Below are positions 1 to 57,753 of a stretch of 57,753 nucleotides of DNA, one piece after another. Under the pieces are notes generated by a model. It did no database searches and was not told where the DNA came from. It was given only the letters and a program-made list of their open reading frames with translations. A program made the position numbers and the translations under genes. How positions within the stretch are numbered: the stretch's first letter is position 1; the number at the start of each line of letters is the position of its first letter. This DNA comes from Tepidisphaeraceae bacterium (GTDB lineage Bacteria; Planctomycetota; Phycisphaerae; Tepidisphaerales; Tepidisphaeraceae). The stretch lies in contig DASYHQ010000035.1 in NCBI GenBank assembly GCA_035998445.1, forward strand, positions 1-57,753, given 5' to 3'.

Positions 1-947
1 TCGTCGGCATCCACGTGGATGTTGCCGGTGACGACGATGACCACCGGCACCGGGCGGGCCTGGATCGTGACCGGGGCGCTCGCCAACTCGCCATCGAACG
101 TCTCGAACTGGTAGTCGTACCCCTTGGCCGGGTCGATGCCCTCGTCGGTGAAGGGCGTGGCCGTATCGGTTGCCAGCAGCACGTAGGCGGAACCGCCGGC
201 ATCCCGTCGGCTGATGCGCACCGGGTGCGTCGCGCTGTAGACGATGACGATCGACGTGCCGCTGTAGGTCGCGGTGAAGACCTCGGGCGCGGCGGGCTTC
301 GGCGGTTCCTCGGCCGGCGGCGGCGGCGGTCGTGTCGCCCGCACTAGCGCCCGCTCCGACGCGTGGCCGAGCGCGTTGACCGCTTGCAGGTAGAATCGGG
401 TTTCGCGGCCGACCTCGCTGCCTGTGTCGAGGTATTCCAGCGTCGCCGTGGGCAGGTCGATCGTCTCGGGCACGTACTCGGGCACGATCGCAGGCTCGCC
501 GTCGGCGTCCAGCGTCTCCTGATCGAGCAGGCGTTCGATCGTCCCGCGCCAAAAGCTGACCGCTGCTGGCACCGCAGCCGGCTCCCACTCGAACCGCAGC
601 AACTCGGGCGATGCGGTGACGGTTAGCCCGACCGGCATAGGATCGAACGGGCGCGTGGCCTTGTACGTCGCCGACGCTGTCGATTCACCCGTCACCACGT
701 CGAACGCGACCACCTGGTAGGTGTGTTCGACGCCCGGCACGGTACCGGCATAGCTGATCGTGGTCGCCGGCAGCGCGACGGTGGCGACGACGATGCCGTC
801 CTCGTATAGGTGCGCGTGCGTGCCGTCGACCGCGATGAACGTGGCGACGACGCCGTTGACGCTCGTCGTGATGCCGACGTTCGTCGGCGCCGACGGCGCG
901 GTGACCGTGCGCGGCGTCGGTCGGATCTTGACGAAGAGGGTTGCCAT
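1..947 (-). CDS. Fibronectin/Ig-like repeat protein, partial (C-terminus outside window)
   Basis: The frame is open from the ATG at 947 to the left edge of the window (about 315 residues), so the C-terminus is missing. The product is beta-rich and seems to hold three domains of about 100 residues, each with FN3-type features such as a conserved Trp/Tyr core (EWEPA near residue 125) and YxFxxxAVNxxG-like strands (FYLQAVNALG near 190). A Pro-rich linker follows near residue 210. No signal peptide is visible. Its ATG overlaps the stop of the upstream gene (ATGA), so the two are translationally coupled. FN3 modules are common in phage tail and capsid-decoration proteins and this is the likeliest role here, but a host-binding or cargo protein cannot be excluded. 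Confidence 0.7.
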   Translation of the reverse strand, partial: MATLFVKIRPTPRTVTAPSAPTNVGITTSVNGVVATFIAVDGTHAHLYEDGIVVATVALPATTISYAGTVPGVEHTYQVVAFDVVTGESTASATYKATRPFDPMPVGLTVTASPELLRFEWEPAAVPAAVSFWRGTIERLLDQETLDADGEPAIVPEYVPETIDLPTATLEYLDTGSEVGRETRFYLQAVNALGHASERALVRATRPPPPPAEEPPKPAAPEVFTATYSGTSIVIVYSATHPVRISRRDAGGSAYVLLATDTATPFTDEGIDPAKGYDYQFETFDGELASAPVTIQARPVPVVIVVTGNIHVDAD

Positions 948-1384
948 CAGGCTTCCAGCTGAATTTTCTTGATCAGGCGACGCGCCGCGGGGTCCGTCAC
1001 GTCGACCACGTCGCCGCCGTCAAGGTTGAGGTCGAGCGTGAACCGGTGCTTCATCGGCGGCAGCACCCTGACGCGGATCACGATCGGAGTGCCCTTGGCG
1101 CCCTTGGCGTCGGCCTTTTCGAAGGGGGTCAGCGTCACGACGTGATCACCGGCACCGAGGAACGGCATCTTCGGGACGCCGCCGTCGTCACCGAACGCCC
1201 AGAGCGGCGCGTACTGTTCGGTCCGCTGCGTCTTGTCGACCTGGACCAGGATGGACTTCGTGTCGCTCGCCTGCTTCACCTCGACGTTGAACGACCCAGC
1301 GACGGTGGCCTCGGTGACGTTGACGAACCGCATGTCGCCCGGGATGGCCAGTTCAAGGCGTGTGATCTTGGGTTTGGCTGCCAT
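947..1384 (-). CDS. Hypothetical phage-like protein, 145 aa
   Basis: The protein has 145 residues and I do not recognise a family. It is beta-rich, with alternating hydrophobic residues, a FNVEVKQ strand, and a C-terminal half resembling a small Ig-like or tail-associated fold. I chose the ATG at 1384 because AAGGA lies 8 nt upstream; the open frame continues further but without a ribosome site. It ends in an ATGA overlap with the FN3-type gene, so the two products are probably made together and may be structural partners. No membrane segment, signal peptide or metal-binding motif is visible. Confidence 0.7.
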   Translation of the reverse strand: MAAKPKITRLELAIPGDMRFVNVTEATVAGSFNVEVKQASDTKSILVQVDKTQRTEQYAPLWAFGDDGGVPKMPFLGAGDHVVTLTPFEKADAKGAKGTPIVIRVRVLPPMKHRFTLDLNLDGGDVVDVTDPAARRLIKKIQLEA

Positions 1385-1416
1385 GGGGATCCTTCGTGGC
1401 GGGGACCTCGGAGCGA

Positions 1417-2118
1417 TCACCCGACGATCAGGCTGACGATGCGGGCGACGCGGTCCAACACCGGCGTCTGCGCTTCGGGGAGCGTTTGGGCCCGGGGGTC
1501 GGTCCATGTGACCGTGCCACCGATGCGCTGGGCGATGTTCCGCGCGGCCTCCAGCAGCGGCTTGAACGTGGCCGGCTGGACCTCGTCAGAGAAGTCGGCA
1601 CCGACGAAGGCGATCACGTACTTGCCCCGGCGGATAGCGATGCGGGCGATCGCCTTCGTCGCCCCGCGCTCGCACCGCCACCGAAAATTGCCCTCGGGCA
1701 AATCGGCGACCCGGCTGAATAGCTTCGCCTGTAGGACCAGCTGCGTCTCGTCTGGGACGCTGCTCGTCAGAACGTTCTTGTATTCGTCGGCCTGGTAATT
1801 GACGCCGTCGGCCACCACCTCGTGCGTACGGCTCTTCTTCCGGATGTCGCTGCTGTCGTCGAAGTGCTCGCCGTTGTGGTACTTGGACAAGTAGACCCGC
1901 ATGGCCGCCATGCCGACGATGGCCGCCTTCAGTTCGAGCATGATGGCCAGGTCGTCCCTGTAGCTGTACTCGAGCGGCGTCGATCGCTTGCGGAACGCAC
2001 GCAGCAGCTTCTGGCGAGCATGCTTGGAGCAGTACACGATCGCGGCGGCGAGGGCCAACGCAATCTCGCCCCCGAAGATGCGGAGAAAGTCGTCGGTGAA
2101 GGGTTTGAGATCGACCAT
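1417..2118 (-). CDS. Hypothetical membrane-anchored protein, 233 aa
   Basis: The N-terminus holds one hydrophobic segment (about residues 16-31, EIALALAAAIVYC) followed by a basic stretch (KHARQKLLRAFRKR), which suggests a single membrane anchor with the bulk of the protein in the cytoplasm. The middle contains YLSKYHNGEHF (near residue 76). A tyrosine-rich HNG motif after a transmembrane helix is something I associate with GAF-like phage membrane proteins, but this recall is weak. The C-terminal part is mixed alpha/beta. It sits between two other genes of unknown function in the same operon. I assign no function. Confidence 0.65.
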   Translation of the reverse strand: MVDLKPFTDDFLRIFGGEIALALAAAIVYCSKHARQKLLRAFRKRSTPLEYSYRDDLAIMLELKAAIVGMAAMRVYLSKYHNGEHFDDSSDIRKKSRTHEVVADGVNYQADEYKNVLTSSVPDETQLVLQAKLFSRVADLPEGNFRWRCERGATKAIARIAIRRGKYVIAFVGADFSDEVQPATFKPLLEAARNIAQRIGGTVTWTDPRAQTLPEAQTPVLDRVARIVSLIVG

Positions 2119-2155
2119 GGCGATGGGCTCGGCGTGGGTTGAGGGTGAATGGGAA

Positions 2156-3022
2156 CTACGCCAGCACCGCCAATGCGGCGGCCTTCGCGACCGTCTTCCC
2201 CGCCGTCACGAGCGCGCCGACGATCTCGCGGAGGTCGGCTTCGACCTTCTCGCGCGTGGCCGTCATTGCCCTGAGCTGGAGCGACATGGCCACGGTTGGC
2301 AGAGATTGGGCCACTTGCGCGATAGCCCGATCTGCGAAGGGATCACCGTCGAGCTTCAGCATGGCGAACGTCGCCGCCTGAGCGACCAGCTGCATCTTCA
2401 GTCCCTTGAACCGTTCCCGGTCCGCCGCGGCGAGCTTGCGACCGAAGCCGAACCACGACTTCAACTTTGCCTCGGCCAGGTCCAAGACGTGCGACACGTC
2501 CTCCCCGTTGAACGTCGGGTTGCTGCCGTCCCCCTCGGGCTTGGCGGTTGGCGCTCCGACGCCGGGCGCAGCCTCGTCGCCGGGAAGCGATCCAAAGCCG
2601 GGCTGCTCGATCGATCCGTCGTGCTCGGGCTCGATCTCTTCTAACGGACGCGGGTCACCGGGGTCGCCCGTCGGCGCGTCGTCCTGCGCGATGCCGGTAT
2701 CGACGATCATCTCGGCCCGCTCCCACACGGCCGCGGTCGCTGGGTCGCTTAGGTCAGGCCCTCCTGTCGTTGGCGGGGCCTGATCCGTGCGGAGCTTTTC
2801 AGTCAGCTCGTCGATCTCGCGCTGTTTTGCTACCAGCAATGCATCTCGCTCGCGCAAGGCGCGCTGATAAGCGGGAATGATGGCGTTGACGAGCTTTTCG
2901 ACGGTAATCGTTTTCGGGTCCACGGGCACTCCGCTGAACGGGTTGAGATAGATGGCCAGCACCTGCCGCTTCAGCGACACGCTCCACTTCACAAACGGAT
3001 CAGCTAACAGCTCTAAGTTCAC
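2156..3022 (-). CDS. Hypothetical protein with coiled coil and acidic linker, 288 aa
   Basis: The start is GTG at 3022, overlapping the stop of the upstream lipoprotein gene as GTGA, which fixes the start by coupling. Residues 1-60 are helical, residues 60-80 form a charged coiled coil (RERDALLVAKQREIDEL), and residues 85-165 are a Pro/Asp/Gly-rich, probably disordered linker. The C-terminal 120 residues are Ala-rich helices. No enzyme motif is visible. The layout (helix, linker, Ala-rich helical domain) fits a virion or scaffolding protein, but that is inference. Confidence 0.65.
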   Translation of the reverse strand: MNLELLADPFVKWSVSLKRQVLAIYLNPFSGVPVDPKTITVEKLVNAIIPAYQRALRERDALLVAKQREIDELTEKLRTDQAPPTTGGPDLSDPATAAVWERAEMIVDTGIAQDDAPTGDPGDPRPLEEIEPEHDGSIEQPGFGSLPGDEAAPGVGAPTAKPEGDGSNPTFNGEDVSHVLDLAEAKLKSWFGFGRKLAAADRERFKGLKMQLVAQAATFAMLKLDGDPFADRAIAQVAQSLPTVAMSLQLRAMTATREKVEADLREIVGALVTAGKTVAKAAALAVLA

Positions 3023-3318
3023 TTGATTGGGTTGGCGAACTTGGTGAAGTTGTCCTGAATCTCGCGGCCCTCGTCGATGCTCTGATAGTGGCGATCGAGG
3101 ATGGCCGGCGGCACGTAGGGACGCGTCGTCGGGTCGGCGTAGGCGCGGCGATCGGCCGTCTTCGCGATGTCGATCGACTGGCCGTAGATCTCCGCGTCGT
3201 GCGCCTTGATGCGCTCGGCGTAATCTTTGGCCTTCGGGTCGAACGCGATGCAGCCGCTCGAGTTCGCGCAGACCAGGAGCATCAGGGCGACGGCAACGAT
3301 GATGGCGATGTCTTTCAC
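3019..3318 (-). CDS. Small lipoprotein, 99 aa
   Basis: The start is GTG at 3318, with AAAGGA 10 nt upstream. It overlaps the end of the preceding gene, and an upstream extension of the frame has no ribosome site. Residues 1-20 form a signal peptide and NSSGC makes a lipobox, with Cys 23 as the predicted lipidated residue. The remaining 76 residues are hydrophilic and helical. The gene directly follows a small membrane protein, the position where phages often put an outer-membrane spanin after a holin. A lysis role is possible but not shown; any small lipoprotein would fit. Confidence 0.65.
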   Translation of the reverse strand: MKDIAIIVAVALMLLVCANSSGCIAFDPKAKDYAERIKAHDAEIYGQSIDIAKTADRRAYADPTTRPYVPPAILDRHYQSIDEGREIQDNFTKFANPIK

Positions 3319-3680
3319 TGCGGGATCCTTTCGATGTCGACGCGATGGGTACGGCCCGAAGATGGCGGCGTCTTCGTGGTGGCGTCGATGTTCACCACCG
3401 CGGCCGGTCCATTGGTCGGTGGCTTGGCCAGCGGCAGCTTCGTCGAGGCGCCGGTGCGGACCTTGGAGGCGACGTCCTCGATCCCGTTCCAGCTGGTCGC
3501 GATGCCCCATGCACCGAGGATGATGTACATCGCCTGCTGGCAGACCTCGCGCTTGTCGGCGTTGCTCATGCCGGGATCGGCGAACAGCCAGACCTGCAGC
3601 AGCACGTTCAGGATCGCCATGATGCTGATGCCCATGGCGGACTGATATTTAGCGCTGCCGAGGATGCGTTGGAAGTTCAT
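3315..3680 (-). CDS. Two-helix membrane protein, holin-like, 121 aa
   Basis: The ATG at 3680 overlaps the stop of the upstream gene (ATGA), so I prefer it to a start 45 nt upstream. Two hydrophobic segments are visible: residues about 15-34 (MGISIMAILNVLLQVWLFA) and about 50-66 (AMYIILGAWGIATSW). The C-terminus is a Lys/Thr/Pro-rich hydrophilic tail. Two helices and a charged tail match the size class of phage holins and of phage superinfection membrane proteins. The neighbouring lipoprotein supports a lysis cassette, but there is no muralytic enzyme in the visible part, so the name stays provisional. Confidence 0.6.
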   Translation of the reverse strand: MNFQRILGSAKYQSAMGISIMAILNVLLQVWLFADPGMSNADKREVCQQAMYIILGAWGIATSWNGIEDVASKVRTGASTKLPLAKPPTNGPAAVVNIDATTKTPPSSGRTHRVDIERIPQ

Positions 3681-3859
3681 TGATCGTTGTCCTGCATCGG
3701 CCGGCGGTAGAACCGTGGGCGGCATCCTCTGACCTTCACGTTGGCGAACGGTGCGGCCACCGACTGGCGAAGCAGCTGGCGGGCCGTCGCCTCTCGCGCA
3801 TCCCTGGGCAACTCCAAAGAGGGGTTGCGCGGCTTCGGCAATTGGACGAACTTCGGCAT
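3677..3859 (-). CDS. Hypothetical small basic protein, 60 aa
   Basis: It is a 60-residue basic protein rich in Arg and Pro, with no family recognised. The ATG at 3859 overlaps the stop of the tiny ORF upstream as TGATG, favouring this start; a GTG at 3892 would add 11 residues but has no ribosome site. It ends in an ATGA overlap with the holin-like gene. It is probably real because of the unbroken coupling chain in this operon. Confidence 0.5.
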   Translation of the reverse strand: MPKFVQLPKPRNPSLELPRDAREATARQLLRQSVAAPFANVKVRGCRPRFYRRPMQDNDQ

Positions 3860-3960
3860 CAGTAGGGCATCATTGGGACTGCCGAGCTGCACAGGCCGGC
3901 GCGGCGGATCCGCACGTACGCGCTCGTGAACTTCTCGACGAGCGACTGTGGGTGTCGCAT
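3859..3960 (-). CDS. Possible tiny ORF, 33 aa
   Basis: The ATG at 3960 opens a 33-codon frame ending in a TGA that shares its last base with the ATG of the next gene (TGATG). The product has a basic helix (VEKFTSAYVRIRRAG) and a short hydrophobic tail. There is no good Shine-Dalgarno sequence. It could be a leader that couples translation of the next gene rather than a functional protein. Confidence 0.35.
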   Translation of the reverse strand: MRHPQSLVEKFTSAYVRIRRAGLCSSAVPMMPY

Positions 3961-4038
3961 CGCGAACACCGGTCGCCAGGACAGAACGCGAAACGATCGA
4001 TCGGGCCGAACCGGCCGGTCCCGCTTGTATTGGTTTAC

Positions 4039-4230
4039 CTACTTGGCGAGCATCTGCTGGTGCTGGCGGAACCGGTCCAGCGTCTTGTGCGGCAGGAGGC
4101 CGCCGAGGTTCAACGGCCGCGGGCGCAGCGCCGACGGGACGACGTAGACCCCAACGCTCCTAGTGGCCAGGGTCGGGCTGATTGTGGTCGCGCTGCACTT
4201 GTCGCACCGGGGATCGCCGCAGTTCTGCAT
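4039..4230 (-). CDS. Small Cys-motif protein, 63 aa
   Basis: It starts at ATG 4230 with AAAGGG 6 nt upstream. The N-terminus carries three cysteines (MQNCGDPRCDKC), a possible zinc-binding knuckle, followed by a 45-residue hydrophilic tail. No family was recognised. It lies just after the HTH gene (stop at 4245), in the same transcription direction, and so belongs to the same operon. Confidence 0.55.
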   Translation of the reverse strand: MQNCGDPRCDKCSATTISPTLATRSVGVYVVPSALRPRPLNLGGLLPHKTLDRFRQHQQMLAK

Positions 4231-4244
4231 GGGTTGCCCTTTCG

Positions 4245-4538
4245 CTAAGCCGCCCGCATGGCGGGCCTGGTGTTCTTCTCGCGCTTTCGCAACGCATCAC
4301 GCGACACGCCGAACTTGGCACGCTGGCGGGCACGCTTGGCCCGGCTTCGCGCGGCACCCGGCGACAGCTTCAGCTGCCTGGCGAGTTCACGGCGGGACCA
4401 GCCCGCGTCGAACAGCGCCAGCACGTCGGCCTGCCGCACGGTCGGTCGCCGCGGGGCGTCGGGAGAAGAAAACATAGGCCCTCTCTTAGAGATGAGGGGG
4501 GAGGGGGCCGAATTTGAAAACGCGGTTTGCAGATTCAT
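4245..4538 (-). CDS. Small helix-turn-helix protein, 97 aa
   Basis: Residues about 33-72 (from PTVRQADVL through LSPGAARSRAKRARQRAKF) form a homeodomain-like or sigma-region-4-like helix-turn-helix: a helix, the turn AGWSRRELA, then a recognition helix rich in Arg. The ATG at 4538 overlaps the preceding stop as ATGA. A second ATG at 4475, preceded by GAGAGGG, would give 76 residues and keeps the whole HTH, so either start is possible. Candidates are a small transcription regulator or a terminase small subunit, since both use such folds in phages. No partner gene is visible to decide. Confidence 0.65.
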   Translation of the reverse strand: MNLQTAFSNSAPSPLISKRGPMFSSPDAPRRPTVRQADVLALFDAGWSRRELARQLKLSPGAARSRAKRARQRAKFGVSRDALRKREKNTRPAMRAA

Positions 4539-5278
4539 CGACTGCCGCGACTCCGAAACTTCGTATCCTCTTTAAACAGCGTGGTTTTCAGTCCGCGGCG
4601 GTGACGATCAACTTGTGCAGCGAGTTGCGCATCGTCATCGGTTGGCAGGCTTCGCTCGGTCACACGGCCGCCAGACGTGGACAGAACGTCCATCGCCTCG
4701 ACGAACCCTGCCGGCGCCACGCCCAGGACGTGGTCCCGCTGGCTTTCGTACCGATCGTCGGCCCGCCGACCGTACGCCTGCAGGATCTCGTACAGCCGCC
4801 GGGTGTGGCGTTCGTCGGTCGCCGGCTTCCCGCGGCGGATCGCCTCGGCATCCTCGCGGTCACGATCCTCCTCCTCTTGGACCCACAGGCTGAACCCCTC
4901 GACCGCGATGACGCCCAGCAGCTCGACGCTCGCCTCGTAGGCGCCGGCCCACCGCAGGAACGCGCGAGCGCGGACGATCAGGTGCAGCCGGTGATTTGCC
5001 TCCCACCAGCGGTGGGCCGCAACGCGATCGTGCAACCGGGTCTCGGCGTCCGGCCGGCGTCGCGGCGGTGGAGCGGCGTCGGCGTCACGCGGGGCCCTGT
5101 AGCCGCGCTTCGGCCCACACCCCGCGTAGTCCATTGCCGCGCGCTGGGACCGGCGACTGACGCTGACGTACAGCGCGTCGCCCCGATCGTCGATCGTCGA
5201 GCCGACCGACGCCTTCAACGCCTTCGGCTTCCTGCCCCGTTTCCCGGGATGCTTCACTGCTGTGCTACCTGCGCCCAT
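4535..5278 (-). CDS. Hypothetical basic protein, 247 aa
   Basis: I chose the ATG at 5278 because GGAG lies 6 nt upstream; the frame could extend to 5431. The N-terminus is strongly basic (KHPGKRGRKPKALK), like a nucleic-acid-binding tail. Residues 100-200 are long amphipathic helices (HRWWEANHRLHLIVRARAF, then a Glu/Asp-rich helix near EEEDRDREDAEAI). It ends coupled to the HTH gene. I do not recognise a family. A packaging or DNA-binding accessory role would suit the charge pattern but is unsupported. Confidence 0.6.
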   Translation of the reverse strand: MGAGSTAVKHPGKRGRKPKALKASVGSTIDDRGDALYVSVSRRSQRAAMDYAGCGPKRGYRAPRDADAAPPPRRRPDAETRLHDRVAAHRWWEANHRLHLIVRARAFLRWAGAYEASVELLGVIAVEGFSLWVQEEEDRDREDAEAIRRGKPATDERHTRRLYEILQAYGRRADDRYESQRDHVLGVAPAGFVEAMDVLSTSGGRVTERSLPTDDDAQLAAQVDRHRRGLKTTLFKEDTKFRSRGSR

Positions 5279-5444
5279 CCTTGCTCCATTCTGCCCACGA
5301 TTCGCCACGCTGGCCCCTCTGGTGGCGGTGGTGGAAGTCGACAATCGCACACCACACGCGAAAGAATTTTGACCGCTGTTTACCCGCAACGGCCGGTACC
5401 CCCTCAAAGGGGACCCATGCCATTCTGACACCCCTGTTTTTCGG

Positions 5445-5681
5445 TCAAAAACGCGGTTTTTCGCCAGATGTGCCGTTTTTGGCCTGAAAACGCGGTTTTT
5501 CGCTGTCGACGGGGGTCGTCGCTGGAGTTGTCACTAACTTGACGTCGACAGCGCGCAGCCCGTACGACCGCAGCGCCCGCTTCAAGAACACCTTGAGCCG
5601 CGAGTACGGCGGTGGCTCCCCTTCCGCGGGCTTGCCCTCATCCCGCAGGGTTACCACGAAGTTGATCCGATGCCGATTCAC
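5445..5681 (-). CDS. Hypothetical small protein, 78 aa
   Basis: It is a 78-residue basic protein. The first 50 residues look folded (INFVVTLRDEG, then the helix LKVFLKRALRSYGL) and the last 25 are disordered. The C-terminal codons contain a short repeated DNA motif (GAAAAACCGCGTTTT-like, twice around 5450-5500). The ATG overlaps the stop of the upstream gene as ATGA. No function assigned. The 166 bp between this gene and the next downstream gene (5279-5444) show nothing else. Confidence 0.55.
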   Translation of the reverse strand: MNRHRINFVVTLRDEGKPAEGEPPPYSRLKVFLKRALRSYGLRAVDVKLVTTPATTPVDSEKPRFQAKNGTSGEKPRF

Positions 5682-6034
5682 TTAGCTTCTGGCTCCGGTG
5701 ATGGTGGAACATCGCGAACGACGCGATCAGTTACCTTGCCTGGCTTCCCTGGCAACACGGTCAGCGGGTCGACGGCCTCCGCAGGACATCCACCGTTCTC
5801 GTAGGGGTCATAGTCCTTCAGCCAGAACACCCGGCGTTCGAAGGTGCCCCGAGAGATAGACGGTGCATTGGGCTTCAGGTTCGACCATCCCACGACCTTC
5901 ATGTCACCGTGACGTAGCCGTCCCCTTCTGCGTGACGCAATTACGAACGACTCACGCACGTACCTTGGCAGCGCGTGGACCGGTTGCTCCCAATGAACGT
6001 CGGACTCGTGTAGCAGATGTTCCTTCGTCAACAT
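5678..6034 (-). CDS. Hypothetical protein, 118 aa
   Basis: The start is ATG 6034 with AGAGG 6 nt upstream. It is the first gene after the repeat-rich spacer, so that spacer probably contains its promoter. The protein is basic in its first half (SRRRGRLRHGDMKV) with a short FERRVFWLKDYDPYENGG segment and a Pro-rich tail. No domain was recognised. It is coupled to the next gene by ATGA. Confidence 0.55.
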   Translation of the reverse strand: MLTKEHLLHESDVHWEQPVHALPRYVRESFVIASRRRGRLRHGDMKVVGWSNLKPNAPSISRGTFERRVFWLKDYDPYENGGCPAEAVDPLTVLPGKPGKVTDRVVRDVPPSPEPEAK

Positions 6035-6049
6035 GATGCCTCTCTTCTT

Positions 6050-6436
6050 TCGGTGACCTATTGGCCTTCGTTGACCTTCTTGACCTAGCCAAACTGCGAC
6101 CGATTAACACCTTTTCCGCGATACTGAATCACCACGCGGGCTTTTATTGACCTTCTATGACCTATTGACCTTTGCACGCTGCTCTATAGCGCTCGCACAT
6201 ATCTTCTCGTTCACACATGCGATGCACGTTCAATTTCTGTTTTCCATCCACGCCTCTGCGAACTTGATGATCAGATAATCGCTCTCTCTCACACATGCGC
6301 ATACAGAAAAGGTCAATAGGTCAATAAAGGTCAATCAGACGCATTCGAAACCGCATTCTTGGTAGCCCCAAGGCCCCTTTCCTAGCATTGACCTAGGGCA
6401 TTGACCTTTTCATCCGGAAGCTAAAAGGTCAATAAA
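6050..6436. repeat. Iteron-like TTGACCT repeat region, candidate replication origin
   Basis: This 420-bp gene-free stretch is AT-richer than its surroundings and holds about twelve copies of TTGACCT or its complement. TTGACCT/TGACCT lies at 6054, 6071, 6080, 6147, 6158 and 6165. Three direct copies of AGGTCAAT lie at 6310, 6318 and 6328, two TTGACCT at 6388 and 6401, and a last AGGTCAATA at 6426. The left group points one way and the 6310-6334 group the other, around an AT-rich centre that also carries CACACATGCG twice (near 6213 and 6290). It adjoins the 3' end of the primase-helicase gene. Clustered iterons beside a replication gene are the classic layout of a phage or plasmid origin; an operator array for the downstream genes is the alternative. 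Confidence 0.7.
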
Positions 6437-6455
6437 CCGAGCGTATTAAAACCGA

Positions 6456-9400
6456 TCAACCAGCCCGTCGTGTTTCATCGACATCAAACGGCAGCGGGTC
6501 AGTCTCGCTGGACTCATCCCGTTTAGGCTCGACGATTGGTTGATCGCCCATGAGTTCACTCAGGTAGTAAAATGCGTTGGAGTCCGTGCCGCTCCGCTTA
6601 ATCTTCCATTTGCCGATTGGCCGATCCAACTGGTGTCGCAGGATCGTCATGCCGAAGCTTGTAAGCTGTGCTCGCTCGCTGACCGATTGAAAGCATTTCG
6701 GGAAGAGCCCAGCGCCTCGCGCGACGTTTGCCAGGTACTTCGTGGGTCGTGCAAGATCGTTATGGCTATCCGCCCAGAGCGCGACAAACGTGTTCAGGTC
6801 GGCCGCCTGCGGGTCCGACTCTTTCACCCAGCGATTGAAGTTGCTCAGCCATTCGGTGTACCCCGCAGTCTGCATGACGCCACCAACGACGTTCTGCCAT
6901 CGCTCGAAGCCGCCCATCGCCCGGTCGCCCTTGGGCCTACCTGCGGCCCGCCAAACGCAGACCATGCCCAGGATTGCGGACAGGACCTTCCGTCGCACCG
7001 TCGGCAGATATTCTAGCAGGTCCGGGTGGACGAACTCCTTTCGATTCTGGGGATCGGCGGTTTGCGGCTGAAGGAAGATTGGCACCATACGTTTGATAAT
7101 CTCTCCCGTGCCCTCGACGTTGTTGCCGCTACCGAACAGGATCAGATTGTTGGGCAGCGTTACCATCTGCGTTTGCCCGAGCAGCCGACCACGATAGATC
7201 GCAGCCGTTAACAGTGATGCCAGCACGCCTGAGTCCACGAATTGCTTCAGGTTGTCGAGGTGGACGATGGTGTCCTGTCCGATCAGCAGGGCGATGATCC
7301 GCTTGTCGCGTTCTTCTTCGGACATTGCCAGCTGTTCCGCTGGCACCTCCTGTCTAAGGAAGATGTGACCCAGCACCTGTTCTATGAGTTTCGACTTACC
7401 CGTTCGTTCGAGCGGCGCCTGCACGAGGTGCATCGGGCGGTTCGAGCCAATCGCTGGGGCGACCACCACCGTCACCATGCCGCCGATGAAGTTCTGTCGA
7501 TCGGCCTCGCTGCGGAACGGGAAGTCGATCAGCAGGTCCTCCAGCGTCATGCGAGCCGTCTCCATGTCCATTTCCGGTTCAAGGTCGGCGAGGTCCGAGT
7601 GCTGATCGTAGAAGACGCCGTTCGGGTTCCACCCAGGCGACGTTAATTCGAAGCTCTCGAGGAATGTAGGATAGCGGACCATCATGCGCAGTTGTCGCAC
7701 GTGCTCGGAGGCAGATGCTCGGTTGAGCACCAACGACCCGTGGTCACGATTAGATGGCACGAAGATGAGGGCCTGACCTTCGTCACCCGGCAGCTTCACC
7801 CATTTCCCGAGCTTCACGTGTGAGTCCACCAGCATCCGCGTAGCGTCAGCGTCTAGCATCCGGAACTTACGGCTGCCGGGCCGACGAATGATCTGTCCCG
7901 GCACGTCGCCCATGCTGTAGATGGCATCTTCAGGAACTCGCCGAAGCACCTCGTCCGCAAAGGTGCTGGTGCCGATTTCTGAATACTGGCCCCGATCATC
8001 CCGATGAGCGCCGGGCGTTAGCAGGTAATCGTCGGCATCATCACGAATGGGCGTGATGCTCTGCTCATCTTCGGGATCAAGGACGGCGGCATTGCTGGCT
8101 TCCTCGGCTTGTCGCTCCTGCTCCTCTTTCATCGCTGCGGCCAAGTCCTTCAAATCCAGATGGACGCCGGCCTCGTCCCGCCACCGCCGTAGTTCTGCCT
8201 TGATGCTGGCCCATTCTCGTTTGCTAAGCTGTGCCAGGTCCCCTGCTGCTGCGATGATCACCTGAGGGTCGAACGTCGCCTTTGCCGTGTCGAGCGCGTC
8301 GCGCACGCGAACGGCGGCGCTCACCTGCTCGGCAGCAACGTCGTCGGCGCGCACCGTTAAGTCAGGGTCGGTACCGCAGTTAAGGTCGATAGGAGGCGAA
8401 TTTCGCGCACCCTCGCGCGCGGCTGATTCATCAGGTATACCGTCCTCGCCGACCGTACTGTGATCTTTGGGTGGTTTACTTGGAGCCTTCGCCGCCGTGC
8501 GGGCGGCACGTGGACCCCGCGGGTCGTTTCGGTCGCCGGGGAAGATGCAAGCGCCATCGTCCTGGGCCATCTTGATCAAGGAACCGAGTTTTGCGATCTT
8601 GCCGCGGCTCGCCTTAAACGACTTCCACTTTTGCTCGCAATCGCCCTCGGCGTACTTCGAGCTGCTCTGACTCCAGCGGATCGCCTCTTCAAGCATGGGC
8701 GTGCCGGTCTCGCTCTCGACTAGATGCAGGATCGCCAGCACCTTCACCCACGAGTCGTAGTCGTCGACCCGGTCAGCGCGCAGCCCGTCCAGGCACTTCA
8801 CGGCGATCTCGTCGCTCGTCATCAGCTTCGCAGACTTCGTCGGCAAGGCCCGCTGAGGCCGTGGCGCTGGTGCCGGCGTCGGCGTGGGTGCCGCTTCTGC
8901 AGGAATAAGCATGGGCGAGTCGCCCGTGCAGCCTAGCAACAGATCAATCGCGTCATTACCACCGACCCACCCGTTCCCCTCCCAGACCCGCGACCAGTGG
9001 TTCTTGGTGTGGTGCCGTCCGGGGATGCGCGCCCAATTGCCAAATTCACCCGGCGCCACGTGGGCTTGTTTAGGGAAGGTCTCCGGTGCTCGCGCTAATC
9101 CTAGTGCTGCGTAGTCGCTGACGATCCACTGCGCGAACGCGTAGACGATGTCGGAAGGCGTGGGACGGTCAAACATCGCCCACAGGCGGTAGCCACCGTC
9201 GCCGTTGCTGTCGACCAGCAGTGGGTTGAACCCAAGCGATGCTACGCGGGTGTGCCACGCGAGGGCAGCGTGCCAGTTCGCGGTCGGCGCGACGGCATCA
9301 CCGCTATGGTGGTCGATGTCGACGCTCAGCCATCTGCACATGCTGTCGACGTCGTTGGTCGAATGCAGGCCGATCACGTCACCGCCGTGCTTGGCACGGA

Positions 9401-9656
9401 AGTGACGGACGATGACCTGGCTGGTCAGTAGAACCTCGCCCCGCTTCTCCTTGGCCGGGGCCGTGTAGGAGACCTGATCGGGCTTTACGCTACCGTCCTT
9501 GCGGGTGACCATCTTGCGATGCCCGGGGGCGACGTATGCTCCCCAGGCCGTGGTCCGGTTGACCAGCCGGGCTTCCGCCCATGCTGCGAGTTCGGCCGCG
9601 CGCGCCGCCCAAATTGCTTGTTCGTCGATCGGCGTTGCTGGTGTTGCTTCAACCAT
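6456..9656 (-). CDS. Primase-helicase (AEP-type primase plus SF3/AAA-like helicase), 1066 aa
   Basis: This is probably the element's replication protein. Residues 30-235 look like an archaeo-eukaryotic-type primase: SVDID at 111-115 (metal-binding acidic pair), SNGDGGYRLW at 150-159, FPKQ at 194-197 and NWARIPGRHH at 207-216. Residues about 285-375 resemble a PriCT-type domain. A long charged linker follows. The C-terminal third has a helicase core with a P-loop ending TGKSK (752-756), a Walker B-like DTIVHLDN (795-802) and an arginine-finger-like GEIIKRM (to 858). The P-loop lacks the usual leading glycines (APLERTGKS). AGGAAG precedes the ATG by 5 nt. The iteron region directly downstream supports a role in origin firing. 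Confidence 0.88.
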   Translation of the reverse strand: MVEATPATPIDEQAIWAARAAELAAWAEARLVNRTTAWGAYVAPGHRKMVTRKDGSVKPDQVSYTAPAKEKRGEVLLTSQVIVRHFRAKHGGDVIGLHSTNDVDSMCRWLSVDIDHHSGDAVAPTANWHAALAWHTRVASLGFNPLLVDSNGDGGYRLWAMFDRPTPSDIVYAFAQWIVSDYAALGLARAPETFPKQAHVAPGEFGNWARIPGRHHTKNHWSRVWEGNGWVGGNDAIDLLLGCTGDSPMLIPAEAAPTPTPAPAPRPQRALPTKSAKLMTSDEIAVKCLDGLRADRVDDYDSWVKVLAILHLVESETGTPMLEEAIRWSQSSSKYAEGDCEQKWKSFKASRGKIAKLGSLIKMAQDDGACIFPGDRNDPRGPRAARTAAKAPSKPPKDHSTVGEDGIPDESAAREGARNSPPIDLNCGTDPDLTVRADDVAAEQVSAAVRVRDALDTAKATFDPQVIIAAAGDLAQLSKREWASIKAELRRWRDEAGVHLDLKDLAAAMKEEQERQAEEASNAAVLDPEDEQSITPIRDDADDYLLTPGAHRDDRGQYSEIGTSTFADEVLRRVPEDAIYSMGDVPGQIIRRPGSRKFRMLDADATRMLVDSHVKLGKWVKLPGDEGQALIFVPSNRDHGSLVLNRASASEHVRQLRMMVRYPTFLESFELTSPGWNPNGVFYDQHSDLADLEPEMDMETARMTLEDLLIDFPFRSEADRQNFIGGMVTVVVAPAIGSNRPMHLVQAPLERTGKSKLIEQVLGHIFLRQEVPAEQLAMSEEERDKRIIALLIGQDTIVHLDNLKQFVDSGVLASLLTAAIYRGRLLGQTQMVTLPNNLILFGSGNNVEGTGEIIKRMVPIFLQPQTADPQNRKEFVHPDLLEYLPTVRRKVLSAILGMVCVWRAAGRPKGDRAMGGFERWQNVVGGVMQTAGYTEWLSNFNRWVKESDPQAADLNTFVALWADSHNDLARPTKYLANVARGAGLFPKCFQSVSERAQLTSFGMTILRHQLDRPIGKWKIKRSGTDSNAFYYLSELMGDQPIVEPKRDESSETDPLPFDVDETRRAG

Positions 9657-9693
9657 ACTTACTTCCTGGCACGTACCCTGTGTGCAGATCGAT

Positions 9694-10557
9694 TTACTTT
9701 GCGTCGAACTTCTTGATGCCCTTCAACATGACCACGTCCATCTCGCTGAGCGCGTACCATTCGGGTCCCACGCGTTGCTTGGCGAAGTAGGCGCGGAACC
9801 GGAGGCGTGCCGCGGCAGCGTCGGGCGTCTCGATCGTGTGAACGATCTCCCCGTCGCCGATCAGGTTCGGGAGCGATGACCGGTCCGTCACGAAGGAGAA
9901 CAGGCTGGGTTCAACGCTCGACCGGAACAGGTGGACTTGCGCGAGGCCCACGCCGGCGGCTGACAGGCCATGCGCTGCGGCGAATCGCGCGAACGCGTCG
10001 AGCGGGTTTGCAGCGATCGTGACGCGCGTCGCCATCGTGCGCACGAACCACATGTCCGTGCGTTGCACGTCCGACATGGTGGCGGGCTCGAACAGCCAGA
10101 CGGGAATGCCGCGGGCCACGGCGTACCCGATCTCCGCAACCGTCCCGTAGGCGTCGATCGCGTCGAGCCACACGAACATTACGTCGCTGTCGTCGATCCA
10201 CTTGCGACAGAGTTCAACCGTACGGGCCTGCGACGGGTTGGCCATGCAGACGCTTCCGTCGTTGGCGCCGACGCCGTGGCTGGATCGACCATGCCCACAG
10301 CCGTGATCGCACCCGCGGAAGAATGGCCCTGCGTACGCGAAACGTCCACGGTATAGAGGCTGGTCGGGCTCGGGGGTCTCGTTTGCCACCCAGCTGCCCG
10401 ACGCGCTCCGCATGTGCGGAAACAGGTCATGCCGCCAATCGTTCTTGGCGATCTTGCCGGCGCAGTACACCCGGATGAACTGCGGGTCGCGATCAGCCGG
10501 CTGTTTGGCCTCCACGGTCGCGTTCCGATGCTTGTCGATGTTAAACGTCGTCGTCAT
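9694..10557 (-). CDS. Nucleoside 2-deoxyribosyltransferase-like protein with GIY-YIG-like C-terminus, 287 aa
   Basis: The first 185 residues resemble the nucleoside 2-deoxyribosyltransferase family: VYCAGKIAKNDWR near residue 30, YAGPFF near 75, then DSDVMFVWLDAIDAYGTVAEIGYA (about 122-145), which matches the conserved catalytic core. The last 100 residues (from VHLFRSS to KRVGPEWYAL-like QRVGPEWYAL near 268) look like the distal part of a GIY-YIG/T5orf172-type domain, but the tyrosines of the GIY and YIG strands are not evident. The start has GGAGAG upstream. It lies directly upstream of the primase gene in the same operon. A role in nucleotide salvage or base modification is inferred. Confidence 0.7.
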   Translation of the reverse strand: MTTTFNIDKHRNATVEAKQPADRDPQFIRVYCAGKIAKNDWRHDLFPHMRSASGSWVANETPEPDQPLYRGRFAYAGPFFRGCDHGCGHGRSSHGVGANDGSVCMANPSQARTVELCRKWIDDSDVMFVWLDAIDAYGTVAEIGYAVARGIPVWLFEPATMSDVQRTDMWFVRTMATRVTIAANPLDAFARFAAAHGLSAAGVGLAQVHLFRSSVEPSLFSFVTDRSSLPNLIGDGEIVHTIETPDAAAARLRFRAYFAKQRVGPEWYALSEMDVVMLKGIKKFDAK

Positions 10558-10758
10558 CTAGATCTCTCTCCGGCCATGCCGGTGTTGCGTTCCAGTCTGT
10601 ATGCCTTACCGCTCATCGCCCACCTCCTGGCTCGACCCGGTGGCATTCCTCGTTAGGGGTGAAGGGGGCGGAAGGTCCGCTCCCCTCGCCTACGCCGCTC
10701 CTCTCTGATCGATCGGTTGGTCCCGACGTACGGGGAGGGGCGGGGGTGCGCGCATTAT

Positions 10759-11034
10759 TTACACTGACCCGATCACCTCCAGTTCGACGTTGGCGATCTT
10801 GGCTGCTTCGCGAATCGTGCTTTCGAACAGGCACCGCCAATCCGCGTCCGACATCACCGTTTGGGGCCCGCGGTTGCCGATCATGCCGCGGTAGATGTTG
10901 GAGGTTGACTGAAGCACGGCCATCGCCAGCGTGGCCTCCTCCTCCTCGCTCTCGGTGACCGTGCCGCGCACCATATGTGCCGTGATCAGTGTTAAGGCCA
11001 TCCAGTGGTTGAATTGCTCTAACGTCGTGTTCAT
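10759..11034 (-). CDS. Hypothetical acidic helical protein, 91 aa
   Basis: The start at 11034 has GAAGGG 9 nt upstream. The protein is mostly alpha-helical, with an acidic stretch (TESEEEEA near residue 27) and a hydrophobic first helix (FNHWMALTLITAHMV) that is probably too polar to cross a membrane. No family was recognised. A spacer of 200 bp separates it from the next gene downstream; nothing was seen there. Confidence 0.6.
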   Translation of the reverse strand: MNTTLEQFNHWMALTLITAHMVRGTVTESEEEEATLAMAVLQSTSNIYRGMIGNRGPQTVMSDADWRCLFESTIREAAKIANVELEVIGSV

Positions 11035-11052
11035 TTGCCGATCCCTTCTGGT

Positions 11053-11274
11053 TTACCCCGCCGTCCTTCGGCCTCGCCTGTTGGCCATCGACCGCAGGAT
11101 GGTGTCGACCATCGCGTCGGTGCTGCCCTTCAGGTGGACCACCTTCTCTACCTCCCGGTTCCGCCCGCCAGCGGGAGGGGACAGTGATGGTTGCAGGTGC
11201 CGTGTCATGTTGCCGACCACAACGGCCGGGCCGCGTGCGGTGGTTGGGAAGTTGCTTCTCATCACGACCTTCAT
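11053..11274 (-). CDS. Hypothetical small basic protein, 73 aa
   Basis: The ATG at 11274 has AAAGGA 6 nt upstream and overlaps the stop of the 45-codon gene before it (ATGA). The first 40 residues are Pro/Gly-rich and the last 30 form a basic helix (DTILRSMANRRGRR). No function assigned. Confidence 0.55.
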   Translation of the reverse strand: MKVVMRSNFPTTARGPAVVVGNMTRHLQPSLSPPAGGRNREVEKVVHLKGSTDAMVDTILRSMANRRGRRTAG

Positions 11275-11408
11275 TGCTTTCCTTTCCCCGCCATCGAAGC
11301 GGGCGTGTTCGCCGTGTCGATCACCTTCAGTAATCTGTCTATGCGTCTCGCCTCACACTTGCTCACTCGCTTGCGGCGCCTGAGCCTGTATGCCTGCTTT
11401 CTATTCAT
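11271..11408 (-). CDS. Tiny basic protein, 45 aa
   Basis: A 45-codon frame starts at ATG 11408 inside the last codons of the zinc-ribbon gene (8-bp overlap) and ends in an ATGA overlap with the next gene. It encodes a highly basic helix (RKQAYRLRRRKRVSKCEARR) followed by a second helix (IDRLLKVIDTA). The unbroken coupling on both sides argues that it is translated. It could bind nucleic acid or be an anti-host peptide; nothing in the sequence decides. Confidence 0.55.
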   Translation of the reverse strand: MNRKQAYRLRRRKRVSKCEARRIDRLLKVIDTANTPASMAGKGKQ

Positions 11409-11907
11409 CACCAGCCTTCCCCAGGTGTGATCGGGCGTTCAACATCTGCTGGGCGTAGAACCATCGCCACGCGAAGTAACGGTCGATCGCGGCTTGGCGA
11501 CGCGCTTCGTGTCGGCGCTCCTGCTCATCCCGCGATGGGGACGTTGGCACGTCAGGTGCCTCAAGACCTTGCACCTGCCCGTGCTGATCAAACCACTCAG
11601 GGATTTCTGCCGGCGCCCGGGCGGCCAGAAGAAGGAGTGCATCTGGCATCAGATGCATGCCTGGCTCTAGCAATTGAACGGTCCCCTCTGCAGGCGGAAA
11701 GGTAATCGTCGCATCTGCGGCCAAGCGGAGGCCGTATGCAGGCGAGTCAGCGATTGCACGGTCTGCCGATGCAAGACGTTCATAGGTGGTGAACGAATGG
11801 CCGCAGTTACAGCGGCGACGGCGACGGACGCCCTGACGTACCGGACGGCTATCGACCACACGGCCCGTCTGAGCGCTCAATAACGTGTCGCAACTGGGGC
11901 AGTTCAT
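11401..11907 (-). CDS. NrdR-like zinc-ribbon protein, 168 aa
   Basis: Residues 1-45 reproduce the N-terminal zinc ribbon of the ribonucleotide-reductase repressor NrdR: MNCPSC, then VVDSRPVRQGVRRRRRC, CGHSFTTYERL. The ATP-cone that normally follows in NrdR is absent; instead there is a helical region of 120 residues with a Trp-rich C-terminal helix (RYFAWRWFYAQQML). It may therefore bind NrdR-box-like DNA without nucleotide sensing, or act as an Ogr-like phage activator. The ATG has GGGAGG 5 nt upstream and overlaps the stop of the IS110-domain gene (ATGA). Confidence 0.7.
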   Translation of the reverse strand: MNCPSCDTLLSAQTGRVVDSRPVRQGVRRRRRCNCGHSFTTYERLASADRAIADSPAYGLRLAADATITFPPAEGTVQLLEPGMHLMPDALLLLAARAPAEIPEWFDQHGQVQGLEAPDVPTSPSRDEQERRHEARRQAAIDRYFAWRWFYAQQMLNARSHLGKAGDE

Positions 11908-13286
11908 GCTGCCCTCCCTTGTGCTGGCGCATCAACAGCCCTTGCGTGACGCAGTTTGGCCTCCAACTCCGAACCCGCGGGATGTTCGGCCTGTAGAGGG
12001 TTAGTCGGAAGGTCGCGCCACGCGCGCCACAGTTCCCGCAGCAGCCGCTTACGCATGAACCTGAGGGCTCGCATGTGCGCGCGGCACTTCGGGTCGCGTG
12101 CCTTCTCGTACGCCTTGCGGTCGTTGTAGACCTTCGCGTATTCGGGGTTCTTTGCTCGGATGAGGTTGCCCCCAATTGTGTACATCACGGAGTTGCGAGT
12201 GCCGACGTAGCCCAGTTGCAGAAACTCCTCCGCCGTGATGCCCCCGCACCGCTTCCACGTCGACGCTGCCTTCCCCTTGTAGACGTGGAGTCCGAACCGC
12301 TTCCAGAGTTTTGCCGGGTTGGCGTAGTTCGAGAGGTCGCCCGCCTCACCGACGATCAGGGCAAGGCTGGGCGGTCCGAATCCGCGGACCTTGAAGCGAG
12401 ACCAGACCGGCAACTGCACGACGAGCTTGAGGATTTTCCGATCTAGTTCGTTCTGCCACGCGCGAAAGATCTTCTCCGCTTCGATGAACCGGTCGGCCAC
12501 CGGTCGCATGACGATCGCGATCATCCGCTCGGACTCGTTCAGGCCGGTGAGCTTGTTCTTCGTAATCGCGGTAACGATGGCCTTACCGCGATCGCGGACC
12601 GCGTCCCCTTTGGCATCCGAGTCCGGTATCGTTTGCGCCACCAATTGCCGCGCCAGAGCCCCGAATGGGTGCATCAGACCGATGCGGGTCCGCATGGCGG
12701 CATTGCGCTGCTTGTGAAGCTCGACCAACTGTCGGCAGATGCGATCGACATCGAGTTCGGGCAAAGTATCGGGCGAGGGGGCAACGGCGGGTTGGGTGTC
12801 ACCGGGGCGATGGCCCCCTCGCTCTAATTCAATCGCGCCGACCGGCATCCGATCATCGGGTGTCACGACGACATTGGCCGATCGGCGCGTTGGTTTGGAC
12901 TCGCTCGGCAAGCCGTTAATGGATGTCACGGCGGGGATGGCCGAACGAGCCTGTTTCGAAGAAGCGGCCGACAGCCGGCCGGCGGGTGACACACTTTGGG
13001 TGGTCGACCGCTTCTTGGTTCGTGCGACGGCGGACACTGGCGGGATGGGTGTCTGCCTTAACGGGGTCCGCTGTCGCATTGATTGTGGCTCGCTCGACAC
13101 CGGCAGCGAGGGTGTCAAACACGTCGTGGCCGAGCGAGCCGTTTTCGGAGTAGCGACCGACGACGGGCCAGTGGATGACACGCGAGGGGTGGCCGGTCGC
13201 TTCTTAGTTCGTGCAGAGGACGGCAGGGCGTTTTTGGGTGACACACGGGTGGTGGTCGTCCTCTGCTTCGATTGTTTCGTCTTCAT
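11904..13286 (-). CDS. Protein with IS110/IS116-type transposase C-terminal domain and a repeat N-terminus, 460 aa
   Basis: Residues 12-158 are seven exact 21-residue units with the loose consensus T-x-x-V-S/T-P-x3-L-P-S-x6-K-x-R-S-A, probably disordered and basic. Residues 175-290 are helical. Residues about 291-425 match the Transposase_20 domain found at the C-terminus of IS110 recombinases: RGFGPPSLALIVGEAG, LWKRFGL, then GTRNSVMYTIGGNLIRA and the helical end RAHMRALRFMRKRLLRELW. The N-terminal DEDD (RuvC-like) nuclease domain of IS110 enzymes is absent, and I cannot place the catalytic serine with confidence. ATG 13286 has AAGGA 9 nt upstream. The repeat units are encoded by stem-loops U1-U8 of the array described separately. 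Function unknown; a domesticated IS110-type DNA or RNA-binding protein is the best guess. Confidence 0.75.
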   Translation of the reverse strand: MKTKQSKQRTTTTRVSPKNALPSSARTKKRPATPRVSSTGPSSVATPKTARSATTCLTPSLPVSSEPQSMRQRTPLRQTPIPPVSAVARTKKRSTTQSVSPAGRLSAASSKQARSAIPAVTSINGLPSESKPTRRSANVVVTPDDRMPVGAIELERGGHRPGDTQPAVAPSPDTLPELDVDRICRQLVELHKQRNAAMRTRIGLMHPFGALARQLVAQTIPDSDAKGDAVRDRGKAIVTAITKNKLTGLNESERMIAIVMRPVADRFIEAEKIFRAWQNELDRKILKLVVQLPVWSRFKVRGFGPPSLALIVGEAGDLSNYANPAKLWKRFGLHVYKGKAASTWKRCGGITAEEFLQLGYVGTRNSVMYTIGGNLIRAKNPEYAKVYNDRKAYEKARDPKCRAHMRALRFMRKRLLRELWRAWRDLPTNPLQAEHPAGSELEAKLRHARAVDAPAQGRAA

Positions 13287-13480
13287 GACATTCGTCCTTC
13301 GTTCAATGCCAGGCATGGGCAACGGGGTTATGGGTGTCACTGGCCAGATGGCCCACGCCTGGCGAATTTTGCGAGCCCCGGCATCACTACCTCGGGTGCC
13401 AACGTACTGAAGGCCGGGGCTCGTTATGTCGTGGCGGCGGGCGGTATCGTTATGGGTGGCACGTTTCCTAGCCCGCCGCC
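12773..13480 (-). repeat. Array of eleven 63-bp stem-loops with covarying arms and a constant loop core
   Basis: Each unit is an inverted repeat with 10-14 bp arms enclosing a 30-nt loop (28 nt in the last) with GGGTGNCAC or a close variant in the middle (plus-strand notation). The arms start or end at: U1 12773-12822, U2 12834-12889, U3 12900-12949, U4 12959-13016, U5 13024-13077, U6 13087-13140, U7 13152-13201, U8 13213-13266, U9 13308-13363, U10 13372-13423, U11 13433-13480. Spacing is 64, 63 (six times), 96, 62 and 60 bp. Arm sequences differ between units, yet each pair matches with at most one mismatch. Six of the eight mismatches are G-U pairs in minus-strand RNA. Linkers are T-rich on the plus strand. 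U1-U8 lie inside the IS110-domain gene; U9-U11 lie between it and the sigma gene. Confidence 0.9.
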
Positions 13481-13491
13481 GCTTTGGTTCG

Positions 13492-14742
13492 TTACAGTTT
13501 GTGCCGCCTGAGGATGGCCTTCAGTTCATCCCGCCGCAGGCGCGCGCCGACCTTCTCGTCGTCGTCAACGTTGTTGCGCACCTCGCGGTAGAACGTGATC
13601 GTCTTGCCGTGTTCGAACCGCCGCCGTTCGTGCTTGGCGATCTCACGATCCAGATCGGCCCCGGTCGCCTCCATCAGCTTCTTCCCGCCGACCAGCCACC
13701 GGTCGATCATGTCTTCCTTCTCATCGTGGTCGTAGATGCTCAGCAGCGTTTCCAGCGTGCGGGTGGGCTGCGCCAGTACGGGCTTCGGCGTTTCAACTGG
13801 GTTAGCGGGTCTTGCCCGCACCGCAGTGCTGCGGCGAACGGCGACGAGGTGGCGGATGCCCTGGTCGATGAGGTAGTCCACCAACTGCATCTCTTCGTTC
13901 GCGACGCGCGGCCTGATCAACATGGCTCGTTCTAGGTCCTCGCGCACCTTGGTGATCGCGTCGTCCAGTTCCGCCAAGTGGTCGACCGCGTCGCGGACGA
14001 TTGCCTCGAACCGGTCGACAGGGTTTAACGGCGGTCGCGCGGCCGACGGTTCTCCGTTGCCCGTGGTGGTCAGATCGGTGAGCGTTTCACCCGTAGGTTC
14101 GGCAAATGTGGTTTCCATTTTTGCTTCTTCCTGCACCGCGAAGGCCCGCAGTGTCTTCAGTGCCTTGTCGTGTTCGCGTAGGGCAGCGTTTCCGTCGATA
14201 CCCAAGGCGACCGCGATCTGGTCGAACGTCTGACCATCGCGGTAGTGGAGTCGCATGATCCGTCGCTGGTGTTCAGGTAACGACCGCAGCTGATCATCGA
14301 AGAGGTCGCGGCGATCGATCAGCTCGAAGCCCCTGCCGCCTCCTGCCGACGCCACGTCGTCGAGCAAGCTGCCGGCATCGTCATGGTGACCACGCGGCGC
14401 GTTCAGCGACGTCACCCGTACTCGACCGCGTCCTGTGCATCGCGCCTCGTACCTCAGCCAGTCGTAAATCGCGTTCTTGATGCACGTCGTGGCGTAGGCC
14501 GGGAAGCTGCCCTCCACGTGCTCTACCTTCTCAATCGCCTTAGCGAGCCCGAACGATCCGGCCTGCACCAAGTCCTCGACCTCGATCGAATCAGCCAGAC
14601 GTCGCTTCATCCGTCCTGCCACCTGTTCGAGCAGGTACAACAGGCTTGCCATCAGTTTTGCCTTGGCGTGCCCGGACCTCGTCCGCATGTACTCGGTCCA
14701 TGCGTCGGCTTCCGTCTCGATAGGTGTTGCGAGCATCAACAT
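13492..14742 (-). CDS. Sigma-70 family RNA polymerase sigma factor with C-terminal extension, 416 aa
   Basis: Residues about 30-102 are sigma region 2 (VEDLVQAGSFGLAKAIEKVE, then FPAYATTCIKNAIYDWLR) and residues about 146-200 are region 4 (LPEHQRRIMRLHYRDGQTFDQIAVALGI). The first 200 residues are thus a short FliA/WhiG- or SigF-like factor. The remaining 216 residues are an unrelated helical, charged extension. It would redirect host RNA polymerase to element promoters. AAAGGG overlapping the upstream stop acts as ribosome site. The stem-loop array begins 11 bp after its stop codon. Confidence 0.85.
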   Translation of the reverse strand: MLMLATPIETEADAWTEYMRTRSGHAKAKLMASLLYLLEQVAGRMKRRLADSIEVEDLVQAGSFGLAKAIEKVEHVEGSFPAYATTCIKNAIYDWLRYEARCTGRGRVRVTSLNAPRGHHDDAGSLLDDVASAGGGRGFELIDRRDLFDDQLRSLPEHQRRIMRLHYRDGQTFDQIAVALGIDGNAALREHDKALKTLRAFAVQEEAKMETTFAEPTGETLTDLTTTGNGEPSAARPPLNPVDRFEAIVRDAVDHLAELDDAITKVREDLERAMLIRPRVANEEMQLVDYLIDQGIRHLVAVRRSTAVRARPANPVETPKPVLAQPTRTLETLLSIYDHDEKEDMIDRWLVGGKKLMEATGADLDREIAKHERRRFEHGKTITFYREVRNNVDDDEKVGARLRRDELKAILRRHKL

Positions 14743-14745
14743 GGG

Positions 14746-15336
14746 TCACCGCCCTTTCGCGTAGGGAAACTGACCTTGATGCGGGCGGCGGATCGTTCGC
14801 TCACGACGGTTGGCGATGTCGCGTTGCAGGTCGGCCCCGGTTCGAAGCATGGGGTGGCGCTCAGGTGCCTGCCTTCCGGTCAGTTCGGTGTAGACCCGGC
14901 GGCTGACCGCGTCGGCCCGCTCGTTTTGGTCCCGCGGAATCCATGTGGCGGACCACCAGCGGTCGCTCCAGACCTTCGCCAGTTCTTTGAGGCATTCATC
15001 ACGGAGGCCGGCCATTACCGGGCTTTTGCACTGCCAGCGGCCATTAAGCTGGTTGATGACCAGCATGCTGTCGCCGTAGATTTCCAACTGGTCCGGCTTG
15101 GCGTTCAGGCGTGCCAGTTCGGTGACGGCGGTCAGGCCGCTCATCAACGCCATGTACTCTGCCTGGTTATTCGTGTTCTCGGGCGCCGGGTGCAGCGCGT
15201 AGCCGCTCGACCGCTCCTGACCGTTGTGCATGACGAGGTGGTAGCCCATGCCGAGGCCACCGCCGGGGTTGACCGGCTCGCAGAGCCCGTCGAACCACAA
15301 TTTCCACAAGACGCCGCCGTTTTTGTCTGGTAACAT
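14746..15336 (-). CDS. Ribonuclease H-like protein, 196 aa
   Basis: The RNase HI fold is clear: WFDGLCEPVNPGG near residue 14 (first catalytic Asp), TNNQAEYMAL near 56 (catalytic Glu), IYGDSMLVINQL near 86 (Asp), and WIPRDQNERADAVSR near 130 (last Asp). It would cleave RNA in RNA-DNA hybrids, fitting primer removal for the element's own primase. The 55-residue basic C-terminal tail is extra. I favour ATG 15336 over ATG 15342 because AGGAG lies 6 nt before the former and touches the latter. The gene ends 4 bp before the sigma factor start. Confidence 0.88.
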   Translation of the reverse strand: MLPDKNGGVLWKLWFDGLCEPVNPGGGLGMGYHLVMHNGQERSSGYALHPAPENTNNQAEYMALMSGLTAVTELARLNAKPDQLEIYGDSMLVINQLNGRWQCKSPVMAGLRDECLKELAKVWSDRWWSATWIPRDQNERADAVSRRVYTELTGRQAPERHPMLRTGADLQRDIANRRERTIRRPHQGQFPYAKGR

Positions 15337-15399
15337 TGTCATCTCCTGATCTGCCGGGTCGTGCCGCCAAGCTGGACCCGGCTAAAGGTTGTTTGAATT

Positions 15400-15428
15400 G
15401 ACCGCCGCCCCAACATGGGGCGGCGGTC
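15400..15428 (-). terminator. Perfect 13-bp hairpin after the first gene of the element
   Basis: GACCGCCGCCCCA and its exact complement are separated by ACA, 12 bp downstream of the stop of the 128-aa gene and 60 bp before the RNase H start. No T-run follows on either strand, so it may be an attenuator or a factor-dependent terminator rather than a classic intrinsic one. Confidence 0.5.
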
Positions 15429-15440
15429 CTCGTTTGGGCC

Positions 15441-15827
15441 CTATGCCATCCCATCCCATCGTTCTGCGTCCCGACTGCGAGGCTCGCTGTTGCCGGTGGG
15501 CTTGCCGGGCGATTGCGTCAGTCGATTGATCCGCGCCAAGGCAGGGCCGTCGGCGTTCTCGAAGTCGGCCGCCAAGTTGGCCGGCAGCGGCTCGCCGTCT
15601 CGCTTGTGGCGGATCAGCGCCCCGATTTCTTCACGGGCAGCCGCTTCGATCTCAGGCCGGGCCTTCGGGTCGGTGATCAGGTGGTGCCACTGTTGGAACC
15701 AAGTTAGGAAGTGCTCACGGTCGGCTTGGTTCAACTTGATAGCGGCGTCCTGTGCCGCCTTCAGTTCGGTAGAAAAGACGTGCGAAGTTGGCGCAGCGGC
15801 GCGCGCCATCGCGTTGGCGAGGGACAT
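15441..15827 (-). CDS. Hypothetical protein, 128 aa
   Basis: The start is ATG 15827 with AGGAG 5 nt upstream; the open frame extends further but without a ribosome site and into the tRNA region. The protein is helical (ADREHFLTWFQQWHHLI near residue 36) with a conserved-looking PEIEAAAREEIGALIRHK helix and a disordered C-terminus. No family was recognised. It is the first gene of the minus-strand element next to tRNA-Asp. Confidence 0.6.
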   Translation of the reverse strand: MSLANAMARAAAPTSHVFSTELKAAQDAAIKLNQADREHFLTWFQQWHHLITDPKARPEIEAAAREEIGALIRHKRDGEPLPANLAADFENADGPALARINRLTQSPGKPTGNSEPRSRDAERWDGMA

Positions 15828-16003
15828 GACTTCTCCTGAGTTGGAAGATGGGTAAGACGGCCAACCGTATCCGGTAGGCTTTTCGTTTCGGCGAAGGGGC
15901 GCACCGGGGGCCGATCCCCCATGGCTGACCCCATGGCTGATTAGATTTCGATGGGGTAGAAACCGATTGTTGCGGGCGGTTGTAAGCAGTCCGCGGGCAG
16001 GGC

Positions 16004-16051
16004 AAAAAAGAACGCCTTCCCTCTGAAAACCAGTGTTTTCCGAGGAAAGGC
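16004..16051 (-). terminator. Intrinsic terminator of tRNA-Asp
   Basis: On the minus strand a stem ACGCCTTTCCTC / GAGGGAAGGCGT (one mismatch), with an inner GAAAAC/GTTTTC helix, begins 7 nt after the tRNA 3' end and is followed by TTCTTTTTT. This is a classic Rho-independent terminator separating the tRNA from the phage-like genes. Confidence 0.88.
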
Positions 16052-16058
16052 GTGCAAG

Positions 16059-16132
16059 CGAGGACGACGGGGCTCGAACCCGCAACATCCGGATCGACAG
16101 TCCGGTGCTCTAACCAATTGAGCTACGTCCCC
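16059..16132 (-). tRNA. tRNA-Asp (GTC)
   Basis: On the minus strand the sequence folds as a cloverleaf: acceptor GGGGACG with CGTCCTC, D-loop AGCTCAATTGGTTAGAGC, anticodon arm CCGGA-CTGTCGA-TCCGG with anticodon GTC, and T-arm GCGGGTTCGAGCCCCGT (T-loop TTCGAGC). Discriminator base G73 is typical of tRNA-Asp. CCA is not encoded. The phage-like element lies on its 3' side, the usual orientation for integration next to tRNA genes. Confidence 0.95.
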
Positions 16133-16287
16133 GTGTTTGGGGTCGGGTAATTTAGGCCTTGGGCGCGTGTTGTCAAGACCCCCGAACGCGCGAAGCGCCG
16201 CTTCCAAGCACCTCCCGCGACGGCTTTGCCGCTTCAGTAGCCATGTCTTCCCGCCCCGCTTTACGTGATGCCCCGTCGCAAACCTCC

Positions 16288-16293
16288 TATACT
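16288..16293 (+). promoter_or_regulatory. Probable -10 box (TATACT) of the rnhB-like gene, leaderless start
   Basis: TATACT ends 7 nt before the ATG and no Shine-Dalgarno sequence is present. Transcription would begin at or next to the start codon. The same arrangement recurs at ribBA, the AraC gene, rsmH, the 624-aa gene, thiS and thiG. Confidence 0.55.
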
Positions 16294-16300
16294 CAGCACC

Positions 16301-17269
16301 ATGATTCTGGCTGGCATCGACGAAGCAGGCTATGGCCCGGTTTTGGGTCCCTTGGTCGTGGGCTGCGCCGCGTTTGAGGTGAACGACGCCGACCCCGCGG
16401 GCGACCTCCCGTGCCTCTGGAAGCGGCTGCGCAAGCTCGTCAGCAAGACCCGCTGTCGGCATGGGAAGCGGATCCACGTTAACGACAGCAAACTGGTCTA
16501 TTCCCCCTCCACGGGCTTGCGGGAACTGGAGCGCAGTCTGCTTTCCATCGCCACGGTGTGGGCGGGTTGGTCGGGCGACTTGGACACGTTCGTCGCCCGC
16601 GTCGCCGGTCACGCGACGGTGGACCTGGCGGGCTACCCGTGGTACGCCGCCGCCGAGCCGGCGTTTCCGCTGAACCTGGACGCGATGTCGGTGCAGTTGT
16701 TTGCCAATGGTCTGAAGGCCGAAATGGAGCGTGCCGGCGCTCGGCCGGTGCATCTGGCGGCCCGGGTGGTGTGCGAGGGGCAGTACAACCGCATGGTCGA
16801 GGCCACGCGCAACAAGAGCAGCGTGCTCTTCTCGACGGCCGCCATTCACCTCGACACCCTCATTCGCACGTACGCCGACCAAGGGCTGGTCATCTTCTGC
16901 GATCGCCAGGGCGGGCGCGAGCATTACGGGTCGCTCTTACGGCTGATGTTCGAGGACTGGTCGCTGGAAATCGAGCGCGAGCGGGACGGCCACAGCGCCT
17001 ACTGCCTGCTGCGCGGCGAACGGGCGGTGCGCATCATCTTCTGCGAGAAGGCCGAGGCCCAGTGCATGCCGGTCGCGATCGCGTCGATGCTGAGCAAGTA
17101 CCTCCGCGAGGCCCTGATGGGCCGGTTCAACGCCTACTGGCGCACCCATTTGCCCGACGTGCAACCGACGGCGGGCTACTACGGGGATGGCAACCGATTT
17201 TTGGCCGATATCGATCTGAAACGACGTGAATTAGGCTTCAGCGATGCCATGCTCGTCCGCTCGCGGTGA
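16301..17269 (+). CDS. rnhB: Ribonuclease HII-like protein, 322 aa
   Basis: The N-terminus (GIDEAGYGPVLGPLVVG, residues 5-21) is the signature of RNase HII/HIII, with the catalytic Asp-Glu pair at 7-8. VNDSKLVY near 68 matches the second motif, FCDRQGG near 197 supplies an acidic residue, and AIASMLSKYLRE near 262 matches the C-terminal motif. At 322 residues it is much longer than typical RNase HII (about 200-220), with extra sequence around 90-190. It removes ribonucleotides from DNA; the long form may be specific to this lineage. I chose ATG 16301 because a TATACT box sits 7 nt upstream. Confidence 0.8.
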   Translation: MILAGIDEAGYGPVLGPLVVGCAAFEVNDADPAGDLPCLWKRLRKLVSKTRCRHGKRIHVNDSKLVYSPSTGLRELERSLLSIATVWAGWSGDLDTFVARVAGHATVDLAGYPWYAAAEPAFPLNLDAMSVQLFANGLKAEMERAGARPVHLAARVVCEGQYNRMVEATRNKSSVLFSTAAIHLDTLIRTYADQGLVIFCDRQGGREHYGSLLRLMFEDWSLEIERERDGHSAYCLLRGERAVRIIFCEKAEAQCMPVAIASMLSKYLREALMGRFNAYWRTHLPDVQPTAGYYGDGNRFLADIDLKRRELGFSDAMLVRSR

Positions 17270-17369
17270 AATTCTGACTGATCGGATTAGCTCCTTTCGT
17301 CTCCCCTCATCGGCCCGCGATTTGCACGAACTGTGCAGCGGTACCACTCACGATGAAAAGGAGGCCAAG

Positions 17370-17693
17370 ATGCCGGACGAACGAACCCAACGCAGCGCCG
17401 ACCACCTCGATCCCCTGCCTGACGAACGCCCCTCAAGCGACGTCGGCCTTGGCGCCGGCCTGACTGCCGCCGTCGGGGGTGGCTCACCGTTGCAGGAGGA
17501 TGCCTCGTCGATCGGCGACACGGATCGCGGTGGGACGAGTGCCATGCCGGTCGAATCGGACGCGCGCGCCGATAAGTCGGCACCCGACGCGCCCAACAAA
17601 ACCACCCATCCCGGTGGCGACCTCCAAGGCGCCGCCGACGCGATCACCAACGCCAACCGGGCCATCGCACCAGATAGCGATTCACCAAATTAG
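17370..17693 (+). CDS. Hypothetical disordered acidic protein, 107 aa
   Basis: ATG 17370 has AAGGAGG 6 nt upstream, a strong ribosome site. The protein is rich in Asp, Pro, Ser, Gly and Ala, lacks large hydrophobic residues and is probably fully disordered. There is no signal peptide. It resembles small stress- or desiccation-type hydrophilic proteins only in composition; no function can be assigned. Confidence 0.6.
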   Translation: MPDERTQRSADHLDPLPDERPSSDVGLGAGLTAAVGGGSPLQEDASSIGDTDRGGTSAMPVESDARADKSAPDAPNKTTHPGGDLQGAADAITNANRAIAPDSDSPN

Positions 17694-17731
17694 GGCATGC
17701 GCATCTGGAGCGTAGCCTGCAGCACCACTCG

Positions 17732-17812
17732 GCATCCTGAGGTACGTCGAAGGATCTCTTCCGTCCCAACGCGCAACACGAAGGGATCGTTGGGCATACC
17801 TCAGGATGACGA
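17732..17812. repeat. Inverted repeat element, family A copy 1
   Basis: GCATCCTGAGGTACGTCGAAGG on the left is mirrored by CATACCTCAGGATGAC on the right. A second copy lies at 42288-42372 and a fragment at about 57639. It fills the spacer between the disordered protein and the PEP-CTERM gene together with family B. Confidence 0.6.
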
Positions 17813-17898
17813 TAGATCACGCTAGGCGCATCACGCTCACTTCGGTCGCAGCTCAACGCTAGAGCATTCTCACTTCATTCATTGCGGACGCAGTACAC

Positions 17899-18006
17899 GT
17901 TGTCATCCCGATGGAAGCCTTGGCGACCTGAGGGATCTCGATTGACTGATGGTGCGGGCCGTGGGAGATGGGGCAGGTCGCTACCGCTGGGTTCGGGATG
18001 ACAACA
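17899..18006. repeat. Inverted repeat element, family B copy 1
   Basis: The ends are TTGTCATCCCGAT and its complement ATCGGGATGACAA-like sequence, with GCGACCTGAGGGATCTCG inside. Other copies are at 29847-29955 and 36500-36606, and a half copy near 57574. Confidence 0.65.
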
Positions 18007-18062
18007 TGCCTTGACCCGCTACAAATGAAATGTAAGTGCGCCAACTGATCCACAAACGAATA

Positions 18063-18086
18063 ACGGACAGCCTATTGGCTGTCCGT
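18063..18086 (-). terminator. Hairpin terminator after the PEP-CTERM gene
   Basis: A perfect 10-bp stem (ACGGACAGCC / GGCTGTCCGT) with a TATT loop lies 35 bp after the stop codon. The T-run is weak (TTATTCGTTT on the minus strand). Confidence 0.6.
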
Positions 18087-18120
18087 CATCGCAAATCAAG
18101 TTGAACAATCGATCCCGCGC

Positions 18121-19023
18121 CTAAGCCCCACGCCGGCGGGCGAGCAGGCCGATCGCGCCCAGGCCGACGAGCGCCAGGCTTGCGGGTTCCGGGATGGCGA
18201 CGGGTTCGACCGCGATGTCGGAGACGAGCGTGCCGCCGTTGATCTGGCCCACCAGCACCGCGGTGCCCGTGATGAGGTCGACCGTGTAGAAGTTGGAGAC
18301 GCTGCCGCCTGAGGGCGTCAGTGAGGCATAGGCGATGTTGTCGCCTTCGGGCGTGGTGAAGATGTCGAAGCCGACGAGGTCACTGGTGTTCACGGTGAGC
18401 AGCGGCCCTACGGTCTCCAGCACACCATCGTTGTTGGCCTGCTTGACGAGAACGTCGATGCCGGCGTCGATGCCGTACAGTTGCGACGTGGCGGGCACGT
18501 TGCCCAGGTTGTTGTTGCTGTAAGCCGACCCCACCACGTTCGGGTTGACGCCGAAGTTCGGATCCCCAGCCCCATAGGCCAGTGGAGTCGCCGTTGCTTG
18601 CAACGCGCCGGTATCGGGATTGAGGACGTAGTTGCGATCGGTATTGCTGACAAGGCGAATGCGGTCGATGGTGGGGTTGAAATCGAACCCAAAGGCCGTG
18701 CCATTGATCGCGCCGACGCCACCACCGACGGCGGTGAGTACGGCGGTGGTTTTGTCCAGCGTGTACAGTTGACCGAAGCTGCCGATCGCGTAGAGCTGAC
18801 CGTTCGCCGGGCGGAAATCGATGCCGCGGATCGATTCGTTGTTGGCGGAGAACCCGCTGATCGACAGGCCGCTTAGCAGCGTGCCGGGCGCGGCGGAATC
18901 GAAGCTGAACAGCGCGTTGTCCTGCGTCACCCCATAGACCATCGCCGCCTGTGCGGCCGGTACAGACAGAACGCAACCCGCCAACGCGATCCCGCAGCCC
19001 ATCCAATTGTTCGCTTGAGGCAT
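18121..19023 (-). CDS. Secreted PEP-CTERM protein with DUF4394-like beta-propeller repeats, 300 aa
   Basis: Residues 1-27 are a signal peptide (IALAGCVLSVPAAQA). The body has DUF4394-type repeats: VYGVTQDNALFSFD, ESIRGIDFRPANGQLYAIG, GFDFNPTIDRIRLVSNTDRNYVLNPDTG. The C-terminus is a PEP-CTERM sorting tag: IPEPASLALVGLGAIGLLARRRGA, with the PEP motif, a hydrophobic helix and a basic end. The protein is exported and presumably processed by an exosortase and attached or released at the cell surface. I chose ATG 19023 because AAGG lies 9 nt upstream; ATG 19032 is possible. Confidence 0.88.
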   Translation of the reverse strand: MPQANNWMGCGIALAGCVLSVPAAQAAMVYGVTQDNALFSFDSAAPGTLLSGLSISGFSANNESIRGIDFRPANGQLYAIGSFGQLYTLDKTTAVLTAVGGGVGAINGTAFGFDFNPTIDRIRLVSNTDRNYVLNPDTGALQATATPLAYGAGDPNFGVNPNVVGSAYSNNNLGNVPATSQLYGIDAGIDVLVKQANNDGVLETVGPLLTVNTSDLVGFDIFTTPEGDNIAYASLTPSGGSVSNFYTVDLITGTAVLVGQINGGTLVSDIAVEPVAIPEPASLALVGLGAIGLLARRRGA

Positions 19024-19313
19024 TTTCCCCATCCTTCTTGCGGACCAACCCGACTCCGATCGGTGTGGCCCTTGGTTATCCGTCACCCACAAAGAGATGC
19101 AATCGTGGCCAAGTCGCGCCACGACGAATAAATAGTACCACCGCCACCGCCGAACGCAACTGGAAACATTTTCTTAACGTGAGGTCCCTCACATCATCTG
19201 CGGCTCCGCCCCGGTAAGGCCCCCCCGATCCGTAGCGGCCAACAAATGAAGCGCCTCATTTCAGTCCACCTGCATAGGCTCTAGCGCCCCTGCCACGGCC
19301 AGTTCGCAAAATG

Positions 19314-19352
19314 AAAAGTGCCACGAGCGACCGAGTCGCCCGTGGCACTTTT
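19314..19352. terminator. Bidirectional intrinsic terminator
   Basis: AAAAGTGCCACGAGCGAC and GTCGCCCGTGGCACTTTT form an 18-bp stem (one mismatch) with a 3-nt loop and A/T runs on both sides. It ends transcription of the S41 peptidase gene, whose stop lies 53 bp upstream on the minus strand. Confidence 0.92.
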
Positions 19353-19404
19353 GATTGTCTAACAAGCCAGCAACGGTCTGGAGGACCGGATTTTGGTCGC
19401 GCTC

Positions 19405-21738
19405 TTACAACTGCGCGCCGTTCAACTGAAGACGCAGCAGCAACAGCGCCGCCGACAGTTGCGGGTCGCTGCTCAGCAGGTCGCGTTTGACCTTCTTCGG
19501 CTCGCCCGTGGCGTCGGCGGTCACCTCTTCCACAACCTCCTGCATGACCTCGGCCTTATCGTTCAGCTTTTCCTGCTGGGGCTCGGCTGGGGCGCTGTTG
19601 ATCTCGCGCAGCACGTCCAGGTCTTGCCGGGCCTCGTTGGCGGCCCGCATCTGCTCGGGGGTCATCTCGACCTTCACGTCGGGCTCGACGCCCCAGTCGA
19701 CGCTGTTCTCCTCGCGATGCAGGCAGCGGCCGCTGGGCAGGTAATAGTGGCTCGTCGTCAGCTTCAGCAGCGCGTTGCGCCCTTCCAGGGGGAAGAGCAT
19801 CTGCACGCTGCCCTTACCGAACGTGCGGTCGCCCACCACCATCGACCGGCCAAGGTCCTTCAGCGCGCCCGAGACGATTTCCGACGCGCTGGCGCTGTAC
19901 TGGTTCACCAGCACGACCAGCGGCACCTTCGTCTCATCGTCGCGTTCGACGCGGGCCTTGATGGCGCTGGGCGGGTTGGGCGTCTCACGGTCGGCGCGGG
20001 TGCTGACGATCACGCCGTCCTTCAGGAATCGGTCGCTCACGCGCGTCGCCTCGGTCAGCAGGCCACCGGGGTTGTTGCGCAAATCGAGGATGATGCCCTT
20101 CACGCCCTCGCTCGCCAGCGCGTCGACGGCGGCGTCCATGTCCTCGCTGGTGGTCTTGCTGAAGTTGGTCAGGCGGATGTAGGCGATCTTCTGCTCGGGA
20201 TCGACGAAGTAATTCCACCCGCCACCCGGCAGGTGCTGCCAGCCCTTTACGCTGGCGACCTTGATCGTGTCTCGCTTCAGCGTGTAGTCCTGCACCACGC
20301 CTGAATCGTTGCGAATGGTCAGCGTCACCTTCGTGCCGCCGGGCCCGGTGATGCTCTTGACGGCCTGGTTCACGCTGATGTTCTTGGCGCTCTTGCCGTC
20401 GATGTGCGTGATGATCGACCCCGCCTCGACGCCCGCCTTGAACGCGGGGCTGTCCTCGATCGGCGTGACGACTTTGATGTTGCCTTCCTCGTCGTTCTGG
20501 ATCTGAATGCCGACGCCCTGGAACTCGCCTTGCGTGGTCTTGGTGAACTCGGGCACGTCCACCGGCCAGATGACGCCGCTGAACGGGTCCAGCTCGGCGA
20601 ACGCGCCGTCGGCGAACTCGCTCACGAGCACTTCTTCGGGCAGGCCGACCGTGTCGCGGCCGGCGTTCACCAGGGTCGAGATCGTCTGCCGAAGCGCCAG
20701 CTGTTGCTGGTCGGCCGGGGCGGCGTTCACCTGGCGCTCGCTCTCGTCGAGCGCCATGATGAAGGCGTTGCGCTTCTGCTCGTCGGCCAGGCCAGGGAAG
20801 GTCTGGTCGAGGCCCTTGGTGGTCGCGACGGCCCGCAGGCCGTTGATGCCACCCAAGGCCAGGTTGCGGAACTGCACGTCGCGGTAGTAGTTGCTCTGCG
20901 CCTCGTCGAGCGCATCGCTCAGCATCATCTTGTTGACGCCCTTGACGGTCTCGCGCCAGTCGATGCGGAACGAATCGTTCAACTGCTCGGCGGGCTTCGT
21001 CGTCGGGTCGTTCTTGGCGGCCTCGGGGCGCAGCACGCGGTCGGCGGCCTCGCGGTCCTTGCTCTCGCGCTCCTGCAGCACCTTCAACTGGTCGGGCGTG
21101 TAGACCGCCAGCAGGCGCACCCGGCGGGTCATCAGCTTCAGGCGGCTCTTCCATTCCGGGCTGGCCGGCTCCACCGAGCTCAGGTCCGAATAAAGGCGCA
21201 GGGCCTTGATCCACTGCTCGTTCTGCTCGCTTTCCTCGGCGCGCGTCACCGTGCGCTTCACGAGGTCGTCAACCCACTTCTCCTTGCGGAACGTCGCCTT
21301 GTCGGTCGCCAGCGAGTGCGCGCGGGCGGCGGCGTCGATCGCGTAGTCGGCCTGGCCGGCATCCAGCAGCTTGTGCACGTCCTCGACGGCCTTCTCGTAC
21401 TGCTTCTGGCGCTCGGCGGCGAACTCCTGTCGCTGCGATTCAAACTGACCGGCCCACGTTGCCATCTGCACCAGCTGCGGGTCGTTGCTGATCTTGGCGG
21501 CGGTGGCGAGCAGCTCGTTGGTCTTCTCGAAGTGACCGCTGCGCGCGGCGGTGAAGGCCTGCTGCTTCAGCTCGTCGACCGACGCGGCCGGCTTGGGCGT
21601 CACCTCTTGCAGCGCGACCTGCTGTCCCTGCTCACCAGCGTTCGCAACCTCGGCGCGGGCCCACTGGGGCAACACCGGCGTCGCCGTCGCGACCGCCATC
21701 GACACCGCCAACGCGAAACGGGTAAACCGGAATGTCAT
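19405..21738 (-). CDS. S41-family C-terminal processing peptidase with PDZ domain, 777 aa
   Basis: A signal peptide (residues 1-29, ending WARA) is followed by about 330 residues of helical, TPR-like sequence. A PDZ domain (GVGIQIQ through SIITHIDG) comes next, then the S41 core with LRNNPGGLL, the nucleophile S617 in NQYSASASE and the general base K642 in FGKGSVQ. The spacing of 25 between them matches the Ser-Lys dyad of Prc/CtpA enzymes. The long N-terminal helical region is unusual. It would act in the periplasm, cleaving protein C-termini. GAGGAAG precedes ATG 21738; the frame extends upstream without a better start. Confidence 0.92.
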   Translation of the reverse strand: MTFRFTRFALAVSMAVATATPVLPQWARAEVANAGEQGQQVALQEVTPKPAASVDELKQQAFTAARSGHFEKTNELLATAAKISNDPQLVQMATWAGQFESQRQEFAAERQKQYEKAVEDVHKLLDAGQADYAIDAAARAHSLATDKATFRKEKWVDDLVKRTVTRAEESEQNEQWIKALRLYSDLSSVEPASPEWKSRLKLMTRRVRLLAVYTPDQLKVLQERESKDREAADRVLRPEAAKNDPTTKPAEQLNDSFRIDWRETVKGVNKMMLSDALDEAQSNYYRDVQFRNLALGGINGLRAVATTKGLDQTFPGLADEQKRNAFIMALDESERQVNAAPADQQQLALRQTISTLVNAGRDTVGLPEEVLVSEFADGAFAELDPFSGVIWPVDVPEFTKTTQGEFQGVGIQIQNDEEGNIKVVTPIEDSPAFKAGVEAGSIITHIDGKSAKNISVNQAVKSITGPGGTKVTLTIRNDSGVVQDYTLKRDTIKVASVKGWQHLPGGGWNYFVDPEQKIAYIRLTNFSKTTSEDMDAAVDALASEGVKGIILDLRNNPGGLLTEATRVSDRFLKDGVIVSTRADRETPNPPSAIKARVERDDETKVPLVVLVNQYSASASEIVSGALKDLGRSMVVGDRTFGKGSVQMLFPLEGRNALLKLTTSHYYLPSGRCLHREENSVDWGVEPDVKVEMTPEQMRAANEARQDLDVLREINSAPAEPQQEKLNDKAEVMQEVVEEVTADATGEPKKVKRDLLSSDPQLSAALLLLRLQLNGAQL

Positions 21739-21986
21739 GGAGCTCTTCCTCTTGATGCGTAATGCTGCGGGATAGGTGGCTGTACGAATGGCCAGCGCGG
21801 TGGCGGGTAGTACAACGCCCGCCCAAATTGCCACCACAGACCATACCCCTGTCATACGTTCAGATCAAACGCTATCGGCCGCCAAGGAGTGGATCGGCAC
21901 GATTTTTTTTTCGCTGACCGCACCGCGCGGTGGCACGGGGGTTGCAAATCGTCAGGCAAACGAGTTCCGAAAACGTTGACGCCCGC

Positions 21987-22391
21987 TTACGAGCCCGATT
22001 CCACGTTCCAATCGACCGGTGACGCCAGCAACCCGCACTCGGGGCACCGCGTGCCGGTGACGATCCAGACGTCGCGGCCGGTGGCGTCGACCTGGTGACC
22101 GGCCGTCACCTCGTGCAAATCGGACCCGCACGAGCAGATCATCCGCCGGCTACCGCGGGAGCGCCAGCGCCGCTCGCAGCCGGCGACGAAGTGCAGCACG
22201 TCGGCGGGGTCGTCCTTGCGACTGACCGCCAACGCGCCCGCTTCGACATTAACCCATACGATGAGCCGCGGTTGGCCGTTCACGTCGACCGGGTCAAACC
22301 GGGCAAAATCGAATGGCCAACTGTACCGCAGGAACTCGGCAATGTCGGCCGCTGCGTCACCGTAGAGAAGTTCACCGCGCTCATGTAGCAT
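21987..22391 (-). CDS. Hypothetical zinc-ribbon protein, 134 aa
   Basis: The first 60 residues are mixed alpha/beta. CSCGSDLHEVTAG (residues about 86-98) and RCPECGLL (about 115-122) give a C-x-C plus C-x2-C set suited to one zinc ion. No family was recognised. TATGAT lies 11 nt upstream of the ATG and no Shine-Dalgarno sequence is present. It is transcribed divergently from argS. Confidence 0.6.
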   Translation of the reverse strand: MLHERGELLYGDAAADIAEFLRYSWPFDFARFDPVDVNGQPRLIVWVNVEAGALAVSRKDDPADVLHFVAGCERRWRSRGSRRMICSCGSDLHEVTAGHQVDATGRDVWIVTGTRCPECGLLASPVDWNVESGS

Positions 22392-22470
22392 GATCGAGCC
22401 GGATCATAGTTGCGGTCCGGGCCGTCGGATACGTCCGATTGTCGATTTTGAAGTTTGCCGGAAGCACCGT

Positions 22471-22592
22471 CCGGTCCCTCTCCCGGTACCCCGGGAGAGG
22501 CTAGGTGAGGGTGATTTCGAACTGCTGGCGACTCGGCAGATCAAAATCACCCTCATCGAACCTCTCCCATGCGTACATGGGAGAGGGACCGG
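22471..22592. repeat. Inverted repeat element, family D copy 1
   Basis: The ends read CCGGTCCCTCTCCCGGTACC and GGGAGAGGGACCGG; the inner arms are AGGTGAGGGTGATTT and AAATCACCCTCA. The outer arm tips are themselves small palindromes. Other copies: 26674-26793, 28531-28655, 40957-41184 (interrupted), 48412-48539, and a half at 42618-42655. It lies immediately before argS. Confidence 0.8.
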
Positions 22593-22630
22593 AAGCGTCC
22601 TCACTTTTCAATCTTTACTAAAGATCCCCC

Positions 22631-24385
22631 GTGCCGACCATCACCGCCCAACTCGACGCCGCCTTCCGCACCGCCATCCAAGCCGCCTTTGGCATGGATG
22701 CCGATCCCCTGATCGGTCCCAGCCAGAACGACAAGTTCGGCGACTACCAATCGAACGCGGCCATGGGGCTGGCCAAGCAGGTCAGTGAGAAGACCGGCCA
22801 GAAGACCAACCCGCGCCAGGTGGCCGAGCAGATCGTCGAGATGCTGGATCTGGCCGACATCGCCACCGAGAAGCCGACGATCGCCGGCCCGGGGTTCATT
22901 AACGTGAAGCTGAGCCCGACGTGGCTCGCCGGCGTCGCCACAGCGCAAGCGACCGACGAGCGGCTCGGCATTCCGCTTGCGGCGGCGCAGTCCAAGGTCG
23001 TTGTCGACTATTCCGGACCGAACATCGCCAAGGAAATGCTGGTTCACCACTTGCGCAGCACGGTGATCGGCGACGCGTTCGTGCGCGTGCTGAGCGCGAC
23101 GGGCAACGACGTCATCCGCCAAAACCACATCGGTGACTGGGGCCTGCAGATGGGCATGGTCACCTTCGCGTTGGAGCAAAGCGGCGCCGCGGCCGAGTCG
23201 TTCACGCTGGCGGACCTGGCGCAGTTGTACAAGAAGATCAGCAAGGACAGCGACGAGCCCACCGTCCGCCGGCAGATGGCCGAGCGGACGAGCGTCCTGC
23301 AGAACACCCCGAAGGACCAGTTGCACGCTTGGCGGCGGGTGCGCGAGCTGACGCTGACGGCCGCCCAACAGGTGTACGGCCGGCTCGGTGTCCTGCTGAC
23401 GCCCGACGACGTGCGCGGGGAAAGCGACTACAGCGACGACTACGCGCCGATGGTCGAAAGCCTGATCGCTGAGGGCCAGGCGCGGGAGTCGGACGGCGCG
23501 ATCGGCATCTTTCCGCCGGGCTTCGTAAACCGGGACGGCGAGCCGCGGCCGTTCATCGTCCGAAGTCGCGATGGGTCTTTTCAATATCCAACCTACGACT
23601 TGGCCGCACTGCGGTATCGCGTCACGGCGCTGCGGGCCACGCGCGTCATCTACACGCACGACACGCGCCAGGCCGAGCACTTCGCGATGCTGTTCGCCGT
23701 CGCCAAGGCGCTGGGCTGGGACAACGTGGACGGCCAGCAAGCACGATTCGAGTACGCCCCCTTCGGCGCCGTGCTCGGCGAGGACGGCAAACCCTTCAAG
23801 ACCCGCAAGGGCGAGTCCGTGAAGCTCGAAGACCTGCTGGACGAGGCCGAGGAACGGGCGATGGCGATCGTCGAGCAGAAGAACCCCTCGCTGCCCGACG
23901 AACAGAAAAAAGCGATCGCCAAGGCCATCGGCATCGGGGCCGTGAAGTACAGCGATCTGTCGAAGGACCGCGTCAGCGACTACGTCTTCTCGTGGGACAA
24001 AATGCTGGCAATGGAGGGCAACACCGCCCCCTACTTGCAGTACGTCTACGCCCGCATCCGGTCGATCTTCCGCAAGGCCGGCGTAACCGCGGCGATTGAC
24101 CCATCAACCATCCGGCTCGATAGCCCCTACGAGCAGGCGCTCGCCAAGCATCTCGCGCGCTTCGGCGAGACGGTGGAGGCCGTGGCGCGTGAATTGAAGC
24201 CGCACATGCTCTGCACCTACCTGTACGACCTCGCGTCGCGGTTCAGCAGCTTCTACGAGAACTGCCCCGTGCTGCAGAGCGACGACGCGACCAAGATGAG
24301 CCGGCTGGCGATCTGCGACCTTACCGCAAAGGTGATGGCGCGCGGGTTGGACCTGCTGGGCATCGAGCATCCGGAACAGATGTAG
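22631..24385 (+). CDS. argS: Arginyl-tRNA synthetase, 584 aa
   Basis: It has the class I ArgRS layout: an N-terminal Add-1-type domain (about 1-110, with GPGFINVKL), the Rossmann core starting at VVVDYSGPNIAKEM (about 122), and the helical C-terminal anticodon-binding domain (about 455-584, ending LCTYLYDLASRFSSFYENCPVL). Length 584 is normal. The HIGH motif is odd: where the family has H-V-G-H this protein reads L-V-H-H (KEMLVHHLRST), lacking the first His. Like most ArgRS it has no canonical KMSKS. The start is GTG 22631; there is no ribosome site, and an AT-rich TTTACTAAAGAT lies just upstream. Confidence 0.95.
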   Translation: MPTITAQLDAAFRTAIQAAFGMDADPLIGPSQNDKFGDYQSNAAMGLAKQVSEKTGQKTNPRQVAEQIVEMLDLADIATEKPTIAGPGFINVKLSPTWLAGVATAQATDERLGIPLAAAQSKVVVDYSGPNIAKEMLVHHLRSTVIGDAFVRVLSATGNDVIRQNHIGDWGLQMGMVTFALEQSGAAAESFTLADLAQLYKKISKDSDEPTVRRQMAERTSVLQNTPKDQLHAWRRVRELTLTAAQQVYGRLGVLLTPDDVRGESDYSDDYAPMVESLIAEGQARESDGAIGIFPPGFVNRDGEPRPFIVRSRDGSFQYPTYDLAALRYRVTALRATRVIYTHDTRQAEHFAMLFAVAKALGWDNVDGQQARFEYAPFGAVLGEDGKPFKTRKGESVKLEDLLDEAEERAMAIVEQKNPSLPDEQKKAIAKAIGIGAVKYSDLSKDRVSDYVFSWDKMLAMEGNTAPYLQYVYARIRSIFRKAGVTAAIDPSTIRLDSPYEQALAKHLARFGETVEAVARELKPHMLCTYLYDLASRFSSFYENCPVLQSDDATKMSRLAICDLTAKVMARGLDLLGIEHPEQM

Positions 24386-24407
24386 CGGGAATCGCGTCCG
24401 CTCCACC

Positions 24408-24538
24408 CGTGGCATGGGCGTCTCGCCCATGCACGCCAGCAGGGCCGGCGATGCTTTTTGCACCAAGACTTTATCGCTTGAAATGAACGCCACTCTCCGT
24501 CCTGCTCACGAGCACGGGTGAGACGCCCCTGCCACGGG
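24408..24538. repeat. Paired palindromic element, family C copy 1 (diverged)
   Basis: CCGTGGCATGGGCGTCTCGCCCATGC on the left and GGGTGAGACGCCCCTGCCACGG on the right point at each other over a unique 85-bp core. Each end is itself a hairpin (GCATGGGCG/CGCCCATGC). It lies 20 bp after argS and may serve as its transcription end. Confidence 0.75.
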
Positions 24539-24565
24539 AGGGAGAGCACAGAGCCACACGGTCCG

Positions 24566-24910
24566 TCATCGCTCGTCGTGCCCACCCACCTTCATCATCA
24601 AGAAGAACAATCCCAGCGCCACCAACGCCACCAGCGGGAAGCAGCACGTGCCGCCACTGAGCATGTCGATAAAGCGAGTGTCCTGCGTCGCGGTGTAATA
24701 CAGAAACGCGACGGCCGGGATGATCCCCAGCGCGTGCGTGATGATCGCGACCCAGATCAGCACCTTCACCGGCTTTGGCGTCACTCGCCGCTGGGGCCAG
24801 GGCTCATAATCGAGCTTCGGCACCGGCGACCCATCCCCCTCGCGCGGCGGCGGGTCGGGCCGGTTGCCGTCCTGCGGCTTAAAAGTATTGAGTGGATCGA
24901 CATCGGGCAT
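24566..24910 (-). CDS. Hypothetical inner-membrane protein, 114 aa
   Basis: A Pro/Asp-rich N-terminal tail of 45 residues precedes two transmembrane helices: VKVLIWVAIITHALGIIPAV (about 48-68) and CFPLVALVALGLFFLMM (about 89-105). No family was recognised; small two-helix proteins like this are common in planctomycetes. It is convergent with argS. Confidence 0.6.
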   Translation of the reverse strand: MPDVDPLNTFKPQDGNRPDPPPREGDGSPVPKLDYEPWPQRRVTPKPVKVLIWVAIITHALGIIPAVAFLYYTATQDTRFIDMLSGGTCCFPLVALVALGLFFLMMKVGGHDER

Positions 24911-24945
24911 AACAACTGCCCCTCATTCTGCCACAACCCCCTCTT

Positions 24946-25361
24946 CTGTAGGACAGGCATTCCTGCCTGTCTCTCCCCCCGTCTTCATCTCCCCCCGTAT
25001 TCTGTGGCACGGGCATTCTTGCCGTGTCTCTTCTGTCTTTCGCTTCTAGCGGTGGGGCGGACATTCTTGAAGAGAACGCGAAGGCGCGATGGGTCGAAGG
25101 AAGCCGCGAAGAAAAGCGAGGGTGTTGCGCGATTTCCACCTCAACCGCGCAGCGCCGGCGTAGAGATGGACAGTGTGATCTTTGACAACCGAATAGCTGA
25201 CACGCCGAATCTCGCTCGGGCCAACTCACTCACCCGATGTTGCACAATGGTGCAAAATGGTGCACGAAATCGCGTTTCCACTTACCCAAACCGCCGCCGC
25301 GACGTCTCGTTAGACTCTTCTTCGCGATCCCTTCGTGCCTTCGCGCCTTCGCGTCTCTTCC
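24946..25361. repeat. Composite repeat block with nested inverted ends
   Basis: No gene is seen here. It holds CTGTAGGACAGGCATTCCTGCC followed by C-runs, then GAAGAGAACGCGAAGGCGCG (25070) mirrored by CGCGCCTTCGCGTCTCTTCC (25340). The core (25120-25310) contains TTGCACAATGGTGCAAAATGGTGCACGAAATCGC and is nearly identical to the core at 51546-51767. The two blocks are copies of one element. Confidence 0.75.
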
Positions 25362-25393
25362 AGCTGCGTCGAAGGTCAGCCATGAACGCGCAA

Positions 25394-26623
<1,230 letters not shown>

Positions 26624-26673
26624 ATGCGTATCTTAGCACGGCTGGAGGGGAAGAGGAGGGATCGGGGGGCTCT

Positions 26674-26793
26674 GTTCCCTCTCCCGGTACGCCGGGAAAG
26701 GTTAGGGTGAGGGTGATTCTGAGCGACGGAAATCGTCAGCCGTCGAAATCACCCTCACCTAGCCTCTCCCGGCGTACCGGGAGAGGGACCGGA
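26674..26793. repeat. Inverted repeat element, family D copy 2
   Basis: TTCCCTCTCCCGGTACGCCGGGA and TCTCCCGGCGTACCGGGAGAGGGACC are the ends, with GTGAGGGTGATT/AATCACCCTCAC inside. It sits between ribBA and the GNAT-fusion gene, ending 6 bp after the latter's stop. Confidence 0.8.
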
Positions 26794-26798
26794 GCCCA

Positions 26799-28376
26799 TC
26801 ACGCCGCCAGCGGCTTGAGCAGTCTTGGGTTGACGCCCATTTCGCACATCATGTGCAGGGCATCGCGGCCGTCGCCGTAGTAGTCGCCGATCGTGCCGAT
26901 GCTCCGGAAGCCGAGCTTCTCGTAGAGCGCGACGGCGCCAGCGTTGGTGCGCTCGACCTCCAGGTAGACGCGGCCGACACCACGCTGGGCGAAGGTGACG
27001 AGCAAATCGGCCATCAGCTGCCGACCGACGCCGCGTCCACGCATCGCGGGGTCGACGACGAGGCTGTAGATCCGGCCCGTCAGGCCCTTCTTGTGATGAC
27101 GCAGCAGGCCGACGGCTTCGCCGACCACTTGGCCGTCGTTCTCGGCGACAAGCACGACGGCGCTCGACCGGGCCGCCAGGTACTGCAGCCGACGGCGCGA
27201 GAGGCTGTAGGTGTCGAAGCAGCGCGACTCGAGGTTCGCGATGGCTTCCAGATCCGTCGGCTGCGCGACGCGGACGTGGATCGGCTGCTCGTCCGGCACG
27301 ATGCTCATCGCCGGCGCGGCGGCCTGTTCTTCAACGGCTACCGCGGGCGTCGCGATCGCTTCGGGCGACCAGCCGGTCGTGCTCTGCACCGCGGCCTTGG
27401 GGCGCATCGCGTACTTGGGCAAAATCGTCACCGGGCGGTAGCTGTTCTTCGTCCAGGCGAGCGATTCCAGGCCCCAGTCGTCGCCGGCATTCACCAGCGG
27501 TCGGTGGGCCCAATGCAGACGGCAGAACTCGCTGAAGATGAACTGCGACAGGCCCTTGATCTCCAGGTCGGTCTTCTCGATCACGATGCTGCTCTGGTCG
27601 CCGCCCAGCAGTTCGCCGAACGTGAAGCCCTTGACGCTTTCGACGCCCGTCTCGTCGGCCACCCAGACGAGCATGCCACCGAGGCCAAGCTCCTTGGCGT
27701 GACAGAGCGCGACCTCGGTTGCCAACGCCTCTTTATGTCGTTTGACCGCCGCCGTGCCGGACGACGTGTCGCCGGCGTGCTTCGTATCTTGCCGATCGCG
27801 CCACGCGTGCAGCAGGCGCAGGCAGTCGTTCAGGTGTCGGTTGGCGTCGTACGTTTCCACGCGGGCGACGTAGTTGCGCGAGAAGCGGTTCTTCTCCTGC
27901 CGTTTGCTTTTCAGGTCGCCACCGGCAAGGTCGATCATGCGGGTGACGTCGTAGACGTAGTCGCCGCCCATCGGTTGGACGTCGAAGTTGCTGCGGTCGA
28001 AGCGGCTGAGCATCCACTCGCTGACGTACTCGACGCGCGTGCGGTCGGGCACGTCGTGGTCGGCGTTGTAGGCGTCCATCAGCTGGCGCGCTTCAGATAG
28101 CGCGGCGTCGCCACCGGTGTCGCCCATCGGTGGCAACAGCAGCGTGAGGTCGCCGCTACCGTTGGCGAAGATGCACAGGTGGTTGCGGATGATCCGCCAC
28201 CCGAGGCGCAGGCTGTTGCGCCAGGTGAAGACCTGCGAGAAGGTGTAGTCCGACAGCGGTTGCGCGACCGCGTCGAAGTACGGTGCCATCACGGCGCGAT
28301 CGGACAGGTTAACCGGCGCTAAGCCGGCTGCGGCCAAGGTATCGGTGGCCATAGAATTGACGGTTACCTCGAGCAT
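26799..28376 (-). CDS. DUF2156 (lysyltransferase-like) protein fused to a GNAT acetyltransferase, 525 aa
   Basis: The first 330 residues resemble the phosphatidylglycerol lysyltransferase C-terminal domain (DUF2156): YTFSQVFTWRNSLRLGWRI, then VEYVSEWML, DYVYDVTRMIDLAGGDLKSKRQEKNRF and FIFSEFCRLHW. After an Ala-rich linker, residues about 375-510 form a RimI-like GNAT domain with the acetyl-CoA loop VDPAMRGRGVGRQLM and YLEVERTNAGAVALYEKLGF. Both are two variants of the same GNAT superfamily fold. Activity is unknown; it may modify a lipid or peptide amine. Start choice between 28376 and 28352 is uncertain, as neither has a good ribosome site. Confidence 0.8.
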   Translation of the reverse strand: MLEVTVNSMATDTLAAAGLAPVNLSDRAVMAPYFDAVAQPLSDYTFSQVFTWRNSLRLGWRIIRNHLCIFANGSGDLTLLLPPMGDTGGDAALSEARQLMDAYNADHDVPDRTRVEYVSEWMLSRFDRSNFDVQPMGGDYVYDVTRMIDLAGGDLKSKRQEKNRFSRNYVARVETYDANRHLNDCLRLLHAWRDRQDTKHAGDTSSGTAAVKRHKEALATEVALCHAKELGLGGMLVWVADETGVESVKGFTFGELLGGDQSSIVIEKTDLEIKGLSQFIFSEFCRLHWAHRPLVNAGDDWGLESLAWTKNSYRPVTILPKYAMRPKAAVQSTTGWSPEAIATPAVAVEEQAAAPAMSIVPDEQPIHVRVAQPTDLEAIANLESRCFDTYSLSRRRLQYLAARSSAVVLVAENDGQVVGEAVGLLRHHKKGLTGRIYSLVVDPAMRGRGVGRQLMADLLVTFAQRGVGRVYLEVERTNAGAVALYEKLGFRSIGTIGDYYGDGRDALHMMCEMGVNPRLLKPLAA

Positions 28377-28530
28377 GGCCGGCGGGCGCTGTCTGGCGAT
28401 CGCTCCCAAGCGACACACCGCGACCCAGTCGGACCTTGATAGGAGTATCGACGGATTATCGTAGTAAATTCACTGGGTTGACGCCGAAAGGGGTTGACAG
28501 GGTTATCGGACGGGATGATCGCGGCCCTGC

Positions 28531-28655
28531 TCCGGTCCAACTCCCATGTACTCATGGGAGAGGCTAGGTGAGGGTGATTTCGTTCTACCAGACCCGTCAG
28601 CAGCTCGAAATCACCCTCACCTAGGCTCTCCCGGCGCATGCGGGAGAGGGACCGG
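28531..28655. repeat. Inverted repeat element, family D copy 3
   Basis: CCGGTCCAACTCCCATGTACTCATGGGAG and CTCTCCCGGCGCATGCGGGAGAGGGACCGG are the ends. The hairpin tips differ between copies (here CATGTACTCATG), while the GTGAGGGTGATTTCG inner arm is constant. It lies just before dus. Confidence 0.8.
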
Positions 28656-28699
28656 GCGGCCGCGCTTGCTCCGCCATCACGTTGTGGGAGAATCGCCCC

Positions 28700-29752
28700 A
28701 TGGTCGCGCCGCTCACCATCGGCAAGCTGAAGCTCGCCACGAATCTGTTGCTCGCCCCGATCGCCGGTTACTGCGATTTGGGCTTTCGCCTGGTCGCGCG
28801 GTCGTGTGGCGGCGTGGGGATGGCCAGCACCGACTTGCTCTGCCCCGAAGGCGTGCTACGCGAAAACTACAAGTCGATGGTCCTGGCGGCCACCAACGAG
28901 CATGACTCGCCGATCTGCATGCAGTTGTACGGCTCGTCGGCCGACCGATTGTGCGACGCGGCCCGCTGGGCCGAGGACCGCGGGGCCCACGTCATCGACA
29001 TCAACATGGGCTGCCCGGTCGACAAGATCACCAAGCGTGACGGCGGCAGCAAGCTGCTGTGCGACGTCGACAACACGCTGTGCATGGTTGAAAAAATCGT
29101 CGCCGTCCTGCGCCACACGCCGCTGACCGCCAAGCTGCGATTAGGCTGGGACGACACGTGCATCGTCGCGCCCAAGCTAGCCGCCAAGTTGGAGGAAGCG
29201 GGCATTGCACTCGTGACCATCCATGGGCGCACCACCGAGATGCGCTTCGGTGGCCAGTGCCGCCTCGACGGCATCGCTGCGGTCGTGGCAGCGGTGAAGA
29301 AGATCCCCGTCGTCGGTAACGGGGACGTCACCAGTCCGCAGGTGGCCAAGCACATGATGGACTACACGGGCTGCGCCGGAGTGATGATCGGCCGGGCGGC
29401 GCTCAGCCAGCCTTGGATCTTCCGCGACACCTGGAGCTACCTGACGACCGGCGTCATCCCCGAGCCGCTCACGATCCAGCACAAGGCCCAACTGATGCGC
29501 GACCACTTCCGCGTCTACATGGACCACCGCAGCGAACGGGCGGCCGTCGTCGAGTTCCGCAAGCGCGTCAGCTGGTACGCCAAGCAGATGCACCCCTGCT
29601 GGCCGTTGAAGGACGAGATGCGCACGATCGACAGCGCGAGCGACTTCGAGCGGGTGATCTCCCGTTTCCTGGAATGGCGAGAGATGTACGACCGCGAGAC
29701 CGAGGCCGAGCGCATCCACCGCCGGGCCTACGAGCGGCAGGCGTGCACGTAA
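28700..29752 (+). CDS. dusB: tRNA-dihydrouridine synthase, 350 aa
   Basis: The FMN-binding TIM barrel of the Dus family is clear: LLLAPIAGYCDLGFR (about 17), QLYGSS (about 75), INMGCPVDKITKRDGGSKLL (about 98, containing the catalytic Cys), TAKLRLGWD, TIHGRT, VGNGDVTSP and GVMIGRAAL. It reduces uridines in the tRNA D-loop. Closest to the DusB type by motifs. ATG 28700 with GGGAG 9 nt upstream is chosen. It is monocistronic. Confidence 0.93.
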   Translation: MVAPLTIGKLKLATNLLLAPIAGYCDLGFRLVARSCGGVGMASTDLLCPEGVLRENYKSMVLAATNEHDSPICMQLYGSSADRLCDAARWAEDRGAHVIDINMGCPVDKITKRDGGSKLLCDVDNTLCMVEKIVAVLRHTPLTAKLRLGWDDTCIVAPKLAAKLEEAGIALVTIHGRTTEMRFGGQCRLDGIAAVVAAVKKIPVVGNGDVTSPQVAKHMMDYTGCAGVMIGRAALSQPWIFRDTWSYLTTGVIPEPLTIQHKAQLMRDHFRVYMDHRSERAAVVEFRKRVSWYAKQMHPCWPLKDEMRTIDSASDFERVISRFLEWREMYDRETEAERIHRRAYERQACT

Positions 29753-29846
29753 GGCGAAGCGGTCCGTGAAAGTGTTACTTTGGATTTCGCTCCGCGACCC
29801 GTGGGGTAGTGTTGACCGGATCTGAGTGAGTGGTCCAGACGCCCCA

Positions 29847-29955
29847 GTTGTCATCCCGAGCGGAGCCTCAGGCGACGGGAGGGATCTCGAATGCCGAGCG
29901 ATTCACGCCAGTGGGAGATTCTTCAGGTCGCCAGGGCTCCCATCGGGATGACAAC
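29847..29955. repeat. Inverted repeat element, family B copy 2
   Basis: GTTGTCATCCCGAGCGGAGCC is mirrored by GGCTCCCATCGGGATGACAAC over about 110 bp, with GGGATCTCGAATGC inside. It is located between the convergent dus and GT61 genes. Confidence 0.7.
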
Positions 29956-30003
29956 CTGAGCTTACGGGATATGAACCGCTAGCTGCGATCAGTCGGAGGG
30001 TGC

Positions 30004-31278
30004 TTAGTCCACCCCCGCCACCTTCAGCAGGTCGGCCAGCCCCGCGAGGTTGATCGTCATGTTCTCGTGGTTCTGATGCGGGTCGATCGGCTCCGGTGGG
30101 CGTTCGCCCTCGGCCAGCAGGTAGTGGTATTCTAGGCCGACCTGGTTGCACAGCGTCCAGTACATCACGTTGACGGCCACGGGCGACAGGAACTCGATCA
30201 CCTTCGTGCCCGGCTTGCAGAAGACGATGTTCGTCAGCCCCGCACCGTGCGGCACCACGACCACGTCGGCGTTGGCCATCAGCTTGATCTGCTCCATCAG
30301 GGGCAGGTCCTCCAGCGTGATGCTCTTGAACCCATGCCGGCCGAGCAGTTCGACGACCGCGGCCTCGTTGGTCACCTTGCGGTGCGTCACCTGACCACGG
30401 TTGAAGTACAGGCGCTTGGGGCTGTCGGGCACGTCGGCCGACACCTTCGGCAAAAAGGTGTTGCGCAGGAAGTCGCACGCGTAAGCGGGAATGTGACCGG
30501 TGTCGCCCACGAGCGACGGCACGATCAGCTGCTCGGCGCGGATGTGCGGGTTCCAGTGGCTCTCCAGCACCTTCTCGCGCGGAATGCCGAGGATGTTCAG
30601 CGTCTCGATGTGGAAGCGCGACACGTAGTTGTTGACCAGGTACCGGTCGACCGAGTCGCCGGTAAAGCCGGCCTCCGTCAGCAATTGCAGCCGGGGCAGC
30701 ACGTCGAACATCCAGTGGTAGTACCCGCGCCCGTGCAACGCCGAAAGCACCGCGACGTTCCCCTTTACCTTGCGCAGGGGCGGCAGCAGTTTCTTCGTGA
30801 AGATCGGGTGCTTGTCGGTGTCGGCGAACTGACCGCCAGCGGTGGTGCGCGAGACGTCCGCGAGCAGCTGGTCGTCGGGCGTGATGACGTTCCCCTCGCC
30901 GTACACGCGCCCGTCCTCGATCAAGGCGACGAAGCGTGCGGGCAGCGTGCGCGTCCGGTGAACCCGGAACTTCCAGTGCACCTCGGGGTCGATCGTCTTC
31001 GGGGGCGTGCGCTCGACGGTGACCGGGTCGTGCAGTGGCAGGTACGTGTACCGTCGCTCCCCCTCCGGTGAAGCGGCGTTGACCGCGGCCACCCAATCGG
31101 CGGTCGTCTCGGCGAAACTCTGCGGGGGTGGCAGCACCTCTTCTCGGCTCAGCAGGCTTCGGGTCCGCGTCGTCGCCTTGGCCGAAAACTGCCAGACCGG
31201 CATCAGCGCGTTGCGCAACCGACGGTTGCGCTTGACCAGCGCGTACAGTCGAGGGGTAATGCGTTCAAACAGGCCCAT
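30004..31278 (-). CDS. GT61 family glycosyltransferase (copy 1), 424 aa
   Basis: The DUF563/GT61 signature is present: GRGYYHWMFDVLPRLQLL (about 185), RFHIETLNILGIP, LYFNRGQVTHRKVTNE, and the C-terminal VVVPHGAGLTNIVFCKPGTKVIEFLSP. No signal peptide or membrane helix is visible, so it is a cytoplasmic or peripheral enzyme that would transfer a sugar during exopolysaccharide or glycoconjugate synthesis. It is a close paralogue of the next gene upstream, and both start MGLF with a basic N-terminal helix. Confidence 0.85.
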   Translation of the reverse strand: MGLFERITPRLYALVKRNRRLRNALMPVWQFSAKATTRTRSLLSREEVLPPPQSFAETTADWVAAVNAASPEGERRYTYLPLHDPVTVERTPPKTIDPEVHWKFRVHRTRTLPARFVALIEDGRVYGEGNVITPDDQLLADVSRTTAGGQFADTDKHPIFTKKLLPPLRKVKGNVAVLSALHGRGYYHWMFDVLPRLQLLTEAGFTGDSVDRYLVNNYVSRFHIETLNILGIPREKVLESHWNPHIRAEQLIVPSLVGDTGHIPAYACDFLRNTFLPKVSADVPDSPKRLYFNRGQVTHRKVTNEAAVVELLGRHGFKSITLEDLPLMEQIKLMANADVVVVPHGAGLTNIVFCKPGTKVIEFLSPVAVNVMYWTLCNQVGLEYHYLLAEGERPPEPIDPHQNHENMTINLAGLADLLKVAGVD

Positions 31279-31364
31279 GATGATCATCGTTCCGTAAGCA
31301 GTGGTCCCCACGGCACGTCTACCACACCTTACGGAGGCGGGGAAGCAGCAGCGTCAAACAAGTC

Positions 31365-32681
31365 TCACGCGCTGCCGCGCAACGTCTGGCCAACTATCGC
31401 CGTCGACTGCCGGTCCAACCCCGCCATTTCCAGGACGTCGCTCAGGTCCGTCAAGCTGATGCGCAGGTCGTCGTTGTTATTATATGGATTTACGAACTCC
31501 GGTGCGCGGGCGCCGTCGGACAAGACGTAATAATAGTCGAGCCCCACCTGATTGCTGATCGTCCAGTACATCACGTTGACCGCGTTCGGCGACAGCAGTT
31601 CGATGATCTTCGTCCCCGGCTTGCAGAAGACGATATTCGTCAGGCCAGCGCCGTGGGGCACCACGACCACCTCGGCGCCCGCCAGCAACGCGATCTGCTC
31701 CGTCAGCGGCAGGTTCTCGAGCGTGATGCTTTCGAAGCCATGTCGCCCGAGCAGGTCGATGACCTCAGTCTCGTTCGTCACCCGCCGATGCGTGACCTGC
31801 GTACGGTTAAAATAGAGCCGCTTGGGCCGCGCGGCACCGTCGATCGGCACCTTGGGAAGGAACGTGTCACGCAGGAATTCGCACGCGTACACCGGCACGT
31901 ACCCCGTGTCGCCGACGAGCGAGGGCACGATCAGCTGGTCCGCCTTAACGTGCGGGTTCCAGTGGCTTTCCATGATCTTGCCCCGCGGAATGCCGAGGAT
32001 GCTCAGCGTCTCGATGTGGAAGCGCGACACGTAGTTGTTGACGAGGAACCGGTCGATCGAATCCAGCGAAATGCCGGCCTCGCGCAGCAGATGAAGGCGC
32101 GGTAACACGTCGAACATCCAATGGTAATACCCCCGACCACTGGTCGCCGAGAGGACCGCGACCCGCCCATCTACCTTGTGAAGCGGCGGCAACCTGCGGT
32201 TCTTGAAGACGGCGTGATCGCTCGCGTCCTTGCTGTACTCACCGGCCACGATCATCCAGGAGACGTCGGCGAGCAATTGATCGTCGGGCGTGATGACCGC
32301 GCCCTCGTTATAGGCCCGGCCCTGCTCGATCGTCGCCACGAAGGTCGCCGGTTGGGTCGTCACCTCACCGGCGCGGAATCGCCAGTGGACGGTCTTCTCG
32401 ATCGTCTTCGGCAGCGCCCGCCGGATCTCGGTCGCGGGGTGAAGCAGTTGGAACGAATGACGCGCCGCGGGATCGCGCGCCAGGGCGGATTGAACCCACT
32501 GCTCGGTCGAGGTGCAGATGCCGGTCGGTGCCGGCAGTTCCACGTCACGATTGAGGATGCTTCGCCCTTTGACGAAGGCCCTCGCCATCAACTGCCAGAG
32601 GGGCATCACGGCATTGCGCAGCTGTCGATTCCGCTTGACCAGGCTGTAGAGTTTTGGACTAAGTTGATCGAATAAGCCCAT
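31365..32681 (-). CDS. GT61 family glycosyltransferase (copy 2), 438 aa
   Basis: This tandem paralogue shares the full domain layout with the gene just downstream: GRGYYHWMFDVLPRLHLL, VPSLVGDTGYVPVYACEFLRD, LYFNRTQVTHRRVTNE, VVVPHGAGLTNIVFCKPGTKIIELLSP. The two are roughly 60 percent identical by eye, most divergent near residues 60-160, which suggests the same chemistry on different acceptors. The 86-bp gap between them suggests one transcript. The 228 bp upstream (32682-32909) hold no further gene. Confidence 0.85.
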   Translation of the reverse strand: MGLFDQLSPKLYSLVKRNRQLRNAVMPLWQLMARAFVKGRSILNRDVELPAPTGICTSTEQWVQSALARDPAARHSFQLLHPATEIRRALPKTIEKTVHWRFRAGEVTTQPATFVATIEQGRAYNEGAVITPDDQLLADVSWMIVAGEYSKDASDHAVFKNRRLPPLHKVDGRVAVLSATSGRGYYHWMFDVLPRLHLLREAGISLDSIDRFLVNNYVSRFHIETLSILGIPRGKIMESHWNPHVKADQLIVPSLVGDTGYVPVYACEFLRDTFLPKVPIDGAARPKRLYFNRTQVTHRRVTNETEVIDLLGRHGFESITLENLPLTEQIALLAGAEVVVVPHGAGLTNIVFCKPGTKIIELLSPNAVNVMYWTISNQVGLDYYYVLSDGARAPEFVNPYNNNDDLRISLTDLSDVLEMAGLDRQSTAIVGQTLRGSA

Positions 32682-32909
32682 GATGTAATTCTTCGAATGT
32701 TTCAGGACCGCCTGACCACATTTCGATCATGCATTTGCAGTCAGGCATTTGTCCTGTTGGGCTCAAACTGATCACGATGTCATGGTATCGGCAACTAAAT
32801 CTCTATTGCAGTGCTCCACTTCAGTTTGCCTATTCGTCCGTCTTTTCCAGTTACCATTTCCTCACAGGCGTTTCAACACATCGCGTGCGACCGGCACTCA
32901 TTTATTGCG

Positions 32910-33284
32910 CTAACGTGACACGTCAAGCCCGGCCTCTTCCCAACCACTGAAGCCGCCCTGCATGGACAGGACGTTCGTGTAACCCATGCGCGCCAGGTTC
33001 ATCGCCGCCATCGCGGATCGGTATCCACCGCCGCAGTACAGCACGATCGGGTCGCGCTCGTCGGGGACGGCCTTCTCGATGTCGCGTTCCAGAATGCCGC
33101 GCCCCAGGTGCCTTGCCTGCGGCAGGTGACCGACGGCCCACTCGTGGTCCTCGCGAACGTCGATCAGGTGGAACCGATCGCCGGTGTCCAGCATTCGCTT
33201 TACCTCGGTCGGTGATACCTCGCGTACGCTCTGCTTTGCCTCCTCGGCAAGCTTGAGAAACCGGGGGGAGTGCGACTTGGCCAT
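32910..33284 (-). CDS. Rhodanese-like sulfurtransferase, 124 aa
   Basis: It is a single rhodanese domain: LIDVREDHEWAVGHLPQARHLGRG (about 40-63), the active-site loop YCGGGYRSAMAA with Cys near residue 86, and the C-terminal MQGGFSGWEEAGL. Single-domain rhodaneses carry persulfide sulfur for many pathways. ATG 33284 has GGAG 6 nt upstream; a longer frame runs through the PilZ gene and is not real. Confidence 0.92.
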   Translation of the reverse strand: MAKSHSPRFLKLAEEAKQSVREVSPTEVKRMLDTGDRFHLIDVREDHEWAVGHLPQARHLGRGILERDIEKAVPDERDPIVLYCGGGYRSAMAAMNLARMGYTNVLSMQGGFSGWEEAGLDVSR

Positions 33285-33393
33285 GGCGGTCTCCGTGTTC
33301 AGTAGCAACAGCGTACCGCAGGATGGCCCGGCGGCAAGCCGTTGACGCCGTCCACGGAGGGCTCTGACACAGGTGCGGGTGGAAATGTCCGGA

Positions 33394-33897
33394 TTATGCC
33401 ACATTCTCCCGTAAGCGACGCAATTGGACCCGCTGAAGGGTGGCCAGCAGCTTATCCATGGCAGTGTTGATCCGGCGGACCTGCGTTTCGGACAGCGCCT
33501 CGCGAAAGGCCAACCCGATGCGCAACTGACCATCGTCGCGCGGCACGACGGACGCGACGCGTCCTTCCAGCATAATCGTCGTATGTGCGGTGTCCAGCGG
33601 TACTTCTAGTCGCCAGCGGTCGCCGAGGGCGGGTGGGGTCGGCGAATTGATCGATACGGGCAGGACAGGGCCACTGACCGGCACGACCACACCGGCGCCG
33701 TACCGGCCGAGGTCGATCGTCGACATCACGATGCGCCGGCTGGGCAGGGGACGGTCGATCAGGCGCTCGTGCGGGTCCATCCGCCACGCCTTCATCGTGA
33801 GCCCGTCGGCCGGCACGCGGAAGGTTCGCCGGCGGTTCACCGACGCGCCGGTCGCCGCCGGCGCCGCGTCGGGTTGGGTGGTGATCGCAGCATCCAT
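33394..33897 (-). CDS. PilZ-domain-like protein, 167 aa
   Basis: A PilZ-like layout is visible: RRRTFRVPADG (about 23-33) in place of the RxxxR motif, STIDLGRYGAGVVVP (about 60-74) resembling D/NxSxxG, and GRVASVVPRDDGQLRIGLAF (about 113-132), the usual last strand. PilZ domains bind cyclic di-GMP. The canonical D-x-S-x-x-G reads D-L-G-R-Y-G here, so binding is uncertain. It is divergent from the AraC gene, sharing an 85-bp spacer. Confidence 0.65.
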   Translation of the reverse strand: MDAAITTQPDAAPAATGASVNRRRTFRVPADGLTMKAWRMDPHERLIDRPLPSRRIVMSTIDLGRYGAGVVVPVSGPVLPVSINSPTPPALGDRWRLEVPLDTAHTTIMLEGRVASVVPRDDGQLRIGLAFREALSETQVRRINTAMDKLLATLQRVQLRRLRENVA

Positions 33898-33982
33898 CAA
33901 AGGGCGTCATCGGCGTTTCCGCAGACGAAGTTGAGGTGATTCGGGCAGCAAATGCATATTTTTTGCGTTAAGATGGGTCCCG

Positions 33983-34864
33983 ATGGCGCTCGATTTAGAG
34001 ACGCGGCTCGGAGGCTGGACGGACATTGCCACGTACCCACCGGGCGCGACTTTCGGCCCACGGGTGATGCGCGAATACGAACTGGTCTGGATGATCGAGG
34101 GGGACGCCCAGTATTTTCACGACGACCACGAGGTGGCCGCGCCACAGGGGAGCGTCGTCTTGTGCCGCCCGGGGATTACCGACTCGTTCCGTTGGGACCC
34201 TGCCCGCCGAACGCGTCACGCGTACGTGCACTTTCACGTCGACCGGTACCCGCCGGCTTGGCCGTCCCCCGCCCAATGGCCGGTCGTGCGTGCCTTCACC
34301 GACGCGCATATCGTGCCCCCTATGTTCCGCCACCTGCTGGCGTGGCACGAGCGTGGCGATCCCACGCTGGTCCAGCTGACGCTGAACCACCTGCTGGCCA
34401 CGTTCGTTACCGGCGAGGCGACCACCGCTGACGTTCCGCACGACGCCCTGCCCGACCCGGTCGAGCGTGCGATGACGTTCCTGTACACCGCCCTCGATCG
34501 TAACCTGGCCGCGCCAATTGAGTTCGACGCATTGGTGGAGGCCAGCTGCGTCACCGGGCCGCACCTCTGCCGACTGTTCAAGAGCGCTACCGGTCACTCC
34601 CCCGCCGAGACGGTTCGTCTGGCTAGACTGGATCGCTCGCTGGAACTGGTGGTTCGCAGCAACTTCTCGGTCAAGCAGATCGCCGCCACGTGCGGATTTG
34701 CCACACCGTTCCACTTCACGCGACTGTTCACCCGCGCATTCGGCGCGGCCCCGGCGGTGCTGCGCAAGCGCATCGAGGCCGGGCAGTCGCCACCCCTGAG
34801 CCGTCTGCTGAAGTATTGGAATGGCACGCATCGGGTCAGCGGCGAAACGCCGAAAAATCAATAG
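33983..34864 (+). CDS. AraC-family transcriptional regulator, 293 aa
   Basis: The N-terminal 150 residues form a cupin-like sensing domain (YELVWMIEGDAQYFHDDHEVAAPQGSVVLCRPG). The C-terminal 100 residues are the double helix-turn-helix: LVEASCVTGPHLCRLFKSATGHSPAETV, then VKQIAATCGFATPFHFTRLFTRAFGAAPAVLRK. The gene precedes a phytanoyl-CoA dioxygenase gene by 95 bp in the same direction, so it probably controls that gene. A TAAGAT box 8 nt before the ATG with no Shine-Dalgarno suggests a leaderless transcript. Confidence 0.92.
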   Translation: MALDLETRLGGWTDIATYPPGATFGPRVMREYELVWMIEGDAQYFHDDHEVAAPQGSVVLCRPGITDSFRWDPARRTRHAYVHFHVDRYPPAWPSPAQWPVVRAFTDAHIVPPMFRHLLAWHERGDPTLVQLTLNHLLATFVTGEATTADVPHDALPDPVERAMTFLYTALDRNLAAPIEFDALVEASCVTGPHLCRLFKSATGHSPAETVRLARLDRSLELVVRSNFSVKQIAATCGFATPFHFTRLFTRAFGAAPAVLRKRIEAGQSPPLSRLLKYWNGTHRVSGETPKNQ

Positions 34865-34959
34865 CAGCCATGACTCGGGTAAAGCCGACCATGGCCCTGG
34901 TTGCCGGAATGGGCAATATTCTTGGCGTTACAACTCTTCACCACCACAGGAGCGAAGAA

Positions 34960-36171
34960 ATGGTCGCCACCGCACCCATCAACAACGTGCAGCTGGATCG
35001 TTATCAGGTTTCGATTGCCCAGTACATCAACTTCCGCCGCGACGGGTTCCTGATCGTGCGCGACCTCGTGTCGCCGGCTGAGATTGCCGAACTGCGGCAG
35101 CACACCGAGGACCTGATGCAGGGCCGCCTGCCCGAGCAGCAGGTGACTGCGCGGCACCTCGACAGCAGTAGCGGCACCGTGACCGTCAACGACTTCGGCG
35201 CCCCGCCGGCCCACTTGTCGCCGGCGGAAAAGGCCAACTTCTTCCTGCGCATCCACATGTTGCACCGCCAGCTCGAACTGCACGAGCGGTTCATGCTGCA
35301 CCCGCGCGTGCTCGACGTGCTGGAGGTGCTGATCGGGCCCGATCTGCTGGCGCTGCAGACGATGCTCTTCCTGAAGCCCGCGGGCTCGGCCGGGCAGGGG
35401 TGGCACCAGGACAGCTACTACATCCCCACGCACCCCGACACGCTCTGCGGCGCGTGGATTGCGATCGACGACTGCGACGAGCGCAACGGCGCGATGTGGT
35501 TCGCCAAGGGCAGCGGCAACGAGCCGGTCTACCCGCCCTGCCCGGAGGTGGGTTACGGGTTTGGTGAGAAGCTGCTCAGCGACATCCGCTACATCAATGG
35601 CGCGTCGAACACCGACGACACGAAGAACGCCCTGTCCCCGATCGCCGACCGGTACGACCAAGTGCTGGCGCCGATGAAGGCGGGAGACGTGGCGTTCTTC
35701 AACGGGCACGTGCTGCACCGCAGCAAGCAGAACTGGTCGACCGACCGATTCCGCCGAAGCTTTGTCAGTCACTATTGCAACGCGCGCAGCTTCACGTATT
35801 GGGGGTCGGACGAGTCGCAGCCGAACAAGGGTAAGGACCCGGTCACCGGTGGCGTCAACGCCAGCCATATCCTGGCTCGCGGCAACACGCACCTGCCGTT
35901 CGCGGTGCCGAAGTTCGGCACCCCGTGCGCCGCGCTGCAACCTGCCGACGAACGCAGCCGCGCCAGTGAGTTCGCCGCCCGCACGATCGCCAGCATGAAC
36001 AACGGCCTGATGGGCTGCGCGATCGCCGACCCGACCGTGGAACACGACCATCACGATGACGATGACGCAGATGCCAAAGCGCCATCCATGGGTGGGACGA
36101 TGGGTGGTGGCATGGGTGGGACGATGGGCGGTGGCATGGGTGGCGGCATGGGAATGGGCGGGGTGAAGTAG
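34960..36171 (+). CDS. Phytanoyl-CoA dioxygenase family protein with Gly/Met-rich tail, 403 aa
   Basis: The Fe(II)/2-oxoglutarate dioxygenase core (about 15-330) has the iron-binding pair HQD in GWHQDSYYIP and the distal His in FFNGHVLHRSKQN, followed by the Arg-rich RFRRSFVSHY. The C-terminal 35 residues are unusual: a His/Asp run (HDHHDDDDAD) then a tail built almost only from Gly, Met and Thr in MGGG-type repeats. ATG 34960 with AGGAG 8 nt upstream is chosen; the longer frame overlaps the AraC gene. Substrate unknown. Confidence 0.88.
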   Translation: MVATAPINNVQLDRYQVSIAQYINFRRDGFLIVRDLVSPAEIAELRQHTEDLMQGRLPEQQVTARHLDSSSGTVTVNDFGAPPAHLSPAEKANFFLRIHMLHRQLELHERFMLHPRVLDVLEVLIGPDLLALQTMLFLKPAGSAGQGWHQDSYYIPTHPDTLCGAWIAIDDCDERNGAMWFAKGSGNEPVYPPCPEVGYGFGEKLLSDIRYINGASNTDDTKNALSPIADRYDQVLAPMKAGDVAFFNGHVLHRSKQNWSTDRFRRSFVSHYCNARSFTYWGSDESQPNKGKDPVTGGVNASHILARGNTHLPFAVPKFGTPCAALQPADERSRASEFAARTIASMNNGLMGCAIADPTVEHDHHDDDDADAKAPSMGGTMGGGMGGTMGGGMGGGMGMGGVK

Positions 36172-36308
36172 GGTCGAGGCCCTCTCCGGATGCCATTCAT
36201 ATAGTCACGGGCTTGCCCGTGGTCTTGCGCGGGTCAGTAGAAGGACACCGGAAAGCCCGTAGCTAAATCTAGGACGCTACAGGTAAGCGTGACGCGTCCC
36301 TAAAGGCT

Positions 36309-36470
36309 AGAGCGTGTTAGGCACTTTCGGGGTCAGTAACGCAGGCGTGACGACGCTGGGTGCCACGGTTTGGTACTCCAAGCCGTGTCTGCGTGTACCG
36401 GCACGGCTTGGAGTACCAAACCGTGGCACCCAAGCCAGTTTTGAGTTGGAAAGTGCATAACGCGCTCTAG
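36309..36470. repeat. Inverted repeat element, family F copy 1
   Basis: The 160-bp element has outer arms AGAGCGTGTTAGGCACTTTC / AAAGTGCATAACGCGCTCT and a long inner palindrome GGGTGCCACGGTTTGGTACTCC / GGAGTACCAAACCGTGGCACCC. A near-identical copy is at 57410-57570. Confidence 0.85.
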
Positions 36471-36499
36471 CGAACAACACCTTGTCGCCTCGCGATCGG

Positions 36500-36606
36500 T
36501 TGCCATCCCGAAGGGAGCCTAAGGCGACCTGAGGGATCTCGAGCCACGGACGGTTCTCGGCCTTGGGAGATGGGTCAGGTCGGCGAGCCTCCCATCGGGA
36601 TGACAC
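36500..36606. repeat. Inverted repeat element, family B copy 3
   Basis: TTGCCATCCCGAAGGGAGCC and GGCTCCCATCGGGATGACA-like ends enclose GCGACCTGAGGGATCTCG. Together with family F it fills the spacer 36172-36641, in which no gene is seen. Confidence 0.65.
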
Positions 36607-36641
36607 GTCCGTGACCAATGCAGGGGTTTTGTCTGCTAGCC

Positions 36642-37148
36642 TTAAAGCTTCCGCGCGTCGTACGCCCAGTGCATTAGCGCCTGCCGTTGGCGCGGGCGAC
36701 AGTTCACGTCGCCGGGCTGGCAGTGGTGGCGCAGTTGCGCGATGTGCCGTCGCACCGCCCGCCAGCGGGCGATCTGTCGGTCGTCGTCACCGCTGCGCCG
36801 GCCCATGTAGTAACGGCAATACCACTGAAACCACCCGCGTGGGTCGTCCTTGTGGATCCACCCCTTCTCCTGCCACACCGCCAGCGGTTGCGACGCGTGC
36901 ACGCCGAAGCAGTTGAGCGTCGGGTCGCGCCGTTCGGGCGACAGCTTTGCCTTGGCAAACCAATCCGCCGGAAACTCGGCCGTGCAGTCGGTCATGTACT
37001 TTCCACCGAACACGCCCAGTTCCAGCATCTGCTTCGGCGACAGGTCCGGCCGAAAGTCCTCACGGAAGTTCTTCCCCGGCGGTTCGGTGCGTTGGTAGAC
37101 GTAGCCCTGCTGCATGCGATCGTTGACGGTGACCTGCTGGGGCTTCAT
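36642..37148 (-). CDS. Conserved uncharacterised protein with GVFGGKYMTDC motif, 168 aa
   Basis: The sequence has long strongly patterned motifs: LSPKQMLELGVFGGKYMTDC (about 36-55), PRGWFQWYCRYYMGRR (about 103-118) and PRQRQALMHWAYDARKL at the very end. I recognise these as belonging to a widely distributed bacterial and algal family with no assigned function; this is recall, not a search. Many Trp, Tyr and Arg residues and several Cys suggest a nucleic-acid or cofactor-binding enzyme. GAGG lies 6 nt before the ATG. Confidence 0.75.
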   Translation of the reverse strand: MKPQQVTVNDRMQQGYVYQRTEPPGKNFREDFRPDLSPKQMLELGVFGGKYMTDCTAEFPADWFAKAKLSPERRDPTLNCFGVHASQPLAVWQEKGWIHKDDPRGWFQWYCRYYMGRRSGDDDRQIARWRAVRRHIAQLRHHCQPGDVNCRPRQRQALMHWAYDARKL

Positions 37149-37206
37149 AGAACCTCGTTCTCTTGCGTGACGATGACGAGAGCCGTGCGCCACCGGCATG
37201 GTCGCT

Positions 37207-40149
37207 TTAGCGACCCGGTGCCACGAACGCGCCGGTGTCACGGATGTGCAGGATACCGGTGAACGCGTCGTCGCGTCCGAAATCGATCGGCCCCGCCCAG
37301 GAGCCGCTCTCACCGGTGGCGGCGCGATGCTGGGAGAAGTTGAACCGCAGCAGAACCGGTCGCCCCTTGGCGGGGTCGCCGATCGCTTTCCACGGCACGG
37401 TGATCTCGCCGCGCCAGACCTGCCCACCATCCACGGTCGCGGCGTACCGGACGGCGGCGCCCTCCAGGGGTGCCCAGGGGTCGGCGTTCGTGCGGGCATC
37501 GAGCTTGCGCTCGACCCACACGCTCGTGGGCTTCAGCGTCACGTTCAACGTCGGCCCGACCGAATTGTCGGCGTAAACGGGCTGCATCAGCACCTCGCAG
37601 ACGTCCTCGCCCCAGGCGCGCCGCAGGTCGTACTCGATGAAGTTCCGCGACACCCGTCCGCCGGCGCTGCTGAGGCCCTCGACGCGAAACGCGACGTTCA
37701 CCGCATCGTCGGCCCAGTTGGCGTACAAATTGACCGGCGTCGACATCCGCTCCAGCGCCCCCTGCTGCACCGTCGGACGGCTGAGCATCTTCACCAGCGC
37801 GCCGGAGCCGATCGCGTCCACCTCGCGCCAGTCGCCGAGCGAACCGTCGACCGTCAACGGCTCGTCGCGCCGGTCGAGCGCCGCGGCCGGCACCACAACT
37901 TGTAGTTTGGTCTCCCGCCGGGTGAAGCCGTGCGTGAACGTGATCTCCAGCGGCTCGCGCGTCTCGGCGCCCAGTTCGCCGAGGTTCACCCGCGCGTCCA
38001 TCGACACCCGGCGAACGCGGTAGCCGTCCAGCGCCCGTACCACCGTGGGCTGCCCGGGGACGCGCCAACCCGCGCCGATGCCCGTCCACTGCAGCGTGTG
38101 CGTCGTGGGGTCGGTGGCGGCGGTGTTGTAGATGTCGATGCCGCAGCGCAGGTCGATCCAGTTGCTGATGCCCCGCCCGGGCATCAGCGGGTCGATCAAC
38201 CACTGCGACGACCGCGCCACCAGCACCGGCCGTTGCTGGGGATCGGTCCAGCGGCGCGTCTCCAGTTCCAACTGGTGCTGCACCGCCAAATCGGGCAACT
38301 GTCCCGGTGGCCGCAGCAGAATCGACCGGGCGACCAGTTGCAGCGCCCCGTCCCACGCCGCGGCGTCGGTGGTGCCGGTCAACAGGCCGTAGACGGGGTC
38401 AGGGTTCTGGTTCGGTTGCACCTCGACCGGCTTGGCGAGCAGCTCGGCCAGCAGCCGGGTGTTGGTCGTCTCGCCCCGCTGCGATGCAAGGTACAGGTAC
38501 TCGTAGTCCTGCTCGGCCCGGCGAAGCCACTTCAAGTGCACGGTGGGAACCGGGTCGTTCTGCCCGAACCAATGCCCGGGATAAAACCACACGAGGTTCG
38601 CCGGGTCGGCCGACCGTTGCGGCACCATTTGCGACGGGAGCGGATCGTTCCAGATAATGGTCCCGGCGTCGCGCAGGAAAGCCAGCCACGCCCAGAGGCG
38701 CACGTCGTGCTCGCCGCCGGCCGCCCCGGTGGCCGGGACCACCTCGCGCACGTCCGTGCGCATCCACCGCCTGGGGTGGCCGGCGGCCCGTGGCCAGTTT
38801 TGAATCGGTGGAGCGGAAATCAACCCCGGCGCTGCGATCACCAACCGGTCGGCCGCCTCGGGGGGCACGAGGCGGTTCGACGTCGACGGCCCGGCGAACT
38901 GCACCTGGTCGCCGTTCAACGGCACCACCACGCGCAACCGCGGATGCCCCGCCAGCGCCGCGGCGGCCTCGGTCGACAGGCGGATGCTGCTGACCGCGTT
39001 GGCACGGCCCGTCGCGCCGGTCGCGTCGCCGCTGGACAGCAGGATGGCCGAGCGATCGAGCCAGTCCAGTTGGTCGAAGTGCGACGCCGCAAGCCCCCAA
39101 TACTCCCGCTGGCTCGCCGGGTCGAACTCGTCGATCTGGTCCGGCGACGGCAGCGCCCAGAAGCCCAGGGGAATGCGGTCGTTGAACTGGTCGCCGCTCA
39201 GCCAGGGACGCACGATCGAATCGTAATCGTTCCAATCGATGCTCGGCGGCTCGCCCGATGGCCACTTCACGGTCGGCTGCAACTGAGGCACGAAGAGGCT
39301 CGTGCGATGCGACTGCGCCAGCGTCATCAACCGATCGAGCACGCGCACCGCATCGCTGAAACGCGGGTTGGTGCGATTGACGAGGCGAGGCGAAACGCCT
39401 TGGAACGCCCCGTTGTAATGCTGCGCCAGATCGTCCCAATCCAGCTTGGCCGCCAGCGTGAGATGGCGGTCGTCGGGCAGGACGAAGTCGTGCACGTCGA
39501 TCGACAGGGGCAGCTGCGCCACCGGCTTCCCACCGGGCTTGCGAAGCAGTTCGATCGATAGCTCGTACCGCCCCGCCGGCGTCTCTGCGGGCACGAGTAG
39601 GTCGATCCACAGGTCCACCGGCCGCGATCCATCGGCGGTGCGCGCCGGGCCACCGGGTGGCGCATTGGGGTCGCGCAGGGTCGACAGGTCAAACTCACCG
39701 TTGCGGTCGCGCGCGACCGGCAGCAGCGCCCGTGGCGCGGTGCGCGAGGCTGCGGGCCTGCCGGCTTGCCGCACGAAGGCGGCGCCGGACTGGTCGACCG
39801 GCATTGCGATCAACTGCATGACCGCCAGCGTCGGCTTCAATTGCGGCGCCGCCGAGATGCTGTTGGCGTTGCGCAAACGCAACCGCGCGCCGCGGCCACC
39901 CTGCCAGTTGGGAATGCGGATGGTCGTTGATAGCCATTCGTTGCGCGCCCCCACCAGCGCGATCGGTCCCGGGCGCTCGGCCGGCCCCGCGGTGTCGTGC
40001 AAATCGGTTGCGATCAGCCCGCCGTCGCCAGCCCGGCCCGACCATCCGTTGGACCGCGATCCACCGCTGCACCCCATGGGAAGCACCGCGATCAGGCCAA
40101 CGAGCAATAACACCGCGCGCGCGACGGCCAGGTAAAAGGGCGACATCAT
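37207..40149 (-). CDS. Large secreted lipoprotein with DUF4091-like glycosidase-type region and C-terminal CBM9-like domain, 980 aa
   Basis: The N-terminus is a lipoprotein signal (LLLVGLIAVLPMGC, lipid-modified Cys near 27). Residues 250-620 resemble DUF4091 proteins: FWALPSPDQIDEF, then SSIRLSTEAAAAL, and the C-terminal pattern LRDAGTIIWNDPL ... KWLRRAEQDYEYLYLASQRG. Residues about 780-975 resemble a CBM9-type sugar-binding beta-sandwich (LTVDGSLGDWREVDAIGSG, then WADDAVNVAFRVEGL). It probably acts at the cell surface on polysaccharides. Catalytic residues were not identified. Starts 40149 and 40146 are equivalent. Confidence 0.75.
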   Translation of the reverse strand: MMSPFYLAVARAVLLLVGLIAVLPMGCSGGSRSNGWSGRAGDGGLIATDLHDTAGPAERPGPIALVGARNEWLSTTIRIPNWQGGRGARLRLRNANSISAAPQLKPTLAVMQLIAMPVDQSGAAFVRQAGRPAASRTAPRALLPVARDRNGEFDLSTLRDPNAPPGGPARTADGSRPVDLWIDLLVPAETPAGRYELSIELLRKPGGKPVAQLPLSIDVHDFVLPDDRHLTLAAKLDWDDLAQHYNGAFQGVSPRLVNRTNPRFSDAVRVLDRLMTLAQSHRTSLFVPQLQPTVKWPSGEPPSIDWNDYDSIVRPWLSGDQFNDRIPLGFWALPSPDQIDEFDPASQREYWGLAASHFDQLDWLDRSAILLSSGDATGATGRANAVSSIRLSTEAAAALAGHPRLRVVVPLNGDQVQFAGPSTSNRLVPPEAADRLVIAAPGLISAPPIQNWPRAAGHPRRWMRTDVREVVPATGAAGGEHDVRLWAWLAFLRDAGTIIWNDPLPSQMVPQRSADPANLVWFYPGHWFGQNDPVPTVHLKWLRRAEQDYEYLYLASQRGETTNTRLLAELLAKPVEVQPNQNPDPVYGLLTGTTDAAAWDGALQLVARSILLRPPGQLPDLAVQHQLELETRRWTDPQQRPVLVARSSQWLIDPLMPGRGISNWIDLRCGIDIYNTAATDPTTHTLQWTGIGAGWRVPGQPTVVRALDGYRVRRVSMDARVNLGELGAETREPLEITFTHGFTRRETKLQVVVPAAALDRRDEPLTVDGSLGDWREVDAIGSGALVKMLSRPTVQQGALERMSTPVNLYANWADDAVNVAFRVEGLSSAGGRVSRNFIEYDLRRAWGEDVCEVLMQPVYADNSVGPTLNVTLKPTSVWVERKLDARTNADPWAPLEGAAVRYAATVDGGQVWRGEITVPWKAIGDPAKGRPVLLRFNFSQHRAATGESGSWAGPIDFGRDDAFTGILHIRDTGAFVAPGR

Positions 40150-40423
40150 GCCTGATGCGTCCTCTCTCGTCGCGCCGTTGCACAGTCGTTACGCATGGGG
40201 GTCAGAGATTGCCACATCTTTCGCCAACCGGGCAAGCGTCCATCTTCGATCGCGCGATGGCGACGCCGACGGACCAATAATGCATGAACACCGAAAAAGT
40301 CGCGATTTCCCGAAGGAAACGTCGATTTTAGAGCAGATGGAGAGCGTACACCAGCAGATTTATTTTCGTCTGCGGCGCGTGGCACGACCTTTGTTCTAGT
40401 GCTTTTCGAAGGGACGGACAAGG

Positions 40424-40744
40424 ATGACGACAATAACGAGCGACGGCCGGATCGAATTCCGGTTCTACCGGCCGGGCGTTCGGGAAGTTCGCATCATGGG
40501 TGACTTCAACGCACCGCGACCGGTCGATCCGATCGCGATGCGGCACGAGGGCAACGGTTGGTGGTCGGCGGTGGCGACAATCGCCGCGGGTGATTACCGC
40601 TTCCGATACCTTGCCGACGGGCAGGCCTTCGTTGATTACGCCGCCACCGGGGTCGAGCAGACGAAAATGGGCTGGAACAGCATTTTGACCGTTCCCAAAC
40701 TGGAGCCGACTCACCAAAACATAAAGGCGAAGCAGGTCGCCTGA
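40424..40744 (+). CDS. CBM48/glycogen-binding-like early-set domain protein, 106 aa
   Basis: The protein is a single Ig-like early-set domain: IEFRFYRPGVREVRIMGDFNAP (about 10-31), GNGWWSAVATIAAGDYRFRYLADGQAFVDYAA (about 43-74). This matches CBM48 and the AMPK beta glycogen-binding module, including aromatic residues at the sugar face. No catalytic domain is attached, so it may sense or bind glucans. A strong intrinsic terminator follows. The 270 bp before it (40150-40423) show no gene. Confidence 0.8.
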   Translation: MTTITSDGRIEFRFYRPGVREVRIMGDFNAPRPVDPIAMRHEGNGWWSAVATIAAGDYRFRYLADGQAFVDYAATGVEQTKMGWNSILTVPKLEPTHQNIKAKQVA

Positions 40745-40815
40745 CTGCGGGTGTGACAGATCGCACCCCCGCGACAGACGACCGCTTCGCGACAAGCCTC
40801 GTTTCCTCCTCCGCC

Positions 40816-40855
40816 AGGCCGCACGGACTCTAACCCTCCACCGTGCGGCCTTTTT
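40816..40855 (+). terminator. Intrinsic terminator of the CBM48-like gene
   Basis: AGGCCGCACGG and CCGTGCGGCCT form a perfect 11-bp stem with a 14-nt loop, followed by TTTTT. Confidence 0.95.
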
Positions 40856-40893
40856 CATGCGCGTGTGGTTTTGGTTCCGCCGCTCATCTGTGG

Positions 40894-41250
40894 GATGAAG
40901 AGGTTGAACCGCGGAGACGCGGAGATAGAAGGAGATCATTTGTGACGTGGTAGTCTTCCGGTCCCTCTCCCATGTACTCATGGGAGAGGTTAGGTGAGGG
41001 TGATTTCTAGTTGCCCCACACGTCACGATTGAGAGTTGCCCACGAATGGGCACGAATGAACACGAATAAGAGCTAAGCAATCTTGCGTCTTCCCATTCGT
41101 GGTGATTCGTGCCCATTCGTGGGCGGTCTGCCGATCGAAATCACCCTCACCTAGCCTCTCCCGGAGTACCGGGAGAGGGACCGGACGATCCCCTTTACTG
41201 CATCTTCTCCCTCTATCTCCGCGTCCTCCGCGTCTCCGCGGTTCATCTTC
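40894..41250. repeat. Three inverted-repeat families nested inside one another
   Basis: Outer pair: GAACCGCGGAGACGCGGAGATAG (40907) against CTATCTCCGCG...CGTCTCCGCGGTTC (41212-41244). Middle pair: a family D element, left half 40957-41008 and right half 41136-41184. Inner pair: GCCCACGAATGGGCACGAATG (41038) against ATTCGTGCCCATTCGTGGGC (41105-41124). No gene is present. Confidence 0.9.
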
Positions 41251-41310
41251 TATGCCCCTGACCGCGCCAGTGCGTGCGAGCGCGCCCCGCAGCGGCTAAA
41301 CTTCGGCTGA

Positions 41311-42234
41311 ATGCCCAAACGCGATCAACCGCGCGATTTTCGTCATGTGCCGGTCCTGGCCGACGCCGTATTACGCACGCTCGCACTGCGGCCCGGGAAC
41401 GTCGTCGTCGATTGCACACTGGGTCTTGGCGGGCACTCGCGGTTGATGTTGGAGCGGGTGAAGCCGGACGGCCGGTTGATCGCGACGGATTTCGATCCGA
41501 GAAACATCGAGTTCGCTCGCCAGCATCTGTCGTTCGTGCGCAACGGGCAGTTCTCAGTCCACAACACGAACTTCGCTGCGCTGCCCAGTGTGCTGGCGAG
41601 CGAGGGCGTGGAGAAAATCGACGCGCTTCTGGCCGACCTGGGCGTCGCCAGCCCGCAGATCGACGACCCCGCCCGCGGGTTTTCGTATCGCAGGCCGGGG
41701 CCGCTCGACATGCGCATGGACCCATCGCGCAAGGAGTCGGCCGCCCAGCTTTTAGCCCGCATGACCGAAAAGGAACTGCGCGACGCGTTGCTGGAATATG
41801 GCGACGAGGACGACGCCGACAAGATCGCCCCGCTGATCGTCGCCCGCAGGCAGGTCAAACCGATCGAGACGACCGAGGACCTGACCGCCATCGTTTGCGA
41901 GGCCCGCGACTTCACGCTGCAGCGCGCCGCCGGCGCCAAGTTGCACCCGGCCGCCCGCACGTTTCAGGCGCTGCGCATGCTGGTGAACCGCGAGGTGCCC
42001 AACCTCGACCGCCTGCTGGCGGTCATCCCGCAGATCCTGAAGCCCGGCGGGCGCGTCGCGATCATCTCGTTCCACTCCGGCGAGGACCGCCGGGTGAAGA
42101 AAGCCTTCCGCGACATGCTGCGCGACGAGAGTTTCGAGGAAGCCCCTTCCGACCCCATCATCGCCACCGAAGCCGAACTGCGCGACAACCCCCGCAGCCG
42201 CAGCGCAAAGCTGCGCTGGGCCGTGCGGGCGTAG
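41311..42234 (+). CDS. rsmH: 16S rRNA m4C1402 methyltransferase, 307 aa
   Basis: The RsmH/MraW pattern is complete: HVPVLADAVL at the N-terminus, the SAM-binding loop DCTLGLGGHSRLML, LADLGVASPQIDDPARGFSYRRPGPLDMRMD (about 110-140), FQALRMLVNRE and SFHSGEDRRVKKAFR. It methylates N4 of C1402 in 16S rRNA. Unlike most bacteria, it is not followed by ftsL and the mur cluster here. A TAAACT box 8 nt before the ATG suggests leaderless transcription. Confidence 0.95.
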   Translation: MPKRDQPRDFRHVPVLADAVLRTLALRPGNVVVDCTLGLGGHSRLMLERVKPDGRLIATDFDPRNIEFARQHLSFVRNGQFSVHNTNFAALPSVLASEGVEKIDALLADLGVASPQIDDPARGFSYRRPGPLDMRMDPSRKESAAQLLARMTEKELRDALLEYGDEDDADKIAPLIVARRQVKPIETTEDLTAIVCEARDFTLQRAAGAKLHPAARTFQALRMLVNREVPNLDRLLAVIPQILKPGGRVAIISFHSGEDRRVKKAFRDMLRDESFEEAPSDPIIATEAELRDNPRSRSAKLRWAVRA

Positions 42235-42287
42235 ATTGCGTCGGACGACGTCGCTCCGGTCCTATCACTTAGCGCCAGCCTAAAAGC

Positions 42288-42540
42288 TCGTCATCCTGAG
42301 GTACTCCGAAGGATCTCCCCCCGTTATTCGAATGTGGGACGGAAGAGATCCTTCGGAGGGCCTCAGAGGGTATCGAAGAACGACGCTGCGTCCGCTCCGA
42401 ACGTGGCATGGGCGTCTCGCCCATGCGTGTGTCAGGGCCGGAAGACTCGATTTAGAGCCGCGGCTTGGTCGGCGCATTCGCCAGCAAATCGCCTTTCCCG
42501 TTCCAGTCCACAGGCATGGGCTCTGGCGCCCATGCCACGT
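42288..42540. repeat. Family A copy 2 followed by family C copy 2
   Basis: 42288-42372 carries GTCATCCTGAGGTACTCCGAAGG mirrored by CCTTCGGAGGGCCTCAGAG. 42402-42540 is a paired palindrome: CGTGGCATGGGCGTCTCGCCCATGC and GCATGGGCTCTGGCGCCCATGCCACG. A family D half element follows at 42618-42655. The spacer 42235-42713 contains no gene. Confidence 0.75.
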
Positions 42541-42713
42541 GAAAGGCAAACGCGATCGCGTTCGTCAGCACCCTCACAGGATGACGGGATTCGCCATTGG
42601 TCACTCAGATCGCCCCCACCCAACCTCCCCCGGGAATACCGGGAGAGGAGCCGGAGTCCCACCCCTCCCCCCTTCCCGCGCTTTCCCCCGATCCTCGTAT
42701 TACAATTCGCCCC

Positions 42714-44588
42714 ATGGCCAACCGATGGCAATATCCACGCTGGCGGCGGATGACGATGCAGGGGGCGATGTGGGCGGTGTTTGCCGCGTCACTGGGGGCG
42801 GCGGCGTTTCTGTCGAATCGGCCGATGCAGCTCATGCAGCTGGCCGACGACGATTCCACGCCGATCAAAGATTACCGCCTGCCGCGCGGGTGGGCCCCCG
42901 TGGACGACCCGGCCGACGATGCGTCGGTCATCATTCGCGCGCTCGAGCCGGCCGACGATACCTCCGGGCGCAGCATCAGCATCCACGTGCTGCCGATCGA
43001 CCGCTCCCTCACGCCCGCGCAATTCCTGGCCCGCAATCGCCTGCCGACCGGGCTCGTCGCGCTGCAGAATGGCCGCAGCCAGCCGATGCCCACAGAGGAA
43101 ATCAAGATGGTCGGTCAGACCGGCCTCATCACGGGTGGCGCGCGGCGGCGGCGTACGGTGGACGAGGAAATGCTCGGCCGGATCATGACCACGCAGGCCT
43201 ACTTCGCCACTGCCATCTTGCCGCAACGGCTGGCGGTGATGGTCTCGCTGCAGGGCACCGGGCAGCCCATGCCCGACGACCTCGACATCCTGCGCCGCGT
43301 GGCCCAGTCGATCGAGCTGAAGGAGTCGTTTACCGCGTCGTCGACAATCGTCCCGCCCGCGCCGGAGATCGCCGAATCGGTCACGCTCACCGGCGGCACG
43401 CGCATCACGCTGCCCGCGGGGTTCGTCGGGGTCGACGAGCGCGACGCGAACAAGACCGCCCGCGCGTTCGTCAGTGGCCCGTCGGCGGTGCTGGAACTGG
43501 TGCCCTGCACGATCGCGCCCAGCGACACGAACGCCGACAAGATCGTGCTGGCCGAGCTGCACGATTCGTCGTTCCACGGTGGCACGTTCAAGCCGCTATC
43601 CAACACCACGCCCGGCGTGCGGCAATGGCAGATCCTGCCGGCCGCCGGCACCGCCAACCCGGCCCAGGCAATCGCCTACCTCGCGGCCGACCCCACGGGC
43701 GCCGCGGTGCTGGCCGTCATTCGCGGTGACCTGCCGCGCGACACCTCCGCCGACGCGGCGTGGCGGGCGATCGTGGCCGGCCTTACCTTCGGCCAGCCGC
43801 GCGATGTCGCGACGCTGACGGCCGCGGGTGAGCGGGTCGCCGATCGCGTGAAGAAACAACTGGCGCGGGCACCCGGGAACGCCGGTGGCCAGGAATCGTG
43901 GTGGCTCTGGTTTCGCGACGGTGACGATCCGCTGATCGGCTGGTCGTCGGCCGAGACCGGCATCGGTGGCAACCCGCTCGCCGGCCTGCGGCAAACGCGC
44001 TGGCGCAACGGTGACCTCGTCGGCCAGTCCCAGGACCGCTGGGAACGCAACGCCGGCGCGACCGCCTATTCCCGCCAAACGACGACCGACGTGGACGACC
44101 GCGCCAACGACACCACCGCCGCCAGTTCCAACGACGCCACCGGCCCGCGGCAACAGGTGCGGCTGGTGGGTGGTCGGCTGAGCATCAGCTGGACCGTGCC
44201 CACGGGCAGCGTGAAGGTCGACGACCGCGTCGCGCCCGCCAACTTCCTGCCCGGCCCGGTGCTGGAGGGGATGATGAACCGGCTCGGCGACGAACCGATC
44301 CTGATTCGCACCGACTACTTCCCCGGCCACGAGCCCTCGGTCAAAGGCGGCCTGCTCAGCGTGCTAATCGAGCCCAGCGTCGAGTTCCCCCGCCAGGCCG
44401 ACGACCACTCCGGCCCCCTCCGCTGCGTGACGGCCAGCGTCAACGGCAGCGGCCAGATTTCCCGCTGGTACTTCCACGCCGACGGCACGATCGCCCAAAT
44501 CGACTTCGCCAACGGCCTGCATCGCAGTTCGACCACCGAAACCGAACTGGAAAACTCCTTCGGCACCGCCCCGGGCATGTGGCCGTAA
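42714..44588 (+). CDS. Hypothetical membrane-anchored protein, 624 aa
   Basis: Residues 15-32 are a single uncleaved-looking N-terminal helix (QGAMWAVFAASLGAAAF), so the rest probably lies outside the cytoplasmic membrane. The ectodomain is beta-rich, with repeated IELKESF, GTRITLPAGFVGV and ISWTVPTGSVKVDD patterns, and no enzyme motif. I do not recognise a family. It belongs with the next two genes, which also encode exported proteins of unknown function transcribed in the same direction. A TACAAT box lies 7 nt before the ATG with no Shine-Dalgarno sequence. Confidence 0.75.
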   Translation: MANRWQYPRWRRMTMQGAMWAVFAASLGAAAFLSNRPMQLMQLADDDSTPIKDYRLPRGWAPVDDPADDASVIIRALEPADDTSGRSISIHVLPIDRSLTPAQFLARNRLPTGLVALQNGRSQPMPTEEIKMVGQTGLITGGARRRRTVDEEMLGRIMTTQAYFATAILPQRLAVMVSLQGTGQPMPDDLDILRRVAQSIELKESFTASSTIVPPAPEIAESVTLTGGTRITLPAGFVGVDERDANKTARAFVSGPSAVLELVPCTIAPSDTNADKIVLAELHDSSFHGGTFKPLSNTTPGVRQWQILPAAGTANPAQAIAYLAADPTGAAVLAVIRGDLPRDTSADAAWRAIVAGLTFGQPRDVATLTAAGERVADRVKKQLARAPGNAGGQESWWLWFRDGDDPLIGWSSAETGIGGNPLAGLRQTRWRNGDLVGQSQDRWERNAGATAYSRQTTTDVDDRANDTTAASSNDATGPRQQVRLVGGRLSISWTVPTGSVKVDDRVAPANFLPGPVLEGMMNRLGDEPILIRTDYFPGHEPSVKGGLLSVLIEPSVEFPRQADDHSGPLRCVTASVNGSGQISRWYFHADGTIAQIDFANGLHRSSTTETELENSFGTAPGMWP

Positions 44589-44680
44589 GGGGGAGATTAC
44601 GTCCGGATAACGCTGGAGTGGGCAGCACCGTTCCGATAACGCTCTGATTCGTATCCCAAACAAGCGATTTGCCAGGGAAA

Positions 44681-44800
44681 TGCGCGGCGCATTTCTGAAT
44701 TGCGCGGCGCATTTCTGAATTGCGATGCGCATTTGTGAAGGGGAAGTCTCCGTTGTGAACGGCGCGGCGCCCTTGTGAAGGGGGCGGCGTATTTCCGTCG
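44681..44800. repeat. Six-unit 20-bp tandem repeat
   Basis: Units of exactly 20 bp run from 44681: two identical copies of TGCGCGGCGCATTTCTGAAT, then four diverged ones sharing GCGNGGCGC...TTNTGAA. The period is not a multiple of 3, so it is not coding. It lies just after the 624-aa gene. The rest of the spacer 44589-45248 holds a family C element and nothing else recognisable. Confidence 0.8.
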
Positions 44801-44977
44801 TACCCGGGGAACGTCCTGACCGGCTGGCCCGCTTCCCCAACGCGGCCATCGATTCGCGCCGCTTGAAGCACACTGGGAAGTTGCGCCCACCCCCATTATC
44901 GGACAGGCGCGTTCGACGCCCCCGCGGCCGGCGCCACGTAGCGAGTGACCAGCCGATCAGTGTGCGGCCGCTCCGAC

Positions 44978-45115
44978 CGTGGCATGGGCGTCTCGCCCAT
45001 GCCCGTGGTAAGGCCGAGCAATCTCATTTGTTGTCAGCTGCGCGGTCAGCGCGGCACGCCACAAATAAAATCTCCTATTCCACTCGACAGGCATGGGCGA
45101 GACGCCCATGCCACG
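44978..45115. repeat. Paired palindromic element, family C copy 3
   Basis: CCGTGGCATGGGCGTCTCGCCCATGC and GCATGGGCGAGACGCCCATGCCACG are perfect mirror images around an 88-bp core that contains ATTTGTTGTCAGCTGCGCGGTC. Confidence 0.9.
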
Positions 45116-45248
45116 TGAAGACAGCCGCGGCTGCTCAGGCCATCGCATCGGCGGCCGGCAGACTCTACTCTTCCGGAATTTCCTCCCGTCAACCGCGCAA
45201 TGCACGATGGGAATCGGCTGCGGTTCGGTATCATCTGCGGGAACCACC

Positions 45249-46799
45249 ATGAACTACCCCACGCTCCGCACTGCCGTACTGTCGATCGCGATGTCGAGCT
45301 TTTGCCTGGCGCAGGAGGCCCCGGGGCCGGTCGACCTGCTGGCGGGCCGGCCGGATCAGGACGTGTCGGCGACCGAGCAGCTCGGGCCGGTCTTCGAGAG
45401 CGCCGTCGCGGGCATCAGCCTGCGGCCACCGGCGGGTGGGAAGGTCATCCGCCGGCCGGGCGACGCGGAGGTGGTTCGCTACGTGTACGAGCCGGACGGC
45501 GCGGCGTTCATCGTCGTGCAGTCCACGCCGCGCAACCCCACGCCGCTCACCAGCACCAACGTGCCGGGCGCCACGACCGACGGCATGCTCGAAATGGCAG
45601 TGGCCGACCTGAAGGGCCAGCACCCTGCCGCGCAGATCATCCGCCAGGACCTGACCAACGTCGGCGACGGTTCCGTCGGCATCATCGTCGCCCGCTACTC
45701 GCTCGGCACCAGTTCGTTCCTCAGTCAGCAGGCGATCGTGCAGGGCTCGCCGCAGCTGTACTACACGCTGACCTACGTCACGCCCGGCTCACGTCCAAAC
45801 ACGCCAGAAGAATCGATCGACCCGCGCGAACAGCGGGCCTTCGAGACCTTCTCGGCCGTGCTGGACACCGTGAAGCTGCTGGACCGCTCGAACATCAAGA
45901 TGGACCAGGACCAGCGGCTCTACCGCACGCGCGCGTTCTTCGTGAACCTGTCGCAACGCGCGATCGAGAACGCGCTCGTGCCCGAGCAGTGGTTCCGCAT
46001 CCTGAAGAACGGCAAGGACATCGGCTACCTCTACACCGTCGAGGAAAAGACCAAGCTCGGCGGCTTCCCCGCCATCCAGGTCGGCATGCGCAGCCGCACG
46101 TTCGACGACAAGAAGCGGCAGGTCGACGCCGAAGCGTGGCTGCGCATGTCCACCGACCGCAAGCACGAACAGTGGTCGCGCCTGTCGGTGGCGATCGACG
46201 GCGACAAACGCACGCATGCGACCGAGATCGGCGCCAGCGACCACGCGACCAAGGCCGTCGCCGAGCAGTTGGACCGGGACCAGCAGATGGGCGGCGTGAA
46301 GCCGGGCATTCGCATGGTCGACGACTACCCGCTGACCGTGAAGTACGCCGGCAGCAAGGGCGCGCCCGAACCGGTCGAGCGCCAGTTGCCGCCGTGGTAC
46401 ATGCCACAGGCGCTGGGCCACATCCTGCCGCGCGCGCTGCCGCTGGGCGAGCGGAAGGGTTACCTGTTCGCGACGTTCGTCCCCGACCGCCGCGAGGTGA
46501 TGATGCGCTACGTCGACACGCTGCCGAGCCGGCAGGTGACGTTCGCCGGCCAGACGGTCCGCGCAACCCCGATTGAAGAGAAAATCGGCCTCGACGGTTA
46601 CGTGACCACCCACTACATCGAGGACGGCGGCCGTTACCTCGGCAGCGAGACCAAGTACCCTGATGAGTCCGGCACCCCGCTGACCATCAGCTACGTCGCG
46701 ACCACAAGTGACGATTTGGCCAAGCGTTGGGAAGGCCTGAACCTTTCCCGCCCCAGTGAAACACCCCAGGTGGAGCCCAATGGCGGGAATGGTCGATAA
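45249..46799 (+). CDS. Hypothetical secreted protein, 516 aa
   Basis: Residues 1-20 are a signal peptide (LRTAVLSIAMSSFCLAQE). The mature protein is beta-rich; motifs such as GISLRPPAGGKVIRRPGDAEVVRYVYE and EQWFRILKNGKDIGYLYTVEE repeat the flavour of the 624-aa gene upstream. The C-terminal part (KIGLDGYVTTHYIEDGGRYLGSE) resembles outer-membrane lipoprotein carrier-like folds only loosely. No function assigned. A TATCAT box lies 14 nt upstream of the start. Confidence 0.75.
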   Translation: MNYPTLRTAVLSIAMSSFCLAQEAPGPVDLLAGRPDQDVSATEQLGPVFESAVAGISLRPPAGGKVIRRPGDAEVVRYVYEPDGAAFIVVQSTPRNPTPLTSTNVPGATTDGMLEMAVADLKGQHPAAQIIRQDLTNVGDGSVGIIVARYSLGTSSFLSQQAIVQGSPQLYYTLTYVTPGSRPNTPEESIDPREQRAFETFSAVLDTVKLLDRSNIKMDQDQRLYRTRAFFVNLSQRAIENALVPEQWFRILKNGKDIGYLYTVEEKTKLGGFPAIQVGMRSRTFDDKKRQVDAEAWLRMSTDRKHEQWSRLSVAIDGDKRTHATEIGASDHATKAVAEQLDRDQQMGGVKPGIRMVDDYPLTVKYAGSKGAPEPVERQLPPWYMPQALGHILPRALPLGERKGYLFATFVPDRREVMMRYVDTLPSRQVTFAGQTVRATPIEEKIGLDGYVTTHYIEDGGRYLGSETKYPDESGTPLTISYVATTSDDLAKRWEGLNLSRPSETPQVEPNGGNGR

Positions 46800-46892
46800 A
46801 TCGTAAGGTGAACGTGGGAAGGCAGAACTGAAAACGTGTGATGGCTTATTTGTCGGTAAGTCAGCGTGGTTCTCTTGGGACGCTTCTGTTCC

Positions 46893-47036
46893 GGCCGTGG
46901 CATGGGCGTCTCGCCCATGCATGTGGACTGGAGAAGGAAATGCGATTGACTGGCTGCCGCGCTGACCAAGCCGCCGATTCGAATTGTATATCACCGCCTT
47001 AACACAAGCATGGGCGAGACGCCCATGCCACGGCCG
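46893..47036. repeat. Paired palindromic element, family C copy 4
   Basis: CCGGCCGTGGCATGGGCGTC and GACGCCCATGCCACGGCCGG are the perfectly mirrored 31-bp ends (only the outer 20 given). The core differs from other copies but is also AT-richer than its surroundings. Confidence 0.9.
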
Positions 47037-47086
47037 GAGTGAGCCAAGCACCGTCCTGACCGCCCCCTCCGGATGACGAACCAAAA

Positions 47087-47800
47087 ATGTTCCGTTCCCT
47101 CGGTAAAACCCTCGTCCTCTTCACCCTCACGGTCGCTGCGGGCATCGGCATCGTCGCGTACGTGCAGCACGATTCGACGGCGACGAAGTTGCGCGAGGCG
47201 GAACGGCAGAACGCGCAGTTGCAGCAGTTCGTCGAACGACTAACGGACGAGAAACGCGTCGCCAACGTCATCGTGACCGACGTGACGATGATCGACGGTG
47301 TGCCGCACACGACGCTGCTGTTCGTCGAGTTCGACAAGACCGGCCGCGAGCTGCCGCCGAAGCGGTTTACGGTTCAGGGCAACGGGGCGCACATCGACGC
47401 GATGGTGATCAAGTTCGACCGCGACTTCGTGAAGGAGAACGACCCGCTGCGCGGCCACAGCATCGTGCTGTTCCACCGCCTGTTTGGCGAACACCAGACG
47501 CCCGCCGACGGCTTCCGCATCGATGAGCCCGGCAGCATCCCCGCGATCTACCAGGACGCCGACCCGAAGGTGACGACCTTCGAACGCGACCTGTGGGACA
47601 GCTTCTGGCGGCTGACGACCGACGAGTCGCTGCGCGTCAGCAAGGGCGTGCGCGTCGCCAACCCTGAAAGCGTCTGGGGCCCCTTCGAACCCAACCGCCT
47701 CTACACGATCACCCTCGAAGCCGACGGCGGCCTGAACCGCACCAGCGAGCCGCTGAAGAGCATCTACCGCGAAGCCCTGAACGATCGTAAGCCGCAGTAG
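47087..47800 (+). CDS. Hypothetical membrane-anchored protein with coiled coil, 237 aa
   Basis: One N-terminal transmembrane helix (LVLFTLTVAAGIGIVAYV, about 9-26) is followed by a short coiled coil (TKLREAERQNAQLQQFVERLTDEK, about 33-56). The remaining 180 residues form a beta-rich ectodomain (GVPHTTLLFVEFDKTGRELPPK, then HSIVLFHRLFG). No family was recognised. It is the third exported protein in a row, after the 624-aa and 516-aa genes. Confidence 0.7.
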   Translation: MFRSLGKTLVLFTLTVAAGIGIVAYVQHDSTATKLREAERQNAQLQQFVERLTDEKRVANVIVTDVTMIDGVPHTTLLFVEFDKTGRELPPKRFTVQGNGAHIDAMVIKFDRDFVKENDPLRGHSIVLFHRLFGEHQTPADGFRIDEPGSIPAIYQDADPKVTTFERDLWDSFWRLTTDESLRVSKGVRVANPESVWGPFEPNRLYTITLEADGGLNRTSEPLKSIYREALNDRKPQ

Positions 47801-47911
47801 CCCCGTACCACGAACGACCCGTCCGTGTCTTCGCTTCAACGCGCCGAAATTTGAGTATGCCCCCATCGTCATCCTGCGAGGGTGCTAAAGAAGAATGCCG
47901 CGTCCGCTCCG

Positions 47912-48050
47912 ACCGTGGCATGGGCGTCTCGCCCATGCGTGTGTTGGAACCAGAAAACACCATTGGTTGCAGCGGCTTGGTCGGCGCAGCGGCCAACAAA
48001 TGATGCTTCACATTCCAGTCCACATGCATGGGCGAGACGCCCATGCCACG
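47912..48050. repeat. Paired palindromic element, family C copy 5
   Basis: CCGTGGCATGGGCGTCTCGCCCATGC and GCATGGGCGAGACGCCCATGCCACGG enclose a core with GCGGCTTGGTCGGCGCAG, also found in copy 2. The spacer 47801-48204 has no other feature. Confidence 0.9.
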
Positions 48051-48204
48051 GCAAGGCAGCCGCGTCCGTGTTCTCTGATACCCTTTCATGATGACGATGG
48101 CCTGCACCTAGTCGTTATTACTTCCTAACGGAGATTCACGGGCGGCCCGCCCGCGGCACGCGCGAACTTGCCCCGCCGCGCGCAACAGCTAAGTTACGTT
48201 CCCC

Positions 48205-48402
48205 ATGCAGATCAAAGTCAACGGCTCCGACCGCACCGTTCCCGAGGGCACCACGCTGCGGTCGCTGCTGGCCGAGTCGAAGCTGACGCCCGAAAAGGTC
48301 GCGATCGAACTGAACCGCCGGCTGGTGCGGGCGGATAAGTACGACGCCCCGCTGAACGAGAACGACGAGGTGGAGATCGTGACGTTCGTGGGTGGCGGGT
48401 GA
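48205..48402 (+). CDS. thiS: Sulfur carrier protein ThiS, 65 aa
   Basis: The ubiquitin-like fold ends in the essential diglycine (VEIVTFVGGG), and IKVNGSDRTVPEGTTLRSLLAE matches the ThiS N-terminus. It carries thiocarboxylate sulfur for the thiazole of thiamine. A TAAGTT box lies 9 nt before the ATG. thiG follows after a 196-bp spacer that holds a family D repeat. Confidence 0.93.
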   Translation: MQIKVNGSDRTVPEGTTLRSLLAESKLTPEKVAIELNRRLVRADKYDAPLNENDEVEIVTFVGGG

Positions 48403-48411
48403 GCGCGACGC

Positions 48412-48539
48412 TCCGATCCCCTCTCCCGGTACTCCGGGGGAGGGCTAGGGTGGGGGTGACCGGAGCCGGCACAACGGGTCAGCAGTTCGAAAATCACCCT
48501 CACTTAGCCTCTCCCGGCATACCGGGAGAGGGACCGGAG
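48412..48539. repeat. Inverted repeat element, family D copy, between thiS and thiG
   Basis: TCCCCTCTCCCGGTACTCCGGG and CTCCCGGCATACCGGGAGAGGGACCGG are the ends, with GGGGTGACC/ATCACCCTCAC inside. It separates two genes that are usually adjacent. TATAAT follows at 48584. Confidence 0.8.
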
Positions 48540-48598
48540 CGGGTCCGCCTCTTCCCCCACAAGACGCGCCGCCCCACTTTCCCTATAATCCGCGTCCT

Positions 48599-49417
48599 AT
48601 GGACGTCTTTCGCATCGGCAATTTTGAAGTTCACAATCGCCTCTTCGTCGGCACCGGCAAGTACGCGTCGTACGAGGTCATGCAGCAGGCGCTCGACGCC
48701 AGCGCGTGCGAGGTGGTCACCGTCGCGGTTCGCCGGGAACGGTTGATCGACAGCGCGGGCAAGTCGCTGCTGGATTACCTGGACCTGAACCGCTACACGA
48801 TCCTCCCCAACACCGCCGGCTGCTTCACCGCCGACGACGCGATTCGCGTGGCGCTGCTCGGGCGCGATCTGCTGGAAAAGAACGGCAACAAGGGCGCCGG
48901 CTGGGTGAAGCTGGAAGTGCTGGGCGACAAGAAGACGCTTCTGCCCGACCCCGTCGGTACGATCGAGGCGACGCGCGAACTGGTGAAGGAGGGCTTTACC
49001 GTCCTTGCCTACACCAGCGACGACCCGCGCTCGGCCGTGCATATCAAGGAGGCCGGCGCCGCCAGTGTGATGCCCGCGGGCAGCCCGATCGGTAGCGGTC
49101 AGGGCATTTTGAACCCGCTGAACATCTCGCTCTGTCTGGAACTGCTGAAGGACGGCGACCCATCCTACCCCGTCATCGTCGACGCAGGCGTCGGCGCCGC
49201 CAGTGATGTCGCGGTCGCGATGGAACTGGGCGCCGACGGCGTGCTGCTCAACACCGCCATCGCCCACGCCAAGGACCCCGTGAAGATGGCCGCCGCGATG
49301 CGCCACGCGCTGGAGGCCGGCCGCCTGTCCTACCAATCCGGCCGTATTCCGAAGAAGCGATACGCGACCGCCAGCAGCCCGTTCGAAGGCGTCATCAGCT
49401 ACATTCCCGGCGAGTAA
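48599..49417 (+). CDS. thiG: Thiazole synthase ThiG, 272 aa
   Basis: The TIM barrel has the active-site Lys in [12 protein letters not shown] (Schiff base with 1-deoxyxylulose 5-phosphate), LFVGTGKY at the N-terminus, [63 protein letters not shown]. It builds the thiazole phosphate of thiamine with ThiS as sulfur donor. Length is typical. A TATAAT box at 48584-48589 ends 9 nt before the ATG, so it has its own, nearly leaderless promoter. Confidence 0.96.
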
Positions 49418-49477
49418 CCGCGCGCGACCGACCGGGGGCGATGCCCAGCCATCCACTACGTCCAAGGACCCCTCCGC

Positions 49478-49897
49478 ATGACCTGGCAGAACCCCCAGCA
49501 GCAAAACCAACACGAGCCCCCCACCCAGTGGCAGCAATCGTACGGCGGCTACCCCGACTACGGCGCGCCCGTCAATCGGCCGCACTCGAAGTTCGGCATC
49601 GCATCGTTCATTATTGGGCTGGTATCGATCGTCGCCATGATCGCGCTGTTCGTCATCGCCGCCGTGATCGCGATGAACGCCGACGGCGAAATCGACGAAA
49701 CCTCGCCCGAAGCCATCGCGATCGGCCTGGGGCTCTTCGGTGGGATCGCGCTGGCGCTCGTCGGGCTGATCTTCTCGATTGTGGGCCTCGTGAACGCGAA
49801 CGCCGCCAAGGTCTTCTCCGTGCTCGGCCTGATCTTCAACGGCCTGATCATCCTGGGCGTCATCGGGCTAATGGTCTTGGGCGCCTTCATCGGATAG
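49478..49897 (+). CDS. DUF4190-like membrane protein, 139 aa
   Basis: A Gln/Pro/Tyr-rich N-terminal tail of 35 residues precedes membrane helices: GIASFIIGLVSIVAMIALFVIAAVIAM (about 40-66) and two more in LGLFGGIALALVGLIFSIVGLV and FSVLGLIFNGLIILGVIGLMVLGAF. The pattern matches DUF4190 proteins, which have no known activity. Confidence 0.75.
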   Translation: MTWQNPQQQNQHEPPTQWQQSYGGYPDYGAPVNRPHSKFGIASFIIGLVSIVAMIALFVIAAVIAMNADGEIDETSPEAIAIGLGLFGGIALALVGLIFSIVGLVNANAAKVFSVLGLIFNGLIILGVIGLMVLGAFIG

Positions 49898-49978
49898 CGC
49901 AGCGCTCGCCCCTGGCGCCTTGCCCGCCCGTGCGTTTCTCTTTCGCATCCTTCGTTACCTTCACAGATCGCCCGCACG

Positions 49979-51319
49979 ATGACCACAATCACCGAACCCT
50001 CCCGCCAAACGCCCGTCATTCACGATGTCGACCTCTGCGTCATCGGTGGCAGCTGCACCGGTGTGTTCGCGGCGGTGCGGGCGGCGCGGTTGGGCGCGAA
50101 GGTGGTGATCGTCGAAAAGGCCGGCGCGTTCGGTGGCGTGGCGACGATCTCACTCGTAAACGTCTGGCACACGCCGCTCGACACCATCTACCAGCGCCCG
50201 ATCATCGGTGGCCTGACGCTGGAACTCGTCGACCGCCTGAAGCGGCGCGGCGCGATCACCGAACGCCCCAACAGCCCGCACTGGGCTTGGGCGTTCAACT
50301 CGTTCGACATGATGATCGAGCTGGACAAGCTCGTGCTGGAACACGGCATCGAGCCGATGCTGCACACGTCGTTCGTTGCGCCAATCGTCAACGGCGGGCG
50401 CATCGACGCGGTTATCGTCGAGAACAAGACCGGCCGACAGGCGATCCGCGCGAAGACCTTCGTCGACGCCACGGGTGACGGCGACGTCGCCCATCGCGCG
50501 GGCCTGCCCTGCTACAAGGCACCACACGCCCAACCATCCACCACCTGCGCCCTCATCGAAAACTACGACTCGCTGAAGCCCAATGACATCGGCGATTTGC
50601 TGCGCCAGCACGGCGAGGCGTTCGGGCTGACGCAGGGCTTCGTCTGGGGCGTGCGCATCCCCGGTTCGCAGCTGTACATGATGGCCGGCACGCGCGTGCG
50701 CGGGCTCGATCCGTCCGACGGCAACGACATGACCGCCAGCGAAATCGAGGGCCGCCGGCAGGTGGATGGGTTCCTGAAGATGGTCAAGCAGCACGCGCCG
50801 CACGCCGACTGGCGGCTGGTCGGCCTGCCAGCCCGCATCGGTTTGCGCGAGAGCCGCCACGTGCACTGCGGCCACCAGTTGACCGGCGCCGACGTTTTAA
50901 ACGGCCGGCGCTTCCCCGACGCGATCGCCAACGGTTCGTACCGCGTCGACATCCACCACCAGGAGCGCCCCGGCCTGACCTTCCGCTACCTGGACGGCAC
51001 CGAACATTACGTCGTCCCCGGCGAGCCGGCCGTGCAAAGCCGCTGGCGCGAACCGATCGCGCAGGACCCCACGTTCTACCAGATCCCCTACCGCTCGATG
51101 CTGCCCGAGGGCCTGTCGAACCTGCTGGTCGCCGGCCGGATGATCGACGCCGACACCGAGGCCCATGCCGCCATCCGCGTGATGGTCAACATGAACCAGA
51201 CCGGCGAAGCCGCCGGCGTCGCCAGCGTGCTTGCCATGCGCCACGACCGCGACGTCCGCCGCGTCAACACCGACGACCTCCGCAGCACGCTGGCCGCGGG
51301 TGGGTCGATCATGATTTGA
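49979..51319 (+). CDS. FAD-dependent oxidoreductase (FAD_oxidored family), 446 aa
   Basis: The N-terminal dinucleotide fold is DLCVIGGSCTGVFAAVRAARLG with EK at the ribose-binding end of the second strand. FVDATGDGDVAHRAGLP (about 161-177) is the second FAD motif, and the C-terminal LVAGRMIDADTEAHAAIRVMVNMNQTGEAAG matches the family's FAD-closing segment. Such proteins are frequent in planctomycetes, often beside polysaccharide-degrading genes, but the substrate is unknown. No signal peptide is seen. No Shine-Dalgarno sequence precedes the ATG. Confidence 0.88.
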   Translation: MTTITEPSRQTPVIHDVDLCVIGGSCTGVFAAVRAARLGAKVVIVEKAGAFGGVATISLVNVWHTPLDTIYQRPIIGGLTLELVDRLKRRGAITERPNSPHWAWAFNSFDMMIELDKLVLEHGIEPMLHTSFVAPIVNGGRIDAVIVENKTGRQAIRAKTFVDATGDGDVAHRAGLPCYKAPHAQPSTTCALIENYDSLKPNDIGDLLRQHGEAFGLTQGFVWGVRIPGSQLYMMAGTRVRGLDPSDGNDMTASEIEGRRQVDGFLKMVKQHAPHADWRLVGLPARIGLRESRHVHCGHQLTGADVLNGRRFPDAIANGSYRVDIHHQERPGLTFRYLDGTEHYVVPGEPAVQSRWREPIAQDPTFYQIPYRSMLPEGLSNLLVAGRMIDADTEAHAAIRVMVNMNQTGEAAGVASVLAMRHDRDVRRVNTDDLRSTLAAGGSIMI

Positions 51320-51347
51320 CCCTCGCGTCTGGCCGCGTGTCCCTATT

Positions 51348-51898
51348 CTGTAGGACAGGCATTCCTGCCTGTCTCTCCCCCCGGTATTGCTCTCCCCCCG
51401 TATTCCGTCTCTATCTTCTGTGGCACAGGCATTCTTGCCTGTGTCTCTTCGTCTTCTCTGCCGTTGGGACCGACATTCTTGTCTGTCTCTCTGCGAATTT
51501 GTTGAAAGAACGAAGAGACGCGAAGTCGCGAAGGCGCGAAGCCAGACGCGAAGGAAAACGAAGCGCGTTGCGCCGGCTCCCCCTCAACCGCGCAGCGCGG
51601 GCGTAGAGATGGATAGCCTGCTCTTTGACAACCGAATAGCCGACGCGCGTGACAGGGCCAGTCCCCATCGCCATCACCCGATGTTGCACAATGGTGCAAA
51701 ATGGTGCACGAAATCGCATTTTGCCTTACCCAAACCGCCGCCGCGACAGCAGTTTGCAGAGCCGCCTTCGCGATTTCTTCGTGCCTTCGCGTCTCTTCTC
51801 TGCGGGTGAAAGCGCAATAGAGACAGACAAGAATGTCCGTCCCACCCGATGCAAAGACAGAAGACGGGGGGAGAGACAGGCAGGAATGCCTGTCCTCA
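51348..51898. repeat. Nested inverted-repeat block, copy related to 24946-25361
   Basis: Outer ends CTGTAGGACAGGCATTCCTG (51348) and CAGGAATGCCTGTCCT (51881) enclose GGGACCGACATTCTTGTCTG (51466) / CAGACAAGAATGTCCGTCCC (51825). Those enclose GAAGAGACGCGAAGTCGCGAAGG (51511) / CTTCGCGTCTCTTC (51786). The centre (51546-51767) nearly repeats the core at 25120-25310. No gene is present between 51320 and 51968. Confidence 0.85.
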
Positions 51899-51968
51899 GA
51901 AGAGCAACAAGCCGGCCGGGAGGTCACCTCCGCAACCGCCCTTGGCATCCGGGGCGCTTTCCCGCACC

Positions 51969-52679
51969 ATGGCGGACATGCACCCGCTCTGGAACGAACT
52001 CGCTGCCAAGGCCAACGTGACGTTGACCGAGGCCCAACACGAACAGCTCTCGACCTACCTGAAGCTGCTGACGGCCGCCAACAATCGGATGAACCTCACG
52101 CGCATCGTCGACCGCGAGACGGCCGAGGTGCAGCACATCGGTGACGCCCTGACCGTCCTGCCCCACCTGCCGCCCGGCGGGCACTCGCTGGCCGACGTGG
52201 GCACCGGGGGTGGCGTGCCCGGCATTCCCCTTGCGATCGCGCGACCCGACGTGCGGGTCACGCTGATCGAGGCGACGAAGAAGAAGGCCGCGTTCCTGAC
52301 CGAGGCCGTGACCGCGCTGGGCTTAACCAACGTGCGCATCACCGCCGAGCGCGCCGAGGAGGCCGCCACTGGCGGTCGCCGCGAGAGTTTTGACGTCGTC
52401 GTCGCCCGCGCCGTCGCCACGATGCCCTGGCTAGCCGAGTGGTGCCTGCCGCTGGCCCGCAAGGGGGGCAAGGTCCTCTGCCTGAAGGGCCCCAAGGCCC
52501 ACGAGGAACTGCCATTCTCAAAGAAAGCCATCCGCCTCGGGGGTGGGGGCTCGCCGATCATTCACCCGGTCGAACTGCCCGGCACCGAGAACCGCATCAT
52601 CGTCGAGATTCGGAAGGTCGACCGCAGTGATAGCCGCCTGCCGCGTCCTCCCAGTGGCGCCAAGGGCGGGCCCCTGTAG
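51969..52679 (+). CDS. rsmG: 16S rRNA m7G527 methyltransferase, 236 aa
   Basis: The RsmG/GidB core is present: YLKLLTAANNRMNLTRIVD (about 27-45), the SAM loop ADVGTGGGVPGIPLAIARP (about 74), LIEATKKKAAFL and VVVARAVATM, then LCLKGPKAHEEL. It methylates G527 of 16S rRNA. The first Met (MADM) at 51969 is chosen; the longer frame runs into the repeat block. No ribosome site is evident. Confidence 0.93.
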   Translation: MADMHPLWNELAAKANVTLTEAQHEQLSTYLKLLTAANNRMNLTRIVDRETAEVQHIGDALTVLPHLPPGGHSLADVGTGGGVPGIPLAIARPDVRVTLIEATKKKAAFLTEAVTALGLTNVRITAERAEEAATGGRRESFDVVVARAVATMPWLAEWCLPLARKGGKVLCLKGPKAHEELPFSKKAIRLGGGGSPIIHPVELPGTENRIIVEIRKVDRSDSRLPRPPSGAKGGPL

Positions 52680-52757
52680 GCACGGTTGCCCCGCCCGGGG
52701 CTCGCCACTTCAGTGGCGAAGTCTTTGCACCCTGCTCGCGTAACGCGTTGCGCCGGC

Positions 52758-54968
52758 TTACGTCGGCAATAGCTGGATGGTTTCGTACGGAAGCCCCATG
52801 GCGATCCGGATCCAGCTCGCGGTGAGCCAGAACGCCGCGGCGCTCGCCTCGCCGACGATCAGACCCAGGAACAGCGGCTTGGCGCGGGCGAACAGGTCCG
52901 ACCCGCCCAGCCGAATGATCAGCGTCTTGGCGAGCCAGCCGAGGAAGATGCTGAACCAGGTCACCTGGATCCCCCACGTGTGGACGAGCAAAAAGCCGAC
53001 CGGGTGGACCGGCCAGCCGACGAAGCGCAGGCGCAGCGCGCTGAGGGCCACTACCGCTGCGGCGCCGACGCCCACGTGCACCAGCCGGTCGTGCGGCTCG
53101 CGCGGGCCCAGTCGCGGGGGCAGGTAATCGGCGACGGGGCCGTAGGTCATGTAGCGCGGCATGTTGACAGTGCTCCAGATGGAGAACGGGGATTCGGCGA
53201 CGCGGTCCAGCGCCGTCGAATACGTGTACTCGGCCAGCAGCATCGACGCGCCCGACACCACGAACGCCGTCACGATCGCCAATGCCAGGCACGCCACGAT
53301 CGGCCACCGGCTGCGCCACGACGCGGTCGCCGCCCGCCCATCGCGGTCGCCCTCGGCTGCCCCGGTCTCATCGCTCACGCGGATCGCCTGCGGCACGAAC
53401 GCGGGCATGGCCTGGCGTAAGTCGTGCGTCAGCACGCCGCTGAACATCGAGGCGTAAAAATAGGACCCGAGCGTCGTGCGTCCCGACAGCCCACCGGGCA
53501 GGTCCTGCCCCACCATCGCCCACGGTCGCCGCAGGTCGAACGGGATCAGCACGTAGAGCAGCCCCGTCTCGGCGACCACCTTGGCCAGCACGAGGTAGAT
53601 GAGCATCAGCATCGTCACCAGCGCCACCGCCCCCACGACTGACGCGCCCGCCAGCGTCAGCCACGCCACCAGGCCGACGAGGCAGACCACCAGCCCCCAG
53701 CCCGACAGCGCGTGGGGCAGGTAGCGCCCCTGCGAGTCGCCGTCGCGTCGCCGCCCGACCATCTGCCGCACGACTTCCGCCAGGTGCCGCCGCGCGATCC
53801 AGAGGATGGCGCCCGCGAACGCCACGGTCGCGCCGATGATCTGGTCGAGCTGCATCGGCTCGGTCAGTTCCGCCCCACTGGCGCCCGCCGTCACGTGGTA
53901 CACCTGCTTGGCCAGGTACAGGCCCCACAGGCTCAGCGCGACCCGCGTGTCGGCGAAGTAGATGACGCCGATGACCGTGAAGTAGATCGTCTGCCGCTTC
54001 AGCCCCCAGTCGGTCAGCGTCCAGGGTTGCTCGCTCAGCACGCCCGTCAGGTCGTACGTCAACGGCAACGGCGGGAAGTGCGTCGGGTCGTACTTCGACA
54101 GCCCGTTCAGCAGGTGAACCACGAAGACGCACCCGAACGCGATCCAGAACGCGCGCGACGACAGCAACCGGTTCAACGCCCGCCCCGGCGCCGGCGGCTC
54201 GATCAGCGACAGGTAGACCGTCGCCAGCGGGAACGGCAGGCGCTCGTTGTCCACCCACTGCCGGCGGAAGATCAGCGACATGAAGATCACCGCGCCGAAC
54301 AGCAGCGCAAAGAACGTCCCCCACGTGGCGGCGGGCGTCGCCCAGGCGGCCCACGGCACGGCGCGCACGTGGTCCAGCAGCGTTGGGTCCATCAACGGCG
54401 CGCGGCCGATAAAGTCCCGAACGAGCGGGTCCGACGCCCGCGCCGCTTCCGTCGCGCCCGACACGTTCGGCCACAGCCAGTCGGGCAGGTCCATCGTCCG
54501 CACGACCTCGGCGAACGACGTGTTCTCGACGGGCATCGCGTAGTACTGCACCAGGTGCGGCGGCAGCCAGCGCATCAAGCCGACGCCCGCAACGCCGCAC
54601 GCCACCAACATCATGCCCACCGCCAGCCCGAGTTCCCCGGGGCTCGCTGCGTATCGAGGCGCGGCGCGATGGATCAGGCCGTTGACGATCACGGTGAACA
54701 ACAGCAGCACGACGACGCCGGTAGGCAGGGCGCTACCGATGATGTCCGTGTTGCTGGCGACGTAGTTGTTGAACGGCGTGAAGGCGGAAATCGCCGTGAC
54801 GCCGAGCAGGCCCAGACCGACGCTTAGAGGTGTGACGATTCGCAAGGCGCTCCGCTGATCTGAGACTTGAGCAGACTCGTTCCCCAACCCCCTGCGCGAG
54901 AAAGCAGATCGACGCGACCACGGGCGTTCGGTCGTGTCCTCGGAGGAGTTTCCGGGTCGGAGACGCAA
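52758..54968 (-). CDS. Multi-spanning membrane protein, DUF6785/oligopeptide-transporter-like, 736 aa
   Basis: About 14 hydrophobic segments span the protein, e.g. VVVLLLFTVIVNGLIH, WGTFFALLFGAVIFMSLIFRRQW and VVCLVGLVAWLTLAGASVVGAVALVTMLMLIYLVLAK. The FNNYV near residue 66 and NERLPFPLATVYLSL fit the DUF6785 family, frequent in planctomycetes and related by shape to OPT transporters. Substrate unknown. The first in-frame start is TTG 54968 and no ATG lies near the N-terminus, so the true start is uncertain (other TTG codons at about 54891 and 54845). Confidence 0.8.
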   Translation of the reverse strand: MRLRPGNSSEDTTERPWSRRSAFSRRGLGNESAQVSDQRSALRIVTPLSVGLGLLGVTAISAFTPFNNYVASNTDIIGSALPTGVVVLLLFTVIVNGLIHRAAPRYAASPGELGLAVGMMLVACGVAGVGLMRWLPPHLVQYYAMPVENTSFAEVVRTMDLPDWLWPNVSGATEAARASDPLVRDFIGRAPLMDPTLLDHVRAVPWAAWATPAATWGTFFALLFGAVIFMSLIFRRQWVDNERLPFPLATVYLSLIEPPAPGRALNRLLSSRAFWIAFGCVFVVHLLNGLSKYDPTHFPPLPLTYDLTGVLSEQPWTLTDWGLKRQTIYFTVIGVIYFADTRVALSLWGLYLAKQVYHVTAGASGAELTEPMQLDQIIGATVAFAGAILWIARRHLAEVVRQMVGRRRDGDSQGRYLPHALSGWGLVVCLVGLVAWLTLAGASVVGAVALVTMLMLIYLVLAKVVAETGLLYVLIPFDLRRPWAMVGQDLPGGLSGRTTLGSYFYASMFSGVLTHDLRQAMPAFVPQAIRVSDETGAAEGDRDGRAATASWRSRWPIVACLALAIVTAFVVSGASMLLAEYTYSTALDRVAESPFSIWSTVNMPRYMTYGPVADYLPPRLGPREPHDRLVHVGVGAAAVVALSALRLRFVGWPVHPVGFLLVHTWGIQVTWFSIFLGWLAKTLIIRLGGSDLFARAKPLFLGLIVGEASAAAFWLTASWIRIAMGLPYETIQLLPT

Positions 54969-55007
54969 CGCTCACGCATGTCGCCGTCGTCGCGCCCGTA
55001 CCGGCAA

Positions 55008-56048
<1,041 letters not shown>

Positions 56049-56089
56049 GGCGGAAAGCGTAGCCGTGACAGCGGGGCTCGACAAGATGA

Positions 56090-56463
56090 GAAGAGAACGC
56101 GAAGGCGCGATGGCGCGAAGGAAGCCGCGAAGAAGAGGGGATTGAACCACGAGGACACGGAGGGCACAGAGCGAAAGACAGAGAGCGAAGGCGCAGAGCG
56201 GGACCCTCACGTAGCATGGGCGTCTCGCCCATGACTGTGGGTTGGAATGGAAATGTTTTAGTGGCCGTCCGCTTCGACCGAGCAACTGCCACAAAGGAAG
56301 TATTCTCGACTCCTTACAGGCATGGGCGAGACGCCCATGCCACGGCCACTCACCCTCTCTTCTCCGTATCTGCCTCTGTGCCCTCTGTGTCCTCTGTGGT
56401 TCAATTCCCTCCCTCTTCACCTTCGCGGCTTCCTTCGCGCCATCGCGGCTTCGCGTTCTCTTC
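56090..56463. repeat. Three nested inverted-repeat families including family C copy 6
   Basis: Outer: GAAGAGAACGCGAAGGCGCG (56090) with CGCGGCTTCGCGTTCTCTTC (56444). Middle: TTGAACCACGAGGACACGGAG (56142) with CTGTGTCCTCTGTGGTTCAA (56384). Inner: a family C pair, CATGGGCGTCTCGCCCATG at 56215 and GCATGGGCGAGACGCCCATGC at 56320. No gene lies between the aldo/keto reductase and the deaminase. Confidence 0.9.
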
Positions 56464-56523
56464 CCATCCACCGACCGCTATACTCCGCCGAACCAGCCGC
56501 CGCCCAACCAGGAGCATTCCCCC

Positions 56524-56979
56524 ATGGATCCCTTCCTCCGCGCCGCCATCGATGAAGCCAAACAAGGTTTAGCCGAGGGCGGCCTGCCGATCGGCAGCGT
56601 GCTGGTGCGGGGCGGGCAGATCGTCGCCCGCGGCCACAACCGCCGCGTGCAGCATGGCGACCCGATGGCCCACGCCGAGATCGACTGCCTCACCCAGGCC
56701 AAACGGCAGACGACCTACAAGGACACCGTCCTCTACAGCACGCTCATGCCCTGCTACCTCTGCACCGGGGCGGTCATCCAGTTCGGCATCCCCAAGGTCG
56801 TCGTCGGCGAATCCGTCACCTTCCCCGGCGGCGAGGGCAGGTGGGGTAAGTCGCCCGACTTCATGAAGGCCAACGGCATCGAGGTGATCGACCTGCACGA
56901 TGCCGAGTGCATCGCGATGATGACCGACTTCATCAAGAACAACCCCACGCTGTGGAACGAGGACATCGGGGTGGATTGA
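56524..56979 (+). CDS. Cytosine deaminase, yeast FCY1-like, 151 aa
   Basis: The deaminase zinc site is HAEID (about 51-55) plus MPCYLCTGA (about 80-88), with Glu 53 as proton shuttle. GGLPIGSVLVRGGQIVARGHNRRVQHGDP and the C-terminal FIKNNPTLWNEDIGVD follow the yeast FCY1 pattern (family ending ...W-EDIG) rather than the unrelated E. coli CodA. Length 151 is close to FCY1 (158). It converts cytosine to uracil in pyrimidine salvage. AGGAG lies 8 nt before ATG 56524. Confidence 0.88.
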   Translation: MDPFLRAAIDEAKQGLAEGGLPIGSVLVRGGQIVARGHNRRVQHGDPMAHAEIDCLTQAKRQTTYKDTVLYSTLMPCYLCTGAVIQFGIPKVVVGESVTFPGGEGRWGKSPDFMKANGIEVIDLHDAECIAMMTDFIKNNPTLWNEDIGVD

Positions 56980-57073
56980 GCGGCCGACGATTATCGGCCG
57001 ATCATGATTGGCGTCCTTTACGTCGGACCGTTACACGCATAAGTCGAGCGCGATGCCTTTCGTCGGCCGAACG

Positions 57074-57310
57074 GTCTGCCAGTCGGGCCAACGCGTCGAC
57101 GTTCCGTCCCAAAACGTCGACGCGTCAGGGCAAACGGTCGACGGTTTGAGTCGAACGGTCGACCGTTCACCCCAAACGGTCGACGTTTTGGGTCAAACGG
57201 TCGACGTTTTGGGTCAAACGGTCGACGCTTTGGGCTAAACGGTCGACCATTTGGGGCAAACGGTCGACGGTCCGGGTCGAATGGTCGACCGTTCGCCGCG
57301 AATGATTGAC
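57074..57310. repeat. 21-bp tandem repeat, about twelve units
   Basis: GTCGAC-centred units recur at exactly 21-bp steps: 57095, 57116, 57137, 57158, 57179, 57200, 57221, 57242, 57263, 57284, with degenerate ends at 57074 and 57305. The unit is close to TTTGGGTCAAACGGTCGACG. Because 21 is divisible by 3, both strands carry open frames with heptad repeats, but I do not treat these as genes. Confidence 0.9.
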
Positions 57311-57409
57311 GGCTTTTGGGGTAATACCGATGTTCCGTCACCCTTCATGACGGCACTGGCCGGCCGCTACGCCTGCCGGACACGCCCGCTCGCGTGGCTG
57401 TAAGTCCTT

Positions 57410-57570
57410 AGAGCGTGTTATGCACTTTGGGGACCAGTAACGCAGGCGTGACGACGCTGGGTGCCACGGTTTGGTACTCCAAGCCGTGTCTGCGTGTACC
57501 GGCACGGCTTGGAGTACCAAACCGTGGCACCCAAGCCAGTTTCTCAGCTGGAAAGTGCATAACACGCTCT
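57410..57570. repeat. Inverted repeat element, family F copy 2
   Basis: It is almost identical to 36309-36470: AGAGCGTGTTATGCACTTTG ... AAAGTGCATAACACGCTCT with the inner TGCCACGGTTTGGTACTCC / GGAGTACCAAACCGTGGCA palindrome. Confidence 0.9.
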
Positions 57571-57573
57571 ATG

Positions 57574-57753
57574 TGTCATCCCGAAGGGAGCGGTAGCGAC
57601 CTGAGGGATCTCATACGAATCGTGATTAAACCGCGCGCTCGTCATCCTGAGAGGGTGTTTACTAAGTCGGCTGGGTCTGCTCCGGCCGTGGCATGGGCGT
57701 CTCGCCCATGCTGTCGGATTGGAACGAAGGCCATTATTTGGGCATGTTGCGCC
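57574..57753. repeat. Half copies of families B, A and C up to the window end
   Basis: GTCATCCCGAAGGGAG and GCGACCTGAGGGATCTCA (family B) are followed by GTCATCCTGAG (family A, 57639) and CCGTGGCATGGGCGTCTCGCCCATGC (family C, 57685). The second C half presumably lies beyond the window. No gene is seen after 56979. Confidence 0.65.

What the first reader, a model, noticed from the sequence alone, without database searches (positions are those of the whole stretch)
12773..13480. Array of eleven 63-bp stem-loops with covarying arms around a constant 30-nt loop
Seen directly: eleven inverted repeats at 60-64 bp steps (one step of 96), arms 10-14 bp, loop 30 nt in ten units and 28 in the last, with GGGTGNCAC starting 11 nt into the loop in every unit (variants GGATG, TGTCTG, TGCCAA). 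Arm sequences are different in every unit, yet left and right arms always match with at most one mismatch: compensatory variation that codon constraint or simple tandem duplication does not produce. Six of the eight mismatches are G-U pairs when read as minus-strand RNA, the transcribed direction. The GTGNCAC core is itself a palindrome. This is the reverse of CRISPR (the arms vary and the centre is constant) and of REP elements. It may be a structured RNA array, a set of guide-like hairpins, or a DNA hairpin array recognised by the neighbouring IS110-domain protein.
Basis: seen in the sequence. Interest (0 to 1): 0.95.

Follow-up and report, generated by a model that had tools for sequence, protein, structure and literature searches.

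The report
Guide-RNA array inside its effector's gene
A prophage carries a row of small RNA hairpins that most likely guide a DNA-binding protein to chosen DNA sites (a recently described TIGR-Tas system), and, unlike the described cases, most of these guides are written inside the protein-coding sequence of that very protein, here and in dozens of related phages.

Summary
The eleven hairpins are real and read as RNA on the minus strand. They are a stem-loop array of a TIGR-TasA system, a class published in 2025 (PMC12045711). Each unit is stem..cCA | 9-nt spacer A | UG-NCAC-CCA | 9-nt spacer B | Ug..stem. So the loop is not constant: 18 of its 30 nt are variable guides. The neighbouring protein is a nuclease-free Nop-domain protein whose best structural match is TasR (Z 16.3). 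The locus lies in a tailed prophage inserted at tRNA-Asp. The new result is that eight of the eleven units lie inside the tasA reading frame, after a Shine-Dalgarno+ATG, and would be translated as a disordered N-terminal tail. Across 76 non-redundant loci (446 units), 161 units lie inside tas coding sequence, in 48 loci. Spacers read in the tas frame lack stops and have 2.4-fold fewer aromatic residues than shuffled spacers; the other two frames do not. In two sister phages stems are 97% identical and spacers 37%, with the frame kept. I therefore read the tas messenger and the guide precursor as one dual-coded RNA. No DNA target was found. Translation and guide processing are inferred, not shown.

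The parts
13433..13480 (-). unit 1 (5'-most in the RNA), 28-nt loop, partly degenerate boxes; between the sigma-factor gene and tasA
13372..13423 (-). unit 2; spacers TCAGTACGT / AGGTAGTGA; untranslated
13308..13363 (-). unit 3; spacers TCTGGCCAG / TAACCCCGT; untranslated
13295..13299 (-). Shine-Dalgarno AAGGA, 8 nt before the tasA start codon, in the only 96-nt step of the array
11904..13286 (-). tasA: 460-aa open frame; residues 1-177 disordered tail encoded by units 4-11, Nop-like domain after that
   Evidence: ORF and start; models; folds
13213..13266 (-). unit 4, inside tasA frame; spacers CCACCCGTG / AAAACGCCC
13152..13201 (-). unit 5, inside tasA frame; spacers CCCCTCGCG / CTGGCCCGT
13087..13140 (-). 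unit 6, inside tasA frame; spacers CGACGTGTT / CGCTGCCGG
13023..13078 (-). unit 7, inside tasA frame; spacers CGTTAAGGC / TCCCGCCAG
12959..13016 (-). unit 8, inside tasA frame; spacers CCCAAAGTG / CCGGCCGGC
12898..12951 (-). unit 9, inside tasA frame; spacers TCCCCGCCG / TTAACGGCT
12834..12889 (-). unit 10, inside tasA frame; spacers ATGTCGTCG / ATGATCGGA
12773..12822 (-). unit 11, inside tasA frame next to the Nop domain; spacers TCGCCCCGG / ACCCGCCGT
11991..12755 (-). coding region of the Nop-like domain (coiled coil plus C-terminal RNA-binding part)
   Evidence: phmmer hit 9mty E 4e-7; VIA-align Z 16.3 to TasR; conserved in 16 relatives
13492..14742 (-). sigma-70-like gene directly upstream, same strand; its stop lies about 12 nt before unit 1
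16054..16106 (-). 53-bp attachment repeat at the 3' end of tRNA-Asp (tRNA 16058-16132); second copy on contig C22 at the other end of the prophage
1..16054 (-). left part of the prophage (rest on contig C22: terminase gpA, portal, S49 protease, neck, tail genes)

Best explanation
This is a stem-loop TIGR array with its nuclease-free effector TasA, carried by a tailed prophage. The array is transcribed together with tasA. Each hairpin is one dual-spacer guide RNA: its two 9-nt spacers, each bracketed by box C (CCA) and box D (UG), would direct a TasA dimer to an 18-bp DNA site, one spacer pairing with each strand. Without a nuclease, the likely effect is to bind, unwind and bend the target, blocking or regulating transcription or replication. 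The distinctive point is that eight of the eleven guides, and about a third of those in related phages, are written in frame inside the coding sequence of TasA itself. The same RNA is therefore messenger and guide precursor, and the spacers are constrained by two codes. Inferred consequence: a transcript is either translated into TasA or bound and cut into guides by TasA with a host RNase, so TasA production and guide supply are coupled by negative feedback. Shown by sequence: hairpins, boxes, spacers, Nop fold, prophage, open frame with SD start, and amino-acid-level constraint on spacers. Inferred: translation, processing, DNA binding, feedback. My estimates: TIGR-TasA stem-loop array 0.96; guides lie in translated sequence 0.85; feedback coupling 0.35.
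For: Anatomy matches the published rules position by position: edge and loop repeats start UG and end CCA, with 9-nt spacers. Stem-loop TIGR arrays with nuclease-free TasA are described and their RNA was pulled down. Protein: 9mty TasR is the only solid PDB sequence hit (E 4e-7); fold Z is 16.3 to TasR, 15.3 to TasH, 13.8 to the IS621 bridge-RNA recombinase, 8.2 to Nop5. Viral relatives carry the same units: 512 detected against 0 in shuffled sequence, 440 with exactly a 30-nt loop; 446 sense against 1 antisense. Coding, in the window: 0 stops in the tas frame through the array against 6 and 5 in the other two; SD+ATG in the 96-nt gap; no SD-led start after the array; tail without a single aromatic residue in 177; tail pLDDT below 50. 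Coding, in relatives: spacer codons have 8 stops in the tas frame against 20.6 expected, versus 21/25.4 and 25/24.0 in the other frames. In 26 loci and 120 units aromatics are 18 against 42.7 (z -4.5), or 48.4 given no stops (0 of 200 simulations), with no depletion in frames +1 and +2 and no privileged tas frame for units outside the tas ORF. In many loci no start codon at all lies between the last unit and the domain. Units also sit inside Nop-domain coding (L031, L048, L073, L007). Sister phages L064/L066: spacers 33/90 identical, stems 73/75, Nop domain 666/729, frame kept. The GenBank CDS of Rhizobium phage RHph_X2_25 contains three units.
Against: No transcript, guide or peptide evidence. 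For the window alone, absence of stops in spacer codons has P about 0.3; the coding argument rests on all frames together, the SD start and the relatives. In the relatives some arrays are clearly untranslated (L005, L065), so translation is not required for the system. The 26 loci of the amino-acid test were chosen for an SD-led open frame, although the aromatic result is not a consequence of that choice. No target was found, so guide function is by analogy. A TTG at about 12764, without SD, could start a shorter protein.
Confidence: 0.84

Rival explanations
1. An ordinary stem-loop TIGR array upstream of TasA; the open frame through it is a by-product of high G+C, and TasA starts at the TTG near 12764 after the array.
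For: High G+C gives long frames on several strands (a plus-strand ORF 12739-13410 also exists); L005 and L065 arrays are not open; the published description places arrays upstream and/or downstream.
Against: Stops 0 against 6 and 5 between frames; SD+ATG upstream; many relatives have no start after the array; aromatic and stop depletion only in the tas frame; units inside the Nop domain coding itself.
Confidence: 0.12
2. The units are palindromic inserts that spread through coding sequence, like Rickettsia palindromic elements, and do not act as guides.
For: They occur in tails, inside domain loops and in neighbouring genes; RPEs are a precedent for in-frame palindromes (PMC10969869).
Against: Boxes and 9-nt spacing are kept to the nucleotide in hundreds of units; spacers are random while stems are kept; all are in sense orientation next to tas; a homologous array was shown to be processed and bound.
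Confidence: 0.03
3. An IS110-family transposon with bridge-RNA-like hairpins.
For: Sequence and fold similarity to IS110/IS621.
Against: The domain part is about 283 aa with no DEDD/RuvC catalytic domain preceding it; the 177-aa N-terminal tail is disordered; eleven units rather than one two-loop RNA; single copy in the genome; TasR and TasH fit better than IS621.
Confidence: 0.01

Closest known systems
TIGR-TasA stem-loop arrays (Faure et al. 2025, PMC12045711)
   Same: Tandem hairpins with variable palindromic stems, two short spacers between box C and box D, solo Nop-domain TasA, phage origin
   Different: Exact 30-nt loop with a true loop repeat; most units lie inside the tasA coding sequence, with amino-acid-level constraint on spacers; the published text puts arrays upstream and/or downstream and does not mention coding overlap (its supplement could not be read)
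Dual-repeat TIGR arrays with TasR or TasH
   Same: UG/CCA boxes, 9-nt spacers A and B, Nop domain fold
   Different: Stems replace edge repeats; no nuclease domain
TnpB/Fanzor omega RNA overlapping its nuclease gene (PMC10432273)
   Same: Guide RNA sequence overlaps the 3' coding end of its own effector
   Different: There one scaffold overlaps the C-terminal codons (17 aa in the GtFz1 case); here whole guides, spacers included, many per gene, in N-tail, internal loops and C-tail
Box C/D sRNPs (Nop5) and IS110/IS621 bridge-RNA recombinases
   Same: Nop-type RNA-binding fold, boxed dual guides
   Different: No fibrillarin or L7Ae partner and no K-turn examined here; no DEDD transposase
Rickettsia palindromic elements (PMC10969869)
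   Same: Palindromic sequence tolerated in frame within proteins
   Different: No guide function, not tied to one effector gene

Membership tests
TIGR-Tas, stem-loop class | Tandem hairpin units with variable but palindromic stems | tested here: met
   12 of 14 pairs with changes on both sides
[quoted passage not shown]
   CCA-9-UG....CCA-9-UG in 10 of 11 units with allowed variants; unit 1 is degenerate
TIGR-Tas, stem-loop class | Adjacent Nop-domain protein; TasA = no nuclease domain | tested here: met
   Z 16.3 to TasR, 15.3 to TasH; no nuclease family in Pfam; N-terminal tail disordered
TIGR-Tas, stem-loop class | Array transcribed and processed into single units bound by Tas | not testable with these tools
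   needs RNA data
TIGR-Tas, stem-loop class | RNA-guided binding of opposite DNA strands at an 18-bp target | not testable with these tools
   target search found nothing above control
IS110 transposase | N-terminal DEDD/RuvC-like catalytic domain | tested here: not met
   the protein has only tail plus Nop-like part
Box C/D sRNP | K-turn RNA with L7Ae and fibrillarin partners | not tested
   L7Ae and fibrillarin were not searched in this genome
CRISPR array | Constant repeats separated by single spacers of similar length | tested here: not met
   two 9-nt spacers per hairpin and variable stems

The most novel reading that the evidence does not exclude
The guides of a programmable RNA-guided system are dual-coded: the same nucleotides are DNA-targeting spacers and codons of the effector's own disordered tails, so each tas messenger is also the guide precursor. 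Guide turnover must respect the reading frame, and TasA can regulate itself by consuming its own messenger.
Probability: 0.8. Interest if true: 0.85.

Novelty: new variant of a known kind. Interest (0 to 1): 0.78.

Why it matters
TIGR systems are a young family whose biology, spacer origin and regulation are open. A guide array hidden in the effector's coding sequence ties guide supply to protein supply and restricts which spacers can exist. It also explains why gene callers hide such arrays inside hypothetical proteins. It gives a search rule (boxed hairpins in disordered tails) and spacer turnover between sister phages (L064/L066, stems kept and spacers replaced) that makes the question of spacer origin testable.

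Tried and rejected
Target search: composite targets A + 0-2 nt + rc(B), in both orders, in 720 kb of phage loci plus the window gave no excess over swapped spacer pairs (87 against 108 at 2 mismatches). Five window units in the whole host genome gave only sites with 2-3 mismatches, close to the reversed-pattern control. One IMG/VR scan gave 5 exact sites, about what I estimate for chance, and no second unit matched the same contigs. Rfam: only the tRNA. Relatives in 392 genomes of the phylum: none besides the window's own. Plasmids: none. Step sizes divisible by three inside the frame (63 x 6 here; 60/66/63 in L007) are suggestive, but L014, L062 and L079 do not follow, so I do not use them as proof. 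Box D phase (2 of 194 in-frame units in phase 0) is partly circular because TGA would close the frame. A single origin of coding arrays is not supported: the tree needs at least 12-14 changes. No sigma-70 promoter stands out before tasA.

Full report
OBSERVATION. The eleven hairpins exist as described. Ten have a 30-nt loop and one 28; arms are 10-14 bp. Aligning ten units and counting pairs gives 87.9% paired cells and 42 doubly changed cells against 12.9 in shuffles, and a covariation score of 0.806 against at most 0.163 for slid partners. Two of fourteen pairs never vary: the innermost C-G and the third G-C. Single units fold well as minus-strand RNA (z -4.2 to -6.5).

ANATOMY. Read on the minus strand, every regular unit is: 5' arm ending in c, then CA, 9 nt, UG-NCAC-CCR, 9 nt, U, then a 3' arm starting with g. 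The TasR structure paper (PMC12045711) states that edge and loop repeats start with UG (box D) and end with CCA (box C), that the marked bases of the two boxes pair, and that spacers are 9 nt. Here the edge boxes are the loop base plus the innermost stem base: cCA and Ug. Thus 2+9+9+9+1 = 30 nt. The same paper describes, as a second class, stem-loop arrays with palindromic variable stems in place of edge repeats and a TasA without nuclease, and showed one to be processed into single hairpins.

PROTEIN. The downstream protein has no Pfam match and only weak PHROG transposase matches. Its one solid PDB sequence match is 9mty, TIGR-TasR (E 4e-7). The model (pLDDT 85) matches TasR at Z 16.3, TasH at 15.3, IS621 at 13.8 and Nop5 at 8.2. 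There is no RuvC, HNH or DEDD part: residues 1-159 of the full frame have pLDDT below 50 and no secondary structure. It is a TasA.

SETTING. The array begins about 12 nt after a sigma-70-like gene and is followed by tasA, all on the minus strand. The region abuts tRNA-Asp. A 53-bp copy of the tRNA 3' part lies on another contig, C22, next to terminase gpA, portal, S49 protease, neck and tail genes. The locus therefore lies in a tailed prophage of at least about 44 kb split over two contigs.

RELATIVES. Two scans of IMG/VR gave 82 loci, all in viral contigs; one named genome carries a relative (Phycocomes zhengii, a Paracoccaceae). A detector of the anatomy found 512 units in 662 kb against 0 in shuffled and 3 in reversed sequence; 440 have exactly the 30-nt loop. 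Without duplicates there are 446 units sense to tas and 1 antisense.

CODING OVERLAP. The tasA frame is open through the array: 0 stops, against 6 and 5 in the other minus-strand frames. An AAGGA and an ATG (13286) lie in the only 96-nt step, after unit 3; there is no SD-led start between the array and the domain. Units 4-11 would thus be translated into a 177-aa tail with no aromatic residue (the rest has 21 in 283). The same layout recurs: L057 has SD+ATG before eleven units and no start codon after them; L007, L014, L022, L062, L064, L066 and L073 are similar. Units also lie in C-terminal tails (L070 nine, L058 four) and inside Nop-domain coding (L031, L048, L073), where coding is certain. 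In all, 98 units lie in SD-led N-tails and 63 within or after the domain in the frame, in 48 of 76 loci. Arrays also sit in neighbouring ORFs (L016, L083, L037, L068). Annotated GenBank genes contain units too: the tas CDS of Rhizobium phage RHph_X2_25 has three, and gene 26 of Mycobacterium prophage prophiFSAT01-1 has two.

TESTS. (i) For all 23 loci with at least three units next to tas, whether open or not, spacer letters were shuffled and stops counted: tas frame 8 observed against 20.6 expected; other frames 21 against 25.4 and 25 against 24.0. (ii) In 26 loci with an SD-led frame (120 units, 720 codons), aromatic residues in spacer codons were 18 against 42.7 (z -4.5) and acidic ones 67 against 44.3; in the other frames aromatics were 38/37.8 and 51/45.7; for units outside the tas ORF the tas frame shows no such depletion. 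Conditioned on having no stop, 48.4 aromatics are expected and none of 200 simulations was as low as 18. The guides therefore appear selected as codons. (iii) Sister phages L064 and L066 have tails of equal length: stems 73/75 identical, boxes and tetraloops 62/70, spacers 33/90, Nop domain 666/729. Units with near-identical stems have random spacers in general (4.9-5.1 of 18 identical, random 4.8). In the window, units 189 bp apart share stems (52/72) but not spacers (15/54), which suggests duplication of three units followed by spacer replacement.

MECHANISM. Shown: hairpins, boxes, spacers, Nop-type effector, co-orientation, open SD-led frame, constraint on spacers as codons. From the published family: Tas protein is needed for guide maturation, spacers A and B pair with opposite strands, and the target is strongly bent. 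Inferred: TasA binds hairpins in its own messenger, so a transcript yields either protein or guides, giving feedback; without a nuclease the complex would block or bend its targets. I found no targets, so what is targeted remains open.

LIMITS. Starts were called by a simple SD rule. The amino-acid test uses loci picked for an open frame. The supplement of PMC12045711 was not readable, so coding overlap might be mentioned there; it is not in the main text searched, nor in the one review searched for it. Nothing here shows RNA or protein.

Noticed in passing
L016:1494-2957: A 23-unit array with two alternating constant stems lies in its own open frame (0 stops against 7 and 29 in other frames) that would give a 37-aa repeat protein; SD+ATG at 1632.
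   Followed up: partly
L037:2896-3771 and L068:2788-3726: Boxed hairpin units sit in the middle of another gene's coding sequence, between what look like two domains.
   Followed up: partly
L083:3094-4014: Eleven units within an ORF directly upstream of tas; the array continues into the C-terminal tail of tas.
   Followed up: partly
window 36353-36430 and 57454-57531: Two identical copies of a long perfect inverted repeat (25-bp arms TGGGTGCCACGGTTTGGTACTCCAA); unrelated to the array, possibly a mobile palindrome.
   Followed up: no
window 22516, 26717, 28579: Three palindromes sharing the arm GGTGAGGGTGATT, likely a dispersed chromosomal palindromic repeat.
   Followed up: no
window 57112-57294: Tandem 21/63-bp GTCGACC-type repeat.
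   Followed up: no
window 11401-11907: NrdR-type zinc-ribbon protein encoded directly downstream of tasA, overlapping its stop by 4 nt.
   Followed up: no
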